Below, piece by piece: positions 1 through 64,000 of a stretch of DNA of 64,000 nt. This DNA comes from Saccharothrix deserti. Its GTDB lineage: Bacteria > Actinomycetota > Actinomycetes > Mycobacteriales > Pseudonocardiaceae. Each line of letters begins with the position of its first letter. Positions within the stretch are counted from its first letter, which is position 1. The notes beneath the pieces were generated by a model. It did not search any database. It was given only the letters and a program-made list of their open reading frames with translations, and had not been told where the DNA came from. Made by a program: the position numbers and the translations under genes. Location of the stretch: assembly GCF_009769385.1 (NCBI RefSeq), contig NZ_VKAB01000039.1, positions 1-64,000 on the forward strand. Direction: 5' to 3'.

Positions 1-249
1 GGAACCCGGCGGCACCCCGGCCGACAACGGGCCACCTCGACCATGCCGAACACCGGAAGGAGGACCCGCAACAGCCACCGGTCCCAGCCTCAAGCCGGGC
101 CGCCACCCACACGAAAGATCCGGGCTAGGTGCCGTCAAGGTGCCATAGAGGATTAGCGTGATTTCTTCACGGATTTCAACGTAGCCACCGAGTGTGGTTC
201 CCGCAAAGTTCCACGTGCCCTCGTAACGTTTAGGTTTTGTGTCGCGCAC
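1..249 (-). CDS. possible partial hypothetical protein (N-terminal 83 codons, runs off left edge)
   Basis: Reading the minus strand from a GTG at 249, the frame stays open for 83 codons to the edge of the window. The first roughly 45 codons (key stretch YEGTWNFAGTTLGGY) look protein-like. The rest, below about position 128, is proline/glycine-rich and may be a shadow of a plus-strand frame that ends with TAG at 126-128. There is no clear ribosome binding site and I recognise no family. Only one of the two overlapping readings can be real in 3-128, and the DNA composition changes around 120-130, so a junction or truncation there is possible. Bases 250-425 hold nothing I can support. Confidence 0.25.
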   Translation of the reverse strand, partial: MRDTKPKRYEGTWNFAGTTLGGYVEIREEITLILYGTLTAPSPDLSCGWRPGLRLGPVAVAGPPSGVRHGRGGPLSAGVPPGS

Positions 250-425
250 TAGTCCTCGTTAATGTCTTGGGTCGTAGTTTCCTATAGCATCTCTGTCTTG
301 GATGCGTTCCGGACATGTCTGAAGCTCTCAGAATAGGTCCTGAAGAGATCGACCGCAGAGCGGTGACGTAGGTGCAGGGCTTGGGGCGTGTGCGACCCGG
401 AAGCCGTAGACGTACGTGTTCATGA

Positions 426-1211
426 CTATCTCGTCATCGAAGCGGAAGATCGAGACAAGCTCTGCATCATGTTGTCGCAGGCTTTGACTAGTTTGGTGAG
501 ACCGGACTCATTGCAGATGGTGACAATCAGATGCTGCGGAGGGGAGCCAAGATACACGTGAACCGATGAAATATCCACGCTTTGGACTTTTGGTTCGTTG
601 TCGATACCCAGCCAGCACTCAAAGAGTGGTGATCGTGTTACGACCATTGGGAAGCTGAGTAGACCGATAGCGTTGGGCATCTGCTGCCCTGCTTGATCGT
701 ATCTGCGCGAGAGCCCCAATGCGAAAGACGCGGCTTGGCGTACCGCGTCATACGCACTTCCGACCCCGCTACTTCGTGACTTGTCTTCGTTCTTCTTCTC
801 GGTAACGCCGTACCCGGGGAACCGAACCAGGGAGAGAAGTGGGAGGCTGTCCTCATCAATCTGGTCCGTTATTGACGTGATCAGCTCCGCCGTCATGCCG
901 GACTGTGGCGTGGCGTCAAGCCAGTGTCTCAGGCTAAACGGGAAGTCGAACTCGTGTCGGTCGGTGAAGATGACCCACGGAGTTGTGGGGGACTTGCATT
1001 CAATTGCAACTTCGAGTTGAACCGAAACTGATCCTGGCCACTGGGCCAATACGTCGCCCTCGCGGATCTCTCCAGTTGTCACGTCGTGGTAGTAATTTGA
1101 CTGGGAAACTGACGATGCTCCGCCCTGTCGGAAGGCGTTCGCAACCTGCATCTCGAAGGGGTATCCGGTGCGCTTTAGCCACGCTTCTATTTCGCTCGGA
1201 TCAACAGTCAT
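426..1211 (-). CDS. PD-(D/E)XK nuclease-like hypothetical protein
   Basis: 261 aa. The N-terminal third has the layout of a restriction-endonuclease-like fold: a helix with Glu (FEMQVANAF), then an Asp in REGDVLA, a strand and the ECK triad of AIECKSP, which fits the D-x(n)-(E/x)-x-K pattern of PD-(D/E)XK proteins. The C-terminal half has no motif I recognise. It is the last gene of a minus-strand operon GntR, HAD, this gene; its ATG overlaps the HAD stop by 4 bases. The DNA is visibly A+T-richer than the transfer genes, which suggests a separately acquired cargo gene. It could act as a defence or superinfection-exclusion nuclease of the element, but that is inference. A non-catalytic fold relative is the alternative. 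Confidence 0.6.
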   Translation of the reverse strand: MTVDPSEIEAWLKRTGYPFEMQVANAFRQGGASSVSQSNYYHDVTTGEIREGDVLAQWPGSVSVQLEVAIECKSPTTPWVIFTDRHEFDFPFSLRHWLDATPQSGMTAELITSITDQIDEDSLPLLSLVRFPGYGVTEKKNEDKSRSSGVGSAYDAVRQAASFALGLSRRYDQAGQQMPNAIGLLSFPMVVTRSPLFECWLGIDNEPKVQSVDISSVHVYLGSPPQHLIVTICNESGLTKLVKACDNMMQSLSRSSASMTR

Positions 1212-1936
1212 CGGAACTCGCCGTCGGCTGCATTCAGGATGGCTGCTGGTATCTTCATCGATGTCACGATTGCGTGGGCTTGTGGCGATGACAACGTCGC
1301 CACCTTTCCAGGTTTGTTCGCGTACCCGATGGTCCTTGTTCCAGTCGCTCTTCCTGCGGAGATGTCACTGGACGAATCGCCGATCAATGTACATCTGGAT
1401 GGTCGGACGTTGACTGAAGCGACTGCTTGGTCAACGAGATGAGCGTTTGGCTTCAGCAGCGTAGGGTCGGAATTGGTACGTGCGGACACTGTGTGTATGA
1501 GGGGCGTGAGGTTGTGCCGGTGTAGGTATGTGTTGACGGCTGCCTGTGAGTTGTTGCTGACGATCGCGAGTTTGCGACCCGTTGCTTGCCAGGCGTGGAT
1601 GAAATCGTGTGCGCCTGGCGTGGGTGGCGCGGTGGCTGCGGCTTCGACCTCGTGAGCTCGTAGAGCAGCTTCGACGTAGCGGGCCTCGTCGGTGCCGAGT
1701 GCGGCGGCGTAGGTGAGGACGTCGAAGGGGTCCTCGGTCTTCTCGACCTCGGCGGGCAGCGTGGTGTGACCACTGTCAGCCAGCACGTTGCGGAGCTGGT
1801 CAGCGACGTAGTGGGCGGGGACGTTGGCGAAGATCGCGCAGACGGGGCCATCGAAGTCGAGCAACAACACGTCGGTGGTCGCCAGAATGCGGCGCAAGGC
1901 TTCCGGGTCGTCTATAACCACATGATTGGTGGTCAC
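1208..1936 (-). CDS. HAD family hydrolase
   Basis: 242 aa haloacid-dehalogenase-fold phosphatase. All four HAD motifs are visible: motif I LLDFDGPV (nucleophile Asp near residue 27, acid two residues on), motif II VSNNS, motif III Lys in LLKPN, and motif IV GDSSSDI. An alpha-helical cap sits between motifs I and II. The substrate is unknown; HADs of this size usually act on small phosphate esters. It is the middle gene of a three-gene operon with 4-base overlaps on both sides (start overlaps the GntR stop, stop overlaps the nuclease-like start). GntR-HAD pairs are frequent in actinomycete accessory DNA. The length is normal for the family and the gene looks intact. Confidence 0.85.
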   Translation of the reverse strand: MTTNHVVIDDPEALRRILATTDVLLLDFDGPVCAIFANVPAHYVADQLRNVLADSGHTTLPAEVEKTEDPFDVLTYAAALGTDEARYVEAALRAHEVEAAATAPPTPGAHDFIHAWQATGRKLAIVSNNSQAAVNTYLHRHNLTPLIHTVSARTNSDPTLLKPNAHLVDQAVASVNVRPSRCTLIGDSSSDISAGRATGTRTIGYANKPGKVATLSSPQAHAIVTSMKIPAAILNAADGEFR

Positions 1937-2775
1937 CGCTTATACTCCGTCGCGATGGTGGTCCAGAGGCTGTCGAACCAGGTGCGGGCTTGGTCTACGT
2001 ATTGGCTGCCGGTGCTGGTGTCGTCGTCGGTGGTGCTGTGGTGGAAGAGGATGGCGTCTTTGCCCATGAGGTCGTAGATGGCTTGGGGTTGACCGCCTAG
2101 GGATAGGACGTGTTCGCGGACGGGGTAGAAGCCGAAGAAGGCTTCGTCGTTGTTGATCAGGTAGAGCTTGAAGAGTGGTGGGGCTGGGTGGACGCGGACT
2201 TCTGCGGTGGCGTCCTTGACCAGGCCGAGTGCGCCGAGTTCGGTGACGTTGTCCACGATTGCCAGGGTGTGGCGGCGCATGATCTCGGCGGCTCGTTCGC
2301 GGAAGGCTGGGCTGTCGGCCTGGTCGTCGACGGTGCAGGGGACCGACCACGGGACGGTGGGGTCGGGTACGAGGATGCGGACGTGGATCGCCTCGGGTGT
2401 CAGGCGGCCGATGCGGATCTTGTCCAGCGGCTCCTGAAGGATGCCGTGGAGGGTCTCGCCGGAGAAGCCCGAGAAGTCGATCGTCACGCGGTCGGACGCG
2501 AAGGCCTGTTCGATGTGGGGGCGCAGGCCGACCGGGCGCTCTGTCCGTTCTCGGACGAACACGCCGCTGCCCTGCCGGGAGACGATCAGGCCCTCGTCGC
2601 GCAGCTCGCGTAGGGCGCTCTGCACCGTCATCGGGGCTACGTCGTACTTCTTGGCCAGCTCGGCGCGGGACGGGAGCTTGTCTCCGGCCTTGAAGACCTT
2701 GGTCAGGATGGCGGCCCGTAGAGCGTTTGCCACCTGCACGTATGGCGGTCGCGGGTCGTCCGGGTCCAGTGCCAT
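1933..2775 (-). CDS. GntR family transcriptional regulator of AICE 1
   Basis: 280 aa. Residues about 10-75 form a GntR-type winged helix (YVQVANALRAAIL, LPSRAELAKKYDVAPMTVQSALREL, QGSGVFV). The C-terminal roughly 170 residues are not a standard UTRA domain; they end in a conserved-looking FFGFYPVREHV / DLMGKDAILFHHS block. It is the first gene of the minus-strand operon and is divergent from the transfer/replication operon that begins at 2976. The 200-bp gap holds a cluster of GGCTAGCT repeats that are its likely operators. By analogy with the KorSA-type GntR repressor of pSAM2 it probably keeps the pra-rep-xis-int operon off. The start is the ATG at 2773-2775. Confidence 0.85.
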   Translation of the reverse strand: MALDPDDPRPPYVQVANALRAAILTKVFKAGDKLPSRAELAKKYDVAPMTVQSALRELRDEGLIVSRQGSGVFVRERTERPVGLRPHIEQAFASDRVTIDFSGFSGETLHGILQEPLDKIRIGRLTPEAIHVRILVPDPTVPWSVPCTVDDQADSPAFRERAAEIMRRHTLAIVDNVTELGALGLVKDATAEVRVHPAPPLFKLYLINNDEAFFGFYPVREHVLSLGGQPQAIYDLMGKDAILFHHSTTDDDTSTGSQYVDQARTWFDSLWTTIATEYKR

Positions 2776-2850
2776 GCACAGCTCCTATCGGGCCTCATAT
2801 GTACATCATGTGCCGTTTGTTGAACTGTGCCTCGCTGCGCGCTACTTGTC

Positions 2851-2939
2851 TAGCTCGCCTAGAGAGCTAGCTCACCAGCACAAACACCCACTTGCTTGAC
2901 TTGGCTAGCTAGGCTGGCTAGCTTGTGACTTGGCTAGCT
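2851..2939. promoter_or_regulatory. CTAGCT repeat cluster, putative GntR operators
   Basis: The divergent intergenic region contains five CTAGCT copies (at about 2851, 2869, 2904, 2917 and 2933), three of them in the longer form GGCTAGCT. CTAG is rare in high-GC actinomycete DNA, so this density is not chance. The repeats lie between the GntR gene and the Pra-like gene and most likely bind the GntR repressor, or act as replication or transfer iterons. Confidence 0.6.
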
Positions 2940-2975
2940 CGGACAGGCGGGCTGGCAAGGTGATGGAGGTGGCTC

Positions 2976-3437
2976 GTGGCGGTTCCGTACGGGACGCGGT
3001 TCGAGGCGTCGTTTGACCAGGTGTTCCCCATGGGGGCGTTGATGGTCGGTGAGGTCGCGCCGGACATGGAGTACATGAGCGCGGAGGACAAAGGCCGCGG
3101 GAAGCAGGCCAAACAGCGCGTTGACGAGCGCACGGGCAAGCGCCAGTGGAAGGTCGTGGTCACGGACCCGTCCGCCGAGAAGGAGCGGGACGCGTCGGTG
3201 ACGGTGACGATCCTGGCTGATGTCCAGCCGGTGCCGCCGCAGGCTGTGCAGGTCATGCCTGGTGTGGAGGTGCGGCCGGTGGCGTTCGACGGGCTCACGG
3301 TTGAGCCGCGCGTGATGGGTGATCGGTACAAGTACCAGGGGTTCACGATCCGGGCTACGGGCATCGTGTCGCCGCAGGTGGGCGCTGCTCCGAAGCGTTC
3401 GGGCGAGAAGCCCCAGGGCGAGCAGAAGGCGGCCTGA
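2976..3437 (+). CDS. Pra-like plasmid replication, integration and excision activator
   Basis: 153 aa. The sequence fits the family annotated as activator of AICE replication, integration and excision (Pra of pSAM2). It has a start motif F-x-FP-x-GA (DQVFPMGALMVGEV), a D-x-x-TG-x-x-x-W block (DERTGKRQWKVVVTD), the PVPP segment after VTVTILADV, and a C-terminal FDGLTVEPRV ... YKYQGFTIRATG block. It is the first gene of the AICE 1 transfer operon, starting at a GTG with GGAGGT 6 bases upstream. In pSAM2 the activator switches on rep-xis-int and is repressed by a GntR-type protein; the same logic fits here with the regulator at 1933-2775. Cytoplasmic, no membrane segment. Confidence 0.75.
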   Translation: MAVPYGTRFEASFDQVFPMGALMVGEVAPDMEYMSAEDKGRGKQAKQRVDERTGKRQWKVVVTDPSAEKERDASVTVTILADVQPVPPQAVQVMPGVEVRPVAFDGLTVEPRVMGDRYKYQGFTIRATGIVSPQVGAAPKRSGEKPQGEQKAA

Positions 3438-3438
3438 G

Positions 3439-3714
3439 GTGGCGCGGCCGTCTCGCGAGGCGGTCGCTCGCTGGAACCTCGCGTACGCGGAGCAGACCGA
3501 AGCCCTGTTCGGGGCGTCCACTGCGGACGGATCGGCGGCGGTGCTTCGGCTGGCTGACAGCTACTCGGCGGTGGCGCGGGCGTGGCGGATCTTGGCCGCT
3601 GATCTGGCGGTGCCCTTGTGGGCTCGTCACGCCTGCGCCGTCGCTGCCGAGGAATTCGATCGTCGGGCGCGGATCGAGTACGCCCGTGTCAACCCGGATG
3701 AGGACGGGGCATGA
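3439..3714 (+). CDS. hypothetical protein of AICE 1 operon
   Basis: 91 aa from the GTG at 3439, one base after the stop of the Pra-like gene. An upstream reading in the same frame would run through the Pra-like gene and is rejected. The protein is almost entirely helical by eye (SREAVARWNLAYAEQTEALF, ADSYSAVARAWRILAADLAV, HACAVAAEEFDRRARIEYARV) and alanine/arginine-rich. No family is recognised. The ATGA overlap with the next gene shows translational coupling in the transfer operon, so a role in regulation or plasmid maintenance is possible but unproven. Confidence 0.65.
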   Translation: MARPSREAVARWNLAYAEQTEALFGASTADGSAAVLRLADSYSAVARAWRILAADLAVPLWARHACAVAAEEFDRRARIEYARVNPDEDGA

Positions 3715-4007
3715 GGAAGGCGAAGCACGTTTCGGATGAGGAGTTGTGGCGGACGGCGCGTGCGGTTACGACGCTGAAGGACGCGCACGATGCGCTGGTC
3801 AAGGTGATGCCCGCGCCTGATGCGGAACCGGCTGCGAAGCGTGACTTCTACCTGCGGTCGGCCGAGGTGTACGGGCGGGTCGCGGAGATCGATCGTGGGC
3901 ATCACCACGAGGCGTTGTACTGGGCCACGCGGGAGCGGGAGAAGGGCGAGGAGATCGCGCGGGCTCTGGCTTCCGGGTCGGCGGGGGATGACGGGAGCGG
4001 CCGGTGA
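3711..4007 (+). CDS. AMED_5909-like small protein
   Basis: 98 aa. The core block AEIDRGHHHEALYWATRERE, preceded by a helix LKDAHDALVKVMP, resembles the small family that NCBI calls AMED_5909 after an Amycolatopsis mediterranei protein; I recall this family only from memory. No function is known. Its members occur next to replication genes of actinomycete elements, as here. The start ATG overlaps the previous stop by 4 bases, and its own stop overlaps the following HTH gene. Confidence 0.65.
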   Translation: MRKAKHVSDEELWRTARAVTTLKDAHDALVKVMPAPDAEPAAKRDFYLRSAEVYGRVAEIDRGHHHEALYWATREREKGEEIARALASGSAGDDGSGR

Positions 4008-4342
4008 CGGCGCAGCGGCCCAAGCCCCGGGCGAGACGTGTCCGTGCCGGTAATCGGGACAGTCGGTACACGGTGAAGTTGCGGGTGGCCGAGTTCCAGC
4101 GGTCGGCGCGGCGGTCGGCGTTGACTTCGGACTACTTGTTGGCACCCGCGATGGGTGTGAACCGCTCGACCATTTCGCGGGTGTTGACCGGTGAGCTGCG
4201 GCCGGGTGCCGCGTTCATCGCGGGGGCGTTGGCCGCTTTCGCGCCGTTGGAGGTGCGGTTCGAGGACCTGTTCGAGGTCGAGACGAACTGGTCGCCGGAT
4301 GAGCGGAGCTCGGGGAAGGGGGACGGTGGGGGTGCGGCCTGA
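4004..4342 (+). CDS. small helix-turn-helix regulator
   Basis: 112 aa, GTG start overlapping the previous stop. Residues about 25-90 form an XRE-like HTH: YTVKLRVAEFQRSARRSALTSDYLLAPAMGVNRSTISRVLTGEL, then PGAAFIAGALAAF and EDLFEV. The acidic/glycine-rich tail is likely disordered. It aligns clearly with the HTH protein at 39543-39788 in element 3 (shared signature NRST-[IV]-[ST]-RV, PG-AFI-GAL, DLFEV). It probably regulates transfer or copy number. The N-terminal 20 residues are very basic. Confidence 0.75.
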   Translation: MTAQRPKPRARRVRAGNRDSRYTVKLRVAEFQRSARRSALTSDYLLAPAMGVNRSTISRVLTGELRPGAAFIAGALAAFAPLEVRFEDLFEVETNWSPDERSSGKGDGGGAA

Positions 4343-4399
4343 TCGGGTCGTGATGGGTGCGCACCTGCCGGACGGCGTGACGCGCAGTGCGGCGAACGT

Positions 4400-4708
4400 G
4401 TGCTACTGGCGGGTGCGCTGGCCGAGGTGATGGCCAAGTGGGTTGAGCAGCCGTACCGGGCTTGGCTGGCGAGGGAGTTGGCGGCGGCGGTGGGGCTGAA
4501 CCAGGAGACGGTCCGCATGGTGGTGCGGGACCTGATCGCCGCCGGTCACGCGGTCCGGGTGTCGGGTGTGGTCGTGCCGGCCCGCAGCCGCAGGGCTTAT
4601 CTGTACCAACTGACCCCGGCAGGGGTGGAGGCGTGGCGTGGCTTCCGTGCGGAGGCTCGTGTGAGGCATCGGCCGGTCAAGGCCAAGCCACTTCCACCAC
4701 GTTTCTAG
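4400..4708 (+). CDS. winged-helix DNA-binding protein
   Basis: 102 aa. The pattern AKWVEQPYRAWLARELAAAVGLNQETVRMVVRDLIAAGHAVRV is a winged-helix recognition unit, followed by wing strands and the YLYQLTPAGVEAWRGF motif typical of PadR/MarR-like proteins (LT-x-x-G-x-x). A second ATG at codon 11 is an equally good start. It stands in the AICE 1 operon between a small HTH gene and the zinc/membrane protein gene; target unknown. The roughly 200 bases after it (4709-4910) hold no gene I can support. Confidence 0.65.
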   Translation: MLLAGALAEVMAKWVEQPYRAWLARELAAAVGLNQETVRMVVRDLIAAGHAVRVSGVVVPARSRRAYLYQLTPAGVEAWRGFRAEARVRHRPVKAKPLPPRF

Positions 4709-4910
4709 CAACGTAGGCGTGTCCTGGAGCGCGTGACCGATGTGGTCGCGTGGCGATGGCGGACGCCCTGATGACAACTGAACAGTTCGCGGCTGGTCGG
4801 TGTGGGTCGCGGGAAGACGGTCCAAGTCTTGGCGGGCTCCGGCTGTCTCCCTGCGACTCACCTGACTGGCTTCGTCATGCATTTTTGTTGACACACAAGG
4901 GATTCCAGTC

Positions 4911-5141
4911 ATGTTGAGGGTATCTCGTCGTGGGGGACGTGCGTCAAGTCGGGCCGTCGCCCCGTCAGAGTGGAAGTTGTCCAACGGGTCGAAGTGCCAG
5001 CGTTGTAAGCGATTCGGCGTGTTCGCGCCGGGTCAGCTCGCGTGCTGTGCCTGTCTGGGTTGGTTGCCGCTGATCTTCGCCGTGGTGGTGTTGGTCGTGG
5101 TGCCGGCGGTCTGGTCGCTCCCGGTCGGGGGTGTGGCCTGA
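4911..5141 (+). CDS. small zinc-ribbon/membrane protein
   Basis: 76 aa. The middle has a CxxC-x(n)-CCxC cysteine pattern (CQRCKRFGVFAPGQLACCAC), likely a zinc knuckle. It is followed at once by one hydrophobic segment (LPLIFAVVVLVVVPAVW) that should span the membrane. The stop overlaps the start of the TraB-like translocase (TGATG), so the two are co-translated. The layout suggests an accessory to DNA transfer at the membrane. No family name is assigned; the small size and the translocase coupling are the useful facts. Confidence 0.6.
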   Translation: MLRVSRRGGRASSRAVAPSEWKLSNGSKCQRCKRFGVFAPGQLACCACLGWLPLIFAVVVLVVVPAVWSLPVGGVA

Positions 5142-6604
5142 TGTCTCGATGGGTTGATCCGGCTCCGTTCGAGGGTGCTCGGCCTCGGGTGCCGTGGTGG
5201 ATGTTGGTGCCGGGCAAAGCAAAGTGGATTGCGGCCTTGGTGGCCGTGGTGTGGCTGGCGCTGGTCGGCGTCGTGCGCCTGGTGCTCGTTGTCGTCCGGT
5301 ATCCGGTGGTGACGCTGGTGCCGGCGTCGGCGGCCTGGTGCTGGTGGCGGTTCGGTCTTTCGCCGTTGGTGCTAGCGCTGTTGTCGCTGGTCGCGGCGTT
5401 GGCGATCTGGGCTGGTCTGCATCGGGCGTCGTTCCTGCGGCACGTCTGGTTCCGGCTGGTCACCGAGTGGCGGCGGGCGACGGTGTACGTCCCGAAATGG
5501 CGGTCGGTGATGCGGCTGTCCGACCTGGCCAAGCGGGACCGTGGCCGTGAGTACCGGCCGAAGCTGCGGCGTGTCCGCTCGGAGGGCTGGCGGGACCGGG
5601 TTCGGGTGCGGATGATCCCTGCCCAGTCACCTGAGGCGTGGGAGCTGCGGCGGGACAACCTGGCGCACTCGTTCGGCGCTCGCTCGTGCCGTGTCCGGGT
5701 GCTGCGGCCTCGGTTGCTGGAACTGGACTTCGTCCACGCTGATCCGCTCGTGCGGCCGGTGCCTGTTCCTGCATTGGACGGTTCGGCGGACGTCGACTTC
5801 AAGCGGGTGGTCGTCGGGCGGACCGAGACGGGTAAGCCGTGGCGGCTGCGGCTGCTCGGGTCTCAGCTCCTGGTGGTCGGTGTGCCAGGGGCCGGGAAGG
5901 GCTCGGTGTTGTGGTCGATCGTGTGGCAGCTCGCGCCGGCGGTTCGGGCGGGCCTGGTGCGGCTCGTGGGGATCGACCCGAAGGGCGGGATGGAGCTGGG
6001 CCAGTGCCCAGATGCCTTCGATCGGCTGGTGTTCGGCAACGGCGCTGACGCGGTCGAACTGCTGGAGGAGATCGCCGCTGAGGTGAAGGAGCGGGCCTCT
6101 CGCTACCGGGGCATTCGGCGGCTGTGGGCTCGGGACACCGGTGAGCCGTTGACCGTGCTCGTCGTGGATGAGCTGGCGGACGTGATCGCCTACCAGCCGG
6201 ACAAGCAGCTTCGTGAGCGTGCGGTGCGGGCGGTCCAGACGATCGCCTCGCAGGGGCGGGCTCCCGGTTATGTGCTCGTCGGTTTGGTGCAGGACCCGCG
6301 TAAGGAGGTCGTGTCCTTCCGGCACCTGTTCAGCACCCGCGTGGCGCTGCGCCTGGACGAACCGCAACAGGTGGACATGGTCCTTGGCGACGGTGTCCGG
6401 CAGCGGGGCGCGGCGGCTCACGAGATCAGCGAGAACACGCCTGGTGTCGCCTGGGTGAAGCAGGACGGCCAGCGGGAGCCGGATCGGGCTCGGGCCTTCC
6501 ACGTGACCGATGCGGATCTGGCGACGCTGCGCGACTACTTCCGGCCTGCTGAGGTGCGGCCGTTTCCGAACAACCCTGATGGTGCCGAGGGGGTGGCGGC
6601 GTGA
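5141..6604 (+). CDS. FtsK/SpoIIIE-type DNA translocase, TraB-like (AICE 1)
   Basis: 487 aa from the ATG at 5141; upstream in-frame sequence overlaps the preceding gene and is rejected. Residues about 20-85 hold two to three hydrophobic helices (membrane anchor). The motor domain starts near residue 235: Walker A GVPGAGKGS, Walker B LTVLVVDELADV, then the FtsK-typical QTIASQGRAPGYVLVGLVQDPRKE and F-S-TRVALRL blocks. Such proteins move double-stranded DNA between mycelial cells as single-protein conjugation machines (TraB/TraSA) that recognise repeats on the element. The C-terminal roughly 50 residues could carry the DNA-recognition part. It overlaps the Rep gene by 4 bases. Confidence 0.9.
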   Translation: MSRWVDPAPFEGARPRVPWWMLVPGKAKWIAALVAVVWLALVGVVRLVLVVVRYPVVTLVPASAAWCWWRFGLSPLVLALLSLVAALAIWAGLHRASFLRHVWFRLVTEWRRATVYVPKWRSVMRLSDLAKRDRGREYRPKLRRVRSEGWRDRVRVRMIPAQSPEAWELRRDNLAHSFGARSCRVRVLRPRLLELDFVHADPLVRPVPVPALDGSADVDFKRVVVGRTETGKPWRLRLLGSQLLVVGVPGAGKGSVLWSIVWQLAPAVRAGLVRLVGIDPKGGMELGQCPDAFDRLVFGNGADAVELLEEIAAEVKERASRYRGIRRLWARDTGEPLTVLVVDELADVIAYQPDKQLRERAVRAVQTIASQGRAPGYVLVGLVQDPRKEVVSFRHLFSTRVALRLDEPQQVDMVLGDGVRQRGAAAHEISENTPGVAWVKQDGQREPDRARAFHVTDADLATLRDYFRPAEVRPFPNNPDGAEGVAA

Positions 6605-8202
6605 CGACTGGTACGCGGGCTGAGCGGATGCGTCAGCCGATGGCGCTGGACGTGGCCAAGGCTGCGGCCGAGCAGCACGGGGTGTGCGTGCGGCCGTTCA
6701 CGATGGAGGTGGAGGACCGGGCCAGCTACGAAGTCCGGTACGTCGCGGTGCCGTGCGGGTCGACGGTCGAGAGCGTGTGTGCGCCGTGCGCCAGGAAGGC
6801 GAAGGCGTTGCGGATGGCCCAGTGCCGTGAGGGCTGGCACGTGGCCGAGGAACCCGACTTCACCCCGCGCCGGCCGTCGCAGGACGAGACGGAGCTGATG
6901 ACGTTCCGGGCGGACCTGGTCAAGGCGTACCGGGACGCGGTCGAGGCCGGTGAGGCGGGCCACGCTGACGAGCTGCGGGAGGAGATCCACTCGGTCGACG
7001 CGGAACTTCGGCAACTCGGTGTCCGGGGCCGGTTCCCCTCGCCCGACGCGCCCGGCAAGCGGCCGGTGAAGCGGTCCACGAAGCGGCGGCAGGACGCGCC
7101 GAACCTGCCTCGACGGCGCGTGGAGAAGCGCACGGTCGGGCGGGAGTACGCGGGCGGGTTCCGGCCGTCGATGTTCGTCACGCTCACGCTGGACACCTAC
7201 GGGCGGGTGCGTGACGACGGCACACCGGTCGACCCGGACACCTACGACTACCGGCGCGCGGCCCGGGACGCGGTGCACTTCGCCTCCCTGGTGGACCGGT
7301 GGTGGCAGAACCTGCGCCGGGTCGTCGGCTGGGACGTCCAGTACTTCGCCACCGTCGAACCGCAGCGGCGGGCGGCGCCGCACCTGCATGCGGCAGTCCG
7401 CGGTTCGATCCCGCACGAGACCGTCCGCCTGGTCACGGCGGCGACCTACCACCAGGTGTGGTGGCCCGCGCACGACGAACGCGTCTACGGCGGTGACCAC
7501 CTGCCGGTCTGGGACGCGCGGGCCGAGGCGTTCGTCGACCCGGACACGCGGGAGCCGTTGACGGCCTGGGTCGACGCGGTCGAGGCGGTGGAGGAGCCGG
7601 CGCACGTGGTGACCTTCGGCCGCCAGGTCCACTCCAAGGGCATCCTGGGCGGCTCGGAGGAGGCCGGACGCCACATCGGCTACCTGACCAAGTACCTCAC
7701 CAAGTCCATCGGTGAGGTGGTCGAGCAACGCACCGACCGGCAGCGCAGGCACGCGGACCGCCTGGCGGACGAGCTGGCCGTGACGCCCTGCTCGGACCGG
7801 TGCCCGGTCTGGCTGCTCTACGGCGTCCAACCACGCGGCGCGGGCTCCCGGACCACGCCGGGGCACTGCAAGGGGCGGGCGCACCGGCGGACCACGCTGG
7901 GCCTGCCCGGTCGGCGGGTGCTGGTGTCGCGGAAGTGGTCGGGCAAGACGCTGGCCGATCACAGGGCCGATCGGAAGCGGTTCGTCCTCGAAGCGCTCAA
8001 GGCCGTGGGTATCGAGAAGCCGGAACCCGACACGTCCGAGCTCGTCTGGCACAAGGTCCGGCCCGGCGACCCCAACGTGCCGCCACGCGCGCACCTGCTC
8101 ATGCACGCCATAGCCCAACGGGTCACGTGGAAAGCCGAGTACGACCGTGCGTTGCTCGCGGCTGGCTCTCCAGAACTTTCGGCAACTCAGCTCGCAGCTT
8201 GA
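6601..8202 (+). CDS. repSA: RepSA-like rolling-circle replication initiator (HUH)
   Basis: 533 aa, GTG start overlapping the translocase stop. The N-terminus has a cysteine cluster (CGSTVESVCAPCARK) typical of actinomycete Rep proteins. Rolling-circle motifs are visible: FVTLTLDTYG (motif I), PHLHAAVRG with the HUH pair H-L-H (motif II), and IGYLTKYLTKS with the catalytic Tyr (motif III). A second Cys cluster near residue 400 (CSDRCPVW) follows. It nicks the element origin so that the excised circle replicates. RepSA is one of three initiator types known in AICEs; AICE 2 uses the prim-pol type. The length is normal and the gene looks intact. Confidence 0.88.
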   Translation: MTTGTRAERMRQPMALDVAKAAAEQHGVCVRPFTMEVEDRASYEVRYVAVPCGSTVESVCAPCARKAKALRMAQCREGWHVAEEPDFTPRRPSQDETELMTFRADLVKAYRDAVEAGEAGHADELREEIHSVDAELRQLGVRGRFPSPDAPGKRPVKRSTKRRQDAPNLPRRRVEKRTVGREYAGGFRPSMFVTLTLDTYGRVRDDGTPVDPDTYDYRRAARDAVHFASLVDRWWQNLRRVVGWDVQYFATVEPQRRAAPHLHAAVRGSIPHETVRLVTAATYHQVWWPAHDERVYGGDHLPVWDARAEAFVDPDTREPLTAWVDAVEAVEEPAHVVTFGRQVHSKGILGGSEEAGRHIGYLTKYLTKSIGEVVEQRTDRQRRHADRLADELAVTPCSDRCPVWLLYGVQPRGAGSRTTPGHCKGRAHRRTTLGLPGRRVLVSRKWSGKTLADHRADRKRFVLEALKAVGIEKPEPDTSELVWHKVRPGDPNVPPRAHLLMHAIAQRVTWKAEYDRALLAAGSPELSATQLAA

Positions 8203-8218
8203 TCGCTCGGGGGGATTC

Positions 8219-8398
8219 ATGAAGGACATGCTGTACCGCGTCGAAGAGGTGGCACGCGCCCTGCGAATCGGTCGGACGAAGGTGTTCGACCTGATCAGGG
8301 CAGGGGAGCTGACCTCGGTCAAGATCGGTGGTAGCCGGCGAATTCCGGCGACCTCGGTTCAGGAGTACCTGTCTCGCCTGATGCAGGAGGCCGCGTAA
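8219..8398 (+). CDS. xis: excisionase Xis (AICE 1)
   Basis: 59 aa MerR-like excisionase: YRVEEVARALRIGRTKVFDLIRAGEL, SVKIGGSRRIP, and a helix ending in EEYL-like VQEYLSRLM. It bends att DNA and steers the integrase towards excision. The ATG at 8219 was chosen because the longer frame overlaps rep and lacks a better binding site. Its stop overlaps the integrase start by one base (TAATG), so Xis and Int are made together. Confidence 0.85.
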   Translation: MKDMLYRVEEVARALRIGRTKVFDLIRAGELTSVKIGGSRRIPATSVQEYLSRLMQEAA

Positions 8399-9672
8399 TG
8401 GCTCGGGGGAAGCGGTCGAACGGCGAAGGGTCCGTCTACCAGCGCAAAGACGGTATGTGGATCGGTGCAGCCTACGTGCTCACCACCACCGGTCATCGGA
8501 AGCGGGTGACTGTTTCGGCAACCTCGGAAGAGGAGGCTTGGAAGAAGCTCCGGAAGAAGATCGCGGATTCCGACGCTGGCATTCCGGTTTCTGCGGACAA
8601 CTGGACGATTGAGGGCTACCTGAAGTACTGGCTGGACAACGTCGTCTCCACCAAGCGTCCGAGGACGGTGGAAGGCTATGGGGCCGTTGTGCGGCGGCAC
8701 CTGGTCCCCGGCCTGGGCGCGAAGAAGCTCCAGCGGCTTTCGGCGCAGGACGTGCGGACGTTCCTGACTCGGCTTCGGCACGACTGCCGGTGCTGCGCGG
8801 ACAAGATCGACGCCAAGCGGCCGAAGGATGCTCGGCGGTGCTGTGCCGTGGGGGAGTGCTGCGGTCAAGTGCTCTCCGATCGAACCGTTCAGCAGATCCA
8901 CGCGGTTCTGAGGAACGCCCTTCAACACGCGATGCGAGAGGAGGTCATCCCGCGCAACGTGGCCAAGCTGGTGCAGGTCAAGTCACCTCGGTACGACGTT
9001 CACCGGGGTCTCGACGCGGACCAGGCGCGGAAGCTCCTGAAGGAGGCAGAGAGCGACCGGCTAAAGGCGCTGTACGTGCTGGCGCTCTACCTCGGGATGC
9101 GCCGTGGTGAGCTGCTCGGCCTGCGGTGGACCGATATCGACTGGGACGGCTGGGATGAGCCGTGCGGGCCTCACGCGGACGAGTTCTGTGAAGAGTGCGC
9201 GGACCGGTATTTCCCGAGCTTGCAGGTCCGGCAGACCCTTCAGCGAGTCGGTACCAAGCTCGTGTTCGTCCCGCCGAAGACGGACCGATCGGAGCGATCC
9301 ACTCCGCTGCCGCCGCTCGTCGCGGAAGCGCTCATTGAGCACTGGGACCGCCAGGATGATGAGGCCGAAGCGGCGGACGCATGGGAGGACTCCGGGCTGG
9401 TCTTCACAACGCCGCAGGGCGGGCCGATCGATCCGACCTATCTTCGGGCGAGCTGGTACCCGCTGCGCAAGCGTGCGGGCCTCGACGGCGTGAGGTTCCA
9501 CGACCTGCGGCACTCGTGCGTGACGCTGCTGCTCCGGCTCGGCGTGCCGCCGCACATCGTCCGGGACATCGTCGGCCACTCGGCCATCGACGTGACAATG
9601 ACGATCTACGCCTCTGTCTCACTCCAGGACAAGCGGGAAGCGCTCAAGAAGCTCACGGCCGAACTGGGCTGA
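8398..9672 (+). CDS. int: tyrosine integrase (AICE 1)
   Basis: 424 aa. It has an N-terminal arm-binding part, a SAM-like core-binding domain (residues about 60-170) and a catalytic domain with box I LGMRRGELLGLRW (Arg), box II HDLRHSCVTLLLRLGV and GHSAIDVTMTIYASV (His and nucleophile Tyr). It catalyses site-specific recombination at the 3' end of tRNA-Ser(TGA). Two unusual cysteine-rich inserts are present (DCRCCADK...RRCCAVGECCG and CGPHADEFCEECADRY) and may bind metal. It is followed by a strong terminator and the att copy at 9747-9802. All catalytic residues are present. Confidence 0.92.
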   Translation: MARGKRSNGEGSVYQRKDGMWIGAAYVLTTTGHRKRVTVSATSEEEAWKKLRKKIADSDAGIPVSADNWTIEGYLKYWLDNVVSTKRPRTVEGYGAVVRRHLVPGLGAKKLQRLSAQDVRTFLTRLRHDCRCCADKIDAKRPKDARRCCAVGECCGQVLSDRTVQQIHAVLRNALQHAMREEVIPRNVAKLVQVKSPRYDVHRGLDADQARKLLKEAESDRLKALYVLALYLGMRRGELLGLRWTDIDWDGWDEPCGPHADEFCEECADRYFPSLQVRQTLQRVGTKLVFVPPKTDRSERSTPLPPLVAEALIEHWDRQDDEAEAADAWEDSGLVFTTPQGGPIDPTYLRASWYPLRKRAGLDGVRFHDLRHSCVTLLLRLGVPPHIVRDIVGHSAIDVTMTIYASVSLQDKREALKKLTAELG

Positions 9673-9700
9673 GGACGTTGCTACACCCGTTGCTACACGA

Positions 9701-9740
9701 AGGGGGTGCGGCCGGTCCCAAGAGACCGGCCGCACCCCCT
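9701..9740 (+). terminator. terminator after AICE 1 int
   Basis: A perfect 17-bp inverted repeat (9701-9717 with 9724-9740, loop of 6) lies about 30 bases after the int stop. It is followed by CTAACG, so the U-tract is weak, but the stem is very GC-rich. Confidence 0.75.
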
Positions 9741-9746
9741 CTAACG

Positions 9747-9802
9747 TGCGGAAGCGGAGGGATTTGAACCCCCGGACGGTTGCCCGTCTCCCGCTTTCAA
9801 GG
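9747..9802. repeat. att site: 56-bp copy of tRNA-Ser(TGA) 3' part
   Basis: The 56 bases are identical to 21386-21441, which covers the T-arm, variable arm, anticodon-stem 3' side and acceptor 3' strand of the intact tRNA-Ser(TGA). The copy stops within the anticodon loop side, and the 5' half of the tRNA is absent. It is the junction between AICE 1 and AICE 2 and marks the crossover region for both integrases. Confidence 0.95.
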
Positions 9803-9989
9803 TATTTGCATAGCCGTACGGGGTGGGTCGCCGCCGTCCCTGCCGCAGGCCAGGCCACCTGCCTGAACCTCGTTGAACGGTCCTGAACGACGGTTGAACC
9901 GGGGTGAATGAGACGGCGTTTGAGACTAGTTCGGTCCGTTGTGGACAGACGTAGAACTAAGTCGAGCACCGTTGGCTCGACCGCCCCCG

Positions 9990-10047
9990 ACGACGAAACC
10001 CCGCCGGCAGGGGCAAGTGACGATTGCGCCCCGGTCGCTTCCGTCAC
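9990..10047. repeat. two GTGACG/CGTCAC palindromic units
   Basis: Two units overlap in a shared GTGACG: 9990-10021 (inner stem CCCGCC/GGCAGG) and 10017-10047 (31 bp, inverse orientation of the 13602-13632 unit with few differences). They have outer GTGACG/CGTCAC arms, an A-rich internal mismatch and a GC inner stem. They are intergenic here, downstream of the phosphatase gene. Confidence 0.75.
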
Positions 10048-10082
10048 CGGTCCGGCGACGCCTGGACGCGCTACAGCCGTCG

Positions 10083-10841
10083 CTACGGTGCAAGCTCCAC
10101 AAGTACGGCAGTCGCATCGTCGTGGTGCTTGCGTTTCCGACCATCGTTCGCCGTGGCCCCGTCCGCTTCGACCTTTCTCGTTCGTGCAACCAGGCTCGCA
10201 GGTCCTTCATCGGACAGGATGCGAAACAGTTCTTCCCACGACATCAACTGGAATGCATCTACAAGGCGGCTTGCGCCATCGGTTAGCAACGCTGCGGCAT
10301 CGACGCCTTCCGCCGGAACAGTGCCACGGACAGCCTGGTAAGCAGCATCGGGCATAGTGCTAGCAACGTAGTACCCCTCTGGAGTGTTCTGCACTGCCAT
10401 CACAGCTTCATACGAGTAGTCGTTAAGGTTCGCCATCCGCTCATCCAAGATGGGTTCGACTTTTCCCGCACGGTTGACCAGCAGCGGCGAATCCCCAAGA
10501 ACGAGGTAGTCGAGAAAATCATCTCGACAGCGCAATATCGTGACCGTTGAGGAAGGACTGTCCGGGTTGCTCAAGTCGCACGTCTTCTCATGCGCCGCGC
10601 AAGTGCGTGCGATTGACTCAGCCAAAGCGTCGGCCAGTGCAACATCCGGCGCAATGGTCAGCAGGTGAGCCAGATTTCCGGCAAGTCGATGGACCACCCA
10701 AGGAACGTCATGGATACAGCCGTTCTCTGCTGGTTTTAGCGCCGTTGCCCCGTCCAGTACGACGGCCCATTCCAAGCCAAGTGCGGCATAGTCATCGTTT
10801 GCCCGACCAGGCGTAGCCTGGCTTTCCATCACGGCTCGCAT
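10083..10841 (-). CDS. PP2C-family protein phosphatase-like
   Basis: 252 aa. PP2C signatures include NDDYAALGLEWAVVLDGAT near residues 15-33 (metal-binding Asp and DG), LVLGDSPLLV, LLTDGASRLVDAF near residue 185 and the C-terminal DDATAVLVEL. This is the metal-dependent Ser/Thr phosphatase fold, soluble, without a receptor domain. It lies 8 bases downstream of the GntR gene on the same strand, so it is probably co-expressed. In AICEs such GntR-phosphatase pairs are accessory regulators; whether it dephosphorylates a host kinase target or the regulator is unknown. The DNA is A+T-richer than the transfer genes. Confidence 0.8.
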   Translation of the reverse strand: MRAVMESQATPGRANDDYAALGLEWAVVLDGATALKPAENGCIHDVPWVVHRLAGNLAHLLTIAPDVALADALAESIARTCAAHEKTCDLSNPDSPSSTVTILRCRDDFLDYLVLGDSPLLVNRAGKVEPILDERMANLNDYSYEAVMAVQNTPEGYYVASTMPDAAYQAVRGTVPAEGVDAAALLTDGASRLVDAFQLMSWEELFRILSDEGPASLVARTRKVEADGATANDGRKRKHHDDATAVLVELAP

Positions 10842-10849
10842 CTAGATCC

Positions 10850-11623
10850 TTAGTCCGGAATGGGAAAGCGGTAACGAAATGCAGCAGTGTCACCAGCGAT
10901 TACGGAAACCATAACCTCCACTGCGCGGCCAGTATCGTCGTAAACCGTCCTCACGAGCTCAAGCACCGGGGTACCCGGCGGAAGCTGTAGTGAAACGGAC
11001 TCAGGACCCGTAGGCATCCTGGTCGAAAGCTCTTCCTCCACCTCGGCCAGTCGATAGCCATTCTCTTCGAGCCGGGCGAATCCACCACCAGGGCCCGTGT
11101 CAGGTTCCATAATCGCTGTACCACGGACGACATCCAGTTCGTAGTAGCTGTCGGCGAGCTGGTTAGGTCGACCGTCAACGGCAGTGGTTCTACGTCGAGC
11201 CCATACCGGCGTTCCGACCTCAATCCCCAAGCGATCGGCAACCAACTTGGATGCAGGAACCTCTTCGAGTGCTCGGATTTCTTGACTCGCGGTACCGTAA
11301 ATTGAATCCCTGGGCGTAGCGACAAGTACCGTCTTGCCGGACTCCCAAAGACTGCGCGAGTAGCGCTCAATTCCCTGCAATTGCGTGACTGGGCGAGAAC
11401 GAACAAACGTTCCACTGCCCTGCATCGTCACGATGAGACCTTGCTGTTTTAGCAGGTCAATTGCCTTGCGTACCACCGCAAGTGAGCAGCCATGTGCCGC
11501 TGCAAGGTCATCGAACGAGGGCAACTTGTGGCCTGGGGGCCACTCGCCACTTTCGATCTTGAGGCGGACATCGTCCGCAACCTGCACTTGGAGCGGACGT
11601 GCATCCGTGAATCCGCTGGTCAT
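10850..11623 (-). CDS. GntR/UTRA family regulator of AICE 2
   Basis: 257 aa from the ATG at 11621-11623; the ORF could extend 28 codons upstream but that part covers the operator region. The N-terminal winged helix is LQVQVADDVRLKIESGEWPPGHKLPSFDDLAAAHGCSLAVVRKAIDLLKQQGLIVTMQGSGTFV. The C-terminal UTRA ligand domain ends in GTPVLELVRTVYDDTGRAVEVMVSVIAGDTAAFRYRF. It is divergent from the transfer operon starting at 11740. Two copies of TCTGCATACAGA lie between them and are the likely operators, so it probably represses both directions until a ligand is sensed. Confidence 0.85.
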   Translation of the reverse strand: MTSGFTDARPLQVQVADDVRLKIESGEWPPGHKLPSFDDLAAAHGCSLAVVRKAIDLLKQQGLIVTMQGSGTFVRSRPVTQLQGIERYSRSLWESGKTVLVATPRDSIYGTASQEIRALEEVPASKLVADRLGIEVGTPVWARRRTTAVDGRPNQLADSYYELDVVRGTAIMEPDTGPGGGFARLEENGYRLAEVEEELSTRMPTGPESVSLQLPPGTPVLELVRTVYDDTGRAVEVMVSVIAGDTAAFRYRFPIPD

Positions 11624-11641
11624 GACACCAGTGTAGGGCAG

Positions 11642-11696
11642 TCTGCATACAGAGTCTTGACACCCAAGTCCGCCACTCCTAATGTCTGCATACAGA
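11642..11696. promoter_or_regulatory. two TCTGCATACAGA operators
   Basis: The identical 12-bp near-palindrome (dyad TCTG-N4-CAGA) occurs at 11642-11653 and 11685-11696, centre spacing 43 bp. It lies in the gap between the divergent GntR gene and the transfer operon. The second copy is part of a longer dyad reading GTCTG...CAGAC. The shape and position match GntR operators. Confidence 0.7.
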
Positions 11697-11739
11697 CCGG
11701 CAGACATGCGAGGTTGCCTCGCCAGACGGATGGAGTCAG

Positions 11740-11988
11740 ATGGTGGAAGCCACAGACGGATCGACGCAGTTCAGCCCAGACGGGCTGACCGAAGCCGTGA
11801 TCGACGCGTTGATCGTGGCCGTGGACGAGGAGTTGGCGGAGATGCCCGCGCCGACGTCCCGGCTGCTGGACGGTGCGGCCCGGAAGCGGTGGGACCGCCG
11901 TTACGTGGACCGCACGTTGTCCGGCGCGGTGCGAGTGCTGGCCGCGCGGGACGCGATGCCCGTTCCGACCGGGACGGAGGCCGCGTGA
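11740..11988 (+). CDS. hypothetical protein, first gene of AICE 2 operon
   Basis: 82 aa. Helical and acidic N-terminus (LTEAVIDALIVAVDEELAEMP), then WDRRYVDRTLSGAVRVLAARDAM and a short tail ending EAA. No family recognised. It directly follows the operator region and overlaps the next gene by one base (GTGATG). The same tail pattern (VPTG-EAA) recurs in the next gene, so the two may share a recent duplicated end. Confidence 0.65.
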   Translation: MVEATDGSTQFSPDGLTEAVIDALIVAVDEELAEMPAPTSRLLDGAARKRWDRRYVDRTLSGAVRVLAARDAMPVPTGTEAA

Positions 11989-12188
11989 TGGCAGTGACTC
12001 AGAACGACCTGGGTGGTCAGTCGCACCGGTTCATGACGGTGTCCGTTCCGTCCGGGCGGCTGGTCGTGGACTTTGCGGCGTTGACCGACCTGGTGCGGGA
12101 GATCGTGCAGCGCGAGGTGGGGACGGCGCTGGCCGACCGGGAGCGTCGGAACGGCGTCATCGTGCCGACCGGATCGGAAGCCGCGTGA
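11988..12188 (+). CDS. hypothetical protein
   Basis: 66 aa from the ATG at 11988 that overlaps the preceding stop. One short strand/helix unit (FMTVSVPSGRLVVDFAALTDLVREIVQREVGTAL) followed by a basic tail that ends VPTGSEAA. It overlaps the next start by one base. The tight packing supports that it is translated. No function can be given. Confidence 0.6.
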   Translation: MAVTQNDLGGQSHRFMTVSVPSGRLVVDFAALTDLVREIVQREVGTALADRERRNGVIVPTGSEAA

Positions 12189-12622
12189 TGGCGGGCAAGC
12201 GGTTCCCGTGGGTGCTGACGCAGTCGGTGCCGTGGGCCGAGGGCGCGCAGTACACGCGGGGCACGCACGACGGGTTGCCGCTGCTGTCCTACGGCTGTGC
12301 CCCTCGGGACAAGCTCGCGACGTTCCGGCAGTTGCGCGCGATGGGCTTACGACCCAACGGTCAGGACCCGGTGGCGGTGCTGTACGTGCGGCACAACGCA
12401 TCGAAGAAGACGGTGTTCGCGTCGCTGTACCTGATCGCCAAGGCCGCGCCGGTCCGGCCGATGACCCCGGCGAAGTGGACCGCGCTGGCCAAGGCCAACC
12501 TCGCGCGCCGCATCTGCCGCATCTGCGGCAAGGACCCGCTGTACCCGCTGCCGACCAGCACCCGGTTGTGCTGGCCCTGCTTCGAAGCAGAGGGCGGCCT
12601 GGAAGACCTGGAGGCGGCGTGA
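12188..12622 (+). CDS. RRQRL-type zinc-binding protein
   Basis: 144 aa. It matches the actinomycete element family named after an RRQRL motif: LSYGCAPRDKLATFRQLRAMGLRPNGQDPVAVLYV, then AKAAPVRPMTPAKWTALAKANLARRICRICGKDPLYPLP and a second CxxC pair (CWPCF). The two CxxC pairs form a zinc ribbon. Here the name motif reads F-R-Q-L-R-A instead of RRQRL. These proteins are common in AICE transfer operons; the function is unknown and DNA binding is likely. The start ATG overlaps the previous stop. Confidence 0.8.
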   Translation: MAGKRFPWVLTQSVPWAEGAQYTRGTHDGLPLLSYGCAPRDKLATFRQLRAMGLRPNGQDPVAVLYVRHNASKKTVFASLYLIAKAAPVRPMTPAKWTALAKANLARRICRICGKDPLYPLPTSTRLCWPCFEAEGGLEDLEAA

Positions 12623-12735
12623 CGAGCCTCCGAACCGCGTTTCTGAACACCTCGGACCGGCGGCCGACTCCGGCCAAGAAGACACCGCCGGTCCTGGTCT
12701 CCAACACCCACGAGAGCAGGCAGGAGAGCACCAGC

Positions 12736-12900
12736 ATGGCCGACAAGGCGCTGCAGCACCAGCCGACCACCCGCCGATGGGACGGCGCACCGGAAACCCC
12801 GGCGGACACCCGGTTCTACGACCCGCGAGAGACCGGCTACCGAGGGCCGATCGACCAGGACGGCTACGCCGCCCGCAGCGACGAGGGGGCCGGACGGTGA
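12736..12900 (+). CDS. small hypothetical protein
   Basis: 54 aa from the ATG at 12736, preceded by AGGAGAG at good distance. A GTG at 12619 overlapping the previous stop would give 93 aa in the same frame and cannot be excluded. The sequence (RRWDGAPETPADTRFYDPRETGYRGPIDQDGY) is hydrophilic and probably unstructured. The stop overlaps the next gene by 4 bases (GTGA). Confidence 0.5.
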   Translation: MADKALQHQPTTRRWDGAPETPADTRFYDPRETGYRGPIDQDGYAARSDEGAGR

Positions 12901-13220
12901 ACGTCATCGACAGGATCGGGCCGTGGCTGCCGGTCGCGCTCATGATCGGCGCGGTGCTCGTCGTGGCCGTGGCGCGCGCTACGGCCAAGGCGGTGCGCAA
13001 GACCCGTCAGGTGTCCCGGATGGGCGGCAACACCCTGCGGACGCTGGTGGCCACCGTGGTGATCGGCGGCGGGCAGTGGCTGATCGTCGCGAACACCACC
13101 GACGCGCGGGTGACCGCGCTCGCGCTGGCCGTGCCCGCGTTCGTCACCGCTGTGGTGATCGTGCGGGCTCTCACCGTCACCACCACCGAGCATGCCCGGA
13201 CCGAAGGGGGCAAGCGATGA
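12897..13220 (+). CDS. small membrane protein (Spd-like)
   Basis: 107 aa, GTG start. Three hydrophobic segments are visible: WLPVALMIGAVLVVAVARA, LRTLVATVVIGGGQWLIV and VTALALAVPAFVTAVVIVRAL. A basic loop (KAVRKTRQVSRM) follows the first. Small membrane proteins of this kind next to tra genes are the spread (spd) proteins of actinomycete plasmids, which help DNA move within the mycelium. The assignment rests on context and topology, not on a motif. Confidence 0.65.
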   Translation: MNVIDRIGPWLPVALMIGAVLVVAVARATAKAVRKTRQVSRMGGNTLRTLVATVVIGGGQWLIVANTTDARVTALALAVPAFVTAVVIVRALTVTTTEHARTEGGKR

Positions 13221-14143
13221 CCAGCGCGTACCCGATCACGTTGGACCAGCTCACCCAGCAGGTCAAGGACCTGGCGGTCGAGTTGGGCGAGATCCCCTCC
13301 CGCAACCGGGTCATGCGCGAGTGCCGGGTGGGTGCCGAGAAGGCCAAGGCGGTACTCGCCGCGCTGAACGACGAGGGGTTCACCCTCACCCCGGTCACGC
13401 CGGACCCGGTCGAGGTTGAGGCCGCTTCTCGGCACCTGCACTCGGTCCCGGCGACCGATGCCGCCGAGTCCGTGCCGTCCGCCGTGCCGGTCGAGGACGT
13501 CGACCCCGTGGTGGACAAGGTCGAGGTCGTGCCGGTCGTGGACCCGGTCCCGTCCCCGGTCACCGAGTCTCCCGACACGGGAGACGAAAGCCCCGCGGGC
13601 GGTGACGGAAGCGACCGGGGCGCAAGCGTCACGCGGGACGAAACCCCGCCGGCGGGGAACCGTCACGAGTCCGCCGAGTCCGCCGAGTCGGCTGCCAAGG
13701 TGAAGCGGCCCCGGTCGTGGCCGCTGCTGTTGCTGGCGGCGGGTGCGTTCGTGGCCATCTGGGGTGGCTGGGTGGGGTTGGGTGAGCTGACCGGGTTCGG
13801 GCCGATCCGGCTGTTGCCCGGTATCGCGGACTCGTTCGTCATCAACTCCGCGATCACGCTGCCGATCGGTGTGGAGGCCTACGCCGCGTACGCGTTGCGG
13901 GTGTGGCTGTCCGGCGGCACCCGGTCCGAGAAGGCCCGCCGGTTCGCCCGCGCGTCCGCGATCGGGTCGTTGGTGCTGGGTGCGGCCGGTCAGGTGGCCT
14001 ACCACCTCATGGTCGCGGCAGGGATCACCGTCGCGCCGTGGTGGATCACGACGTTCGTGTCCTGCCTGCCCGTGGTCGTTCTCGGCTGCGGTGCGGCGTT
14101 GACCCACCTGCTTCACGACGACGGGACGGAGGAGCGGCGATGA
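13217..14143 (+). CDS. Spd-like membrane protein with N-terminal HTH-like domain
   Basis: 308 aa. Residues 1-60 (ITLDQLTQQVKDLAVELGEIPSRNRVMRECRVGAEKAKAVLAAL) resemble a small DNA-binding helix set found in actinomycete tra-linked membrane proteins. Residues 60-165 are a Pro/Asp/Ser/Val-rich linker that contains three palindromic repeat units translated in frame (SPAGGDGSDRGASV, ETPPAGNR). The C-terminal half has about four membrane helices (WPLLLLAAGAFVAIWGGWVGL, ... ITTFVSCLPVVVLGCGAAL). Same architecture idea as the DUF2637 protein in element 3. It overlaps the translocase gene by 4 bases and probably acts with it. Confidence 0.7.
   Translation: MTSAYPITLDQLTQQVKDLAVELGEIPSRNRVMRECRVGAEKAKAVLAALNDEGFTLTPVTPDPVEVEAASRHLHSVPATDAAESVPSAVPVEDVDPVVDKVEVVPVVDPVPSPVTESPDTGDESPAGGDGSDRGASVTRDETPPAGNRHESAESAESAAKVKRPRSWPLLLLAAGAFVAIWGGWVGLGELTGFGPIRLLPGIADSFVINSAITLPIGVEAYAAYALRVWLSGGTRSEKARRFARASAIGSLVLGAAGQVAYHLMVAAGITVAPWWITTFVSCLPVVVLGCGAALTHLLHDDGTEERR
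13581..13666 (+). repeat. three GTGACG/CGTCAC palindromic units inside coding sequence
   Basis: Units at 13581-13607 (degenerate), 13602-13632 (31 bp, GTGACG-GAAG-inner-CAAG-CGTCAC) and 13635-13666 (32 bp, inner stem CCCGCCGGCGGG). They lie in the linker of the Spd-like membrane protein and keep its frame open. The 13602 unit is nearly the reverse complement of 10017-10047. Confidence 0.8.
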
Positions 14144-16314
14144 GCACCGCACTGGACACGCCCGGTTCCGACGACTTCGACAACGTGGTGCACCTGCACT
14201 CCGGCACCGAGGTCGAGCGCAAGGTGTTCGAGGGCGAGTTGGTCTCGCCCGAGGACAGCGCGGCACTGGACCGGCGCTTGATCGCGGACCGGGTCCGTAG
14301 CACGGGTGGCCAGGTGATTCGCGTCCTGCGGGAGTCGGAGACGAGTCAGCGGGTCCGGTCGGTGGTGGCCTACCGGGTCCGCAAGTCCCCACGGGACACG
14401 GTGCGCCTGTCCTGGTTCCTGGTCCGTGGGTTGGGCCGGTGGACGGCCAAGGCGTGGAACTGGTTCACCTACGCCGACCTGCGGGCCGACGCCCGCGCGG
14501 CCAAGCTCACCGGCGACAAGGAGGCGCGGCGGGCGGCGCAGGAGATGATCCGGGCCGACGCCGCCGTCCGCTGGTCGAAGGCCGCGTCCGGGTTGCGGGT
14601 GGTCGCGGTGGCGGGTGCGCCGGTCGGTGTGACGGGTGTGGCGTTGGCGGTGGCCGACTCGCTGGTGGAGCGGCACCAGATGCCCGAGTGGCTGGCCACC
14701 ACCTACGACGTGTTGGACGTGACCGGGTCGGTGCTGTCCTGGCTGGTCGTCCTGGTGCCGGTCGGCATCGTGGCGGCGGCGGTGTGGGAAGGTCGGGACA
14801 AGACGCCCGGTGCCGGGTTCCTCGTGCGCCCCGACCGCGACGACGCCGACTCGTGGATCGATGAGCGGATGATCTCCACCGCGTTGGCGCACCTGGGTAT
14901 CGCGCCGCTGAACCAGTTCTTCAAGAACGGCGGGCAGTTGGTGTACTCGGTTCCGGCCCGTGTGGACGGTGACGGCACCTATGCGCAGATCAGGTTGCCG
15001 ATGGGTGTCACGGCGGACATGGTTGCCGCGCAACGCAAGAAGCTCGCCGGGAACCTGGGTCGTGCGGCGTTGGAGACGTGGCCGACCGAGGGCGACGAGT
15101 CCGGCGTGCTGGACCTGTGGGTGGCCGACAAGGGCAAGCTCGGTGGCGGTGCGGGCGAATGGCCGCTGATGCACGACGGTGCGGTGGACGTGTTCGACGG
15201 CGTCCCGTTCGGACTGACGCAGCGGGGCGCGGTCATCAACGCCATGCTGTTCGAGTCCAACTGGCTCATCGGCGGCCGTCCCGGTCAGGGCAAGTCCGCC
15301 GCCATGCGCACCCTGCTGCTCGGCGCGTCGCTGGACCCCACCGTGGAGCTGTGGACGTTCGTCATGGGCGAGTCGCCCGACTTCGAGCCGTTCCGGCCGC
15401 GCCTGGCCCGCTACGCGATGGGCATGGACGACTCGGTGGCCGAAGCCGCGTTGCAAGCGTTGCGGGATCTGCTGGTCGAGATGGAGCGGCGCGGCAAGGT
15501 GCTCGGTGAGCAGCCGGGCCGTCCGCCCAAGACCAGCCGGAAGCTGGCCGACAAGCCGGGACTCGGGTTGCACCTGCTGGTGTGCTCGATCGACGAGTGC
15601 CACGAGTTGTTCATGCACCCGAAGTACGGCAAGGAGGCCGCCGAACTGGCCGTGCGGTTGATCAAGCGGGGCCGCAAGTACGGCATCGTCCTGGTGCTGG
15701 CCACGCAGTCCCCGACCAAGGACAGCATCCCGCGCGAGGTCACCCGCAACGTCTCCACCGGAGTGGCGTTCGCCGTGTCCGATCACGTCGCCAACGACGG
15801 CCTGCTCGGTGCGGGCAAGTACAAGGCGGGCATCCGCGCCACCGACCTGCGGATGAAGACCGACCGGGGCACCTGCGTCGCGGTCGGGATCACGGACAAC
15901 GTGTTCGAGCTGGTCCGCACCTTCTACGTGCCGTTCGAGGACGGCGCGGACATGGTGTCCCCGGTCATCGACCGCGCCATGGCGCTCATGGCCGAGGCGG
16001 GCCGCACGGTCACGCCCGTGGTCGAGGTCGAGGCCCCGCCGGTCGTCGTCGACCACCTGGCCGACATCGACAAGGCCATGCGCGGCGACAAGCGGGTGCG
16101 GACGCAGACCGTGTTGGCGCGGCTGGTCGAGCACGACCCCGGCACCTACGAGGGCTGGTCGTTCTCCGACCTGCGGGCCGCGCTCACCGACCACGGCATC
16201 CCCGTCGTGAAGTCCGAGGGCGTCATGGTCGTACGGGCCGACGACGTCACCAAGGCCATCACAGAACGTGACACGCTGGCCGACGAGGACGACGACACCG
16301 AGGACGGCGCGTAG
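14140..16314 (+). CDS. FtsK/SpoIIIE-type DNA translocase, TraB-like (AICE 2)
   Basis: 724 aa from the ATG overlapping the previous stop. The N-terminal 140 residues are cytoplasmic. Two hydrophobic segments follow (LRVVAVAGAPVGVTGVALAVADSL and VLSWLVVLVPVGIVAAAVW). The motor has Walker A GGRPGQGKSAAMRT near residue 385 and Walker B LHLLVCSIDECHELF, then VLVLATQSPTKDSIPREVTRNVSTGVAFAV, typical of the FtsK fold. The C-terminal roughly 90 residues (YEGWSFSDLRAALTDHGI) look like a winged-helix gamma-type DNA reader. It pumps the element's double-stranded DNA during mating. It is much larger than the AICE 1 translocase and clearly not a recent copy of it. Confidence 0.9.
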   Translation: MSTALDTPGSDDFDNVVHLHSGTEVERKVFEGELVSPEDSAALDRRLIADRVRSTGGQVIRVLRESETSQRVRSVVAYRVRKSPRDTVRLSWFLVRGLGRWTAKAWNWFTYADLRADARAAKLTGDKEARRAAQEMIRADAAVRWSKAASGLRVVAVAGAPVGVTGVALAVADSLVERHQMPEWLATTYDVLDVTGSVLSWLVVLVPVGIVAAAVWEGRDKTPGAGFLVRPDRDDADSWIDERMISTALAHLGIAPLNQFFKNGGQLVYSVPARVDGDGTYAQIRLPMGVTADMVAAQRKKLAGNLGRAALETWPTEGDESGVLDLWVADKGKLGGGAGEWPLMHDGAVDVFDGVPFGLTQRGAVINAMLFESNWLIGGRPGQGKSAAMRTLLLGASLDPTVELWTFVMGESPDFEPFRPRLARYAMGMDDSVAEAALQALRDLLVEMERRGKVLGEQPGRPPKTSRKLADKPGLGLHLLVCSIDECHELFMHPKYGKEAAELAVRLIKRGRKYGIVLVLATQSPTKDSIPREVTRNVSTGVAFAVSDHVANDGLLGAGKYKAGIRATDLRMKTDRGTCVAVGITDNVFELVRTFYVPFEDGADMVSPVIDRAMALMAEAGRTVTPVVEVEAPPVVVDHLADIDKAMRGDKRVRTQTVLARLVEHDPGTYEGWSFSDLRAALTDHGIPVVKSEGVMVVRADDVTKAITERDTLADEDDDTEDGA

Positions 16315-16317
16315 CAC

Positions 16318-16390
16318 GGGGAGCGGGTCAGGGAGTCGGCGCGATCCCGGGGAGTTCTCCCCGTCGACTCCCTGACCCCGGCTCCCCGAC
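16318..16390 (+). terminator. large compound hairpin after the translocase gene
   Basis: A long inverted repeat (GGGGAGC-GGGTCAGGGAGTCG against its complement ending near 16387) starts a few bases after the translocase stop. It encloses a second perfect hairpin (CGGGGAGTTCTCCCCG at about 16355-16370). A third GTCAGGGAGTCG copy stands alone near 16411. It may be a terminator separating tra from rep, or part of an origin or transfer locus. The rest of the gap up to 16578 has no gene. Confidence 0.6.
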
Positions 16391-16578
16391 CTGACCAGCG
16401 ACAACCACGGTCAGGGAGTCGCACCCCGCCCGGTCGTCCGACCAGCCGAAACAGGCCATGACGAGGGCCTACGGCCCGCTCACTCTCCTCCCTCCCCGCC
16501 GACTCGGCACCCGTTCACGGGTGGCCGTGACGGCACCCCCTTGCCTAGATCCACTACTCAGAGTCACAGGAGTACGTG

Positions 16579-17589
16579 ATGACCACGGCATCACCACACC
16601 GCGACGCACTGATGCGCCACGCCCTTGCCGCCGCCGCGATGGGCTTCCACGTCTTCCCGCTACGCCCCGGAACCAAGATCCCCGCACTTCACGGCGCGAA
16701 GTCCTGCACCCGCACCGGAGCGTGCGCCGCCGGGCACGTCGGATGGGAGCAGCGCGCCACCACCGACCCCGCCGTGATCGAGCGCTGCTGGTTCGCCGGG
16801 GCGTTCAACATCGGCATCGCCCCCGGCAGGAGCGGGCACGTCGTGATCGACCTCGACATGCCGAAGTCGCCCGCCGCACAGGACAAGGACGGCTGTAGTC
16901 GTAGGGGCATCGAGTGGGGCCGCGACGTGCTCACCGACCTCTGCGTACGCGGCGGGCACTCGGTTGCCGAACTGTTCGACACCCGCGCCGTGGCCACCGC
17001 ACGCGGCGGCGAACACCTCTACTACCGGGCACCGTCCGATGTGGAGCTGCGCAACACCGCCGCCACCCTCGGACCACTGATCGACACCCGCGCGGCCGGT
17101 GGCTACGTCGTCGCGCCCGGATCGATCACCCCGGACGGCACCTACAGGACCACCGACACCCGCGACCCCGCCGACCTCCCCCGCTGGTTGGTCCAGGCCC
17201 TCACTCCCAAGCCGCGTACGGCCGTCTCAGCGCCCGTTGTAAGGCGTTCCGAGCGGCTGCCCGCCTACGTCGACGCGGCGGTCAGGGGTGAACGGGACAG
17301 GGTCGCAGCGGCCCAACCAGGCACCCACAACAAGACGCTGTTCGTCGCCGCCGTCGCGTTGGGCCGCCACGTCGGGGAGGGCAATCTCCCCTCGACTACA
17401 GCAGAACACCACCTGTTCACCGCAGCGGCCCACATGATCGGGGATGGCTGCGACTGCACCGAAACCAAGGTCACCCGCACCATCCGCGAAGGACTCCGGG
17501 CCGGAGCCAGCACGCAGCGGCCCAGCCGACCCGGCAACCCCACCCCACCGACCACGGACGGACTGTTCGGCACGCGAGGTGCCGCGTGA
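16579..17589 (+). CDS. bifunctional DNA primase/polymerase (prim-pol), RepPP-type initiator
   Basis: 336 aa; the ATG at 16579 has AGGAG at good distance (a GTG one codon earlier is possible). It carries the N-terminal prim-pol domain of archaeo-eukaryotic primase type: FHVFPLRPGTKIPAL, FNIGIAPGRSGHVVIDLDMPK (catalytic DxD), VATARGGEHLYYRAP and IDTRAAGGYVVAPGS. A helical C-terminal part with a Cys pair (GDGCDCTETKV) follows. Prim-pols replicate the excised circle in one of the three known AICE replication classes. Its stop overlaps the methyltransferase start by 4 bases. It stands apart from tra by the compound hairpin at 16318, so it may have its own promoter. Confidence 0.88.
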   Translation: MTTASPHRDALMRHALAAAAMGFHVFPLRPGTKIPALHGAKSCTRTGACAAGHVGWEQRATTDPAVIERCWFAGAFNIGIAPGRSGHVVIDLDMPKSPAAQDKDGCSRRGIEWGRDVLTDLCVRGGHSVAELFDTRAVATARGGEHLYYRAPSDVELRNTAATLGPLIDTRAAGGYVVAPGSITPDGTYRTTDTRDPADLPRWLVQALTPKPRTAVSAPVVRRSERLPAYVDAAVRGERDRVAAAQPGTHNKTLFVAAVALGRHVGEGNLPSTTAEHHLFTAAAHMIGDGCDCTETKVTRTIREGLRAGASTQRPSRPGNPTPPTTDGLFGTRGAA

Positions 17590-18446
17590 GCCGCCCGCGT
17601 CTGCTGGACCTGTTCTGCTGCGCGGGTGGCGCGTCGGCCGGTTACCGCGCCGCCGGGTTCGACGTGACCGGCGTCGACATCGAACCCCAACCGCACTACC
17701 CGTTCCCGTTCATCCAGGCCGACGCCCTCACCGTCGACCTGACCGGCTACGACGTGATCGCCGCGTCCCCGCCCTGCCAGCGCTGGTCCCAGGCCACGCC
17801 GGAGGACCGCCGGGACGACCACCCCGATCTGATCGACCCCATCCGGCAGCGGCTCCGTGACGCGGTCGCCCGTGGGGACATCTGGGGCTACGTCATTGAG
17901 AACGTCCCCGGCGCACCCCTGATCGACCCGATCACCATCTGCGGCGACACGCTGCGGCTGGGCGTCCGCCGACACCGCCTGTTCGAGTCCAACCTCACCC
18001 TGTACGGCACCCCGTGCCACCACGACCGCGACGCACCGGCCGTGCCGGTCTACGGCTCCTACGGCCAGCGCGGGAGACGAAACCCCGTCGACGGGGAAAC
18101 GTCACGCGGCACGTCCGCCGAAGCAGGCCGCGCGGCGATGGAAATCGACTGGATGCCCTGGCCGAACCTCAAGCAGGCCATCCCGCCCATCTACACCGCC
18201 TGGATCGGCGTACAGCTCATCGGCCACGCGCGCCACCACGCCAAGCCCGTGACGCAAGCACCCAGGGCGCAAACGTCACCCCGCCGCGCCACACCGATGA
18301 CGGAAGCCACCGGCGCCGGTGGAAAGCGTCACTGCCGCTGCGGCAACACGCTCATCCGCCCCGTTACCGGCCGGTGGCCGCGCTACTGCTCCCACGCCTG
18401 CCGACAAGCCGCCTACCGCGAACGCACGAGGAGGAACGCAGCATGA
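17586..18446 (+). CDS. orphan DNA (cytosine-5) methyltransferase with C-terminal zinc ribbon
   Basis: 286 aa, GTG start. C5-methylase motifs in order: I DLFCCAGGASAGYRAAGFDVTGVDI, IV ASPPCQRWS (catalytic Cys), VI VIENVPGAP, VIII GVRRHRLFES, and a target-recognition/IX-X region MEIDWMPWPNLKQAIPPIYTAWIGVQLI. No matching restriction gene is adjacent, so it likely protects the element from host restriction. Two oddities: one palindromic repeat unit (18074-18105) is inserted in the loop before motif IX, and two more (18249-18332) join the methylase to a short C-terminal zinc ribbon (CRCG ... YCSHACRQAAYRER) that is often a separate small protein. The repeats may have fused two genes. Confidence 0.88.
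   Translation: MSRPRLLDLFCCAGGASAGYRAAGFDVTGVDIEPQPHYPFPFIQADALTVDLTGYDVIAASPPCQRWSQATPEDRRDDHPDLIDPIRQRLRDAVARGDIWGYVIENVPGAPLIDPITICGDTLRLGVRRHRLFESNLTLYGTPCHHDRDAPAVPVYGSYGQRGRRNPVDGETSRGTSAEAGRAAMEIDWMPWPNLKQAIPPIYTAWIGVQLIGHARHHAKPVTQAPRAQTSPRRATPMTEATGAGGKRHCRCGNTLIRPVTGRWPRYCSHACRQAAYRERTRRNAA
18074..18105 (+). repeat. palindromic unit inside methyltransferase gene
   Basis: 32 bp, GAGACG-AAAC-CCCGTCGACGGG-GAAA-CGTCAC; the inner stem is a perfect palindrome. It translates as RRNPVDGET within a variable loop and keeps the frame. Same family as the units near 10000, 13600 and 18249. Confidence 0.75.
18249..18332 (+). repeat. two palindromic units at methylase/zinc-ribbon junction
   Basis: Units 18249-18279 (31 bp, GTGACG-CAAG-inner-CAAA-CGTCAC) and 18297-18332 (36 bp, ATGACG-GAAG, inner perfect palindrome CCACCGGCGCCGGTGG, AAAG-CGTCAC). 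They lie exactly between the methylase domain and the C-terminal CxC/CxxxC ribbon. Confidence 0.75.
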
Positions 18447-19684
18447 CCACGACCAACGGCGCGGAACTGCTGGACGAACTACACGCCGCGCTCACCCGCT
18501 ACGTGATCCTGCCGACGCCGGAGGTTGCCGACGCGGTCGTCCTGTGGATCGCCGCCACCCACGCACAACCCGCCTGGGCACACGCGCCCCGGCTGGTCAT
18601 CCGGGGACCGGAGAAGCGGTGCGGCAAGTCCCGACTGCTGGACGTGGTCGAAGCCACCTGTCACGAACCGTTCATCACGGTCAACTCCTCACCAGCCGCC
18701 ATCTACCGATCCGTCACCGATGACCCGCCCACGATGCTGGTCGACGAAGCCGACACGATCTTCGGCCCCAACGCAGGCAACCACGAGGAAGTACGCGGGC
18801 TGCTCAACGCAGGCCACCAGCGAAACCGCCCCACGACCCGCTACGACGCCAACCTCAACAAGGTGGTGACCCTGCCTACCTTCGCCATGGCCGCACTCGC
18901 CGGAATCGGTGCCTTGCCCGACACCATCGAAGACCGCGCCGTGATCGTGAAGATGCGCCGACGTGGCCCCGGCGAGAGCGTCGCGCCGTACCGGATCCGC
19001 CGTGACCGCCCCGGCCTGCGCCGTATCGGCCAACTACTGAACACCTGGCTTCGCGCCGACCTCGACACGCTTGAATCCACCGAACCCGACATGCCGGTCG
19101 AAGACCGCGCCGCCGACACCTGGGAACCCCTGGTGGCCGTCGCCGAACACGCCGGGGGCACCTGGCCCAACCGTGCCCGCGCGGCCGTCCTGGCCCTCAC
19201 CGGCGAAGCCGCCAGCAGCGACCAGGGCTCCCTCCGAATCCGGCTGCTCATCGACTGCCGAACCATCTTCGGCAACCACGCCGCCATCCCTTCCGGCGTC
19301 CTACTCGACCAACTCAAAGCCGACCCCGAAGCACCCTGGACCACCCTCGGCAAAACCGGCATCACCGCCGCGAAACTCGCCGGAATGCTCCGAGAGTTCG
19401 ACATCACCTCGGGCAACGTCCGATTCCCCGACGGCACCCAAGCCAAGGGCTACACCCGTGCCGATTTCGAGGACGCTTGGGCGCGCTACTGCCCACCCCC
19501 CGAGCAGGAGCCGTCCCAGCCGTCCCAACCGTCCCAGCCCTGGTCAGAGCGGGACGGTACGAACCCCTGGGACGGCACGAGCCGTCCCACTAAAACCAGC
19601 CGTCCCGCCCTGACCAGCATCGGGACGGCTGGGACGGCTGGGACGGCTACCCCCCTCACCCGCGTCACCGGAGGTGCGGCATGA
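18443..19684 (+). CDS. DUF3631-type ATPase/helicase-like protein
   Basis: 413 aa from the ATG at 18443 with GAGGAGG upstream. A P-loop-like GPEKRCGKSRLLDVVE and a Walker-B-like TMLVDEADTIFG are followed by EVRGLLNAGHQRNRPTTRYD and the LPDTIEDRAVIVKMRRR block, as in the DUF3631 domain that accompanies prim-pol genes in actinomycete elements. It probably works as the helicase partner of the prim-pol. The C-terminal 60 residues are low complexity (repeated PSQ and GTA) and coded by an inverted GGGACGGCT repeat array. Its stop overlaps the xis start by 4 bases. Confidence 0.78.
   Translation: MTTTNGAELLDELHAALTRYVILPTPEVADAVVLWIAATHAQPAWAHAPRLVIRGPEKRCGKSRLLDVVEATCHEPFITVNSSPAAIYRSVTDDPPTMLVDEADTIFGPNAGNHEEVRGLLNAGHQRNRPTTRYDANLNKVVTLPTFAMAALAGIGALPDTIEDRAVIVKMRRRGPGESVAPYRIRRDRPGLRRIGQLLNTWLRADLDTLESTEPDMPVEDRAADTWEPLVAVAEHAGGTWPNRARAAVLALTGEAASSDQGSLRIRLLIDCRTIFGNHAAIPSGVLLDQLKADPEAPWTTLGKTGITAAKLAGMLREFDITSGNVRFPDGTQAKGYTRADFEDAWARYCPPPEQEPSQPSQPSQPWSERDGTNPWDGTSRPTKTSRPALTSIGTAGTAGTATPLTRVTGGAA
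19511..19648 (+). repeat. inverted CGTCCCAGC repeat array at the 3' end of the DUF3631 gene
   Basis: Three near-tandem copies of CCGTCCCAGC (19511-19537) face three copies of GGGACGGCTG (19621-19648). An inner pair (TGGTCAGAGCGGGACGG and its near-complement ending at 19616) extends the pairing. The whole could fold back over about 140 bases just upstream of xis. It encodes PSQPSQPSQ and GTAGTAGTA. Confidence 0.7.
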
Positions 19685-19989
19685 CCGCGAAGAACACCGC
19701 TGCCATCCTCGCTTTGGTGGCGCAGTTGACGACGCTCCTAGCGGAAGAACAGACGGAATCACGGGACGTGTCGAGCGTCGTCCCAAAGGCCACTGCGGCA
19801 CCGTCGAACCGTGTTCTTCTCACGACGGAGGAGGCAGCGGAAAGGCTCGGAGTCGGCCGCACGACCATGTACCGCCTCATCGGTACTGGAGAGATCGAGT
19901 CGGTGCAGATCGGTCGCCTGCGGCGTATCCACGTCGCGGCGGTGGATGCCTACGCGCGGAAGCTCTTGCAGAACCCGGACGCAGCTTAG
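19681..19989 (+). CDS. xis: excisionase Xis (AICE 2)
   Basis: 102 aa. The C-terminal 55 residues are a MerR-like excisionase domain (LLTTEEAAERLGVGRTTMYRLIGTGEIESVQIGRLRRIHVAAVDAYARKLL). The N-terminal 45 residues add a helix (AAILALVAQLTTLLAEEQ) that may dimerise. It overlaps the DUF3631 stop and precedes int by 11 bases with AGGAGG between. It directs excision together with the integrase. Confidence 0.85.
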   Translation: MTAKNTAAILALVAQLTTLLAEEQTESRDVSSVVPKATAAPSNRVLLTTEEAAERLGVGRTTMYRLIGTGEIESVQIGRLRRIHVAAVDAYARKLLQNPDAA

Positions 19990-20000
19990 GAGGGCGCGGC

Positions 20001-21311
20001 ATGGCTCGCACGAAAAAGACGCGCCAGCCGAACGGCACATCGAGCGTCTACTACGGCAAAGACGGCTACTGGCACGGTCGTGTCACGGTCGGTACGAAAG
20101 ACGACGGAACGCCCGACCGGCGTCACGTCATGCGCAAAGACGAGGGGGAGGTTCGCGACAAGGTCCGCGAACTGGAGAACCAGCGGGACAGCGGCGAAAT
20201 CCGCAAGGCTGGTGCGAAGCGTTGGCGAGTGCGTGAGTGGCTGACCCACTGGGTGGAGAACATCGCCGCGCCGAGCGTGCGCTACAAGACGCTTGAGGGC
20301 TACCGGACGGCGGTCTACAAGCACGTGATCCCCGCGTTGGGTCAGCGGTGGATGGACCAGACCGAAGCGGAGCACTTCGAGAAGCTGTACGCAAAGATGT
20401 TGCGCAGTGGTGACTTCAAACCGGGAACCGTGCACCAGGTGCACCGGACGGCACGGACCGCGTGGCGAGAGGCACGAAAGCGGAAGGTCATCAGGGAAAA
20501 TCCCTTCGATCTCGTGAAGGCACCACGGCTCGAAGAGGACGAAATCGAGCCGTTCGAGCCCGAAGAAGTCCAAGCCCTCATGACGGCCGCGCTCACCAGA
20601 CGCAACGGAGTGCGGTTCATCCTGGCCCTGGCGATCGGCACGAGAAAAGGCGAGTCGCTCGGGTTCCGCTGGTCGCGGCTCAACACCACCACCAAAGTTC
20701 TGAGAGTCAGCAAGCAACGTCAACGGCAAACGTACGAACACGGTTGTTCTGATCCGGCAGCCTGCATCACCACCCGCCACAAGACGAAGCCGTGCCCGGC
20801 CGCGTGCAAGAAGCACAAGAAGTGTCCACCGCCCTGCCCGGTCGGCTGCGTGAAGCACGCGAGGTATTGCCCGGAGCGGATCGGCGGAATCCTGGAAGTC
20901 GACGTGAAGTCGAGCAAGGGACGGCGCGGAATCCGGTTGCCCGATCAGCTCTTCGAGCTGCTGATGAGCCACAAGGAGACACAAGACAAGGAGCGGGAAG
21001 TTGCGGGGGACCTGTGGCAGGAAGGTGACTGGATGTTCACCCAACCCAACGGCAAACCGCTCGACCCACGGGCCGACCACGACGAATGGAAGCGGCTACT
21101 CACGGACGCTGGTGTCCGGGACGCTCGGCTCCACGACGCTCGGCACACCGCCGCGACAGTCCTGCTGCTGTTGGGCGTGCGTGAGCGGGCGGTGATGGAC
21201 TTCATGGGCTGGTCGAACACCAAGGTCGCAGAGCGGTACATGCACGTCACCGCCGCCATGCGTGACGACATCGCGCACCGGCTGAGTGGGTTCCTGTGGA
21301 CCCTCGAATGA
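20001..21311 (+). CDS. int: tyrosine integrase (AICE 2)
   Basis: 436 aa, ATG at 20001 with AGGAGG upstream; the longer frame to 19674 overlaps xis and is rejected. It has a basic N-terminal arm-binding part, core-binding residues about 75-180, and a catalytic domain with box I ALAIGTRKGESLGFRW, box II HDARHTAATVLLLLGV, GWSNTKVAERYMHV (nucleophile Tyr; the usual GH is GW here). Between boxes there is a striking Cys/His-rich insert of about 50 residues with nine cysteines (HGCSDPAACITTRH, CPAACKKHKKCPPPCPVGC), likely a zinc module. It acts at tRNA-Ser(TGA), 77 bases downstream. Confidence 0.92.
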   Translation: MARTKKTRQPNGTSSVYYGKDGYWHGRVTVGTKDDGTPDRRHVMRKDEGEVRDKVRELENQRDSGEIRKAGAKRWRVREWLTHWVENIAAPSVRYKTLEGYRTAVYKHVIPALGQRWMDQTEAEHFEKLYAKMLRSGDFKPGTVHQVHRTARTAWREARKRKVIRENPFDLVKAPRLEEDEIEPFEPEEVQALMTAALTRRNGVRFILALAIGTRKGESLGFRWSRLNTTTKVLRVSKQRQRQTYEHGCSDPAACITTRHKTKPCPAACKKHKKCPPPCPVGCVKHARYCPERIGGILEVDVKSSKGRRGIRLPDQLFELLMSHKETQDKEREVAGDLWQEGDWMFTQPNGKPLDPRADHDEWKRLLTDAGVRDARLHDARHTAATVLLLLGVRERAVMDFMGWSNTKVAERYMHVTAAMRDDIAHRLSGFLWTLE

Positions 21312-21334
21312 GACTGTGAATGAGACTGGACAGG

Positions 21335-21370
21335 ACAAGGGCGGCTCACCGACTGGTGAGCCGCCCTTGT
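21335..21370 (+). terminator. terminator between int and tRNA-Ser
   Basis: Perfect 16-bp stem (21335-21350 with 21355-21370), 4-base loop, followed by TTCTG. It separates the int transcript from the convergent tRNA-Ser gene. Confidence 0.85.
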
Positions 21371-21387
21371 TTCTGCTGGTCAGACTG

Positions 21388-21472
21388 CGGAAGCGGAGGG
21401 ATTTGAACCCCCGGACGGTTGCCCGTCTCCCGCTTTCAAGGCGGGTGCATTCGGCCGCTCTGCCACGCTTCC
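21388..21472 (-). tRNA. tRNA-Ser(TGA)
   Basis: 85 nt. Acceptor GGAAGCG pairs with CGCTTCC; D-arm, anticodon loop CTTGAAA with TGA (21436-21438), a long class II variable arm (GACGGGCAACCGTC) and T-loop TTCAAAT are all present. CCA is not encoded (GCA follows). It is intact and serves as attachment gene for AICEs 1 and 2; its 3' 56 bases are repeated at 9747. Confidence 0.95.
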
Positions 21473-21489
21473 CGGTGTGCGGCAGCAGG

Positions 21490-21960
21490 TTACCCGTCCA
21501 GCGCCCGCAGGTGCGTGATGACCCGGTCGAAGACCTTGGCCACCACCTCCTGCTCCTCCCGCGTCAACAGGTCGATCATGTGCTCCCGCACCCCCTCGAG
21601 GTGGGTCGGCGCCGAACCCTCCAGCAGTGCCATGCCCTCGTCCGTCAGCTCCGCGAACACCCCGCGCCCGTCCTCCGGGCACTCACGCCGCCGCAGCAGC
21701 CCCTCCCGCTCCATCCGCGCCACCTGGTGCGACACCCGGCTCTTGGACGACGCCACCTCGTCCGCCAGCTGCGACATCCGCATCCGCCGCCCCCGCTGCT
21801 CGGACAGCCGCACGAGCACCTCGTAATCGGCCAGCGACACCCCGTGCCCGTCCTGCAGTTCACGGTGCAGTCGGTCGGCGAGCATCGCTGCCCCGACCAC
21901 GTAGTTGCGCCAGGCGCGCATCTCCCCATCGTCAAGCCAACGCGGCTCGTGCTCAGTCAC
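21490..21960 (-). CDS. MarR family regulator
   Basis: 156 aa winged-helix dimer. MarR core: SLADYEVLVRLSEQRGRRMRMSQLADEVASSKSRVSHQVARMEREGLLRRRECPEDGRGVFAELTDEGMALL, flanked by dimerising helices. It lies divergent from the 5'-nucleotidase gene with 129 bases between them; a perfect 12-bp palindrome at 21984-21995 in that gap is the likely operator. Ligand unknown. It is the first core gene right of the tRNA-Ser. Confidence 0.88.
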   Translation of the reverse strand: MTEHEPRWLDDGEMRAWRNYVVGAAMLADRLHRELQDGHGVSLADYEVLVRLSEQRGRRMRMSQLADEVASSKSRVSHQVARMEREGLLRRRECPEDGRGVFAELTDEGMALLEGSAPTHLEGVREHMIDLLTREEQEVVAKVFDRVITHLRALDG

Positions 21961-21983
21961 CTCACCAGGCTAGGCCGCAGATC

Positions 21984-21995
21984 TCCGTTAACGGA
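21984..21995. promoter_or_regulatory. TCCGTTAACGGA palindrome
   Basis: Perfect 12-bp palindrome 24 bases upstream of the MarR start and about 95 bases before the nucleotidase start. It is a candidate binding site for the MarR protein. Confidence 0.5.
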
Positions 21996-22089
21996 CGATC
22001 CATGAACATGTCTGGTGTAGGTCATCTCCGAGAGGCAAACTCCTGCGCCGTACCGCGCCCTCCTACCGGGCGCCGCAGGGAGGAACCGC

Positions 22090-23817
22090 ATGACCTCGTT
22101 CAGACGCACCGCGCAGCGCTCAGCCGCGCTCGCGGTGACGGCGGCGGCCGCGCTGGCGGTCACGCTCGTGCAGAACCCCGCAATGGCCGACAACAAGCCT
22201 GCGCGCACCGTCGACGTCCGGCTGATCGGCATCAACGACCTCCACGGCAACATCGAGCCCCCGACGGGCTCCTCGGGCCGCGTCACGTTGTCCGACGGCA
22301 CGCAGGTCGAAGCGGGCGGCGCGGCGTTCAACGCCACCCACATCAAGAACCTCCAGGCCGAGGTGCGCAACTCGGTGATCGTCGGCCAGGGCGACCTGAT
22401 CGGCGCGTCGCCGATCGTCTCCGCGCTGTTCCACGACGAGCCGACGATCGAGGTCCTGAACCAGGTCGGCATGGACACCACGGCGGCGGGCAACCACGAG
22501 TTCGACGAGGGCTACCAGGAACTGCTGCGCATGCAGCGCGGCGGCTGCCACCCGACCGACGGCTGCCAGTTCCGCGAGACCTACGAGGGTGCGAAGTTCC
22601 CGATCCTCGGCGCGAACGTCACGCTGGCCGAGAACGACCGCCCCGCGCTGCCCCCGTTCTGGGTGGAGTTCCGCGACGGCGTCCCGATCGGCTTCATCGG
22701 CATGCCGCTGAAGGACGTGCCGATCCTGGTCGACCCGAACGGCATCAAGGAGCTGGAGTTCGGCGACGAGGTCGCCGCCGCCAACCGGTACGCGGACCTG
22801 CTGAACTGGCTCGGCGTGAAGTCGATCGTGCTGCTGATCCACCAGGGCGACAACACCGCGGGCGGCGGGCCGGACGAGTGCCGCACGGTCGTGGGCGGCC
22901 CCGGCCGCAAGATCGCCGAGCAGGTCAGCCCGAAGATCGACGCGGTGTTCTCCGGTCACAGCCACCAGCACTACAACTGCACGGTCACCGACCCGGCGGG
23001 CAACCCGCGCCCGTTCATCGAGGGCCTGGCGTTCGGCCGCGAGCTGTCCGTCGTCGACATCAAGATCGACAAGCGCACCCGTGAGGTGGTCCGGTCCGCG
23101 ACCGTCGCCCGCAACCACGTGGTGACCAAGAACGTCACCCCGGACCCGGAGATCCAGGCGATCATCGACCTGGCCAAGTCGAAGTCCGGCCCGATCGCGA
23201 ACCGCCCGGTCGGCACGATCGCGCAGGACATCCTGCGAGCGCAGAACGCGGCGGGCGAGTCCGCGCTCGGCAACCTGATCGCCGACTCGCAGCTGGCCTC
23301 CACCACGGACAACGGCGCGGTCCTCGCGCTGATGAACCCGGGCGGCGTGCGCGCCGACCTGACCTACGCCTCCTCGCCCGCGGGTGAGGGCAACGGCGTG
23401 GTGACCTACGGCGAGGCGTTCACCGTGCAGCCGTTCGGCAACATCCTGCAGACGGTGACGTTGACCGGCGCGCAGATCAAGGCGGCGCTGGAGCAGCAGT
23501 GGCAGGTCGTCAACGGCGCGCAGCGGCAGATCATCCTCCAGCCGTCGAAGGGCCTGACCTACTCGTGGTCGGCGTCCGCGCCGATCGGTTCGAAGGTGTC
23601 GAACATCGTCCTGAACGGAACGCCGTTGGACCCGGCCGCGAACTACCGGGTCACGATCAACAGCTTCCTCCAGGGCGGCGGTGACGGCTTCAGCGCCTTC
23701 ACCGGCGGCACCGGGATCACCGGTGGCGGCATCGACCTGGACGGCTTCAGCGCCTACCTGGCCGCCAACCCGAACACCACCCCGCCGGCGCTCGGCCGCA
23801 TCACCAACACGCCGTGA
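22090..23817 (+). CDS. secreted bifunctional metallophosphatase/5'-nucleotidase
   Basis: 575 aa. It has a signal peptide (basic start SFRRTAQR, then an alanine-rich hydrophobic core and cleavage after about AMA-D). The N-terminal metallophosphoesterase domain shows LIGINDLHGN, GQGDLIGASP, AGNHEFDEG and SGHSHQHYNC (two-metal site). The C-terminal 5'-nucleotidase substrate domain spans about 370-560 (ALGNLIADSQLA, NPGGVRADL, YGEAFTVQPFGNIL, NSFLQGGGDGFSAF). It hydrolyses extracellular nucleotides to nucleosides and phosphate, a phosphate and purine scavenging role. The length is usual. A hairpin terminator follows at 23822. Confidence 0.93.
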   Translation: MTSFRRTAQRSAALAVTAAAALAVTLVQNPAMADNKPARTVDVRLIGINDLHGNIEPPTGSSGRVTLSDGTQVEAGGAAFNATHIKNLQAEVRNSVIVGQGDLIGASPIVSALFHDEPTIEVLNQVGMDTTAAGNHEFDEGYQELLRMQRGGCHPTDGCQFRETYEGAKFPILGANVTLAENDRPALPPFWVEFRDGVPIGFIGMPLKDVPILVDPNGIKELEFGDEVAAANRYADLLNWLGVKSIVLLIHQGDNTAGGGPDECRTVVGGPGRKIAEQVSPKIDAVFSGHSHQHYNCTVTDPAGNPRPFIEGLAFGRELSVVDIKIDKRTREVVRSATVARNHVVTKNVTPDPEIQAIIDLAKSKSGPIANRPVGTIAQDILRAQNAAGESALGNLIADSQLASTTDNGAVLALMNPGGVRADLTYASSPAGEGNGVVTYGEAFTVQPFGNILQTVTLTGAQIKAALEQQWQVVNGAQRQIILQPSKGLTYSWSASAPIGSKVSNIVLNGTPLDPAANYRVTINSFLQGGGDGFSAFTGGTGITGGGIDLDGFSAYLAANPNTTPPALGRITNTP

Positions 23818-23821
23818 GGAA

Positions 23822-23862
23822 CGCCCTGTGAGCGGACGCTTCTACGGTCCGCTCACAGGGCG
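23822..23862 (+). terminator. terminator after 5'-nucleotidase
   Basis: Perfect 16-bp stem (23822-23837 with 23847-23862) just after the stop codon; no strong U-tract. Confidence 0.75.
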
Positions 23863-24422
23863 CCCCACAGCGTGCTCACCGCGCGCGACGGCCGTCCACT
23901 GAGTCGGATTAATTCTGTTTCACCAGTTCAGGGACGTGGCTAACGGTTGTGCATTGCGCCGATCAGGCGCATGCTCGAAGCAGGACCTGCCACCGGCGGA
24001 ACCCGAGCTGACCCGCCGGCGGCACGCCCGGAAGGGGTAGGTGGTGCGGTGCAGGTAAGTCCTCGCGGTGACGATGCGCGTTCGAACCGCAACCCCGCGG
24101 GCGGAGCGGTCAAGAGATCGGCCCGGTCGCGAACGTGAGCGGTTCCGACGGGGTATTCGAGCGCACGACGCCATCGGCGCCATCGCCGCGCTTGACGATG
24201 TTGACCCGGGAAGTCTGAGGGCGTCGTCTCCGACGTCGACGCCGACCGCGGTCCACGCCGACCTCGTCACGAACGGTTTCGTCACCTCCACATGGGAAAC
24301 CCCGGGTGCGGTGCCCCGACGTCGGGTCCCGCACCCGGGGCTTATTGTTGTGCGGCTTCGGTGGGTTCTTCGGGTTCCGTGGCCTCTGTGGTCTCTGTGG
24401 GCCCTTGGCGGGAGGACGCGCG
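23863..24422. other. 560-base gap without supportable gene; hairpin at 24299-24340
   Basis: Frames here on both strands lack family features and are arginine-rich shadows. The only structure I see is an inverted repeat ACCCCGGGTGCG/CGCACCCGGGG at 24299-24340 followed by CTTATTGTTG, which looks like a terminator for a plus-strand transcript. That would imply a short untranslated or unrecognised RNA upstream of it. Confidence 0.5.
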
Positions 24423-25325
24423 GTGCAGTTCAACGAGAACGCCGAGCTCGACACGTCACAGGTCACCGACCAGCGGGGCGTCGGAGGCCGGGTCGCCTTG
24501 GGTGGCGGCGGTCTCGGCATCGTCGGCCTGATCCTCTACTTCGTGTTGTCGCAGCTCGGCGTGCCGGGACAGCTGCCGTCCGGCTCCGGGTTCAGCGACG
24601 TGGGCCGGGACCAGCAGGTCGGGTCCGAGGCCATCAAGGAGAAGTGCCGCACCGGCGCGGACGCCAACCGCGAGACCGACTGCCGCGCGGTGGCGTTCAT
24701 CAACTCGATCCAGGCCTACTGGACCGACCAGTTCGCCCGTTCGGGGCGCACCTACCAGGCCGCGCAGACGAACTTCTTCTCCGGCGGCGTGCAGACCAGG
24801 TGCGGCAACGCGACGTCCGCGGTGGGGCCGTTCTACTGCCCCGCGGACGGCCAGGTGTACATCGACCTGGGGTTCTTCCAGGAGCTGCAGCGGAAGTTCG
24901 GCGCGACCGGCGGGCCGTTCGTCGAGGCGTACATCCTGGCGCACGAGTACGGGCACCACGTCCAGAACCTGCTCGGCACGTCCGACCGGGTGAGCTCGCG
25001 GTCCTGGCCGACGTCCGACTCGGTGCGGCTGGAGTTGCAGGCGGACTGCTACGCGGGCGCCTGGGCCAACCACGCGCAGAGCGTGCCGACGGCGTCCGGG
25101 CAGCCCTTGATCACCGGCGTGACGCAGGACGACGTGAACGCGGCGCTCGACGCGGCGGCCCGGATCGGTGACGACTTCATCCAGGGCGAGCTGGGCGGCG
25201 GGCGGATCGACACGACCCAGTTCACCCACGGCACGTCGGCGCAGCGCCAGAAGTGGTACACGACGGGCTTCGACACCGGCGACCCGGCGCGCTGCAACAC
25301 GTTCGACACCGACAACCTCGGCTGA
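24423..25325 (+). CDS. membrane-anchored neutral zinc metallopeptidase (YpfJ family)
   Basis: 300 aa from the GTG at 24423. The N-terminus QFNENAELDTSQVTDQRG matches the family start. One membrane helix follows (GGGGLGIVGLILYFVL), then an extracytoplasmic catalytic domain with HEYGHHVQNLLG (HExxH zinc site near residue 178) and ELQADCYAGAWANHA (third zinc ligand and support). It ends ARCNTFDTDNLG. Family members are putative proteases of unknown substrate. The 5' GAC-rich gap holds a terminator-like hairpin. It is convergent with the MarR gene at 25332, 6 bases away. Confidence 0.9.
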   Translation: MQFNENAELDTSQVTDQRGVGGRVALGGGGLGIVGLILYFVLSQLGVPGQLPSGSGFSDVGRDQQVGSEAIKEKCRTGADANRETDCRAVAFINSIQAYWTDQFARSGRTYQAAQTNFFSGGVQTRCGNATSAVGPFYCPADGQVYIDLGFFQELQRKFGATGGPFVEAYILAHEYGHHVQNLLGTSDRVSSRSWPTSDSVRLELQADCYAGAWANHAQSVPTASGQPLITGVTQDDVNAALDAAARIGDDFIQGELGGGRIDTTQFTHGTSAQRQKWYTTGFDTGDPARCNTFDTDNLG

Positions 25326-25331
25326 CCGCCG

Positions 25332-25766
25332 TCACGCCTGGTCGGTCAACGCCTTCGAGCACCGCGCCAGCAGCGCCCTCAGCGTCTTCCGCTCCTCCGC
25401 GCTGAACTCGTCGGCCAGCCGCCGCTCGACGGCGGACGCCCGTTCGTCGGCCACCTCGAACGCCGCCCGTCCCGCCTCGGTCAGCCGGGTCTCCAGGACG
25501 TTGCGGTGCACCTCGTGCGGCACGCGGGCGATCAGGTCGGCCGCCTCCAGGTTGCGCAGGATCGTGGTCATCGTCTGCGGCGTCACGCGGCACCGGCGGG
25601 CCAGTTCGGCGGCCGACACCCCGGGGTGCTCGTTCAGCACCAGCAACGTGGCGTACTGGGCCACGGTCAGCCCGGCCGGCCGCACCGCCTGCTGCTTCAC
25701 CAGCATCAGGTCGTGCTCGACGCGCTTGATGTCGCCGCCCAGGCGCTCCTCGAACGGCATACCCAT
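25332..25766 (-). CDS. MarR family regulator
   Basis: 144 aa with the MarR winged helix: LTVAQYATLLVLNEHPGVSAAELARRCRVTPQTMTTILRNLEAADLIARVPHEVHRNVLETRLTEAGRAAF, flanked by helical dimerisation segments. It is divergent from the SMP-30-like gene at 25850; a perfect 16-bp palindrome in the gap overlaps a promoter and is the probable operator, so it likely represses that gene and itself. Ligand unknown. Confidence 0.88.
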   Translation of the reverse strand: MGMPFEERLGGDIKRVEHDLMLVKQQAVRPAGLTVAQYATLLVLNEHPGVSAAELARRCRVTPQTMTTILRNLEAADLIARVPHEVHRNVLETRLTEAGRAAFEVADERASAVERRLADEFSAEERKTLRALLARCSKALTDQA

Positions 25767-25786
25767 GCCCTCGATCGTAAAGCGCG

Positions 25787-25814
25787 TTGACGGCTATCAG
25801 AGCTCTGATATAGC
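25787..25814 (+). promoter_or_regulatory. promoter with MarR operator palindrome
   Basis: TATCAGAGCTCTGATA at 25795-25810 is a perfect 16-bp palindrome. It sits between a -35-like TTGACG (25787) and a -10-like TATAGC (25809) for the plus-strand gene at 25850. Binding of the divergent MarR there would block transcription. Confidence 0.65.
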
Positions 25815-25849
25815 TTCGTGCACATACTCATACAAGTGGACGGAGCGTT

Positions 25850-26836
25850 ATGCGTTTCCTGATCGTCCTCGTCCTGGTGGTCCTCACCGCCACGCCGGCC
25901 GCCGCCACGGCCGCGCCAGGCGTCATCACCGGCAAGTCCGCCGAACTGCACCCCGAGGGCATCGCCTGGGACCCGCTGCGGCACACGTTCCTGCTCACCT
26001 CGCTGCGCCACGGCACCGTGGAGATCGTCCGCAACGGCACCACCAAGACCCTGATCAGCGACCCCCGGATGGTGTCGACGTTCGGCGTCCACGTGGTCCG
26101 CGACCGCGTCTACGTCGCGTACGGCGACATGGGCCTGGGCCGCCGATCCACCCCGGACACCACCTACAAGTCCTCCGGGCTCGGCGTCTTCGACCTCGCC
26201 ACCGGACGTCCGCTGCACGTCGTCGACCTCGCCATCGGCGCCGGTCGGCACAGCGCCAACGACGTCGCCGTCGACCGGGCCGGCAACGCCTACGTCACCG
26301 ACCCGGCCTCCGACGCGCTCTACCGGGTCGACCGCGACGGCCGCGCCACCGTCCTGGCCCGCGACCCGAGGTTCGGCGGAACCATCGGCCTGAACGGGAT
26401 CGTCTGGCACCCCAGGGGATTCCTGCTCGCCGTCCGCTACGACACGGGCACGCTGTTCAAGGTCACCCGTGACGGCCGCATCTCCGAGGTCGCCCTCGAC
26501 CGCCCGCTGGTCGGCGGCGACGGCATGGACCTGCGCCCGGACGGCACGCTCGCCGTGGTGACCAACGGCCTGGCCGCGCCGGGTGAAGCCGCCGTCAGCG
26601 TGCTGCGTTCGGCCGACGACTGGCGCACCGCCCGCACCGCGCACCGCACCGCACCGTGGGCTGACGACGAACCGACCACGATCGCCCGATCACCCCGCGG
26701 GAGCTACGTGGTCGACGGCGACCTCGGCACGCTGGTTTTCGGCGCTGGACTGTCCGATGCGTACACGCTGCGGGAGTTCAGGGAGAGCGGTGTGCGGCAC
26801 TCCGCCGAGGCGGCAGCTTTCGGCGCGATCGAGTAA
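25850..26836 (+). CDS. secreted SMP-30/gluconolactonase-like beta-propeller protein
   Basis: 328 aa with a signal peptide (MRFLIVLVLVVLTATPAAATAAP). Repeated propeller blades are visible: HPEGIAWDPLRHTFLLTSLRHGTVEIV, SANDVAVDRAGNAYVTDPASDALYRVD, GLNGIVWHPRGFLLAVRYDTGTLFKV, GGDGMDLRPDGTLAVVTNGL. This is the SMP-30 fold of lactonases and related enzymes, with Glu/Asn/Asp metal ligands expected in the HPEG, SANDV and GGDG blocks. Substrate unknown. It is probably controlled by the divergent MarR. The length is typical. Confidence 0.82.
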   Translation: MRFLIVLVLVVLTATPAAATAAPGVITGKSAELHPEGIAWDPLRHTFLLTSLRHGTVEIVRNGTTKTLISDPRMVSTFGVHVVRDRVYVAYGDMGLGRRSTPDTTYKSSGLGVFDLATGRPLHVVDLAIGAGRHSANDVAVDRAGNAYVTDPASDALYRVDRDGRATVLARDPRFGGTIGLNGIVWHPRGFLLAVRYDTGTLFKVTRDGRISEVALDRPLVGGDGMDLRPDGTLAVVTNGLAAPGEAAVSVLRSADDWRTARTAHRTAPWADDEPTTIARSPRGSYVVDGDLGTLVFGAGLSDAYTLREFRESGVRHSAEAAAFGAIE

Positions 26837-26910
26837 GAGCCCTGCCCGGCGGCGGCTCGGGGGACGTCGACAACCCGCGGTGGGCACGGACCTGCTCACG
26901 GGGGACAGCC

Positions 26911-26949
26911 GCAACCCCAGCCCGCAACCCCAGCCCGCAACCCCAGCCA
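26911..26949 (+). repeat. 13-bp tandem repeat x3
   Basis: GCAACCCCAGCCC occurs three times in a row (last base changed in the third copy). It lies in the noncoding gap 26837-27114 between the SMP-30-like and TauE-like genes; a minisatellite with no evident function. Confidence 0.7.
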
Positions 26950-27022
26950 GGGCCGCAGCCGGGGCCGGGCGGTGACGCCGGTGGCACGCCGCCCGTCGGT
27001 GCCGGCGGTTCAAACCCCTCTC

Positions 27023-27064
27023 AGGCGGGGCGCGGTGTCGCAGGGACCACACCGCGCCCCGCCT
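27023..27064 (+). terminator. hairpin terminator
   Basis: Perfect 16-bp stem AGGCGGGGCGCGGTGT/complement (27023-27038 with 27049-27064). It probably ends the SMP-30-like transcript. Confidence 0.7.
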
Positions 27065-27114
27065 GACGTGGTGTTAGCGTCGCTGACCAACTGCGATGAT
27101 CAGGGAGAGTGGCC

Positions 27115-27864
27115 GTGACGACGCTGGAGGCGATCGTCGTCGTCCTGGCCGGTGTGTTCGCCGGTGGGATCAACACGGTGGTGGGCTCCGGCACGCTGGT
27201 GACGTTCCCGGTGCTGCTGGCCGTCGGCTACCCGCCGGTGGTGGCGAACGTCTCCAACAGCCTCGGCCTGGTGCCCGGCTCGCTCAGCGGCGCGTTCGGC
27301 TACCGGCGCGAGCTGACCGGCCAGGCGAGCCGGATCAAACGGTTGCTGCCCGCCTCGGTCCTCGGCGCCGTGGTCGGCGCGATCCTTCTGGTGGTGCTGC
27401 CGGAGGACGCGTTCGCCACGATCGTGCCGGTGCTGATCGCCATCGCGCTGGTGCTGGTGGTCGCCCAGCCGTGGCTCAACCGCAAGCTCGCCGAACGGGA
27501 ACGGCACGAGCACGGCGGGCTCGCGCTGTGGATCGGCGTGTTCCTCGCGGGCATCTACGGCGGCTACTTCGGCGCGGCCCAGGGTGTGCTGGTGATGGGG
27601 CTCATGGGCGTGCTGATGAGCGAGCACATCCAGCGGATGAACGCCCTGAAGAACCTGCTCACCGGGTTCGTGAACCTGGTCGCGGGCGTGCTGTTCATCT
27701 TCATCGCCGACGTGGCGTGGCTCGCCGTGCTGCTGCTGGCGCTCGGCTCGGTCGTCGGCGGTCAGCTGGGCGCGAAGATCGGCCGCCGACTCCCACCCGC
27801 CGCGCTGCGCGCGGTGATCGTGGTGGTGGGAGTCGTGGCCATCACCCAGATCCTCACCCGCTGA
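27115..27864 (+). CDS. TauE/SafE family sulfite/organosulfonate exporter
   Basis: 249 aa from the GTG at 27115, chosen because AGGGAG lies 7 bases upstream (a GTG at 27109 is too close to it). About eight membrane helices, with the family's signature start AGVFAGGINTVVGSGTLVTFPVLLAVGYPPVVANVSNSLGLVPGSLSGA and the second half FLAGIYGGYFGAAQGVLVMGLMG...NALKNLLTGFVNLVAGVLF. It moves small sulfur-containing or other anions across the membrane. It is convergent with the aminotransferase gene; the 53-base gap has several CGCTGAACG repeats. Confidence 0.9.
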   Translation: MTTLEAIVVVLAGVFAGGINTVVGSGTLVTFPVLLAVGYPPVVANVSNSLGLVPGSLSGAFGYRRELTGQASRIKRLLPASVLGAVVGAILLVVLPEDAFATIVPVLIAIALVLVVAQPWLNRKLAERERHEHGGLALWIGVFLAGIYGGYFGAAQGVLVMGLMGVLMSEHIQRMNALKNLLTGFVNLVAGVLFIFIADVAWLAVLLLALGSVVGGQLGAKIGRRLPPAALRAVIVVVGVVAITQILTR

Positions 27865-27917
27865 ACGTCGCTGAACGCCGCTGAACGTGAACGCCGCTGA
27901 ACGCCGCCGCTTGACGT

Positions 27918-28985
27918 TCAGCCGTTGAAAGACCTGGCCGCCGCGAGGAACGCGTCGTTCTCCTCCGGCTCGCCGACCGTGACGCGCGCGCCGTCACCGG
28001 CGAACGCCCGCACGACCACCTTGTGCGCCAGGCAGTGCTCGTTGAACGCCGCGGTCCGCTCACCCAGCTGCAGCCACACGAAGTTCGCCTGCGACTCGGG
28101 CACCTCGAAGCCCGCGTCCAGCAGCTCGCCGCGCACCCGCGCCCGCTCGGCCACGATCGCCCGGCACCGCGCCATCAGCTCGGCCTCGGCGTCCAACGAC
28201 GCCAGCGCCGCGACCTGCGCCAGCGCGTTCACGCTGAACGGCACGTAGACCTTGCGCAGCGTCTCGGCCACCGCCGGGGACGCCACCGCGTACCCGACCC
28301 GCAGCCCGGCCAGCCCGTACGCCTTGGAGAACGTGCGCAGCACGGCCACGTTGTCCCGGCCCGCCGCCCACTGCTGCTTCGCCAGCTCGACGCCGTCCGG
28401 CACGTCCGGGTCGTCCACGAACTCCTTGTACGCCTCGTCGATCACCACGAGGACGTCCGACGGCACCCGTTCGATGAACCGCTCGATCTCCGCCCGGCGC
28501 AACGCCGTCCCGGTCGGGTTGTTCGGGTTGCACACGAACACCAGCCGGGTCTGCGGGGTGATGGCGTCGGCCATCGCGTCCAGGTCCAGCCCGTGGCCCG
28601 ACGTCAGCGGCACGCGGGTCTGCTGGGCGCCCACGACCGCCGTGATGATCGGGTACGCCTCGAACGAGCGCCACGCGAACACCACCTCGTCCGCGTCGGT
28701 GCACGTCGCCTGCACCAACTGCTGGCACAACGTCACCGAGCCGCAGCCGACGGCCACCTGCTCGGCGGGCACGCCCAGTTTGTCGCTCAACCGCGCCACC
28801 AGCTCCGTGGCGGCGGTGTCCGGGTAGCGGTTCACGGCGGTCGCCGCCTCCGCGATCGCCCGCACCACGCTGGGCAGCGGTCCGGCCGACACCTCGTTGC
28901 TGGCCAGCTTGATAGCGCCGGGGATGGTTTTGCCGGGCACGTATCCGGGCAATGCAACGAGATCGGCGCGGGTTCGCACGGTCAT
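27918..28985 (-). CDS. pat: PLP aminotransferase Pat/HisC2 (aromatic amino acid or histidinol-phosphate)
   Basis: 355 aa class II fold type I aminotransferase. It is very close in wording to Mycobacterium tuberculosis Rv3772: [57 protein letters not shown], and the PLP lysine in [17 protein letters not shown]; it ends PEENDAFL. It transfers amino groups between 2-oxoglutarate and phenylalanine-type or histidinol-phosphate substrates. It stands alone, not in a his operon, which favours the Pat role. The start is the GTG/ATG at 28985 next to a 120-base promoter gap. Confidence 0.9.
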
Positions 28986-29106
28986 CCAAGGACTCCCTTC
29001 GGGGTTCTGAGCTGGACGTTAGCCCGTGGAAGACCCGGATGGGGCATACCTGCCGTACCGATGCTCACGTTGACTGGCGTTCACCCCCACGTGGAAGGGT
29101 TGTCCC

Positions 29107-29784
29107 ATGACTGCTACCCGCACCGAGACGCTCTCCCTCACCGACGGCCGCGAGCTGCGGCTGACGGTCGCCGAGCCGGAGAACGCCGTCCGCGGCGGCC
29201 TGGTCGTGCTCCACGAGGCGCGCGGCGTGACCGACACCGTCCGCGGCTTGGTGAGCGGACTGGCCGCCGAGGGGTGGTTGGCGGTGGCGCCGCACCTCTA
29301 CGACGAGGTGTCCGGCGACGAGGCGCCGGCCATGGTGAGCGGGCTGTCCGGTGAGGCCGTGCTGGCCGACACCGACGTCGCGTTCGTCTGGCTCGGGCAG
29401 CAGGGCGTGAGCCAGGACCGGATGGGCGTCATGGGCTTCGACCTGGGCGGATCGGTCGCGATGGTGGTTGCGGGAAGCCGAACCATCGGTGCCGCGGTGA
29501 CCGTCGGGGGTGGCGGGATCCTGGAACCGCTGTCCGATGGGCTGCCGTCGCTGGTGGAGGTGGCGGAGGAGCTGACGTGCCCGTGGCTGGGCCTGTACGG
29601 CGACGACGACGCCGAGATCCCGTTCACCGACGTGGAGAAGTTGCGCGACGCGGCGGCCGCCGCCCCGGTGGCGACCGACGTGGTCCGGTTCTCCCACACC
29701 AGTCACCGGTTCGACACCACGCCGGAGGTCAGCGCGGAGGCCTGGCAGCGTGCGCTGAACTGGTTCGATTCGCATCTCCGCTAA
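29107..29784 (+). CDS. dienelactone hydrolase family protein
   Basis: 225 aa alpha/beta hydrolase. Family blocks: GGLVVLHEARGVTDTVRGLVSGLAAEGWLAVAPHLY, VGVMGF-x-LGGSVAMVVA around the nucleophile elbow, LGLYGDDDAEIPF (acid region) and SHRFDTT (His). At the elbow, where dienelactone hydrolases have Cys (or Ser), this protein reads GFDLGG, so the nucleophile position is Asp. That could mean altered chemistry or loss of activity. It is divergent from pat and not in an aromatic-degradation cluster, so dienelactone itself is an unlikely substrate. Confidence 0.85.
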   Translation: MTATRTETLSLTDGRELRLTVAEPENAVRGGLVVLHEARGVTDTVRGLVSGLAAEGWLAVAPHLYDEVSGDEAPAMVSGLSGEAVLADTDVAFVWLGQQGVSQDRMGVMGFDLGGSVAMVVAGSRTIGAAVTVGGGGILEPLSDGLPSLVEVAEELTCPWLGLYGDDDAEIPFTDVEKLRDAAAAAPVATDVVRFSHTSHRFDTTPEVSAEAWQRALNWFDSHLR

Positions 29785-29927
29785 GCCTCTGGTCGGCGGC
29801 TTGGAACCGAACGGGCTTCCCGGTACATCTAAGGAGGGCGTCCGGAACGCCTGATTCGGTCGACGCATGGCTGACGCACGGCTAACACGCCGCGGGCCTG
29901 CGGCGAATCGCAGTGCAGGGGGTAGTG

Positions 29928-30560
29928 ATGAGCGACGGGAACACGGTTCCACTTGCGGCGGGTGCACCCACGGTGCAGATCCCGCCCGGCTTCACGCCGT
30001 CCGCGGCGCAGCCCGCGGTCGCACCACCTGTCGTGGCTGATGCGCCGGCTGTACCCGCGCCGGTCACGACGCAGGTCGTTGATCCGGGCGCGGGTGCCAC
30101 CACCGCGACCCTGCCCGCCGCGGCCACCGCCGAAGCCGTCAAGGCGCCTGTCGCGGAGAGCTTCGCGAAGGCCGCGCAGACCGACCTGGACAAGGCCACC
30201 ACCGCGCTGGACGCGGTGGACAAGGACTCCGTCCAGCTCGACCTGGACAAGCAGGGTGTCGCCGACCTGCTCAAGTTGGTCTCCCAGGCCCGCAGCCTGG
30301 TCGACAACGTGCACAGCAAGGCGGTCAACAACCTCGACGTCGAGCTGAAGTTCGGCAACAACTGGGTGAGCGACGCGATCAGCCGGCGGCTGCGCGAGGT
30401 CGCCGTGGGCAACGAGGAGTCGGCGGTCAACGTGATCGGCGACTTCATGCAGGTGCTCTTCGAGGTCGAGGAGACCATCCGCGAAGCGGCGCGGAACCTG
30501 GAACAGGCCGACGACGACGCGTCGGACGCCTTCGGATCCGCGGGGGAGGCCAAGGGCTGA
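29928..30560 (+). CDS. PE-like/ESX-associated protein
   Basis: 210 aa from the ATG at 29928 with GGGGG-type binding site upstream. The N-terminal 75 residues are Pro/Ala/Thr/Val-rich and disordered. The C-terminal part is a long helical hairpin (KAAQTDLDKATTALDAVDKDSV..., LLKLVSQARSLVDNVHSKAVNNL, VNVIGDFMQVLFEVEETIREAARNLEQ) with NNWVSDA between helices. Position before a PPE-like and an EspG gene suggests it is the PE-side partner of a heterodimer secreted by a type VII (ESX) system. The stop overlaps the next start by one base. Confidence 0.65.
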   Translation: MSDGNTVPLAAGAPTVQIPPGFTPSAAQPAVAPPVVADAPAVPAPVTTQVVDPGAGATTATLPAAATAEAVKAPVAESFAKAAQTDLDKATTALDAVDKDSVQLDLDKQGVADLLKLVSQARSLVDNVHSKAVNNLDVELKFGNNWVSDAISRRLREVAVGNEESAVNVIGDFMQVLFEVEETIREAARNLEQADDDASDAFGSAGEAKG

Positions 30561-32005
30561 TGGGCGACAACAAGCACGGCGGCAACCAGGGCAACCAGGG
30601 CGGCCAGTACAGCCACCAAGGCGGTCAAGGCGGTCAGTACGGCCACCAGGGCGGTCAGTACGGCCACCACGGCGGCGCGCAGGGCGGCGGCCAAGGGCAG
30701 AGCGGTGGTCAGGGCGGCGGCCAGGGCTATGGCCACGGCAGCGGCTACGGGGGTGGCTACGGCGGCGGTCAGGGTGGTGGCCAGGACCACGACAAGCCCG
30801 ACCTCGGCCAGAAGGTCGACTGGATGACCTACAGCCACCAGGCGCTGTGGGACATGGTCAACACCGGCGTCGACCTCAAGGCCGCGGGCAGCGCGCAGGC
30901 CGACTGGGCGGCCGTGAGCAAGGCGCTCGGCGAGGTGCAGGAGCTGCTGGCCAAGGCGATCGGCCAGTCCAGCCAGGCGTGGGAGGGCCACTCGGCCGAA
31001 CGCGCCCGCGAGGCGCTGGAGTCGGTCGAGAAGTGGGCGCTGAACACCAGCGAGCACGCCGACAACGTGGCCAAGTGCATCGCCACCGAGATCGAGCACG
31101 TGCAGACGGCGCGCGAGATGATGCCGCCGCCCGCGCCCGCGCCGCCGGTGGTCACGCCCGTCGCCGACAGCCCGTCCACGCCGACCGCCACCCCGACACC
31201 GGTCGCCACGCCCCGGTCACCGCTCGTGGGCGACCGGGCGTCGGACTTCGGCTCGCTGACCCCGGTGGCCGACGAGGGCCTGGCCGCGAACCCCCGGCTG
31301 GTCGCGAGGACGCCCAGCGCGTTCACCGGTATCGACACCATCGCCGCGCCCGCGGTCGACTCGGTCGTCACCGCCGACGCCACGCACCGCCAGGCCGCCG
31401 AGGTCATGGCGATGTTCCAGCTGAACTCGTACGAGGTCGACCGGACCGTGCCGTCGTTCAGCCCGCCGACCAACCCGGTCGCACCGCCCCCGCCGCCGGT
31501 GGTCGTCACGCCGACCCCGACCGGCCCCGACGGCGGCAGCGGCGGCGGCAGCGGCCCGGTCGTGGTGAACAACAACCCCAACAACCCCAACAGCTCCGGT
31601 GCCAACAACCAGCGTCCCGACGGGACGGCCGCCCAGTTCGGCCGCGGTGGCTTCGCCGGTGGCCGAGGTGGCTTCGGCGGCGGTCGCGGAGCCAAGCCCA
31701 CACCCGTCGGCGCGGCGGGCGGTGGCGGTGCCCCGATCAGCGGCCCCGGCGGCGCCACGGGCGCGCTCGGCGCCGAACGCGGTGGCTCCGGCGCCAACCC
31801 CGGCAGCGTGACCAGCACGTTCCAGGCGCCGAAATCGGTGACGCCGCAGTCCGGCATGATCGGCGCCGCGCCGATCGCCGCACCGCCGCCCGTCGCCGGT
31901 GGCGGCGGTGGCGAGAAGGACCGCAACCGTCCCGGTTACCTGGAGGACGACGACAACGTCTTCGGCGTCGACCGCAAGGCCGCACCCCCGGTGATCGGGC
32001 TGTGA
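30560..32005 (+). CDS. PPE-like protein with Gly/Gln/Tyr-rich N-terminus
   Basis: 481 aa. Residues 1-75 are almost only G, Q, H, Y and N (repeats GGQYGHQ, GGQGGGQGYGHG). Residues about 85-190 form a PPE/WXG-like helical domain (QKVDWMTYSHQALWDMVNTGVDLKAAGSAQADWAAVSKALGEVQELLAKAIGQSSQAWEGHSAERAREALESVEKWA). The remaining 290 residues are Pro/Gly/Ala/Thr-rich, with further GGRGGFGGGRG motifs and an acidic end (YLEDDDNVFGVDRKAAPPVIGL). It is likely a type VII secretion substrate. PPE proteins normally begin with the PPE domain, so the low-complexity N-terminus is unusual. Confidence 0.75.
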   Translation: MGDNKHGGNQGNQGGQYSHQGGQGGQYGHQGGQYGHHGGAQGGGQGQSGGQGGGQGYGHGSGYGGGYGGGQGGGQDHDKPDLGQKVDWMTYSHQALWDMVNTGVDLKAAGSAQADWAAVSKALGEVQELLAKAIGQSSQAWEGHSAERAREALESVEKWALNTSEHADNVAKCIATEIEHVQTAREMMPPPAPAPPVVTPVADSPSTPTATPTPVATPRSPLVGDRASDFGSLTPVADEGLAANPRLVARTPSAFTGIDTIAAPAVDSVVTADATHRQAAEVMAMFQLNSYEVDRTVPSFSPPTNPVAPPPPPVVVTPTPTGPDGGSGGGSGPVVVNNNPNNPNSSGANNQRPDGTAAQFGRGGFAGGRGGFGGGRGAKPTPVGAAGGGGAPISGPGGATGALGAERGGSGANPGSVTSTFQAPKSVTPQSGMIGAAPIAAPPPVAGGGGGEKDRNRPGYLEDDDNVFGVDRKAAPPVIGL

Positions 32006-32766
32006 CCGAGCGCGTCTTCCGGCTGAGCGAAGTCGAGTTCTTCCTGCTCTGGCAGGCGGTCCACCGCGAGGCCCACCCCGTTCCGCTGGGCACCAGGCAC
32101 TTCGGGCACACGCAGGCGGAGCGGGCCAGGCTGATCGAGACCGCGTCACGCGACCTGGCGGGACGCGGCCTCGGCACCGTGCAGCGGCCGGACGAGGAGC
32201 TGTACGGGCTGCTGCGCGGCCTGGCCGAGTTCGAGATCGGCCTGGAGGTCTTCTTCACCCTGCGCGGCGAACAGGCGCGCGGCCTGGCCACCGCCGCGTG
32301 GCACGGCGCGTTCGCCGGACGGCTCGGCAACCAGGTGCAGGTCACCGGGTTCCGGCCGACCGCGCTGGCCGCCACCACGGTCAACACCCTGCCGCCCGCG
32401 CCGCCCGGCAGCGGCCGGTCGGTGAACGTGCGCTGGGACGACTACCTGGCCGCGGGCAAGGCGGGGGAGAACGACGGCACCGAGGGGTTCCTCGACGCGC
32501 TGCGCGACGTCGGCCTGCGCGAGCCGGAGGCCAACACCCTGATGCGCGCCCTGACCACGCGCAACGGCGGCGGCCAGGTCGGCGTGATCGCCCGCAACCG
32601 GGCCGGGTACCTGCACCCGACCGGCGCCGTCGTGTCGTGGCTGGACACCGCCGAGGGCCGGTACCTGGTGCGGCGGGACGACGGGTGGCTCGTCGTCGCG
32701 CCGACGGACGCGCAGCGGCTGATCTCCGCGGTCGAGGGACTGGTGGCGGGCGCCGGCCGGAACTGA
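32002..32766 (+). CDS. EspG family ESX secretion-associated chaperone
   Basis: 254 aa, GTG start overlapping the PPE-like stop by 4 bases. EspG pattern: VFRLSEVEFFLLWQAVHREAHPVPLGTRHFGHTQAERARLI, ...LRGLAEFEIGLEVFF, a central strand-rich part, and the C-terminal RAGYLHPTGAVVSWLDTAEGRYLVRRDDGWLVVAPTDAQRLISAV. EspG binds the tip of PPE proteins in the cytosol and delivers PE-PPE pairs to the ESX machine. The gene order PE-like, PPE-like, EspG supports all three calls. The ESX core genes are not in the window. Confidence 0.82.
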   Translation: MTERVFRLSEVEFFLLWQAVHREAHPVPLGTRHFGHTQAERARLIETASRDLAGRGLGTVQRPDEELYGLLRGLAEFEIGLEVFFTLRGEQARGLATAAWHGAFAGRLGNQVQVTGFRPTALAATTVNTLPPAPPGSGRSVNVRWDDYLAAGKAGENDGTEGFLDALRDVGLREPEANTLMRALTTRNGGGQVGVIARNRAGYLHPTGAVVSWLDTAEGRYLVRRDDGWLVVAPTDAQRLISAVEGLVAGAGRN

Positions 32767-32825
32767 CCGGATGTGTGGGTCGTGACTGTGGTTCCGGGCC
32801 GTCCGATCGGCTAGGAACTTCAGGT

Positions 32826-34823
32826 ATGACCGAGATGCGTGCCGGCACCGCCGCCGGCGAGGCGGAACTCCTGTGGCGCCCGGCCCCCGATCGGGTCCAG
32901 GACAGCCGGATGACCGCGTTCCGCTCCTGGCTCGCCTCGTCGAAGGGCCTGGACTTCCCCGACTACCGGTCGCTGTGGGAGTGGTCCACCTCCGACCTGG
33001 AGGGGTTCTGGGGCGCGATCGCGGAGTTCTTCGAGGTGGTGTTCCACAGCGCTCCCACGCGCGTGCTGGAGGCTCCCGTGATGCCCGGGGCGTCCTGGTT
33101 CCCCGGTGCCACCCTGAACTACGCCGAGCACGCCCTGCGGGGCCGGGAAACCGACTTGGCGGTCGTGTTCCACCGTGAGGACGGGCTGTCGTCGCAGCTC
33201 ACGTACGGCGAGTTGCGCCGGCGGGTGGCCGCGGTGCGAGCCGGGTTCGTCGCTTTGGGGGTGCGTCCCGGTGACCGGGTGGTGGCTTTGGTGCCGAACT
33301 CGCCCGAGGCGCTGATCGCGTTCCTGGCGGCGGCGTCGCTCGGCGCGACCTGGTCGTCGTGCTCGCCGGACTTCGGGGCGAGGGCGATCGCGGACCGGTT
33401 CACCCAGATCACGCCGACGGTGCTCGTGACCGTCGACGGGTACCGGTACAACGGGCGGGCGTTCGACGTCCGGCCGACCGTGGAGAAGCTGCGGGGGGAG
33501 ATCCCGTCCCTGCGGGCGACGGTGATGATCGACTACGTCGGCGGCACCCCGTTGCCAGGCGTGGTGACCTGGGATTCCCTCCTGTCCGACCACGACGGCG
33601 CGGCCCTGGCCTTCGAGCCGGTGCCGTTCGACCACCCGTTGTGGGTGTTGTACTCGTCGGGGACCACGGGGCTGCCCAAGGGCATCGTCCAGGGCCACGG
33701 CGGGATCGTCCTGGAACACCTGAAGATGCTCGCGCTGCACAGCGACCTGGGGCCTGGCGACCGCTTCTTCTGGTTCACCACCACCGGCTGGATGATGTGG
33801 AACTTCCTCGTCTCCGGCCTGCTGGTCGGGACGACGATCGTGCTGTTCGACGGCAGCCCCGCGCACCCCGACCTGAACGTCCTCTGGCACCTCGCCGAAC
33901 AGCACCGCGTGACGTACTTCGGCACGTCGGCGCCGTACATCCAGTCGTGCCTGAAGGAAGACCTCCACCCGGCCACTCGCTACGACCTGACGGCCCTGCG
34001 CGTGGTCGGCTCCACAGGTGCCCCCCTGACCCCCGAAGGCTTCCGCTGGATCGCGTCCGCCGTCGGTCAGGACATCCAGATCGCCTCGGTCTCCGGTGGC
34101 ACCGACCTGTGCACCGCCTTCGTGGCCGCGGCCCCCGACCTACCCGTCTGGCTGGGCGAACTCTCGTGCCGTGCGCTGGGAGCGGCCGTCGAGTCCTACT
34201 CCGAGTCCGGCACTCCGGTGATCGAGGAGGTGGGCGAGTTGGTGATCACCAAGCCCATGCCGTCGATGCCGGTGTTCTTCTGGAGTGACGAGGACGGCTC
34301 GAAACTCCACGAGGCGTACTTCTCGACGTTCGAGGGAGTCTGGCGGCACGGCGATTGGATCAAGATCACACGGCGGGGTTCGGCGATCATCTACGGCCGA
34401 AGCGACTCCACCCTCAACCGAGGCGGAGTGCGCATGGGCACCAGCGAGTTCTACCGGGTGGTCGAAGGCATGCCCGGCGTAGCCGACTCACTGGTGATCG
34501 ACACCTCAGGCGCAGGCCAGACCGACGGCGAACTCCTGTGCTTCCTGGTCCTGGAGCCAGGCACAACCCTGGCAACCGTCGAGCCCCTCCTACGAGCCGA
34601 ACTCCGCACCAACCTCTCCCCACGACACGTGCCGAACAGGTTCGTTGCAGTGGACGAGATCCCAAGGACCCTCAACGGCAAGAAGTGCGAGGTCCCCGTG
34701 AAGAAGATCCTCGCCGGCACCCCACCCGAGCGCGCGGTCAGCCTGGACGCCCTGCGCAACCCGGCGTCACTGCGCCCATTCATCGACTTGGCAGGAGACC
34801 TACCTCACTCCACCGTCCCCTGA
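32826..34823 (+). CDS. aacS: acetoacetate-CoA ligase
   Basis: 665 aa, usual length. Adenylate-forming (ANL) enzyme. The N-terminal family cap FRSWLASSKGLDFPDYRSLWEWSTSDLEGFWGAIAEFF and SWFPGATLNYAEHAL is typical of acetoacetyl-CoA synthetases. AMP-binding signature YSSGTTGLPKGIVQGHGG, then WFTTTGWMMWNFLVSGLL, SVSGGTDLCTAF, and the C-terminal lid with GRSDSTLNRGGVRMGTSE and the catalytic Lys near PRTLNGKKCEVPVKKIL. It activates acetoacetate with ATP and CoA, feeding lipid or polyhydroxyalkanoate metabolism. It is transcribed alone and followed by a terminator. Confidence 0.93.
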   Translation: MTEMRAGTAAGEAELLWRPAPDRVQDSRMTAFRSWLASSKGLDFPDYRSLWEWSTSDLEGFWGAIAEFFEVVFHSAPTRVLEAPVMPGASWFPGATLNYAEHALRGRETDLAVVFHREDGLSSQLTYGELRRRVAAVRAGFVALGVRPGDRVVALVPNSPEALIAFLAAASLGATWSSCSPDFGARAIADRFTQITPTVLVTVDGYRYNGRAFDVRPTVEKLRGEIPSLRATVMIDYVGGTPLPGVVTWDSLLSDHDGAALAFEPVPFDHPLWVLYSSGTTGLPKGIVQGHGGIVLEHLKMLALHSDLGPGDRFFWFTTTGWMMWNFLVSGLLVGTTIVLFDGSPAHPDLNVLWHLAEQHRVTYFGTSAPYIQSCLKEDLHPATRYDLTALRVVGSTGAPLTPEGFRWIASAVGQDIQIASVSGGTDLCTAFVAAAPDLPVWLGELSCRALGAAVESYSESGTPVIEEVGELVITKPMPSMPVFFWSDEDGSKLHEAYFSTFEGVWRHGDWIKITRRGSAIIYGRSDSTLNRGGVRMGTSEFYRVVEGMPGVADSLVIDTSGAGQTDGELLCFLVLEPGTTLATVEPLLRAELRTNLSPRHVPNRFVAVDEIPRTLNGKKCEVPVKKILAGTPPERAVSLDALRNPASLRPFIDLAGDLPHSTVP

Positions 34824-34833
34824 CCCCCTCGCG

Positions 34834-34889
34834 AACGCCCCCCGCACCCCCTCTGACCAGGGTAGACACCGTAAGGAGGGGGGCGTTTT
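34834..34889 (+). terminator. terminator after acetoacetate-CoA ligase
   Basis: Stem AACGCCCCCC (34834-34843) with GGGGGGCGTT (34878-34887), followed by TT. The loop is long (34 bases). Confidence 0.6.
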
Positions 34890-34940
34890 GCTTGGGTGCC
34901 GGTGGCATGTGTAATCTATGCGTCGTAGCCGAGGGCTCCG

Positions 34941-35030
34941 GGAGGCTTCGCCTAGTCTGGTCTATGGCGCCGCACTGCTAATGCGGTTTGGGTTTATCGC
35001 CCATCCCGGGTTCAAATCCCGGAGCCTCCG
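34941..35030 (+). tRNA. tRNA-Ser(GCT)
   Basis: 90 nt class II tRNA: acceptor GGAGGCT/AGCCTCC, anticodon loop CTGCTAA with GCT at 34977-34979, long variable arm, T-loop TTCAAAT. The 3' CCA is not encoded. It is followed 39 bases later by tRNA-Arg(ACG). Confidence 0.95.
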
Positions 35031-35069
35031 CAACACCCGGCTTCGGCTGGGTGACAACTGAAGAACGAT

Positions 35070-35142
35070 GCGCTCGTAGCTCAACGGATAGAGCATCTGA
35101 CTACGGATCAGAAGGTTGCAGGTTCGAATCCTGCCGAGCGCA
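35070..35142 (+). tRNA. tRNA-Arg(ACG)
   Basis: 73 nt: acceptor GCGCTCG/CGAGCGC, anticodon loop CTACGGA with ACG, T-loop TTCGAAT. The discriminator base is A followed by CTA, whereas the two distal att copies read G followed by CCA. The gene is the attachment target of elements 3 and 4; its last 41 bases (35101-35141) recur at 50267 and 59695. Confidence 0.95.
35101..35141. repeat. att site in tRNA-Arg (tRNA-proximal copy)
   Basis: 41 bp from the anticodon loop to the acceptor 3' strand, identical at 35101-35141, 50267-50307 and 59695-59735. The three copies delimit two elements in tandem. Confidence 0.95.
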
Positions 35143-35158
35143 CTAGAGTAAGTCCAGG

Positions 35159-35199
35159 TCAGGGCCTTGTTTCGGTTAACGGAACGGGGTCCTGATTTG
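35159..35199 (+). terminator. terminator after tRNA-Arg, element-derived
   Basis: TCAGGGCC (35159-35166) pairs with GGTCCTGA (35188-35195, one G-U), followed by TTTG. It lies inside element 3, so the element supplies a new terminator to the tRNA it split. Confidence 0.55.
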
Positions 35200-35251
35200 T
35201 TGTGTGGAGGGCTGCTGTCTCACATCTTCACACGAACGCTCGTACTGCTGC

Positions 35252-36466
35252 TCAGCCGTAGAGCTTGCCTAGCGTCTCGGTCCCGCTCTGGAGATCCTCG
35301 TCACTAGCGTGGACGTAGGTCGAGTACGTGAAGGCCGTGTCGTAGTGCCCGGCCCACTTGCTGACGATCGAGATCGGCACCCCGGCTTTCTCCATCAGGC
35401 TGAGCGCCGTGTGCCGTCCCTCGTGCAGCACGATCCGCTTCACCCCGGCCCGCTTCGACAGGCGGCCGAACTCGTCCGAGTACCACTCGGGGTGCACCGG
35501 CTCGCCAGCCTCGTCCACAGCCACGTAGCCGCTCTGCCGGTAGCCCTCGCCGACCGCCAGCTTCTCCTCGGCCTGCTTGACCTTGAGAGTGTGCAGAGCT
35601 GATGCCGCCGCGACGTCGAGCGGGAGCTTGCGGAACCCGTTCTCCGACTTGGGCGGGACGATCAGCACCTTGCCCTCGACCAGCACCCTCGCCTGCTGAA
35701 CCTGCACGGTCGCCGTGCCCTCGGCGTAGCAGTCCACGCACCACTTCAGCTCGTGTCGTTCGCACGCCTTGGCGAACTCACCGAAGTCGACGTCTTCGTC
35801 CCACCGCAGCCCGAGCACCTCACCGCGACGCAACCCGTACAGCGTCAGCCGCCAGGCCGCGTGCAGCCGATCCTCCTTGGCCTTGAGGATGAACAGCCGC
35901 ACCTCGTTCTTCGACCAAGTGTCGGGCTTCGCCGGCTTGTACTTCGGCGGCTTCACCAGCTTGGCGACGTTGCGCGCCACCAGCCCCTCCAGCGTCGCCA
36001 TCTCGAACGCGGCCGTGAGCCTGCCCAACGTCAACCGCACACTGCGTGGCCCCAGCCCCGTCCCCGGCTTGCCACCTCGCCGTCTCCCGGCTGTCTCCAT
36101 CCAGGTGACCATCCGCTCGATGTCGGCCTTGGTGACCCGCTGGATCGGCGTGGCACCGAGCTGCTCGCGCACGGGCCGGAGCGCGTCCCGGTAGCTGCGG
36201 TTGCTGGACGCCCGGAGGTTCCGCGTAGCGCCCTCCAACCACCCATCGAGGTACTCGCCGACCGTTGTGTTGCTAGGCCGGATGTAAGTGCCCTCGTTGA
36301 CCTTGTGGCGCGTCTTGTCGTACTCGGCGCGGGCCTCGCGTTTGGTGTCGAACGTGAAGGTCTTCTGCTGCCGCTTGCCCGTCGCCGGGTCGCGGCCGAT
36401 GTCCACAACGAACCGGTATCTCACCGTCCCGTCCTTCAACGTGATCTTCTTGATCGGGTCGCTCAC
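35252..36466 (-). CDS. int: tyrosine integrase (element 3)
   Basis: 404 aa. It begins ITLKDGTVRYRFVVDIGRDPATGKRQQKTFTFDTKREA (arm-binding AP2-like strand region). The core-binding domain spans about 65-165. The catalytic domain has box I LTLYGLRRGEVLGLRW, box II LHEGRHTALSLMEKAGVPISIVSKWAGHYDTAFTYSTYVHAS with Arg, His and nucleophile Tyr. A Cys/His insert (CERHELKWCVDC) follows box I, as in the AICE 1 and 2 integrases. It faces the tRNA-Arg att site 110 bases away. Its start overlaps the XRE stop by 4 bases, so regulator and integrase are co-translated. Confidence 0.92.
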   Translation of the reverse strand: MSDPIKKITLKDGTVRYRFVVDIGRDPATGKRQQKTFTFDTKREARAEYDKTRHKVNEGTYIRPSNTTVGEYLDGWLEGATRNLRASSNRSYRDALRPVREQLGATPIQRVTKADIERMVTWMETAGRRRGGKPGTGLGPRSVRLTLGRLTAAFEMATLEGLVARNVAKLVKPPKYKPAKPDTWSKNEVRLFILKAKEDRLHAAWRLTLYGLRRGEVLGLRWDEDVDFGEFAKACERHELKWCVDCYAEGTATVQVQQARVLVEGKVLIVPPKSENGFRKLPLDVAAASALHTLKVKQAEEKLAVGEGYRQSGYVAVDEAGEPVHPEWYSDEFGRLSKRAGVKRIVLHEGRHTALSLMEKAGVPISIVSKWAGHYDTAFTYSTYVHASDEDLQSGTETLGKLYG

Positions 36467-37140
36467 TCGTCCTCCTGGTGCTCCTCTATCGGTTCCACGA
36501 TCAGCCCACGCCGATCAAGCTCGGCCTGGACCTGCTGTGACAGCAGCCGGGTGATGTGCCCGCGGTGGGCTTGGCGCTCGTTGATGTCGAGGTCGCCAAG
36601 GTCGGCCAGCTGGGCGTCCCGCTCGTCGGTGAGCGTCCGTCCCCAGAGCTTCTGGGCGACGTCGACTACCGCCTTGGGCGAGACCCCAAGTCGCTGGGCC
36701 AGGGTGTTGTCAGCCTCGGTCCCCTGAACCTTGGCCGCGAACCACGCCTCACCCTTGGCCCGGATCGCCGACAGCCCGAACAGCTCGTCCCGGCGCGTCT
36801 TCGGATCCCACTCCTCCGACCGGCCACCGCTCGCGATCCCTCGGATGAAGTCCCGGATCAGCGGCCTGCTCAGGGTGAAGTGCTCGGCGACAGCCACCGG
36901 CCCATCACCCTCGAACAGCTCGGACAGCTCCACGTTGAACGTGTGAGCGATCAACAGCACGTCAGCGAAGTTCGGGTTAGGCCGCTCGCCAGCCTCCAAC
37001 GCCGCGATCTTGCTGCGGCTGAACGGGATACCCCGCCGCGAGAACAACCGAGCCGTCTCGTGCTGGGTGAGCCGCGCCAACTTCCGCAGGCGCTCCAGGT
37101 TCTCCCCGACGACGGCACCGACCGACTGCGGCTCTGTCAC
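36463..37140 (-). CDS. XRE family regulator upstream of int (element 3)
   Basis: 225 aa from the GTG at 37138-37140; the frame is open 38 codons further but reaches into the xis promoter region. HTH: VVGENLERLRKLARLTQHETARLFSRRGIPFSRSKIAALEAGERPNPNFADVLLIAHTFNVELSELFEGDGPV. The C-terminal roughly 130 residues are helical and probably dimerise. It is divergent from xis and co-transcribed with int. It likely sets the switch between integration and excision by binding the dyad at 37222-37240. Confidence 0.82.
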   Translation of the reverse strand: MTEPQSVGAVVGENLERLRKLARLTQHETARLFSRRGIPFSRSKIAALEAGERPNPNFADVLLIAHTFNVELSELFEGDGPVAVAEHFTLSRPLIRDFIRGIASGGRSEEWDPKTRRDELFGLSAIRAKGEAWFAAKVQGTEADNTLAQRLGVSPKAVVDVAQKLWGRTLTDERDAQLADLGDLDINERQAHRGHITRLLSQQVQAELDRRGLIVEPIEEHQEDE

Positions 37141-37221
37141 CTCGCCGAGTATGCCAGCTCGTCGGTTCGCTTGACAGACAGATGAAGGTCGACGCACACT
37201 CGAATGGAGTAATGGCGGTTC

Positions 37222-37240
37222 AACGATCGGGGGGATCGTT
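37222..37240. promoter_or_regulatory. AACGATC/GATCGTT dyad before xis
   Basis: Inverted repeat of 7 bp with 5-base G-rich spacer directly in front of the xis ATG, covering its ribosome binding site. Candidate operator of the XRE protein, or a translation-control hairpin. Confidence 0.45.
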
Positions 37241-37242
37241 CG

Positions 37243-37470
37243 ATGACCAGGCAAAACAACGACACATGGCGCCCGACGCTCGATGAGGTCAGGCGCTGGC
37301 CCGCGACAGTGAACGTGGCGAAGGCGGCGAGCGCGTTCGGCATCTCACGCAGTCACGCCTACGAACTGATCACCACCGGTGACTTCCCAGCCAGGGTGAT
37401 CAGGTTGCGCCGTAGCTATCGCGTAGTAACGGCATCGATCATCCGCAAGCTGTCGGACGACGCAGCCTAG
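37243..37470 (+). CDS. xis: excisionase-like HTH protein (element 3)
   Basis: 75 aa. Excisionase fold: TVNVAKAASAFGISRSHAYELITTGDFPARVIRLRRSYRVVTASIIRKLSDDAA. It aligns with the frame-corrected broken Xis of element 4 (shared YEL, P-RV-RL, YRV-TA, DDAA). It is divergent from XRE-int, with a G-rich binding site inside the dyad. It should assist excision. Confidence 0.8.
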   Translation: MTRQNNDTWRPTLDEVRRWPATVNVAKAASAFGISRSHAYELITTGDFPARVIRLRRSYRVVTASIIRKLSDDAA

Positions 37471-37541
37471 GGACCAATAGCTGTGGCGTAGCCAGGCGTT
37501 GTCGGCGGACGCCCCGCCGGAACGGGCACACAATTGTCAGC

Positions 37542-38501
37542 TCAGCTTCGGTGCATGGCCCAGTGCTTCGCGATCCAGCCCTCTTGGCGCGTGGTGAGTT
37601 CTACGTGCAGCTTCTCGCCTTGGAGCTGGCGGTACTCGGGGTAGCAGCCGATGGCCTCGGAGACGTCGATGGTGTGGTCCTGCGGATCCACGGCGAGATG
37701 GCCGAGGTCGAAAAGGCGGTGCACGTCGCGCCGAAGCAGGAGACCGCCCTGGTCGTGATGCCGACCGTCGGCGGCGAAGCTGTTCAAGTGGGCTGCTTCG
37801 AGCGCGGCGTGCGGGGTGGGGCCGGTGAACGCACACTTGTCGCCGTATTCCTTCAGCAGGTGGCTGCGGAAGGCGCCCTGCCCTCGCCGTACGCGCACGA
37901 CCGCCGTGGTGTGACCGCCCCTCAGCGTGGTTGCCAAAGCGGCCTCGACCGGTGACAGGGACGGTCGGCCCGGTGCCGCCCGCACGGCCTCCTGGAACCT
38001 CGCGTAGTCGAGTTGGCGGATGCTGAGCTGCGACTTCGGCCGCGTGCACAGCCCGCGCAACCGATCACTGGTCAGCTCCCCGGTGAGATCCACCCAGGCG
38101 ACCTCGTGGTGTGACCGGTAGGTGGTGACGTCTTTTCGGATGGTGACCACCTCCGCCACCTCGAACGTACCGGTGCACTTGGTGCACCGGTACGGAGGTT
38201 TCGCGGTCTTGCGCAGCTCGATGGTGGCCCTGCCGCAGTACGGACAGCGGTGGAAGGCCTTGTCCTCCTCGCCGACGACGATCTTCTCGATCACCGAGGC
38301 ACCCAGCAGGACCTTCTTGTTCCACAGGACGATCACGTCGCCCGCCTGCGGTAGCTGGTGGTTCAGGACCGAACTGTCCCAGCTGTAGTGGGCCGCCGGC
38401 GCGTCGTCGTAACCGTCGTTGCTGCGGCGCGGCCGGTCGTCCCCGACGGCGAGCATCAGCCACGCGCCCCGCTGTTCGTCCGTCTGCACGTCTTCCCCCA
38501 C
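37542..38501 (-). CDS. HNH endonuclease with N-terminal PUA/EVE-like and zinc-ribbon regions
   Basis: 319 aa, GTG start. Residues about 10-75 (GAWLMLAVGDDR...SWDSSVLNHQLPQAGDVIVLWNKKVLLGASVIEKI) read like a PUA/EVE-type base reader. Then CPYCG ... CTKC zinc ribbon and, from about residue 215, an HNH nuclease of HNH_2 type: KCAFTG...ALEAAHLNSFAADGRHHDQGGLLLRRDVHRLFDLGHLAVDP. Fusions of EVE-type readers with HNH are type IV modification-dependent restriction enzymes, so an anti-phage role is plausible. The reader assignment is by eye only. The gene is alone between xis and a regulator block, divergent from neither. Confidence 0.78.
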   Translation of the reverse strand: MGEDVQTDEQRGAWLMLAVGDDRPRRSNDGYDDAPAAHYSWDSSVLNHQLPQAGDVIVLWNKKVLLGASVIEKIVVGEEDKAFHRCPYCGRATIELRKTAKPPYRCTKCTGTFEVAEVVTIRKDVTTYRSHHEVAWVDLTGELTSDRLRGLCTRPKSQLSIRQLDYARFQEAVRAAPGRPSLSPVEAALATTLRGGHTTAVVRVRRGQGAFRSHLLKEYGDKCAFTGPTPHAALEAAHLNSFAADGRHHDQGGLLLRRDVHRLFDLGHLAVDPQDHTIDVSEAIGCYPEYRQLQGEKLHVELTTRQEGWIAKHWAMHRS

Positions 38502-38559
38502 GATGATGGAACTGTTTCGCGAAGGTCATCGCCACACACTCGTGTTGCGTTAGGCCGGT

Positions 38560-39546
38560 CTAGGACTTCGTCGGTGGCGGGGAGTCCCAGACATTCACCC
38601 TGGTGTTGACCTTGAGTGGCTTATCAGCCGGTCCCTTGATGTGGGCTGGAACGATTCGCTCCTCGTGCTCACAGCCGCCGTCGGCATGGAGGCGGGAGTT
38701 GAGGCAGGTGTTGCGCCGGTAAGGGCGGACGGGCCAGCGGCTTGTCCACTGCGGGGCATCATGTCCTGCAGGCGCGATGGCTCGCTGGCGCGTGTGGACC
38801 CGGACGAGCCGGACGGCGCTGGAGTCCTCGATGTCGGCGCGCTGGTCACGCTTGCGGCCGTGGCGCGTGCGGGTGAGCTCTTCGAGCGCGGCGAGTCGGG
38901 CATTGCCGGTCTGCGCCATGAGCTGCCAGGAGGTGTAGACGACGTGCGCCCACTGCTCTGCGGTGTCGGGGCGTGGAAGCGGTAAGGGCTGACCGAACGG
39001 CAGCACCGACTCGGCGAGCGGCACGAGCTGCGGCGTCCAGTAGGTCAGCCACACGCCGTCGAAACCTGGGTGCAGCGGGACTGCGCCGCCCAGCGTGTTC
39101 AAGCTCCACGTGAGCAGACCCGAGCCGTCCTCCAAACCGAGATCTTGCGGCGTCCAGTGGGACCAGGACACCGCCACGACCTGCTCGCCACCCCGGCCGC
39201 CGATCGGCTCGCAGAACACCATCAGCCCAGACTCGGCAGGCATTCGGCGTGCCATCACCGGCTCACGGGACGGCGTGGCAGCGGCTGCGAGTGCGAGCGT
39301 GCTCATGTCCTGGTCGACCCAGTAGAGCTGGGCCTCGCCTAAGCGCTGCTCTTCACGTCGCGCCATGAGCAACGCACCGGTCACCGTGCTTGCCCGCCGG
39401 ATGCGCGGTGGACCGGTCAGCCGAGGCGTCAACGCGGCCTTGCCCTCATCCAGGCGGTGCACGATCTCGTGTCCCCACTTGGAGGTCATCACGTGCTCGC
39501 GCATCCGCAAGCGCAGATCAGGCAGCTCAGTCGGACTGGTGATCAC
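38560..39546 (-). CDS. hypothetical protein linked to XRE/DUF5753 regulator
   Basis: 328 aa from the GTG at 39544-39546 (VITSPTELPDLRLRMREHVMTSKWGHEIVHRLDEG); the longer open frame overlaps the next regulators and is rejected. The middle is strand/helix-rich (QLYWVDQDMSTLALAAA, LMVFCEP, VVAVSWSHW, GLLTWSLNTLGG). The C-terminus carries a block common in actinobacterial proteins of unknown function (WPVRPYRRNTCLNSRLHADG...IVPAHIKGPADKPL). Four-base overlap with the HTH gene at 39543 shows an operon: DUF5753-type regulator, HTH, this gene. It might be the effector of that regulatory set. Confidence 0.68.
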   Translation of the reverse strand: MITSPTELPDLRLRMREHVMTSKWGHEIVHRLDEGKAALTPRLTGPPRIRRASTVTGALLMARREEQRLGEAQLYWVDQDMSTLALAAAATPSREPVMARRMPAESGLMVFCEPIGGRGGEQVVAVSWSHWTPQDLGLEDGSGLLTWSLNTLGGAVPLHPGFDGVWLTYWTPQLVPLAESVLPFGQPLPLPRPDTAEQWAHVVYTSWQLMAQTGNARLAALEELTRTRHGRKRDQRADIEDSSAVRLVRVHTRQRAIAPAGHDAPQWTSRWPVRPYRRNTCLNSRLHADGGCEHEERIVPAHIKGPADKPLKVNTRVNVWDSPPPTKS

Positions 39547-39788
39547 GAGTCGGTCTTCCCCGGTTGCGGAAGATGGACGACCTCGAATAGGTCGTCGAAC
39601 TGCTTGTTCAGCGCGCTCAACGCGCCGCCGATGAACGCCGGGCCGGGGTTCAGCTGTCCCTTGATCACACGGGTCACGGTGGAACGGTTGAGCTCCATCG
39701 CTTGTGTGAGCGCGTAGTCGGAGTGCATGCGTGCGGATCGCACAGCTTGGAGGAATGCCGTGGTGCGCAGCCTGACTGTGTATGACAT
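39543..39788 (-). CDS. small HTH regulator, paralogue of the AICE 1 HTH protein
   Basis: 81 aa. YTVRLRTTAFLQAVRSARMHSDYALTQAMELNRSTVTRVIKGQLNPGPAFIGGALSALNKQFDDLFEV aligns over its full length with residues about 20-90 of the protein at 4004-4342. XRE-like HTH. It lies between the DUF5753-type regulator (8 bases upstream) and the 328-aa protein (4-base overlap). Probable repressor within element 3. Confidence 0.78.
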   Translation of the reverse strand: MSYTVRLRTTAFLQAVRSARMHSDYALTQAMELNRSTVTRVIKGQLNPGPAFIGGALSALNKQFDDLFEVVHLPQPGKTDS

Positions 39789-39796
39789 CGGGTGCG

Positions 39797-40654
39797 TCAG
39801 CGGTTCTCGCGGTCGTAGGCATCGGCCCACCGGGCGAAGACCGCACGCGACTGCTCCGCGTTCAAGGCCAGCCGCTCCAACTGCCGCATCTTGGCCTTGT
39901 AGGTGAGGACGACATTCGGGGCATCGTGGAAGACGGTTGCGGTGTCCGTCTCCGCGTAGGCGACTGGATTGACCGGCGCCGTGAAGGTCAGCAGCGCGGC
40001 CGGACCCCGCAAGACCCCATGCGCGTGGGCCGTCATTGGGATCACCCGCAGGCTCATCCGTGCCCAGCCGCACATCAGGGTCAGGCGCAGCATCTGGTCC
40101 CGCATCACCTGGTGGTCGCCGACCACCAACCGCAGAGCGGCCTCGTGGACGAACAGGACCGTCTGCGGTCCACCTGGCCGACGCAGCACCTCCTGACGCG
40201 CTGCACGTGCCCCGACCACGGATTCGTTGCCACTCACCGCTCGTGCGTAGTCCTCCGTCTGCGCCAGGCTCGGGACCGTCAGCGGTTCGTACACGGTCAC
40301 GGCCCGCGCAGTCTGCTCATGCACGGACAGCGCTAGCAGCGAGTCGGGGGAGCCGTCGTGCAGCCGCAGGAAGCTGCCCGTGTCCGGCTCGTTGGCGATG
40401 GCCATGACGCGGTCGCGGGTCGGCTTGTCCGCGCCGCAACGCCCCAACAGCGTGCCGATCTCCCACGGGCTCGTGCCGCGGCTGCCGGTCTCCAACTTGC
40501 TGAGCTTGCCCAGCGACCACCCCAGCGCCTCGGACAGGAACGAAGACGACAACCGCGCCCGATGGCGGACGCGCCGCAGCTCCTCGCCCAGTTCCCTGCT
40601 GCGTGCCGTGCTCAGCCGAGCCGACGACTGCTTCTCCTCGGTCACGATCTCCAT
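39797..40654 (-). CDS. XRE regulator with DUF5753 domain (Scr1-type)
   Basis: 285 aa. N-terminal HTH: LGEELRRVRHRARLSSSFLSEALGWSLGKLSKLETGSRGTSPWEIGTLLGRCG. C-terminal DUF5753 region: LALSVHEQTARAVTVYEPLTVPSLAQTEDYARAV, RRPGGPQTVLFVHEAALRLVVGDHQVMRDQMLRL, MSLRVIPMTAHAHGVLRGPAALLTF, PVAYAETDTATVFHD. These regulators are very common in Streptomyces and relatives and usually pair with a small DUF397 protein; here a different small HTH protein takes that place. It is divergent from the SLOG-like gene. Confidence 0.9.
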   Translation of the reverse strand: MEIVTEEKQSSARLSTARSRELGEELRRVRHRARLSSSFLSEALGWSLGKLSKLETGSRGTSPWEIGTLLGRCGADKPTRDRVMAIANEPDTGSFLRLHDGSPDSLLALSVHEQTARAVTVYEPLTVPSLAQTEDYARAVSGNESVVGARAARQEVLRRPGGPQTVLFVHEAALRLVVGDHQVMRDQMLRLTLMCGWARMSLRVIPMTAHAHGVLRGPAALLTFTAPVNPVAYAETDTATVFHDAPNVVLTYKAKMRQLERLALNAEQSRAVFARWADAYDRENR

Positions 40655-40757
40655 GACTTCCCTTCGGCGCGCGAACGGATTGCCGAGTCATGAGATCGTT
40701 TGAGGGCGCTCGCGCGGCAGATGACATTCGATGACATCGCGGAAAGGACGGCTCCGA

Positions 40758-41213
40758 GTGGTTCGCACCATCACCATCACGGGAACGCGTTCAATATCGG
40801 CCGAAGACGACGACCGCCTCAACGTGCTCTTCGATGACTACCTGCTGCCGTTCGGCAACGCCCACTTCTACATCGGAGGAGCGGCCGGTATCGACACCGC
40901 CACTCTCAACTGGCTGGCCGAGAACACCTCGGCAGCCCTCACCGTAGTGGTCCCCTGCACAGTCGCTGACCAGCCGAAATCAGCCTCTTCGGCGATCAAG
41001 TCGTGGCGGGGGCACAACCGACTCGCCGAAGTCATCGAGCTGGCCGCGCCCGCTCTCGACACGTCGGCCTACCACGCCCGCAACCGGTACATGGTCGATC
41101 GCAGCGACTTTGTCATCGGCTTTCCCCGAGGCACCGGCCAGACCTCCGGCACTTGGTACACGTTGAACTATGCCGCCGATCGGGGAAAGCCTCGCCTGGT
41201 GGTACCGGTCTGA
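40758..41213 (+). CDS. SLOG-like (YspA/DprA-like) nucleotide-binding protein
   Basis: 151 aa from the GTG at 40758 with AAAGGAC upstream; an ATG at 40731 would add 9 residues but has no binding site. Rossmann-like SLOG features: strand plus ITGTRSISAED, FYIGGAAGIDTATLNWLAE (the GGA-x-G-D loop), TVVVPCTV, and ARNRYMVDRSDFVIGFPRGTGQTSGTWYTLNYA (late loop R-N and SGT). SLOG proteins bind or cleave nucleotide-derived ligands and some serve as sensors in defence and stress systems. It is followed 26 bases later by an HTH-TPR gene, so both may form a sensor-regulator pair. Confidence 0.72.
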   Translation: MVRTITITGTRSISAEDDDRLNVLFDDYLLPFGNAHFYIGGAAGIDTATLNWLAENTSAALTVVVPCTVADQPKSASSAIKSWRGHNRLAEVIELAAPALDTSAYHARNRYMVDRSDFVIGFPRGTGQTSGTWYTLNYAADRGKPRLVVPV

Positions 41214-41239
41214 CACGGAATGAGTGCTCTAATGAATCC

Positions 41240-42520
41240 GTGACCGCCGTCGAAGGTGAACTCGGTGCCGCCGGCCTGCGCAGGCTGCGCGAGTCGCGCG
41301 GCTGGTCCTGGGCGGACCTTGCCCGAGCACTCCGCGACACCGCCCGCGATCTCGGGATAGCGTCTCCGGCCACCCTTCCGGTGTCCAGCATCCAACGCAC
41401 CGTCGCCCGCTGGGAGAGTCCCGCCGATCGCACCAAGCCAGGCGACCGCTACCAATACCTCCTGGCCCGGATCTACGCGAAGACCTCGACTGGGGATTGG
41501 GATCTCGGCACCGGTTCGGACTTCGCCAAGCTCCTCGACGTACTCCGCGACTTCGGCACCGCACCTCAACGCATCGACCGGCTCATCGACTCGATCACCC
41601 ACGCCCGACCGAGTCCACGAAATCCGGCACGCCGAGCCGACGACCTGGTCGACCACCTGGCCGTCACGGTCGCCGACCTCAATCAACAGGTCGGCTCAAC
41701 ACCGTTCGTCCGCCTCCAACTCCAACTGGCACCGGTCCTCGATGCCTGCCGCACGCTGCTGACCGGGCCGAAGCCGACCATCGACTTGCTGATCCTCGCC
41801 ACCGACGCCTACGCGTTGGCCGCCCGCTTGGCCTTCGAGACGCGCGACGACGACGTCGCGATGGCGCTCTACCGCGACGCCGAAGCCACCGCCGCCCGTC
41901 TGCCCGACCGCAGCCGCCTGGCGGCCGTGCTCACCAGCCACACGATGGTCACCCTGCACGCCACCGACGATCTCAACGCCGCACTCCAACTCGCCCGCGC
42001 CGCCACCGTCGACGCCCACCGCGGCTCCAGCCACGCCATCCGAGCCCGTGCTCACGCCGTCCATGCCGAAGTCCAAGCCCGCGCCGGCGATCCGAGCGCC
42101 GCAGCCACCGCCCTTGACCGTGCGTGGAAGACCGTCGACCAGCTCTCCGTGGGCGACCCGTTCGCCGCCTTCAACGCCGACAGGGTCAGCGGCTTCGAGG
42201 GCCTGTGCGCCCTCTACAGCGGCCAAGCCCACCGCGCCGACGACCTGCTTACCCGCTCCCTGACCAGCCTCACCGGCGCACGCGACGCGGTCCAACGAGG
42301 TATCGGCGCCACGGACCTCGCCCTGGCCCGCCTCGGTCTCGGTGACGCCGCAGCCTGCGTCACCCTCCTCCACGAAGCTGTGGACATCACCGCCACTACT
42401 GGCGGCCGAGTGCCGGCCCAACGCATCGGCCGCGCACGCAGGCACCTGCGCCCATGGCGCGAGGAGTCCTTCGTCGCCGAGCTGGACGACCACATCCACG
42501 ACACGCTGCTAGGTCGGTAA
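41240..42520 (+). CDS. HTH regulator with TPR-like helical repeats
   Basis: 426 aa from the GTG at 41240 (longer open frame overlaps the SLOG-like gene). N-terminal HTH variant: GLRRLRESRGWSWADLARALRDTARDLGIA...SSIQRTVARWESPADRTKPGDRYQYLLARIY. The C-terminal roughly 250 residues are TPR-like helices (ALAARLAFETRDDDVAMALYRDAEATAARL, AALQLARAATVDAHRG, AVHAEVQARAGDPSAAATALDRAW, GFEGLCALYSGQAHRADDLLTRSL). Typical actinobacterial regulator that senses a peptide or protein partner via the TPR part. Likely co-expressed with the SLOG-like protein; convergent with the relaxase gene 11 bases away. Confidence 0.8.
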   Translation: MTAVEGELGAAGLRRLRESRGWSWADLARALRDTARDLGIASPATLPVSSIQRTVARWESPADRTKPGDRYQYLLARIYAKTSTGDWDLGTGSDFAKLLDVLRDFGTAPQRIDRLIDSITHARPSPRNPARRADDLVDHLAVTVADLNQQVGSTPFVRLQLQLAPVLDACRTLLTGPKPTIDLLILATDAYALAARLAFETRDDDVAMALYRDAEATAARLPDRSRLAAVLTSHTMVTLHATDDLNAALQLARAATVDAHRGSSHAIRARAHAVHAEVQARAGDPSAAATALDRAWKTVDQLSVGDPFAAFNADRVSGFEGLCALYSGQAHRADDLLTRSLTSLTGARDAVQRGIGATDLALARLGLGDAAACVTLLHEAVDITATTGGRVPAQRIGRARRHLRPWREESFVAELDDHIHDTLLGR

Positions 42521-42531
42521 GACAGCCACCT

Positions 42532-44160
42532 TCAATGGCCTGGTCCACGGGGCCGCTGAAGTTTCGGTACCACCGGCTTCCCTCCCACCATCGGGCGCTG
42601 AAGCCGTGTCCTGCTCACCGGGGTGTTGGTCGAACGCCTGACAACAACGTGCACCCTTGCGTGCTCCGCGTCCCTGAACTCACTCAGCGCGGGAGCCACT
42701 CGACCGGCCGCAGCAGCCTGATGGATTCGATTGCGAGCCTGAAGCCAGATCGCGATCCGCGCAATCAGCAGCACCAATGCCGCGAGCAGGGCAAGCGCAG
42801 CCAGCGCTTCATTGCCGCGCGCAGTCAGAACCCCGACCGCGGCGATCACCCTCGCTGCCTGGCGCAGCTTGCGGGCCAGCGGTCCGATCCGTTCCGGTAG
42901 AACCCGATGTGGTGTTCGTGCCGCTCGGTCGTACTGCGTGACCAGTTCAGTCAGCACACCGCCCGAGCGCCCTTCCCGTCCCCGAGCCAAGGCAGCCAGT
43001 ACCTCGCCAGTGGCATGCGCGATCCCGCCCAGATCCTCGTGCAGGGTGCGGGTCCGCAGTACCTCGGCAACGTGCTCGACGACCTTGGTGCTCGCCTCCA
43101 TAGCCGTCTGGCGCTGCTCAGGCGTGGCCCACGCGCCGTTGATCCGTTCCAACGCATCGGGCGGCGGTATAGAAGCCCAGCGCTCGGTGAGCTTCGGCCA
43201 GCTCAGGTCAGCGGCGAGCTTCGACCCCGAGTACCTAACCGGCTTCGACTTCCTGGTGCGATCCTTGTGCAAGAAAACCGTGTAGCCGAGCACTCGGCCG
43301 CCATCACCAGCCACGGCCTGCGGGTTCAACCCTTCCCGCTTCAGCTCACGCAGGAACTGCTCACCACTCCTCGTCGTCGCAGCGACCTGCGAAACGACAA
43401 GCCGCAACTCCTCCCGAGCCGTCACCTCCCACCCCAGCCTCTCAGCCTTGCCTTTCTCCTGCCGGGTAGGCGCCACCGGAGCGGTCTTGTCGATGCTGGC
43501 TGTGGGCGTCAGGCCAAGCTCACGTTCCAGCGCCTGGCACTCCTTCCGCAGTGCCAGGAAATCCCGGTAGGGTGTGAACTGCTTACCGGTGACCTCGGAG
43601 ACGAGCGTGACCATGAGGTGAATGTGGTCGTCAGCGTGCCGCACAGCGATCCACCGACACCCGGCCTGATGAATCCCAGTTGCCTTCATCAACCGCTCAG
43701 CGATGCCCTCCCACTCCTCATCGCTCAGCGTCCGATCCCCAGGATGAAGCCGAACCGGCGTGTGCCACACGTACCCAGGCCGGAGCACTACGGCCTTCTT
43801 CCGGGCATCCCACTTGTAGTGCCGCACCCAAGCCGGAGCATCCGCCGGCACGTCCCCAAACCGAATCCGCTCTGCCCACTCGTCAGTGATCGCCTGCGGA
43901 GTGCTCAACGGCAACCCGGCTACCCGCGGCCACTCCTGCATGGTGGTGATCAGCGGCCCGAGCGTGAAGTCGAACTCACCCGGCTTGACTACCTCGCCAT
44001 CCACTCGGACAGCCACAGCCTTCTCCGGCTGATGTGCCCAAGGGGCATCATCCCAAGCCGCAACAATTCGAGGGTTCCGATGCTCCTCGGCCTTGCCAGG
44101 TCCGAACAGGTACCGAATCAGCCCGGCAGGCCGATACCCTCGAACGACCTTGGCGATCAT
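42532..44160 (-). CDS. relaxase/mobilization nuclease (MobA/VirD2-like)
   Basis: 542 aa. N-terminal relaxase domain begins MIAKVVRGYRPAGLIRYLFGPG. The HUH metal site is in CRWIAVRHADDHIHLMVTLV (three His near residues 175-182), preceded by GYVWHTPVRLHPGDR and a candidate nucleophile Tyr in the first 20 residues. The middle region is helical. One hydrophobic stretch near residue 445 (ALAALALLAALVLLIARIAIWLQ) could be a membrane segment. The C-terminus is basic. It nicks oriT and pilots single-stranded DNA. The start overlaps the mobC stop (ATGA). Confidence 0.88.
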   Translation of the reverse strand: MIAKVVRGYRPAGLIRYLFGPGKAEEHRNPRIVAAWDDAPWAHQPEKAVAVRVDGEVVKPGEFDFTLGPLITTMQEWPRVAGLPLSTPQAITDEWAERIRFGDVPADAPAWVRHYKWDARKKAVVLRPGYVWHTPVRLHPGDRTLSDEEWEGIAERLMKATGIHQAGCRWIAVRHADDHIHLMVTLVSEVTGKQFTPYRDFLALRKECQALERELGLTPTASIDKTAPVAPTRQEKGKAERLGWEVTAREELRLVVSQVAATTRSGEQFLRELKREGLNPQAVAGDGGRVLGYTVFLHKDRTRKSKPVRYSGSKLAADLSWPKLTERWASIPPPDALERINGAWATPEQRQTAMEASTKVVEHVAEVLRTRTLHEDLGGIAHATGEVLAALARGREGRSGGVLTELVTQYDRAARTPHRVLPERIGPLARKLRQAARVIAAVGVLTARGNEALAALALLAALVLLIARIAIWLQARNRIHQAAAAGRVAPALSEFRDAEHARVHVVVRRSTNTPVSRTRLQRPMVGGKPVVPKLQRPRGPGH

Positions 44161-44579
44161 CGTCGAAGCCTCGACCAGATCGAAGCCACCACAGCGTCGT
44201 GTGACCTCAGCATATTGCCCAGAACTCGAAGCATCGTGCGAATGGCGGCAGCGCTATCAACCCGCCCGGTCGAGTTCGCGACCTTAGCAACCTGGTTGAG
44301 GCTGCTCCCCACATTAGTCAGCACTCGCCGACGCTCACGAAGCTCCGAGATCAGCTCGCGTACCTGGCTGTCCTCGAACGACTCACCGCGAAGCTTCCGA
44401 ACCGCAGCCTGGTGCGCAGCCTGCTGAGCCCATGCCCCAGGCTTCATTCCCTCGACAGCAGCGACCTTGCATAGGTCTGCCCACTCGGCGTCGGTGTAGC
44501 GCAAAGCCCCACGCCGAGCCCGTCGCTCCCCTGCAGCGTGCTCCCGATAGCCCAACCGTTCCTGCTCTTGCCCACCCAT
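44157..44579 (-). CDS. mobC: MobC-like mobilization accessory protein
   Basis: 140 aa. N-terminal basic segment; ribbon-helix-helix-like LRYTDAEWADLCKVAAVEGMKPGAWAQQAAHQAAV; then the MobC hallmark ELRERRRVLTNVGSSLNQVAKVANSTGRV and a C-terminal helix. MobC opens DNA at oriT and recruits the relaxase encoded next (4-base overlap). It is the first gene of the mob operon; its upstream region has the inverted repeats of a probable oriT. Confidence 0.88.
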   Translation of the reverse strand: MGGQEQERLGYREHAAGERRARRGALRYTDAEWADLCKVAAVEGMKPGAWAQQAAHQAAVRKLRGESFEDSQVRELISELRERRRVLTNVGSSLNQVAKVANSTGRVDSAAAIRTMLRVLGNMLRSHDAVVASIWSRLRR

Positions 44580-44721
44580 AACCGTGTCCCCCCGACACTG
44601 GCTAGGACGACGTCGCTTCGGACGCCGTCACCACCAGCTAGGTGGGCCACCTGGTGGTCTTCTTCTGCTTCCTCGTGATGCCTTACCCAGGTGCACAGCA
44701 TGCCATGCCGCACGCACACTC

Positions 44722-44785
44722 AGGTGGAAGAGGCACTCTTCCACCTATCTTGCTCAGCATGTACTGCGCTGAGTAAAATAGGTGG
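44722..44785. other. candidate oriT: nested inverted repeats upstream of mobC
   Basis: AGGTGGAAGAG (44722-44732) pairs perfectly with CTCTTCCACCT (44736-44746) around a 3-base loop. The CCACCTAT at the end of that arm pairs again with ATAGGTGG (44778-44785), and CTCAGC (44753-44758) pairs with GCTGAG (44768-44773) inside. Alternative foldings that share one arm are typical of nic regions and operators. It lies in the 263-base gap 44580-44842 before mobC; nothing else is seen in the gap. Confidence 0.6.
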
Positions 44786-44842
44786 AGCCGGCTCCTATCA
44801 AACGGCCTATTAAGAGTCGCGGCGGCTCTGTCGTCCCGACAT

Positions 44843-47185
44843 CTATGGGCGAATCCTGAGTCGTGCAGGTAGACGAACTTGTTGAGTTAGAAGTTGGTGT
44901 AGATTCGCATGAACAAGATGCTGGTCTTCCAGTGTTACGGTCAGTGCATACGACTGCTCAAGGTAACGAGGGTCGTTTCTGGCCCAAGTCGCTGCGCGAT
45001 GAGTGACCGCGACATAGAAGATATCGTCATCGTTGACGAACGAGTTAGTCATAGTCCAGCTGCGCACTTGCAGCGTACTGCTTGCTACGAAATCGCTGCC
45101 AGGAATTAGGGGAGGGCGTCTGCGGTCTCTGATTGGATCCAGGGCATTTGTGGATTCTTGACGTCGTAGTACTTCTCGGAGTTCGTCAAGATCGATATTG
45201 CGGTAAAGGTCAACCTGCATATTGGCGTGGAGGTACTCGCGACGTTGACGTCGCACCGGAGGGTCAAACGCCAGCGCTATGATGAGTGTACGTTGGCTAC
45301 CACTGCCTCGTCGGAAAACTTCAGGAACCGGTACCGGATGCAGGTGCACGGTGTCGACAGGCATGGCACCGTCGTAAGTCATTGTCGCGCGTCGATTTCC
45401 GCTATTGATGGCACGTTCTGTATCGGGGCGTCCCAGTCCGAATCGAGCAGCCTTGCGGTGCTCCTCGACGTTATCTGCTGACGTATCGGGCAAACGTGCG
45501 CTACCGGCTAGCAGCGCTCGGATTAGGTTGGCCGAAGCATCAGGATAGGCGTGCGTAATGTCAGCTGCAATGCGCGCCACGGCTGGTGCTGCGTAGCTTG
45601 TCCCGTTGCAAGCTTTGAACAGTTGTCCGTTCGTCGAATTTATTGCCGTACTGACGAGGCTGGCACCCATATCATTGGTGACCACATGCCCGAGATCGCT
45701 CAAGACGAGGTTTCCGCCGTAGTGAACTACTTCTGGCTTGTTGCGTCGCCGTTCATTCGATCCGGTTCCTGGGCCGGTGCGACTAAAAGGTGATACTTGA
45801 TCTGCGCTGGCGATGGCTTGCCATCCCAGGCGATTCGACCCTATCTCGGCTACTCCTTCACTGAGTGCCAAGGAGCCGACAGTAAGGGCGAGGGCTGCGG
45901 GTGCGGGTTCAGAAAGTCGATGTTCGGGAGTGTCGAGGTATTTGGGGTAGTCGTCAGCAGCGTGATGGCCACTGGGTGTCATGGCGCTAAGGGAGTGGAA
46001 AACTACATTTCCCGTAGGAACGACTACCACAATATTGAGTTCTCTAACGAGTTCGTCAATGGTCTCGGTAAGGGCGTCAAGGTGAATATCGGAGTAAGGT
46101 TCGCTATAGCCGACCGACAAGTTGAATATTCTTACGCCGTAAGTCTTGTGGAGGTGGCGAATTCCTTTTTCGACGAGCGTGTGTGGAAAGTCGCTAACTG
46201 CAAACCGTGGGGCACCGGAAGGGTTATTTGGATCGGGTTCCAGAATTCGCGCTACGCGCACTGTTCCGTAGGCTTTGAAAGGCGAGCCTTCGCGCAATTC
46301 TTCGTGAAGAAACGGTAGAAGGACACGGCCGACCACTTCGCTACCGTGATCACCAGGCTGCTGCCACGGGTAGTTGGGCGGTCCGACAGGGTCCACGGAT
46401 TCTACAAGGCCGTATAGCAGTGGATGGGCAGAGGCGGGGGCATCGTCGAGCACGCCAACTGCAGCCGATGCCACGGTAATTCGATGGGGTAGGTCCTCAG
46501 ATTGGAGTGTGCGCCAATCGCGAAAATCAAGGAATGGTACAGGAGGGGTGCGGACCAGTTCCACTACACTGGTATTAAGTAGATCTTCGAGACCTTCCGC
46601 ATTGACACGTGCACGAATCAGGTTTCGTCGAGGGCTAACGGAACGAAGTTGAGCCTGAACTTCCGTTTGTGCAAGCACTGCATCAACGATGGAGGCGCGT
46701 CGCCGTGCTTCCGTTCCGTCTGGTGAAGGCCAAATGATAACGTCTACGAGAAACTGTCCATCAGGTGGCGGGGCAAGTCCAGGGCCGCGACGATCCTCCG
46801 GTCCGTAGGGTTCTATATCGTTAATCAGGTCGACGAGCGAATATAGTGCTCCGGTTCGAGCATATTCTGCAAGCGCTACGGCGAGTTCATTCGTTCCATC
46901 GTTACTGAGTACGAAGTATGTGTAACTCACGGTTTCGCCGAGAACTTGGAGTTTTCGCGCTTCGAGCGAATTTTCCTGTGGTCGACCAGCGGCGCGAATC
47001 TTAAAAACGAGACTTGGGTCGACGCCTGCGTCGAGGCGGCGCGGTGCCGTGACAACCTGCTGCAATTCTGCTTGCAGGTGGGCACCATGCTGCTGTCGGT
47101 TCCTCGGCACTGGCGTGCCACCTCCGCCGCCAGCTCGCCGAGACCCGACAGGGCGTGGATCGGGTAGCAGCAGGTGACTAGGCAT
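44843..47185 (-). CDS. ietS: S8 subtilisin-like serine protease, IetS-type
   Basis: 780 aa, ATG with AAGGAGG at good distance. The catalytic triad is visible: Asp in AVGVLDDAP (near 247), His in PGDHGSEVVG (near 280), Ser in CNGTSYAAP (near 530), oxyanion Asn in VVVPTGNVV. The N-terminal roughly 230 residues and C-terminal roughly 200 residues flank the protease; no signal peptide. Directly upstream (22-base gap, same strand) is an AAA ATPase. An AAA ATPase plus S8 protease pair of these sizes is the layout of IetAS, described as an incompatibility locus of Agrobacterium Ti plasmids and as an anti-phage system. The DNA is clearly A+T-richer than its surroundings, which indicates separate acquisition. 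Confidence 0.85.
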   Translation of the reverse strand: MPSHLLLPDPRPVGSRRAGGGGGTPVPRNRQQHGAHLQAELQQVVTAPRRLDAGVDPSLVFKIRAAGRPQENSLEARKLQVLGETVSYTYFVLSNDGTNELAVALAEYARTGALYSLVDLINDIEPYGPEDRRGPGLAPPPDGQFLVDVIIWPSPDGTEARRRASIVDAVLAQTEVQAQLRSVSPRRNLIRARVNAEGLEDLLNTSVVELVRTPPVPFLDFRDWRTLQSEDLPHRITVASAAVGVLDDAPASAHPLLYGLVESVDPVGPPNYPWQQPGDHGSEVVGRVLLPFLHEELREGSPFKAYGTVRVARILEPDPNNPSGAPRFAVSDFPHTLVEKGIRHLHKTYGVRIFNLSVGYSEPYSDIHLDALTETIDELVRELNIVVVVPTGNVVFHSLSAMTPSGHHAADDYPKYLDTPEHRLSEPAPAALALTVGSLALSEGVAEIGSNRLGWQAIASADQVSPFSRTGPGTGSNERRRNKPEVVHYGGNLVLSDLGHVVTNDMGASLVSTAINSTNGQLFKACNGTSYAAPAVARIAADITHAYPDASANLIRALLAGSARLPDTSADNVEEHRKAARFGLGRPDTERAINSGNRRATMTYDGAMPVDTVHLHPVPVPEVFRRGSGSQRTLIIALAFDPPVRRQRREYLHANMQVDLYRNIDLDELREVLRRQESTNALDPIRDRRRPPLIPGSDFVASSTLQVRSWTMTNSFVNDDDIFYVAVTHRAATWARNDPRYLEQSYALTVTLEDQHLVHANLHQLLTQQVRLPARLRIRP

Positions 47186-47207
47186 CGTGCGCCTCCTTGA
47201 GCAGGCG

Positions 47208-48185
47208 TTACCAGGGCCGCGCGGTCACAACTGCGATCGCATCGGTGATATCGCCGGGCAGGACCTCATTGTGACCCCGTAGGAGCGCGGCGCGGCGAGC
47301 GTCTGCGGCTAGCTTCTCCACGGCTGCATGGGGCAAGCCCTTGAGTGCGCTGGCTGTTTTGTCAATATCGACTCCGCGATGCGGGACGGGGCGAAGTCGA
47401 AGACGGAGTAGCCGGCGCAGTTCATGTACAGAAGGAAGTCGGAAGGTGAAGACTTCGTCGAAGCGACGCCACAGTGCCGCGTCAAGAAGACCGGGGTGGT
47501 TAGTAGCTGCGAGCAGAAGACTGGGGCCGCGGTAAGTGTCAATCATCTGCAAAAATGCGGTTACTACGCGTTTCATCTCACCATGCTCACTGCTGTCGTC
47601 GCGAGAGCGGCCGAGAGAGTCGAACTCATCGAAAAGTACAACAAAAGGAGCCTGGTTGGCGTAGTCTAGAACACGCCTAAGATTACTTGCTGTTTCTCCT
47701 AGGTAAGATGAAACGACAGCATCGAGACGTACCAAAAGAAAAGGTCGTCCCAGTTCTGTGGCGAGTGCCTCTGCCGCAGTGGTCTTCCCACACCCTGGTG
47801 GTCCCTGTAGAAGTAGCCTCTGACGCCTGGGTATGCCCGCAGCGTCCAGGTCTGGCCATCGACGGACCTCTTCGACCAGTTGGCCTAGGGTGGCTGCAAG
47901 TTCGGGAGCTAGGACAAGATCTTCGATGAGCCGGTCTGGTGTACGCACCTCAGCAAGCGGCCACTCTCCCTCCCGGTCCTTCGGAGGCTCTGGAAGGATT
48001 ACGGTGCTACCGGTATCGACCGTGCCACCTACGGCAAGGAGCTTCTGGAGATCGCGCGCCAACGCGTGATGCTGCTTGGCCTGCTCTTCCTCGATGATCT
48101 CAAGGGCCGCGCGACGGAACGCCAGCTCATCCCGGGTATGGAACGCCCGAAAGAGTGTCTTCAAGTGTCTGCCGGCCATGACCAT
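47208..48185 (-). CDS. ietA: AAA+ ATPase, IetA-type
   Basis: 325 aa from the ATG at 48183-48185; the frame stays open to 48428 and the true start is uncertain because no strong binding site is seen. N-terminal helical part HLKTLFRAFHTRDELAFRRAALEIIEEEQAKQHHALARDLQKLL, then the AAA module: Walker A LLLQGPPGCGKTTAAEALA, Walker B APFVVLFDEFDSLG, sensor 1 LLLAATNHPGLL, Arg finger WRRFDEVF, C-terminal lid. It probably activates or loads the protease encoded next. The A+T-rich composition is shared with that gene. Confidence 0.82.
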   Translation of the reverse strand: MVMAGRHLKTLFRAFHTRDELAFRRAALEIIEEEQAKQHHALARDLQKLLAVGGTVDTGSTVILPEPPKDREGEWPLAEVRTPDRLIEDLVLAPELAATLGQLVEEVRRWPDLDAAGIPRRQRLLLQGPPGCGKTTAAEALATELGRPFLLVRLDAVVSSYLGETASNLRRVLDYANQAPFVVLFDEFDSLGRSRDDSSEHGEMKRVVTAFLQMIDTYRGPSLLLAATNHPGLLDAALWRRFDEVFTFRLPSVHELRRLLRLRLRPVPHRGVDIDKTASALKGLPHAAVEKLAADARRAALLRGHNEVLPGDITDAIAVVTARPW

Positions 48186-48393
48186 GATGCTAGGGCGTCG
48201 GGCTGCGCCGTCCCACACAAACTCTCCGTACCGGAGTTTCGCATGCAGGTTGGTGCGCGGGTGTAGCACGCCGGTTCCAGCTGAGATCTCTTGGAGTTCG
48301 CCGCAGCATCCTGAGATGGGTGGCTGGCAGTGACCTGACGGGGGATGCGCCCTGCAACGGCAACAGGCGACCTGTAGATCACTCCACTGAGTC

Positions 48394-49071
48394 TCACGTG
48401 GGCTCAACCACATCGTCCTCACCGTCAACGGTTGCCGCGTTGATATCGGAGGTGACGCGGCTCATCGCTAGAAGGGCAAAGCCGGAGATAACCATGAGGC
48501 CGTCGAGTACCAGGGGGCCGACTGCTGCTGCCAGTGGGCCGTAGTGCCAGGCCAGTAGGAGGTCTCGGAGGTGGCCGTAGGAGATGACGGCTGAGCCGAG
48601 GGCCACGGTGCCGGTGCCGCCGAAGCGGGCGAGGGTCCATTGCCAGCCCTTGGGCCAGGGGATGCGGGAGAGGACTTCTACGGAGAGCAGTAGGCCGATG
48701 GGCCAGACTGCGGCTCCGATCTGCGGGGGCAGTCCTGGTGACCAGCCGGTGGGGTGGTGTTCGGCTGGTAGCCAGGTGTGGAGGACGTTGGCGGCGATCG
48801 ACATGACCGAGCCGAAGACGAAGCCTGCCCAGGCCACCAGGCGGCCGTCTGTGGTTCGGGCTGGTGGAGTGGCTGGTGAGAGTGGCGTGGAGGTGTCGCC
48901 AAGGCTGGTGTCCTCCGTCGCCAGCTCCGCCAGCGCTTTGCGAACTGCGTGATCGGTGGCGCCGGTCAGGCGAACCAGGGTGGGGCGGCCTGGTGGTGGT
49001 TCGCCAGCTGCTCGCGCCGCTTCGAGCGCCTGTCGGATCTGGGTGACGAGTTCTGGGTTGGGTGCGGTCAC
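48394..49071 (-). CDS. DUF2637-type membrane protein (Spd-like)
   Basis: 225 aa from the GTG at 49069-49071, overlapping the HTH stop. N-terminal DNA-binding-like helices (LVTQIRQALEAARAAGEPPPGRPTLVRLTGATDHAVRKALAEL) are followed by about four membrane helices (GRLVAWAGFVFGSVMSIAANVLH, IGAAVWPIGLLLSVEVLSRIPW, GTVALGSAVISYGHLRDLLLAW, AAAVGPLVLDGLMVISGFALLA). The order HTH-like part plus membrane part equals that of the AICE 2 protein at 13217. Such proteins accompany tra/rep genes in actinomycete elements. Confidence 0.8.
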   Translation of the reverse strand: MTAPNPELVTQIRQALEAARAAGEPPPGRPTLVRLTGATDHAVRKALAELATEDTSLGDTSTPLSPATPPARTTDGRLVAWAGFVFGSVMSIAANVLHTWLPAEHHPTGWSPGLPPQIGAAVWPIGLLLSVEVLSRIPWPKGWQWTLARFGGTGTVALGSAVISYGHLRDLLLAWHYGPLAAAVGPLVLDGLMVISGFALLAMSRVTSDINAATVDGEDDVVEPT

Positions 49072-49709
49072 TGGGCCGTCTCCCCGGCTCCGGTGGCTCG
49101 TGGGTGGCAGCGTGCGCAGAGGACCGAGCGGGTTCGGTCTTCGTCCAGCCAGATGACGCGGGCCGAGATCGGGTCGGAGTCGCGGGCGTCGCACTCGCCG
49201 CAGGGCGGCATGGGCGAGCGCGCCTCGGGCGCGCGCTCGCGTGAAGGACGGTTCTCTGGAGGGTTAAGGACGGTTCGGGGGCGAGTGCTGCCCCTCGTGA
49301 AGCTGTTCCTTGCCGGTCGTAGCGACGTTATCTGCCCCTCGTGCTGGTCAACGGGCGGCAATGCTCGCAGGCCGTGGTGGTGGCTGTCCGCAGGCCCGGT
49401 GAAGGGGCAGAGGGCCAGGTCGTAGCCGTTCGGCCTGCGGTCGGCCCTCTTGATGTGCGCGGCGATCACGGCTGGATCGGAGGGGCGGATCAGCTTGAGG
49501 GCTTGGAGGCTGCGCAGAGCTGAGCGGACGGTGCGCTCGGACAGACGCGTGTAGTGGATCAGCTTCTCGATGCTGGGGAAGGCGTGGCGACCGTTCGGGT
49601 CCGCGTGGTTCGCCAGGCCGATCAGGACGGCCGCCAGGCTGGCGGCGTCTCCGCGGTCGCGGGGGATCGGTGCATCGTTCAGAGCCCAGTTGATCGCTTC
49701 GATGCTCAC
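49068..49709 (-). CDS. winged-helix replication-type protein with zinc site
   Basis: 213 aa from the GTG at 49707-49709. SIEAINWALNDAPIPRDRGDAASLAAVLIGLANHADPNGRHAFPSIEKLIHYTRLSERTVRSALRSLQALKLIRPSD is the N-terminal winged helix found in many actinobacterial plasmid and phage proteins, probably replication initiators. The C-terminus has a CGECDARD ... CARCH zinc ribbon. It overlaps both neighbours by 4 bases. The tail between is Pro/Arg-rich. Without a nuclease or primase motif its exact role in replication stays open. Confidence 0.7.
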   Translation of the reverse strand: MSIEAINWALNDAPIPRDRGDAASLAAVLIGLANHADPNGRHAFPSIEKLIHYTRLSERTVRSALRSLQALKLIRPSDPAVIAAHIKRADRRPNGYDLALCPFTGPADSHHHGLRALPPVDQHEGQITSLRPARNSFTRGSTRPRTVLNPPENRPSRERAPEARSPMPPCGECDARDSDPISARVIWLDEDRTRSVLCARCHPRATGAGETAQ

Positions 49710-50122
49710 CAGGACACCTCCTCGGCGAGGAGGTGGAGGGTGGTTGCCTCGGCATCGGTCAGGCCGATATTGCCGGTGACGGTGCGCAGGCGCGTCTGGC
49801 GGATGACCCAGTCGTGGAAGCCAGTCTTGGCTTCGAGGCCGGTCATCGCCATCGCGGTGCCGAGCTCGGTCCAGGACATGGCGTTGCGCGTGCGCAACAG
49901 GTCGGCGATTACGCACCAGCGGCCGGAGGTGGCCTCTTGGGCGATGCGGGTGCTGTAGGCCAGCTCGGCGAACAGGTCGTCGGCGGTTGGAGTGCTGCCT
50001 TCGATGTGGGCGGCCACGAAGGTGCGGAGTCGGGCTGACGACCAGTGCTCGACCAGTTCGCTCAGCGGCTGGCGCGGGACGTCGTCGGGTGTGCGGATAG
50101 AGGAGTGGGTGGGTGTCGACAT
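49706..50122 (-). CDS. hypothetical protein, first gene of the element 3 right operon
   Basis: 138 aa. Helical, with LSELVEHWSSARLRTFVAAHIEG, LFAELAYSTRIAQEATSGRWCVIADLLRTRNAMSWTELGTAMAMTGLEAKTGFHDWVIRQT and a C-terminal helix. SWTELGTAMAMTGLEA resembles an HTH used by MarR-like or sigma-4-like proteins, so DNA binding is possible. GTGA overlap with the next gene. It starts 145 bases from the att copy, so the promoter of this operon lies at the element edge. Confidence 0.62.
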   Translation of the reverse strand: MSTPTHSSIRTPDDVPRQPLSELVEHWSSARLRTFVAAHIEGSTPTADDLFAELAYSTRIAQEATSGRWCVIADLLRTRNAMSWTELGTAMAMTGLEAKTGFHDWVIRQTRLRTVTGNIGLTDAEATTLHLLAEEVSW

Positions 50123-50266
50123 CGGTGGGCCTCCGTCGCACCCGTCTCACAGTCGTCTCACGGACTGCTCGGACGGGGCGGGATTGGAGGCCCTGACCTG
50201 GACTGCGAAAGGACGCTCACCTGCGTGGACGGACCACGCGGACCGTGGAGGTCGATCTTCTCGCCT

Positions 50267-50307
50267 CTACGGATCAGAAGGTTGCAGGTTCGAATCCTGC
50301 CGAGCGC
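50267..50307. repeat. att site (middle copy) between elements 3 and 4
   Basis: 41 bp identical to the 3' part of tRNA-Arg(ACG). It continues GCCAC, i.e. G plus encoded CCA, as does the copy at 59695 (46 bp shared by these two). The 5' half of the tRNA is absent. Confidence 0.95.
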
Positions 50308-50315
50308 GCCACCTC

Positions 50316-50346
50316 AAACCCGCTCTCACCAGCGGGTTTGTTTTTT
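50316..50346 (+). terminator. terminator after middle att copy
   Basis: AAACCCGCT (50316-50324) pairs with AGCGGGTTT (50331-50339), followed by G and seven T. It fits the end of a tRNA transcript on the plus strand. Confidence 0.85.
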
Positions 50347-50354
50347 CTCGCTGC

Positions 50355-51897
50355 TTAGCTCGTGACCATTTCGCTGTGAGACGGCTGTTGTGTGCCCGAT
50401 GTGTGCCCATCGGTTCCGGTCCGACGAGTGACCAGACCGGCGATCGTCTCTGCGGCATTCCGAGTGACTTCGGGAAGCACCGTCGAACAGGTGTCACTCG
50501 TCACAGTGATCGAGCTGTGGCCCAGCATCTCCTGAACCGTCTTCATCTCGACACCAGCCGCCAGGGCGAGCGTCGCCGCTCCGTGGCGGAGGTCGTGCAG
50601 CCGGATCGGCGGGAGACCAGCCTGAGCCGCCAACACGGCGAACCGGTCGGTGACCCACGACGGACGAAGCTGCTCACCGTTCCTCTGCGTGAACACCCGC
50701 CCAGACTCGACCCATGCCGGGCCTGCCGTCAGGCGCTCCGAGGCGCGTTGCGCGCGGTGCGCCTTCATCACCTTCACAGTGGCGGCGTCGAGGGCAACGG
50801 TTCGCTCTCCAGCCTCGGTCTTCGGGTCGCTCTCCTCGACCTCGTAATCCACCTCGGTGAGCTGTTTCGCCACCTGGAGGGTGCCCGCGTCCAAGTCCTC
50901 GTCTTCTGTCCGCAGCCCGCACACCTCACCTCGGCGCAGCCCTCGGAAGGGTGAGCACGTGCCACATCGCGTAGAGCCGGTCGTGCTTGGCGTGGTCGAG
51001 GAACTGGCTCGTCTGCTCTGGAGTCCAGACCATCACGGGCGACGGTCGCACGCCGGTGGCCTGCCACTGCTCGACGCGCTCGGCGGTCCATACCAGCGGC
51101 TTGGGTCGCTTTGAGGGGATCTTGAAGTGCGCGGCGGCGTTGAAGGTGATCAACTGCTGTGCGATGGCGTCGTTCAGCGCCGCGCGCAGGGTCGCCCTGA
51201 TCCGCTGACGGCTCGACGGTCCGACCATCCGCCGGTACGGCGGCAGGCTCGCCAACTGCTCGCGCAGCTTGCGCTTCTCGCTGCGGACGCTCGTCCGCTT
51301 GATCTGCACCTCCAGTTCCTTGCGGTCGAGGTTGTTCGCCCGGATGACTTCGTTCTGGTCCTCGATCGCTTGGAACATCCTGGCGACGTGGGCGACTTGC
51401 AAGCGGTCGATCCGGACGTCGCCGATGTTGGGCTTGATGTAGAGGCGGACGTGGCTTTCGTAGCTGACGGTCGTGGCGCGGCGGTGCTGCTCCGACGCCA
51501 TCCACTGATCGAGCCATTCACCGACCGTGATCCGGTTGACGAGGTTCTGACCGGTGCGCAGGCGGCGCTTGGTCTCGTCGTAGTCCGGGATCGGCTCCTT
51601 GTTGGCCGCGACCTGGACGAGCAGCGCGGCGATGGCGTCGCGTCCCTCGTCGTCGTCCTTCTCCGGGATCGCCAGGAGCGCGCGCACCTTGTCGAGGTCG
51701 GCCTGTGCCTTCTCCACGGTGGCGTAGCCCATGCGCCGGAAGACTCGGCGTTCTCCGTCTGCGGTCGGGGGTAGTTCCTGACGGATGGCGAGGGTGCCGT
51801 GACCCTTCTTCCTGGCGTTCGGGCACGCCTTGCCGTACTGCTTGCCCGTGTCGGGATTCCGGCAGGCACAGCGGCGGGTGATGCTTCCCGCTTTCAC
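50355..51897 (-). pseudogene. int: broken tyrosine integrase (element 4)
   Basis: Two frames together give a full integrase of about 513 aa. The 5' part (GTG at 51897 down to about 50930: VKAGSITRRCACRNPDTGKQYG ... VWTPEQTSQFLDHAKHDRLYAMWHVLTL) and the 3' part (RGLRRGEVCGLRTEDEDLD ... HDLRHGAATLALAAGV) join if one extra base near 50948 is removed (CTCACCCTTCCGAGGG in coding sense). The break falls exactly at box I with the first catalytic Arg. Independently, the nucleophile site reads GHSSITVTSDTCSTVLPEV, where the family has Tyr in place of the Cys (a TAT to TGT type change). Both lesions make it inactive, and the missense change argues against a mere sequencing error. Confidence 0.88.
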
Positions 51898-52592
51898 CGG
51901 TTGGTGTCCTTCCTGTCGAGTTGGTCGAGTTCGTCGTTGGTCGGTGGGGTGAGACCGGCTCGGCGCATCGCGCGGCGAACGTTGATCAGGTCGCGCTCGA
52001 TGACCTGGGCGCGGTAGAGGTCTTCCGCGTCGGCCTCGATCAGCCGGGCCTGCCTGGTCTCGGGCGACTGGGCGAGTTCGGCGAAGCGGTGCGCGTTCAT
52101 CGCCCGCTGCTCCGACTCCGTCAGCGCGCGGATGAGCCGTTCGTGCCGGCGCAGGAGGTCGAGCTGTTCGTGGTTGTCCTTCGGTTCCTCCTCGTACCAC
52201 TTGTGGATGCCGGTTGCGGCGTCGTACTCCCCGCCGCCGCGTGGCTTGACGGGCTGGCGGCCTTCCCCGCTGAACCAGCGGATCGCGTGCCAGGGGTGTG
52301 CTGTCGCGCCGGGGGACCAGGTGACTTCGGCGTCGGTGTGCAGGGGGAACATCAGCACCACCGGGGGGACCAGGAGCGCCCGCGCGAGCACCGCCAGCTC
52401 GTCCACGGTGACGCCGCGACGTCGGCGACCGGTCTCGTCCGGCCGACCGGTCTCAATGCTGGTGATGGCGGAGAACGTCAGCCAGTCCGCGCCGAGTTCC
52501 TGGCACCGCTCGGCGAGCTGTTTGCGTGTCCAGCCGTGCCGATTGCGGTGTCGCTGGACTTCCTGCGCCACCGTCTCGCTCAGCTCGTGCAC
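51894..52592 (-). CDS. XRE family regulator upstream of int (element 4)
   Basis: 232 aa from the GTG at 52590-52592, which has AGGAGG 6 bases upstream; an ATG nine codons earlier is less well placed. HTH: VAQEVQRHRNRHGWTRKQLAERCQELGADWLTFSAITSIETGRPDETGRRRRGVTVDELAVLARALLVPPVVLMFPL. The C-terminus has a coiled helix (HEQLDLLRRHERLIRALTESEQRAMNAHRFAELAQ). It overlaps the broken int by 4 bases, as in element 3. It is intact although its presumed targets int and xis are not. Confidence 0.82.
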   Translation of the reverse strand: MHELSETVAQEVQRHRNRHGWTRKQLAERCQELGADWLTFSAITSIETGRPDETGRRRRGVTVDELAVLARALLVPPVVLMFPLHTDAEVTWSPGATAHPWHAIRWFSGEGRQPVKPRGGGEYDAATGIHKWYEEEPKDNHEQLDLLRRHERLIRALTESEQRAMNAHRFAELAQSPETRQARLIEADAEDLYRAQVIERDLINVRRAMRRAGLTPPTNDELDQLDRKDTNR

Positions 52593-52731
52593 TGTGTCCT
52601 CCTGGTGATTCCCTTGCACTGGCTGGACAGGCTCGGTAGCGTCCGGTCCTGTTCAGTAGAACGATCATGCCATATCGAGAGTGCAATTTGCAACATCGGT
52701 GCTGCGAAATGAAGTCTGAGTGTCTGGGGAG

Positions 52732-52940
52732 ATGACCCGCCGGGAACTGCTCGCGCTGCCGCCCTCGGTCGATCTGGTGACCGCAGGCCGTGCGCTCGGC
52801 ATCGGGCGGACGAAGACCTACGAACTGGCGAGATCCGATCAGTTGCCGGTACGCGTGCTGCGGTTGGGCAAGCACGTACCGCGTCGCAACGGCCGACCTG
52901 CTGCGGGGTGCTCGGCGTCAAGGAGGACGACGCCGCGTGA
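52732..52940 (+). pseudogene. xis: broken excisionase (element 4)
   Basis: Three frames are needed to read a normal Xis: RRELLALPPSVDLVTAGRALGIGRTKTYELARSDQLPVRVLRLGK, then after one extra base near 52870 TYRVATADLLR, then after one extra base in a GGGG run near 52912 VLGVKEDDAA and a stop at 52938-52940. The corrected protein aligns with element 3's Xis, and the corrected stop overlaps the next gene's GTG exactly as expected. Two independent +1 shifts. Confidence 0.8.
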
Positions 52941-53311
52941 CGCAGACGAACAGCGGCGGCTCCCCGGCAGGAGCCGCCGCCCGGCATCGAGAAGTGAACC
53001 CCGTCCAGCGTAACGGGACGGTCTACGGCGTGTTGGAGCTGCGCATTGACGCGCTCGGCGACGCGACCCCGGTACCGCTCGGCGTGCGCGTGCGAGTCGA
53101 TCTGGCGGACGCCCGATGGATCGACCTGGCGACGTTGGAACGTGCCGCACGGCTGACGTGGGGTGCGGCGGGCGTCGAGGTGGTCGGTCGGCACAGCGGC
53201 GCAATCGCCGAGGTCGTGCGGTACGTGCGCAGCGTCCATGAGCGCTACGCCCTCGCCGAGGTTGAGCACGCGCATCACATGGCGCGCTGGGGCCTCGGTG
53301 ATGCCGCGTGA
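52937..53311 (+). CDS. hypothetical protein (element 4)
   Basis: 124 aa, GTG overlapping the corrected xis stop. After a short basic start comes a compact domain: GVLELRIDALGDATPVPLGVRVRVDLADARWIDLATLERAARLTWGAAGVEVVGRHSGAIAEVVRYVRSVHERYAL. No family recognised. GTGA overlap with the ATPase gene shows the old operon xis, this gene, ATPase. The reading frame is intact. Confidence 0.62.
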   Translation: MTQTNSGGSPAGAAARHREVNPVQRNGTVYGVLELRIDALGDATPVPLGVRVRVDLADARWIDLATLERAARLTWGAAGVEVVGRHSGAIAEVVRYVRSVHERYALAEVEHAHHMARWGLGDAA

Positions 53312-54352
53312 CGCTGGCCTACGGCACCGATCCACCGAGCATCGAGACACCGCAGGGTAGGCACATCAGGCTCACCCCGGCTTCCGGTATCCGAATGCGC
53401 GCGGTGCGCTGGACCTGGCAGGACAGGGTTCCCGCGGGCTCCCTGTCGTTGGTGCCCGGTCGCGAGGGCATCGGCAAGAGCCAGTTCGCGTGCTGGCTGG
53501 CCGCCCAGGTCACCAACGGCACGTTGCCGGGCGCTCTGCACGGCGAGCCGCGACCGGTCATCTACACCGCAACCGAGGACTCCTGGGCGCACACTGTGGC
53601 GCCCAGGCTCGCCGCTGCCGACCTCGACGCGGTCTATCGGGCCGAGGTGGACGTGGACGGCATCATCACGGGCCTGACGTTGCCTCGGGACTGCGAGGCG
53701 CTGGGCGAGGAGATCACGGCGCGCGGCGTCGGCCTGCTGATCCTCGACCCGCTGCTGTCCGCCATCGGGACCGGGAGCTGCGGCAGGCCCTCGAACCACT
53801 GGCGCGCATGGCCGATCGCACGGGGTGCGCGGTGGTCGGGCTGGCCCACTTCAACAAGTCGGCGAGCCCGGACCCGCTGAACCTGATCACCGGAAGTCGG
53901 GCGTTCTCGGCTGTGGCGCGCGCCGTCTTGGCGGTCGCTCGCGACGAGGAGAGCGACGACGGCGCGTGTGTGATCAGTCAGGCCAAGAACAACCTCGGGC
54001 GGTTGGACCTGCCGTCACTGGGCTACCGCATCGAGTCCGCCGTGATCCCGACCGACGACGGTCCCGCCGAGGTCGGTCGGCTGGTCATGATGGGTGAGAC
54101 CGAGCGCACTGTGCGCGACATCCTCGCCGAGACCGGCATCCCGAGGCACGCTCGGAGCGCGACGAGGCTGCCGCGTGGCTGCGCGACTACCTGATCCAGC
54201 ACGGCGGTAGCGGCAAGGCAGCCGAGATCATCAAGGCCGCACGCGCGGACGGCATCGCCGAGGCGACGTTGAAGCGTGCCCGCAAGCGCGCCGGAATCGC
54301 GACCACCCGGCAGGGCTTCGGACAGGGGTCGGTCTGGTCACTCGACTTGTGA
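53308..54352 (+). pseudogene. broken RepA/KaiC-like replication ATPase (element 4)
   Basis: Three frames make one RecA-fold helicase-type ATPase of about 350 aa. Part 1 from the GTG at 53308 has Walker A VPGREGIGKSQFACWLAAQV, YTATEDSW and Walker B VGLLILDPLLSAI. Part 2 from about 53770 reads HRDRELRQALEPLARMADRTGCAVVGLAHFNKSASPDPLNLITGSRAF...VISQAKNNLG. Part 3 from about 54145 reads ARSERDEAAAWLRDYLIQHGGSGKAAEIIKAARADGIAEATLKRARKRAGI, ending at 54350-54352. The first break looks like a roughly 10-bp deletion between CCATCG repeats; the second is one base. Actinobacterial relatives are single proteins, so the gene is dead or split. Confidence 0.85.
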
Positions 54353-54362
54353 CCCGTTATCC

Positions 54363-54428
54363 GGATCACCATTCGGCCCGTTCGGATCACGTCACGGGTG
54401 CTGATCCGAATGAGCCGAATGGTGATCC
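54363..54428. terminator. bidirectional hairpin between convergent genes
   Basis: GGATCACCATTCGG (54363-54376) pairs with CCGAATGGTGATCC (54415-54428), and TTCGGATCA (54381-54389) with TGATCCGAA (54402-54410) inside. It separates the broken ATPase gene from the XRE-TPR gene. The remaining bases to 54577 have no gene. Confidence 0.65.
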
Positions 54429-54577
54429 CGACGAGCACCGTCGCGACCGGTCGGCAGCCTCCCCGCGCGCACGCGAGCAGTCCTGACCAGGGGTGGGGGA
54501 TGACCCCCCGACTGCCGTCCGCCCGACCGGTACGTCATAGCAGCTCGCGCTGTGTACGAAACTCGGGCGATCTCGGG

Positions 54578-55849
54578 TCACCGCCGCGCCGAGGACGGCG
54601 CGAGCTGATCGGTCAACCGCTGGAGAGCCGCGCGACCGTCCGCACTGACCTCGGCGAGACCGGCAGCGTCGGCCGCACGGATCGTCCGCTGCACCTGGTG
54701 CGGCAACCGGTGGACCTCGGCAGCGGTCAGCGCCGCTCGGAACGCCTCCGTCGCGCCGTCGAGATGCCGGGCAGCGAGCAGCACTTGCCCGGCGGTCACC
54801 CGCTCGATGATGTGCCACTGCGGTGCGACAGGTGGCCCGCTGACGTCGGTCTGCAACGCGCGCACGGCCTCGGCGGCGCGGCCGGTCGAGATCAGGCCGC
54901 GTAGTTCGATCTCCCGGAACGTGAACCGGTTGAACAGCATCCCGCGCCCCGCTTCCGCGTCGAGCAGGTCGCGGTAACCGGTGATCGCCTGGTCGAAGAG
55001 GTCCGCGTTGCCCTGTTCCCCCGCAGCACGCGCCAGCAGGGCGAACGCCGCGCCCTGGCCTTCCCGATCACTGGACACGGCCACAGCTCGGCTCAGTCGC
55101 GCGATTGCCGCGCCGACGTGGTCGGCCTTGCGCAGCTCGTTGCCGTGCATCCGGAGCGCGTGCGCGAGGAACACGGGATCGCCCAGCCGCTCGGCGACGA
55201 CGAGGGCCTTGCCGGTCCAGCGCGCCGCAGCGGCCAACCGCTCCTCGGGCAGGACGGTGCCCAGCGAGACGCCCAGCGCCGCCCTGCCCTGCCCGAGCAG
55301 GATCATCGTGTCGCGCTCGGCGCGGCCCTCGGCGGCGCGCGCCTCCAGCCTGGCGACGAGCGGCCACAGCTCGTTGACCGCGTCGACCGCACGTCCGGAC
55401 TGGCGGGCGATCTCGGCGAGTCGGATGGTCGAGTCACCGAACTGGATCATCGCGGCGAAGTCGGCATCGTCGTTGTCCGTCACGCCGAGCACGTGCATCG
55501 GCAGGCCGAGCACGCGCGCGATGTGGCGTCGGGTGGTGACGTCGCTGATGGTGCGCCGACCGGTCTCGATCATCGACACGTAGGTCTTGTCGTAGCCGAG
55601 CAGCGCGGCGAGCCGTTCCTGGCTGAGGCCGTTCACCCGTCGGTAGACGCGAAGGATCGTCGCCAGGTCACGAGTCCTCAGCGCCGCTGCCGCCTCGGGA
55701 GCCGACCACAGCCACACTGCCGGTGTCAGCGGGCGAACCGGCATGGTCGGCGGCGCGTGACGTGCGCTCGCGTGGCACGTCGGACAGACAGGCTCGACCG
55801 CGAGCCTGCTCAACTCGGCTCCGCACGACTCGCAGCGTCCGCCCGTCAT
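54578..55849 (-). CDS. XRE regulator with N-terminal zinc ribbon and TPR-like domain
   Basis: 423 aa. Residues 1-30 hold CESCGAEL...CPTCH (zinc ribbon). HTH at about 57-115: RTRDLATILRVYRRVNGLSQERLAALLGYDKTYVSMIETGRRTISDVTTRRHIARVLGLP. The C-terminal 280 residues are TPR-like (LGDPVFLAHALRMHGNELRKADHVGAAIARLSRA, GQGAAFALLARAAGEQGNADLFDQAI, LISTGRAAEAVRAL). Common actinobacterial regulator type. It is the second gene of a minus-strand operon after NUDIX (6-base gap) and probably controls the divergent oxygenase/radical SAM genes. Confidence 0.85.
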   Translation of the reverse strand: MTGGRCESCGAELSRLAVEPVCPTCHASARHAPPTMPVRPLTPAVWLWSAPEAAAALRTRDLATILRVYRRVNGLSQERLAALLGYDKTYVSMIETGRRTISDVTTRRHIARVLGLPMHVLGVTDNDDADFAAMIQFGDSTIRLAEIARQSGRAVDAVNELWPLVARLEARAAEGRAERDTMILLGQGRAALGVSLGTVLPEERLAAAARWTGKALVVAERLGDPVFLAHALRMHGNELRKADHVGAAIARLSRAVAVSSDREGQGAAFALLARAAGEQGNADLFDQAITGYRDLLDAEAGRGMLFNRFTFREIELRGLISTGRAAEAVRALQTDVSGPPVAPQWHIIERVTAGQVLLAARHLDGATEAFRAALTAAEVHRLPHQVQRTIRAADAAGLAEVSADGRAALQRLTDQLAPSSARR

Positions 55850-55855
55850 GAGCGG

Positions 55856-56278
55856 CTACCGGATCAGTTCCCGGTCGGTCTCGCGCAGACGCGCGAACCA
55901 ACTCGCGATCGAACGCTTGTACCCGTCCGGCATGTTCAGCCCCCGCACCTCGGACTCGGCGAACAGCCCGATCTCCTTGTGCTCGTGGGAAAGCACGGGA
56001 TCAGCGTCACCGTCCGGGTAGCAGCCGTAGGTCACGATGAACACGTTCTTCTCCGCTACGTTGATGTAGTACATCCACGTGTCGAGGATCGGCCCGGTGG
56101 TCACCTGCCACTGCGTTTCCTCGGCGATCTCCCGCGCCACGCACTCCTCGGGCGTCTCGCCGGGCTCGATCCGGCCGCCGGGTAGCTCCCACTCCTCGCG
56201 CTCGTTCTTCAGCAGCAACACCCTGTCGTCACGCACCACCACGCCCTTGATCGAGACGGGGTAGACGGGCTGGCTCAT
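55856..56278 (-). CDS. NUDIX hydrolase
   Basis: 140 aa. Complete Nudix box GGRIEPGETPEECVAREIAEETQWQV (GX5EX7REUXEEXGU form, with the last Gly replaced by Gln). Start at the ATG 56276-56278 (MSQPVYPVSIKGVVVRDDRVLLLKNEREEWELP). It hydrolyses X-linked nucleoside diphosphates. It shares an operon with the XRE-TPR gene and is divergent from the oxygenase gene, so it belongs to the cargo cluster. In a nucleotide-modifying pathway it could clean up or trim pyrophosphate intermediates. Confidence 0.88.
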   Translation of the reverse strand: MSQPVYPVSIKGVVVRDDRVLLLKNEREEWELPGGRIEPGETPEECVAREIAEETQWQVTTGPILDTWMYYINVAEKNVFIVTYGCYPDGDADPVLSHEHKEIGLFAESEVRGLNMPDGYKRSIASWFARLRETDRELIR

Positions 56279-56359
56279 CGGCGTTGACCTCCGGAAGGCG
56301 TGCGCGATCTGCTCACCCGCAACGTAGCAGCCGATCACCCGACACCAGGCGACGCTGTG

Positions 56360-56373
56360 TTGACAGCTTGTCA
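56360..56373 (+). promoter_or_regulatory. TTGACA with TGACA-N3-TGTCA dyad
   Basis: A -35-like TTGACA (56360-56365) overlaps the dyad TGACAGCTTGTCA (56361-56373) in the divergent gap between NUDIX and oxygenase genes. It is a candidate promoter and XRE operator; the -10 box is not clear. Confidence 0.4.
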
Positions 56374-56441
56374 CTGGACGTGCGCGATGGGATCGCGTTC
56401 CCATGATCTCCGCGAAACAAGCGTTTCGGGAGGTAGAGACG

Positions 56442-57194
56442 ATGGACAACCCCTTCGATGGCGGTTGGATCACGGCCGATGACGAGTCGGCAGTGGTTGG
56501 CGCGCTGAGTCGTCACGGCCTGGTGTTGGTGGAAGGGCTCGCCGACTCGGCCGACCTGCTCCGTCTCGCTCGCTCCGTCGCCACGGTCGTCCCGCATCGG
56601 GACAGCGCGTCGGACGGCGTCACGACGCTGGTGGACCTCGGTTCCGACCAGAACGGCGCGTTCGCCGGGTTCAGCTCGTGCGCGCTCGCGCCGCACACGG
56701 ATCGCTCCGGTGTCGCCAACCCGCCCGCCTTGCTGGTCTTGGGTTGCTCGCAGCCCGCGACGAGGGGCGGTCAGTGCGTGCTGATCGACGGGCAAGCCGT
56801 GTACGACACGCTCGCCGAGACCGCACCTGACGCGCTGGCGGCGCTGTGTGCACCCCGATCCGTGCTGTTCGGCGGTGCATCTGGCCACCTCGGCGCGGTC
56901 TTCACCGAGTACGACGGCGGACGGGTCACCATCAGGCTGCGCCAGGACGACCTCGTGCAGTTCTCGCCCGAGGTGAGCCGGTGGTTGCCGACGCTGCGAG
57001 CGGCGATCGACCAGCACGTGACCGAGCTGGACCTGTGCGCCGGACAGGGTTACATCCTCGACAACTACCGTTGGCTGCACGGTCGGCGAGCGTTCACCGG
57101 GCACCGCGTGGTGCACCGCGTCAACGCGAACCCGCATCCTCACCTCGGCATCCGGACCGGCATCCCCACCGAAGTACGGAGCGCTGCGGTATGA
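56442..57194 (+). CDS. TauD/TfdA-like Fe(II)/2-oxoglutarate dioxygenase
   Basis: 250 aa from the ATG at 56442 with GGGAGG upstream (an ATG at 56403 would add 13 residues). Facial triad: HTD in LAPHTDRSGV (near residue 85) and distal His in ILDNYRWLHGRRAFTGHR; the Arg that binds 2-oxoglutarate is in the same C-terminal block. LLVLGCSQPATRGGQCVLIDG is the usual strand after the first His. It hydroxylates or desaturates a small substrate. First gene of the plus-strand cargo operon; overlaps the next gene by 4 bases. Confidence 0.85.
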   Translation: MDNPFDGGWITADDESAVVGALSRHGLVLVEGLADSADLLRLARSVATVVPHRDSASDGVTTLVDLGSDQNGAFAGFSSCALAPHTDRSGVANPPALLVLGCSQPATRGGQCVLIDGQAVYDTLAETAPDALAALCAPRSVLFGGASGHLGAVFTEYDGGRVTIRLRQDDLVQFSPEVSRWLPTLRAAIDQHVTELDLCAGQGYILDNYRWLHGRRAFTGHRVVHRVNANPHPHLGIRTGIPTEVRSAAV

Positions 57195-57535
57195 GCGACG
57201 CGGCGGCGGTGCGCGCGTTTCCCGCCTTGGCGGGACTGGTCGCGATCCGGGACGCGGGATGGCAGTTCGTGCACCAACGTGTCGTTGACGGCGTTCCCAC
57301 CGAGGTTGACGGGTTCCGGCTGTGGCCGGACGGCCGGCACGACGCCATCCGCGTGCGCAGCAGCACCGACGCGATGGCGTTGCGCGCGGACGGCGACGAA
57401 CCGCCCGGCATCGTGTGGGAGCGTGCCGGTTCGTTGTCCGACGTGGTGGAAGGGCTGTTGAGCCTGCCCGCGCCGACCCAGCGGTTCGCCCCTCGCCTGA
57501 TCGTCGCGTCCGCTCCCGCGCTGTGGCTGCCATGA
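57191..57535 (+). CDS. conserved small protein of oxygenase operon
   Basis: 114 aa, ATGA overlap with the oxygenase stop. Single domain: GLVAIRDAGWQFVHQRVVDGVPTEVDGFRLWPDGRHDAIRVRSSTDAMALRADGDEPPGIVWERAGSLSDVVEGLLSLPAPTQRFAPRLIV...LWLP. Similar small proteins occur in other actinobacteria, but I know no function. The tight coupling suggests a partner or substrate-binding role for the oxygenase. Confidence 0.7.
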   Translation: MSDAAAVRAFPALAGLVAIRDAGWQFVHQRVVDGVPTEVDGFRLWPDGRHDAIRVRSSTDAMALRADGDEPPGIVWERAGSLSDVVEGLLSLPAPTQRFAPRLIVASAPALWLP

Positions 57536-57583
57536 CTCGACCGGACCTCAGCGACCGCCCCGCGGCGCACCCGGCGTGACCAG

Positions 57584-57868
57584 ATGTGCGTCTGCGGCTG
57601 GCAACTGATCGCCGTGACGTTGGCGTTGGTCGTGCTGGTCATCGGCTATGGCGAGATCGAGGGCCGCCGCCGAGCCCGCGCCAATGACGCCCGTTCCGCG
57701 ACAAGACCACCTGACCGCTTCGGCAGCACCGGGCGGAATCTCTCCCACGCCCGGCCGTCCGGCCGCCGAAGCCCTCGACGCGGTGGGAGGGCCGTCCGTC
57801 CCGACCCGGACAGCCCTCCCACCGCGTTCCCGGACACCACCACCAGAAGGGCTAGCAACTCCCCATGA
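57584..57868 (+). CDS. possible small membrane protein before radical SAM gene
   Basis: 94 aa. One hydrophobic helix (CGWQLIAVTLALVVLVIGYGEI) and then a long basic Arg/Pro-rich tail. The stop overlaps the radical SAM start (ATGA), which supports translation. Against it: the tail region contains a 15-bp perfect hairpin (57778-57827) and reads like noncoding sequence, and another frame (from 57648) is also open. It could be a leader peptide instead of a real protein. Confidence 0.35.
   Translation: MCVCGWQLIAVTLALVVLVIGYGEIEGRRRARANDARSATRPPDRFGSTGRNLSHARPSGRRSPRRGGRAVRPDPDSPPTAFPDTTTRRASNSP
57778..57827 (+). promoter_or_regulatory. 15-bp hairpin upstream of radical SAM gene
   Basis: ACGCGGTGGGAGGGC (57778-57792) pairs perfectly with 57813-57827 across a 20-base loop that itself contains CGTCC/GGAC pairs. 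It ends 37 bases before the radical SAM start. No U-tract follows, so an attenuator or mRNA-stability element is as likely as a terminator. Confidence 0.5.
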
Positions 57869-58947
57869 TCCCTACGGATCTGCCCGTTCACATCGAGCAA
57901 GACAAGACCGCTCGCGCGAAGGTGCTCGACGCCTGCGGTATGACGTGCACGTTCTGCCACAACGAGGGCACACCCGTTGCGGTGGACAACCGCCGTCGTC
58001 CTGTCGGCGACTTCACGATCGCCGGTCCCAGCGGGCGCATGTCGATCTACGCCGCCACCAACGGCGCGGCGTTCTTGCCTGCTCCGATGCCCGCGAACGA
58101 GCAGTTCGGGCACGCGCTGGTCGCGTTATGCGATGCGCTGCACCTGACCGAGGTCCACCTGACCGGCGGTGAACCCACCCTGCACCCCGCCATCGCGCGG
58201 CTGACGAAGATCGCCACCGAGGCGGGTTTGCGGGTCGGGATGACGTCCAACGGAGAGCACGGCGCGGAGGTGCTTCCCGACTGCGCCGCCGCTGGACTCG
58301 ACCGGGTGAACTTCTCGATCTTCGGTACGACGGCCGACGAACTCGCCGAGACTCAGCACGCCCGCTACCGCAATCCCGAACGTGCGCAGCGCAAGATCGA
58401 CGCCCTGAAACGCTCAATCGCCGTCTGTGAGGCGCACGGGGTCAAGGCCAGCGCGAACATCGTGGTGCTCGACTACAGCCACGCGCCGCGCGTGCACCGC
58501 CTGCTCGATGAGTACTCCCCGCACCTGTCGGTCCGGCTGCTCAACTCGCTGGACCACGGCACGGCCTCCGTCGAGGCCATCGAGCGCATCCTGGCTGAGC
58601 GCGGAGCTGTCGCCGAGGCGCACTACATCACCGCAGGCGTCTCCGGGGCGCGTACCGCCTACCGCCTCCCGGACGGACGGCGGGTGTATTTCAAGCAGAT
58701 TCGGCGCGTCCGGCTGCCCGAGACGTGCGCCGGATGCCGGTTCAACAACGACACCGACTGCCAAGAGGGTTTCTACGGTGTGCGGCTCTACTACGACCGC
58801 AACGGCCGCTACCAGGTCGGTGTCTGCATCCAACGGATGGACCTGTCCATGACCCTTGACGACTTCCTCACCGGGCCGGTGCTGGCAGAAGTGCTGGCCC
58901 TGCGTGAGGTCGAGTACGACCGACTCACCCGCCGCCACGCGGCATAA
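57865..58947 (+). CDS. radical SAM enzyme (MoaA-like core, C-terminal Cys cluster)
   Basis: 360 aa. The radical SAM motif CGMTCTFCHNEG (CxxxCxxC near residues 24-31) binds the [4Fe-4S] cluster; the SAM-binding region LTEVHLTGGEPTLHPAI (GGE) and MTSNGEHG, NFSIFGTT follow as in MoaA/PqqE-like proteins. The C-terminus has further cysteines (ETCAGCRFNNDTDCQEGFYGVRLYYDRNGRYQVGVCIQ) that may hold a second cluster. No precursor-peptide gene is obvious, so a small-molecule substrate is more likely than a peptide. Next gene 40 bases downstream encodes a CYTH protein, giving a probable pair. It is not a viperin by its cysteine motif. Confidence 0.88.
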   Translation: MIPTDLPVHIEQDKTARAKVLDACGMTCTFCHNEGTPVAVDNRRRPVGDFTIAGPSGRMSIYAATNGAAFLPAPMPANEQFGHALVALCDALHLTEVHLTGGEPTLHPAIARLTKIATEAGLRVGMTSNGEHGAEVLPDCAAAGLDRVNFSIFGTTADELAETQHARYRNPERAQRKIDALKRSIAVCEAHGVKASANIVVLDYSHAPRVHRLLDEYSPHLSVRLLNSLDHGTASVEAIERILAERGAVAEAHYITAGVSGARTAYRLPDGRRVYFKQIRRVRLPETCAGCRFNNDTDCQEGFYGVRLYYDRNGRYQVGVCIQRMDLSMTLDDFLTGPVLAEVLALREVEYDRLTRRHAA

Positions 58948-58987
58948 CGTCGGACCAGCACCGATCAACCAGGAAGGACGGCCGCGA

Positions 58988-59536
58988 GTGCCGATCGAGC
59001 ACACTGCGCCCATTGAGTTCGAAGGCAAGATCCTCGACGTCGATCCCGCCGAGATGGAACGGCTCATCCTCGACAAGGGCGGGCAGAAGGTCGGCGAGCG
59101 GTTCATGCGCCGCTACGTCTACGACATCACGCCCGGCGACCAGTCCAAGTGGATCAGGCTCCGGGACACGGGCGACGAGGTGACGCTGACCGTCAAGCAG
59201 ATCACCAGCGACGCCATCGACGGCACCCACGAGACTGAGGTACGCGTTGACGACTTCGACGCGACCAACGCCCTGCTCGGCGTGCTCGGGTTCACCGCGA
59301 AGTCGTACCAGGAGACCAAGCGCACGAGCTTCGTCCTCGACGGCGCGCAGGTCGAGATCGACACGTGGCCGCGCATCCCGCCCTACGTCGAGATCGAGGC
59401 CGGATCGAAGGACGAGGTCGTTCGGGTCGCCGCGCTGCTCGGCTACGCCGAGGAGGAGCTGACCGGGGAGAACACCATCAAGGTCTACGCCCTCTACGGC
59501 ATCGACCTGAACACCATCCCTGAACTGCGCTTTTAG
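58988..59536 (+). CDS. CYTH domain protein (class IV adenylate cyclase/triphosphatase-like)
   Basis: 182 aa from the GTG at 58988 with AAGGA upstream. The CYTH signature E-x-E-x-K is at the N-terminus (IEFEGKILDVD). Further tunnel residues: KWIRLRDTGDEVTLTVKQI, HETEVRVDDFD, KRTSFVLDGAQVEIDTWPRIPPYVEIEAGS, ENTIKVYALYGID. CYTH enzymes bind a triphosphate in a charged barrel (adenylate cyclase CyaB, thiamine triphosphatase, tripolyphosphatase). Last gene of the cargo; probably acts on a triphosphorylated substrate or product of the radical SAM enzyme. Confidence 0.88.
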   Translation: MPIEHTAPIEFEGKILDVDPAEMERLILDKGGQKVGERFMRRYVYDITPGDQSKWIRLRDTGDEVTLTVKQITSDAIDGTHETEVRVDDFDATNALLGVLGFTAKSYQETKRTSFVLDGAQVEIDTWPRIPPYVEIEAGSKDEVVRVAALLGYAEEELTGENTIKVYALYGIDLNTIPELRF

Positions 59537-59693
59537 GCATCATCAGGTGTGCTCGGTGTGTGCCCGAAGTGAGCCCGGACGCGCGATGATCACGCGGTAG
59601 AGATCGTCACCGAAAGGCAGCGAACCTGGTCTGACCTGCACAGGCCAGACCAGGACGGTAGCGCCCGGCAGCAACCATCATGATCGGGACGGA

Positions 59694-59735
59694 ACTACGG
59701 ATCAGAAGGTTGCAGGTTCGAATCCTGCCGAGCGC
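59694..59735. repeat. att site (distal copy), right end of element 4
   Basis: 42 bases match tRNA-Arg(ACG) 35100-35141, then G-CCA. It is followed by what is probably the original tRNA terminator and core DNA. Confidence 0.95.
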
Positions 59736-59744
59736 GCCACGCAG

Positions 59745-59779
59745 AACCGCAGTGAGACCACCGTCTCGCTGCGGTTTTC
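59745..59779 (+). terminator. probable original tRNA-Arg terminator
   Basis: AACCGCAGTGAGAC (59745-59758) pairs with GTCTCGCTGCGGTT (59763-59776, one G-U), followed by TTCG. It stands 9 bases after the distal att copy. Confidence 0.8.
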
Positions 59780-59816
59780 GCTTTCCCCGGGCATTGCCTT
59801 TGCCCGCATCGCCGAG

Positions 59817-60290
59817 ATGCCCTCTGCATGGAAGCCTTGGTGGGTGGTCGAAGGGTGTTTGATCTGCGCGAAGCACCGAGGCGAAGGGCCGTTGGTCGGA
59901 CCGGTGGTCTGGCGGAACGATCTGCTCGTGGTGTCGCACCGGCCCGTCGACGACACCGGGACCGGGGTTCCCGGGCACCTCTTTGTCGAGACCCGACGGC
60001 ACGTCGTGTCACTCGACGGGCTTGAGCCGGACGAGGTCGGAGCGGTCGCGGAAGCGGCGTGGCGGGCGGGTCGTGCGTTGCGGGCCGAACTGGATCCCCA
60101 GTTCGTCTTCTCCGCGGTCGTCGGTCGGGCTGTGGCGCACTTCCACCAGCACGTTTTCGTCCGCCACGCGGGCACTCCCGACGACGTCGGCTGGATGGAC
60201 GGGCACTTGTGGGCCGGCGCACCACGCATGACGTCCGACGACATCCGGCAACTCTGCGGACGCCTCCAGCGCCACTTCCCGGGACCGTGA
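59817..60290 (+). CDS. HIT family nucleotide hydrolase/transferase
   Basis: 157 aa. The HIT motif H-x-H-x-H-x-x is AHFHQHVFVRH near residue 105. N-terminal CLICAKHRGEGPLVGPVVWRNDLLVVSHRPV and GHLFVETRRHVVSLDGLEPDEVGAVAEAAWRAGRAL are typical of actinobacterial HIT proteins. HIT enzymes cleave AMP or other nucleotides from adducts. A GTG at codon 10 is an alternative start. First core gene right of element 4; single transcription unit. Confidence 0.88.
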   Translation: MPSAWKPWWVVEGCLICAKHRGEGPLVGPVVWRNDLLVVSHRPVDDTGTGVPGHLFVETRRHVVSLDGLEPDEVGAVAEAAWRAGRALRAELDPQFVFSAVVGRAVAHFHQHVFVRHAGTPDDVGWMDGHLWAGAPRMTSDDIRQLCGRLQRHFPGP

Positions 60291-60331
60291 CGATCGCCGC
60301 CCGCCTCCGCCGCACGCGGATGTAAAAGATG

Positions 60332-60373
60332 CTTGACATCATGTCAAGCCGCGCTTACCTTAAGGGTGTCAAG
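60332..60373 (+). promoter_or_regulatory. promoter with CTTGACATcATGTCAAG operator
   Basis: -35 TTGACA (60333-60338) and -10 TACCTT (60356-60361) with a 17-bp spacer. The 17-bp perfect dyad CTTGACAT-C-ATGTCAAG (60332-60348) covers the -35 box, and a half site TGTCAAG lies at 60367-60373. The XRE protein encoded second in the operon is the likely autorepressor. Confidence 0.75.
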
Positions 60374-60395
60374 TTTCCTTTACATGGAGTGTGCG

Positions 60396-60815
60396 ATGTC
60401 CTACGAGGAGAAGGGAACCCTGGTGTACCTGGTGGTCAGTGCGCTGACCTACCTCGGGTACGTCGGGGTGGTCCTGAGTCGGGCCGGTGGTGCGCCGATG
60501 GCCGAGGTGTCGTACGTGTCGCCCATGTTGTGGTCCATCGGCATCTCCATCGGGCTGTCCATCGTCGGGCGCATCGCGTTCGAGATGGCAAAGCCCAGCG
60601 AGAGCCACAAACCCGACGCCCGCGACCGCGACATCGACCGGTTCGGGGAGCACGTGGCCGGGATCGTGCTCGGCGGCGGCATGGTGCTGCCGTTCGGGTT
60701 GGCGCTGGCCGAGGCGCCGCACTTCTGGATCGCCAACGCCATCTACGCGGTGTTCACGCTGTGGGCGGTGTTCGGGGCGTCGGTCAAGTTGGTCGCGTAC
60801 CGGCGGGGGTTCTAG
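60396..60815 (+). CDS. four-helix membrane protein paired with XRE regulator
   Basis: 139 aa from the ATG at 60396 (upstream ATG at 60384 region is weaker). Four hydrophobic segments: GTLVYLVVSALTYLGYVGVVLS, MLWSIGISIGLSIVGRIAFEM, GIVLGGGMVLPFGLALAEA and HFWIANAIYAVFTLWAVFGASVKLV. It is followed with a one-base overlap by a small XRE gene, the classic pairing of a DUF2178-like integral membrane protein with a YozG-like regulator. It could be a sensor that titrates the regulator. Confidence 0.78.
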   Translation: MSYEEKGTLVYLVVSALTYLGYVGVVLSRAGGAPMAEVSYVSPMLWSIGISIGLSIVGRIAFEMAKPSESHKPDARDRDIDRFGEHVAGIVLGGGMVLPFGLALAEAPHFWIANAIYAVFTLWAVFGASVKLVAYRRGF

Positions 60816-61036
60816 TGGGCAAGCCGACCAGGATCACCAACTCGATCCGTGCACTCCGCTTCGCCAACGGCGAGATGACGCAGGCCGAACTGGCCAGGCG
60901 GATCGACGTCACCCGTCAGACGATCATCGCCATCGAACAGGGCAAGTACTCGCCCTCGCTGGAGATGGCGTTCCAGATCGCCCGCGTTTTCAACGTCCCG
61001 CTCGGCGACGTGTTCCAGTACCCGGAGGACGACTGA
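60815..61036 (+). CDS. small XRE family regulator
   Basis: 73 aa, GTG overlapping the previous stop by one base. Minimal HTH: TNSIRALRFANGEMTQAELARRIDVTRQTIIAIEQGKYSPSLEMAFQIARVFNVPLGDVFQYPEDD, the YozG/Cro-like form with the conserved end. Probably binds the dyad at 60332. Overlaps the oxidoreductase start by one base. Confidence 0.88.
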   Translation: MGKPTRITNSIRALRFANGEMTQAELARRIDVTRQTIIAIEQGKYSPSLEMAFQIARVFNVPLGDVFQYPEDD

Positions 61037-61998
61037 TGAGAGCGATCATCCAGGACGCGTACGGCGCCCCGGAAGCAGTGCTGCGCCTCGGCGAGATCGA
61101 GAAGCCGGCGGTCGGGGACGGCGAGGTGCTGGTGCACGTCCAGGCCGCCGCGGTCAACGGCACGGACTGGCACCTGCTCCGCGGCCTGCCCTACGCGGCA
61201 CGGCCCGGGATCGGTGTGCGGCGACCGCGCAACCGGGTCCCGGGCCTGGAACTGGCCGGCACGGTCGAAGCTGTCGGCAAGGGCGTGACGACCCACCAGA
61301 TCGGTGACGAGGTGTTCGGGTGGTGTGGCGGCGCGTTCTGCGAGTACGTCGCGGTGCGCGAGGGTCGCGTGACGGCGAAGCCCGCCAACCTCACGCCGGA
61401 ACAAGCGGCGGCCGTGCCGATCGCCGGATTCACCGCACTGCAAGCCGTTCGGGACCGGGGACGGGTGCGGGCCGGGCAGAAGGTGCTCGTCACCGGCGCT
61501 TCCGGGTGCGTCGGCACGTACGCCGTGCAGCTGGCCAAGCACTACGGCGCCGAGGTCACCGCGGTGTGCAGCGCGGCGAAGGCGACGATGGTCCGGGAAC
61601 TCGGTGCGGACCACGTGCTCGACTACGCGGCCGGCCCGTTGACCGCGAACGGGTTCGACGTGGTGCTCGACATCTACGGCAACACCCCTCTGCGCACGAT
61701 CAAGCGCCTGCTGAAGCCGGGCGGGACGGTCGCGCTCGTCGGCGGCACGGGCGGACCGTGGTTCATGGGCACCGACCGGTGGATCCGCGCGATGTTCGCG
61801 GCCCCGTTCCTCGGCATCAAGGTGCGGCCGCTCGTGCACAAGGACAGCCTCGACGACCTGGTGCTGCTCCGCGAGCTCATCGAGGCCGGCAAGCTCACGC
61901 CGGTGCTGGACCGGACGTACCCGCTCACCGAGGTCGCCGTCGCGATCGAGGACGTCCGGCGGGGCCGCGTGCGCGGACACGCCGTCGTCACGCCGTAG
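61036..61998 (+). CDS. NAD(P)-dependent quinone oxidoreductase-like MDR protein
   Basis: 320 aa zinc-less medium-chain dehydrogenase. GroES-like part: GEVLVHVQAAAVNGTDWHLLRGLPY, VPGLELAGTVEAVGKGVTTHQIGDEVFGW, FCEYVAVREGRVTAKPANLTPEQAAAVPIAGFTALQAV. NADPH site: GQKVLVTGASGCVGTYAVQLAKHYGAEVTAV. Reduces quinones or enones. Third gene of the operon with the membrane protein and XRE regulator, hence probably controlled by the 60332 operator. Followed by a strong terminator. Confidence 0.9.
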   Translation: MRAIIQDAYGAPEAVLRLGEIEKPAVGDGEVLVHVQAAAVNGTDWHLLRGLPYAARPGIGVRRPRNRVPGLELAGTVEAVGKGVTTHQIGDEVFGWCGGAFCEYVAVREGRVTAKPANLTPEQAAAVPIAGFTALQAVRDRGRVRAGQKVLVTGASGCVGTYAVQLAKHYGAEVTAVCSAAKATMVRELGADHVLDYAAGPLTANGFDVVLDIYGNTPLRTIKRLLKPGGTVALVGGTGGPWFMGTDRWIRAMFAAPFLGIKVRPLVHKDSLDDLVLLRELIEAGKLTPVLDRTYPLTEVAVAIEDVRRGRVRGHAVVTP

Positions 61999-62000
61999 CC

Positions 62001-62038
62001 GAACGGCCTGCCGGTGGTCGACCACCGACAGGCCGTTC
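62001..62038 (+). terminator. terminator after oxidoreductase gene
   Basis: GAACGGCCTGCCGGTGGT (62001-62018) pairs with its near-perfect complement ending at 62038 (one mismatch), 2-base loop. Confidence 0.8.
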
Positions 62039-62055
62039 AGGCACGCGGCCAGCGG

Positions 62056-62274
62056 CTAGCGGACGTAACCCTTCTTCTGCCACCCGAACTGAACCAGCTC
62101 GGGGTGGCTGCTCCAGGTGCCGGTCACCTGGACGAAGTTCGGCAGCGTTCTTCGGAAAAGCGGGTGGTCGGGACGTCCGAGGTGCGGTGGACGTGGCATC
62201 GGAAAAGCCGTTGGTCGTTTCCCGCTGCCGGCGTCCGCTGTGAGAAGGCAAGCTGTTCGACCAGGCCCCGACAA
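62056..62274 (-). pseudogene. possible C-terminal remnant of a lost gene
   Basis: The last roughly 35 codons before the TAG at 62056-62058 have strong G/C third positions and a protein-like sequence (LPNFVQVTGTWSSHPELVQFGWQKKGYVR). The upstream half of the frame (Arg/Pro-rich) does not look coding and has no start signal. The best reading is a truncated gene end left after deletion or insertion. The rest of the gap 61999-62361 has only two terminators. Confidence 0.35.
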
Positions 62275-62311
62275 GCGGTTCCGGACAGCCCCGTTCGTTC
62301 CCGGACAACGA

Positions 62312-62347
62312 AAAGGGCGGCACCCACGAGCCGGGATGCCGCCCTTT
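62312..62347 (-). terminator. terminator after serine hydrolase gene
   Basis: AAAGGGCGGCA (62312-62322) pairs perfectly with TGCCGCCCTTT (62337-62347), 15 bases beyond the stop of the minus-strand gene. Confidence 0.8.
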
Positions 62348-62361
62348 CCGTCCGAGAGTGA

Positions 62362-63186
62362 TCAACCGCGCGTTCGACCCGACTCCGCCAGCACCCCGTC
62401 GGTGAACGCGGGCCAAGCCGCCACGGCCCACTCACCGAAGTTCCGATCGGTCAAGGTCACGCACGCGACCCCGGCGTCCGGGTCGATCCACAAGAACGTG
62501 CCGCTCTGGCCGAAGTGACCGAACGTCCGAGGCGAACTCGAAGCCCCCGTCCAGTGCGGTGATTTCCCGTCCCGGATCTCGAACCCCAGTCCCCAGTCGT
62601 TGTTCTTCTGCAGCCCGTAACCCGGCAACACCCCGCGCAACCCCGGAAAAACCACCGACGTGGCCTCCGCCACCAGCTCACCGGACACGAGTTTCGGCGC
62701 CTGCACCTCCGCCGCGAACCGCACCAGATCCGACACCGTCGACGTGGCACCGGCCCCGGCCGAGCCGTCCAACGTGGACGACGTCATTCCCAACGGCCCG
62801 AACACCGCCTCCGCCAGGTATTCCGCGAACGGGATCTCGGTCGCCGCCTCCACGAAATCCGCCAGCACCTGGAACCCGGTGTTGGAGTAGATCCGCTTGG
62901 CGCCCGGCGCGGCCTGGACGTCGGTCGAATCGAATGCCAATCCGGACGTGTGCGCGATCAGGTGGCGCACCGTCGAACCGGAAGGCCCGGCGGGCTGGTC
63001 CCATTCGACCGCGCCCTCTTCCACCGCCACCAGCACCGCGTACGACGTCAGCAGCTTCGTCACCGACGCCAACGGGAAACGGCGGTCGATCGGGCCGTGC
63101 GTCCCCAACACCTCGCCCCGCGCGTCGACCACGGCCGTCGCCGCCGTCTCCACCGGCCACGATGACACCGCCTGCAAGCTCTCCAT
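62362..63186 (-). CDS. serine hydrolase, beta-lactamase/class C penicillin-binding type
   Basis: 274 aa from the ATG at 63184-63186 (longer frame adds eight residues). SxxK motif SVTK in [24 protein letters not shown] (near residue 41), YxN motif in [20 protein letters not shown], and a C-terminal [25 protein letters not shown] block in place of the KTG box. HLIAHTSGL is family-typical. No signal peptide, so probably a cytosolic esterase/peptidase rather than a secreted beta-lactamase. Divergent from RNase Z with only 17 bases between starts. Confidence 0.88.
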
Positions 63187-63203
63187 GCCGCAGACTCTGC
63201 CAC

Positions 63204-64000
63204 GTGTCACCCCGAGAGCTGGTCGTCCTCGGCACCTCGAGCCAGGTGCCGACCCGCACCCGCAACCACAACGGCTACCTGCTGCGTTGGGACGCCGAGG
63301 GCTTCCTGTTCGACCCCGGCGACGGCACCCAGCGGCAGATGGTGCGCGCCGGCGTCGCGGCGAACGACATCACCAGGCTGTTCGTCACGCACTTCCACGG
63401 CGACCACTGCCTCGGCGTGCCCGGCATCGTGCAGCGCCTGTCCCTCGACCGCGTCCCGCACACCGTGCACGCGCACTTCCCGGCCGAGGGCGCGGAGTTC
63501 TTCGACCGGCTGCGGCACGCCAGCTCGTTCCACGACGTGGCGGACGTCCGCGCGCACCCGGTCACCGAACCGGGCGTGATCGCCGAGGGGGCGTTCGGCC
63601 GGCTCGAAGCGCGGCGGCTCGACCACACGCTGCCCGCCTGCGGCTACCGCCTGGTCGAGCCGGACGGCCGCACGATGATCCCCGAACTCCTCGAGGCGCA
63701 CGGCATCCACGGCCGCGCGATCCGCGAGCTCGAACCACCGCTGTTGGACGAGGTGAGCGTGCCGCGCCGGGGTCAGCGGTTCGCGTTCGTCATGGACACC
63801 CGGCTGTGCGACGGGGTGTTCGAGCTGGCCGACGGCGCCGACATGCTGGTCATCGAGTCGACGTACCTGCACGTCGACGAACCGCTCGCGGTGGAGTACG
63901 GGCACCTCACCGCACGTCAGGCGGCACGGGTCGCGGCCGAGTGCGGTGTCCGCAAGCTCGTCCTCACCCACTTCTCGCAGCGCTACACCGACCCGCGCCT
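63204..64000 (+). CDS. rnz: ribonuclease Z (partial, cut by window edge)
   Basis: 265 codons from the GTG at 63204; no stop before the window ends, so about 30-40 residues are missing. Metallo-beta-lactamase fold: [50 protein letters not shown] (HxHxDH zinc motif), ... [44 protein letters not shown] and [10 protein letters not shown]. It trims tRNA 3' trailers, relevant here because the resident tRNA genes lack or have lost an encoded CCA. Start confirmed by [13 protein letters not shown] alignment with the family start. Confidence 0.9.

Follow-up and report, generated by a model that had tools for sequence, protein, structure and literature searches.

The viperins, AbmM and ThmA are radical SAM enzymes that remodel nucleotides or nucleosides, and enzymes of this kind yield antiviral nucleotides and antibiotics. 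In the thmA-thmB-thmC cluster of Photorhabdus (4'-thiothymidine), the nucleoside triphosphatase alone is reported to give resistance, and this small cluster resembles the cassette described here in make-up, combining a radical SAM enzyme with a nucleoside triphosphatase (PMC12691670). The thm cluster differs in being gammaproteobacterial and in carrying the kinase-like thmB, whereas the hydrolase here is of the CYTH type. Unlike the triphosphate tunnel enzymes Saci_0718 and PH1012 and class IV adenylate cyclase, the CYTH enzyme here is linked to a radical SAM gene. Actinomycete integrative elements of the pSAM2 type (AICEs) provide a further reference: xre and nud genes recur on them and the NUDIX protein Pif of pSAM2 blocks redundant transfer (PMC3218068).

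The cassette lies on element 4 (50267-59740) of the window, the 64,000-nucleotide stretch of Saccharothrix deserti DNA analysed here. Element 4 is bounded on both sides by 46-nt repeats of a tRNA-Arg(acg) 3' end, and a third copy of the repeat (35101-35146, 93%) lies within tRNA-Arg acg (gene 35070-35143). Like AICEs, it thus shows tRNA 3'-end integration with att repeats, and it shares with them a tyrosine integrase, a replication gene, a tandem array and a nud gene next to xre on the same strand (55856-56473 and 54578-55849). It differs in that its mobility genes are broken. None of the ORFs at 47-64 kb matches the FtsK-type protein (PF01580) of locus L088, a comparison in which a divergent copy could be missed. 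The mdp gene (metal-dependent phosphohydrolase) of the AICE mdp-nud-xre cluster was not among the ten proteins scanned, and no known RNA family was found at gathering scores in the 50-60.5 kb region. The boundaries and mobility region, with the sister Saccharothrix element L005 as reference, are as follows.

50267..50312, plus strand: att-site repeat, inner boundary of element 4 (46 nt, 100% identical to 59695-59740)
50355..51900, minus strand: tyrosine recombinase (integrase), broken (Phage_integrase, 7.4e-15)
51894..52619, minus strand: 241-aa helix-turn-helix protein, open frame (94% identity in L005)
52720..53013, plus strand: putative xis-like region (a label of the first-pass annotation), frame broken relative to L005
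53308..54352, plus strand: replication ATPase (AAA_25), frame disrupted by two deletions (L005 frame open, 358 aa)
59695..59740, plus strand: att-site repeat, outer boundary of element 4

The first-pass annotation had described a frameshifted integrase without its catalytic tyrosine and broken xis and replication ATPase genes, and the assembly sequence bears this out. The integrase is not the intact enzyme of an AICE: it is split over two ORFs (50355-50924 and 50926-52200), the reading frame shifting at ~50.95 kb, and its catalytic motif reads SDTCSTV, a Tyr-to-Cys change from the SDTYSTV of the sister element L085. The xis region carries three single-base differences from L005, where a 73-aa frame stays open, and is deleted in L085; both ATPase deletions are seen relative to L005 and to L085. 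Among the other sisters, the integrase is broken in L085, a remnant in L007 and absent in L006. L005, in which the ATPase and xis frames are open and the catalytic tyrosine is present, was considered as an intact mobile relative and rejected because its integrase is out of frame, though at the N-terminus only. Judged from its sequence, element 4 is best explained as what is left of a mobile relative of the actinomycete integrative elements, one that integrated at a tRNA.

The cargo of element 4 consists of two separable sets, A and B, together with a small ORF and an RNA hairpin.

54578..55849, minus strand: XRE-family helix-turn-helix regulator, 423 aa, set A (HTH_31, 2.6e-9)
55856..56473, minus strand: NUDIX hydrolase, set A (PF00293, 1.9e-18; core common to relatives 55859-56275)
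56403..57194, plus strand: TauD-type Fe(II)/2-oxoglutarate oxygenase, set A (PF02668, 9.5e-27; likely start 56442)
57191..57535, plus strand: 114-aa protein, set A (relatives in L005, L007, L085-L087 and L089; absent in L006)
57584..57868, plus strand: small ORF (conserved in L005 and L085; first ~30 codons also in L008 and L009)
57778..57827, plus strand: strong RNA hairpin preceding radical SAM
57865..58947, plus strand: radical SAM enzyme with a MoaA/AbmM-like fold, 360 aa, predicted producer of cassette B
58991..59536, plus strand: CYTH (triphosphate tunnel) enzyme, 181 aa, predicted protective triphosphatase of cassette B

The cargo frames are open, as claimed at first pass, with six genes intact (XRE, NUDIX, oxygenase, 114-aa protein, radical SAM and CYTH). 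These six align to L005 with zero gaps over 4422 bases (for NUDIX, the core only), whereas the mobility genes show several gaps whose length is not a multiple of three. Against L085, in a comparison that left out the last 19 bases of the XRE gene, there is a single gap, located upstream of 56442 at the annotated oxygenase ORF start, where it overlaps the NUDIX ORF; the annotated NUDIX start is probably also too far upstream. The proposed contrast in dN/dS between the cargo and int/xis/rep did not materialise, since the window and L085 give 0.164 for the cargo and 0.199 for the mobility genes, and dN/dS was rejected as a test of selection on the cargo. The totals against L005 are 0.153 (cargo) and 0.396 (mobility), but the integrase of L005 has diverged too far to be counted as an orthologue, and without it the mobility values are 0.03-0.19; against L006 they are 0.182 (cargo) and 0.333 (mobility, ATPase only, 169 codons). 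The XRE gene gives 0.08-0.14 against L005, L006, L007 and L085. Lesions, not dN/dS, separate the cargo from the mobility genes. The suggestion that mobility was lost while the cargo stayed under selection is supported for radical SAM and CYTH, which are both open in the window and in all four sisters (L005, L006, L007 and L085). Set A speaks against it, since it decays too: in L006 the 114-aa gene and the small ORF are gone and the oxygenase gene lacks its end, in L086 XRE is in pieces, and L089 has truncated forms of XRE and oxygenase. A further point against it is genome G018, where neither of the two radical SAM copies is intact, so cassette B is dispensable there.

Sets A and B also separate across genomes. 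Four further genomes of the genus have set A, whole or partial, without an adjoining radical SAM-CYTH pair; the pair is missing altogether from three of them, and in G020 the radical SAM and CYTH genes lie elsewhere. In L124 set A occurs with CYTH but without radical SAM, and in L088 it lacks cassette B and has a gene encoding an FtsK/SpoIIIE domain nearby. Only 6 of 80 radical SAM loci gave an oxygenase match; relatives with 54-56% identity adjoin CYTH-radical SAM in Streptomyces loci L067 and L083 (the latter match in two pieces). One obligate pathway of all seven cargo genes, as first proposed, is rejected on these grounds. The 114-aa protein had no match in Pfam, NCBIfam, PADLOC or PHROG at the thresholds used.

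In contrast, the radical SAM and CYTH genes are conserved as a unit outside element 4, being linked in 78 of 80 loci and lying no more than 100 nt apart in 77 of 80, in either gene order. The refutation named at first pass, radical SAM homologues never found next to CYTH or oxygenase genes elsewhere, thus fails. A place for NUDIX near the pair is partly supported, with NUDIX upstream in 18 of 73 loci and downstream in 2 of 69; the regulator and NUDIX counts were obtained with seed proteins drawn from these very neighbourhoods. In six loci the two genes form a clean fusion; L040 was rejected as a seventh, as its continuous frame holds only radical SAM residues 1-260. This 1.7-kb pair of genes is present in Thermoactinomycetaceae and across many genera of actinobacteria, with many different neighbours; these include an XRE-type regulator, divergent in most relatives, and a HAD hydrolase in place of NUDIX at some loci of Streptomyces. 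The radical SAM protein had no match among 72,556 plasmid records (E 1e-30) or 50,697 phage records (E 1e-10). IMG/VR yielded six loci, three with the pair (L093, L094 and L095), but the contig of L093 is also that of the bacterial record L025. No description of the pair was found in the searchable open-access literature, and the accessible parts of PMC7159879 and PMC13118837 hold nothing on it.

The predicted structure of the radical SAM enzyme has the MoaA fold, and besides MoaA its next structural matches are the nucleoside enzymes AbmM and BlsE; the same list holds SuiB, PqqE, NifB and anSME. The likeness to AbmM of albomycin (8wm2) is one of motif and fold only, with 22% identity in the structural alignment. 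Membership of the MoaA (GTP 3',8-cyclase) or viperin families was rejected, as the NCBIfam scores lie far below the cut-offs (MoaA models, 45.8 against 284.05 and 60.4 against 325.25; viperin, 39.4 against 180). The spacing of the auxiliary cysteines in MoaA is unlike that in the cassette B enzyme, and the stretch in which Arg17 aligns to MoaA reaches no more than 2.2 bits on its own. Prokaryotic viperins (pVips) differ further in that the partner here is CYTH. The hairpin ahead of the gene is stable (MFE −64.1 kcal/mol, z −4.9 for 57740-57870) and its stems are also present in L005, L007 and L085. A family-wide hairpin was rejected, with stems of at least 12 bp in 18 of 82 upstream stretches versus 27 of 300 controls, and a clear stem of one kind was confined to the Saccharothrix loci.

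The CYTH enzyme belongs to the CYTH superfamily, with a Pfam score of 31.4 (cut-off 23.2) and both the ExExK motif and the tunnel residues present. Across 47 sequences Glu9 and Glu11 are invariant and Lys13 is at least 90% conserved. Its structural relatives include RNA triphosphatases, at low Z scores of 8-10. Assignment to CyaB (class IV adenylate cyclase) was rejected on the NCBIfam cyaB cut-off (35 against 57.95).

The dependence between the two genes is one-sided. CYTH was present in all 19 radical SAM genomes examined, whereas in a Nocardiopsis-like genus 18 of 23 CYTH genomes lacked the radical SAM gene. Twenty full-length orphan CYTH genes, drawn from 24 matches without radical SAM, all keep the catalytic residues, with Lys13 replaced by Arg in one. 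Radical SAM remnants lie beside four of these 20 loci, and 15 show none at E 0.01. L120 is a doubtful fifth, as the match there is ~40% identical, shares the reading frame of CYTH and overlaps the latter's match. Not every orphan is retained, because three of the remaining four matches are truncated or contain stops. As the 15 loci free of remnants suggest, orphan CYTH may serve a separate function, a point against the protective role proposed below.

From these observations we infer a substrate, a product, a direction of the chemistry and a biological role for cassette B. The radical SAM enzyme would use radical chemistry of the MoaA/AbmM/viperin type to turn a precursor, probably a nucleoside triphosphate, into a modified nucleotide or nucleoside, and CYTH would strip phosphate from the active triphosphate of that product and so protect the producer. 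NUDIX, or the HAD hydrolase of some Streptomyces loci, would perform the same clean-up, and the XRE-type regulator would control expression. The product would be an antimetabolite, aimed either at competitors or, within the producing cell, at phages or other elements. By analogy with thmA and thmC, we regard this division into producer and protective triphosphatase as an even bet. The fuller reading, to which we assign a probability of roughly one in three, is that radical SAM-CYTH pairs are an undescribed class of mobile nucleotide-antimetabolite cassettes with triphosphatase immunity, occurring in actinobacteria and Thermoactinomycetaceae and borne on tRNA-integrating elements and viral-catalogued contigs for use in conflict with phages, other elements or neighbours, with the orphan CYTH genes as immunity retained once the producer had gone.

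The fusions and tight spacing would fit a biosynthetic second step equally well, and it is possible, if doubtful, that CYTH cyclises or trims a radical SAM triphosphate to give a signal or cofactor-like nucleotide. MoaA-like folds also serve non-nucleotide substrates, as in SuiB, PqqE and NifB. With these and anSME in the structural list, and RNA triphosphatases among the CYTH relatives, the radical SAM enzyme could modify a peptide, an RNA 5' end or a cofactor, with a triphosphorylated partner, for example RNA, as the substrate of CYTH. The ranking of AbmM and BlsE next to MoaA argues against this reading, which we consider unlikely; for precursor peptides, the neighbourhood survey covered ORFs of at least 70 aa.

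That the whole cargo is the element's own immunity or exclusion module, comparable to Pif and the AICE xre-nud cluster, would agree with the recurrence of xre and nud on AICEs, the blocking of redundant transfer by Pif (PMC3218068) and the occurrence of set A without cassette B, as at L088 near the FtsK/SpoIIIE-domain gene. Such a module accounts for set A but not for radical SAM-CYTH, which has many different neighbours and persists where mobility genes have gone, and it appears quite improbable. Chance retention of unrelated hitch-hikers could draw on the losses from set A in L006 and L089 and on recent decay, as the mobility remnants are still at a dN/dS of ~0.2. However, the gapless cargo alignment with L005, set against mobility genes that carry several non-triplet gaps, and the linkage in 78 of 80 loci make it highly improbable.

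Under the preferred reading of a nucleotide producer paired with a protective triphosphatase, the 1.7-kb, two-gene cassette carries its own candidate resistance enzyme and is small enough to be expressed whole. The one-sided pattern of loss makes the producer and protector roles directly testable. If true, this reading would assign a definite function to a bacterial enzyme of the triphosphate tunnel (CYTH) type.

The 3' end of a tRNA-Arg(acg) gene is repeated twice more downstream in the window, at 50267 and 59695, indicating two elements in tandem within this genome of 10.8 Mb. The relevant features are as follows.

35070-35143: tRNA-Arg(acg) gene
50267-59740: element 4, with its cargo at 54578-59536
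51894-52619: helix-turn-helix protein of 241 aa, frame open, 94% identical to its counterpart in L005, a related element from another Saccharothrix genome

In element 4 the integrase, the xis region and the replication ATPase (AAA_25) all carry damage, as the first-pass annotation had described. Within the cargo, the 114-aa protein (57191-57535) matched no family; six other loci encode it alongside the oxygenase. A strong hairpin at 57778-57827, possibly an attenuator or terminator, separates the small ORF from the radical SAM gene; in L007, another related element, several stem positions are changed with pairing still preserved. The neighbouring element (35.1-50.3 kb) carries, at 44843-48428 on the minus strand, paired genes for an AAA ATPase and an S8 peptidase; these resemble the anti-phage proteins IteA (2.3e-70) and IteS (2.1e-30), although neither reaches its NCBIfam cut-off. 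Judged by this resemblance, the tandem array includes a putative defence-like pair besides the element 4 cargo.

The cargo consists of two separable sets, set A (XRE regulator, NUDIX, TauD-type oxygenase and 114-aa protein) and cassette B (radical SAM and CYTH). Of 25 Saccharothrix genomes searched, 10 contain the oxygenase (E 1e-30) and 7 contain the radical SAM gene (E 1e-60). Four of eight stretches retrieved (L086-L089, from genomes G024, G020, G010 and G003) contain set A, whole or partial, with no radical SAM-CYTH nearby; XRE is fragmented in L086, and XRE and oxygenase are both truncated in L089. Genome searches found neither radical SAM nor CYTH in G024, G010 and G003, and G020 has both elsewhere in the genome, ~7 kb from each other. 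L088 also has an FtsK/SpoIIIE-domain gene close to set A. On actinomycete integrative and conjugative elements (AICEs), xre and nud genes are familiar passengers, and Pif of pSAM2 belongs to the NUDIX proteins (PMC3218068). Two Streptomyces records (L067 and L083) have set A adjoining cassette B at 50-60% identity with CYTH first, which hints at a functional tie, though not an obligatory one.

A radical SAM profile search of genome contigs gave 116 relatives, the best 80 of which were analysed. These 80 span many actinobacterial genera and extend to Thermoactinomyces, Laceyella, Lihuaxuella and Shimazuella, members of the Thermoactinomycetaceae, which belong to a phylum other than actinobacteria. 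CYTH accompanies the radical SAM gene in 78 of the 80 loci (66 after, 12 before), at a spacing of at most 100 nt in 77 and 8.4 kb in one, and the two are cleanly fused in one frame in six. At L050, L064 and L069, CYTH is not adjacent to radical SAM, yet it is present in the same genomes. When the class was sampled evenly, 6 of 394 genomes, counting the window's own among the six, carried the radical SAM gene; cassette B is thus patchily distributed. Many CYTH proteins from Streptomyces loci with radical SAM first (L045, L047-L049, L051-L061 and others) are only 34-40% identical to that of the window, perhaps reflecting replacement or fast evolution; those of CYTH-first loci are 52-60% identical.

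CYTH was present in all 19 whole genomes with radical SAM that were examined, including G418, G429, G430, G439 and the genomes of L050, L064 and L069. It was absent from 12 of 12 Saccharothrix genomes tested among the 18 (of 25) without radical SAM, using a profile that had given matches in a separate search of radical SAM-bearing genomes. Of 60 genomes (G247 and relatives), 23 gave a CYTH match (E 1e-30), all of them in the Nocardiopsis-like genus g43; radical SAM is present in 5 of the 60, each also with CYTH, leaving 18 g43 genomes with CYTH and no radical SAM. Five of the 29 g43 CYTH matches adjoin radical SAM and 24 are orphans, 20 of which were analysed; the four omitted comprise two truncated copies, one containing stops and a diverged one. 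None of the 20 contains a stop. Of 13 tunnel residues, 12 are kept in all copies, and the remaining one is kept in 19. Pairwise dN/dS had a median of 0.176 (190 pairs), against 0.123 for 8 linked CYTH genes (27 pairs). Radical SAM fragments lie immediately upstream at L099, L109, L116 and L108 (20 residues only), the remnant at L120 is doubtful, and none was found at the other 15 of the 20 loci. A NUDIX-like match lies no more than 3 kb from eight of the orphans; in six it follows CYTH on the same strand at a distance of 81-133 nt. The orphan locus L124 combines XRE-NUDIX-oxygenase with CYTH, radical SAM being absent. G247 has three CYTH genes of this family and one radical SAM gene; next to one of the extra CYTH genes, L099, there is still a radical SAM gene, with a large internal deletion. 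Radical SAM never occurring without CYTH in the genomes surveyed, and CYTH persisting alone, looks like the pattern of a producer and its protector.

Four other Saccharothrix genomes also contain relatives of the cargo. L085 (genome G005) lies in an element at the same tRNA-Arg as that of the window, and L005, L006 and L007 lie in elements at tRNA-Thr(cgt), with tRNA 3'-end repeats bounding each (an exact 18-nt repeat in L005, repeats of 37-51 nt in the rest). In L085 the integrase retains its catalytic Tyr, but its frame is broken in the N-terminal part, and a deletion of ~1 kb has removed xis together with part of the helix-turn-helix gene. In L005 the ATPase and xis frames are open and the integrase N-terminus lies in another frame; L006 has no integrase match and a partial ATPase; and the L007 integrase is reduced to a 3' remnant. 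Radical SAM and CYTH frames are open in all four, set A being less well preserved (L006 lacks the 114-aa gene, small ORF and oxygenase end). Against L005, the cargo shows zero gaps over 4422 aligned bases, whereas xis and the ATPase contain several non-triplet gaps and the integrase two, one of them due to L005. This lesion contrast argues for selection on the cargo after mobility was lost, as first proposed, but dN/dS between the window and L085 is similar for mobility remnants (0.199, 908 codons) and cargo (0.164, 1457 codons) and speaks against the proposal. Both radical SAM copies of G018, a Saccharothrix metagenome-assembled genome, are defective, one by truncation and the other by a frame break, and each adjoins a full-length CYTH (contigs C71 and C115; loci L091 and L092). 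These broken copies count against continued selection on the cargo; unless they are an assembly fault, they are another instance of the producer being lost and CYTH retained.

A tRNA gene was in reach at 24 of 84 loci checked, and in 7 of these 24 a tRNA 3'-half repeat (18-51 nt; Arg, Thr, Ala or Lys) encloses the radical SAM gene. Among the best 80 of 116, integrase-like ORFs, some weakly matched, lie in 12 loci, and 6 contain members of an ORF cluster whose representative is of relaxase type. Three IMG/VR contigs carry radical SAM-CYTH, one being also a known bacterial contig. On one IMG/VR contig with the pair, L095 (122 kb), an Rsr-like RNA-binding protein (10999-12702; 2e-148, with 495 bits against a cut-off of 900) is close by; L096 (8001-8867), on a contig catalogued as viral, is a distant radical SAM relative (32%) with no CYTH match. 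Over the 5 kb upstream, 52 of 73 loci have XRE-like ORFs (on the opposite strand in 50) and 18 of 73 have NUDIX-like ones, and downstream the figures are 6 and 2 of 69; because the six XRE-type and three NUDIX seeds came from these same neighbourhoods, the counts are descriptive and not a test. In Streptomyces and other records, the position next to one regulator family is occupied by NUDIX (cluster c5) in some loci and by a HAD hydrolase (cluster c11) in six; one slot thus holds two kinds of phosphohydrolase.

On the basis of the one-sided dependence of radical SAM on CYTH, we propose a producer and protector mechanism, with a probability of roughly 0.5. The radical SAM enzyme would convert a nucleotide into a modified nucleotide, the triphosphate of which would be the harmful form, and CYTH would dephosphorylate this triphosphate, assisted by NUDIX or HAD. 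The closest worked example, compared by gene roles, is 4'-thiothymidine, for which thmA (radical SAM), thmB and thmC (a nucleoside triphosphatase) are sufficient, with resistance conferred by thmC alone (PMC12691670). The main rival, in which CYTH performs a second biosynthetic step after radical SAM, seems to us less probable; the radical SAM-CYTH fusions suit it as well as they suit a protector. No description of the pair was found in the open-access literature searched. Radical SAM nucleotide chemistry paired with a hydrolase is an already known kind of system; what appears to be new is CYTH as the partner, the breadth of its mobile distribution and the pattern of CYTH orphans.
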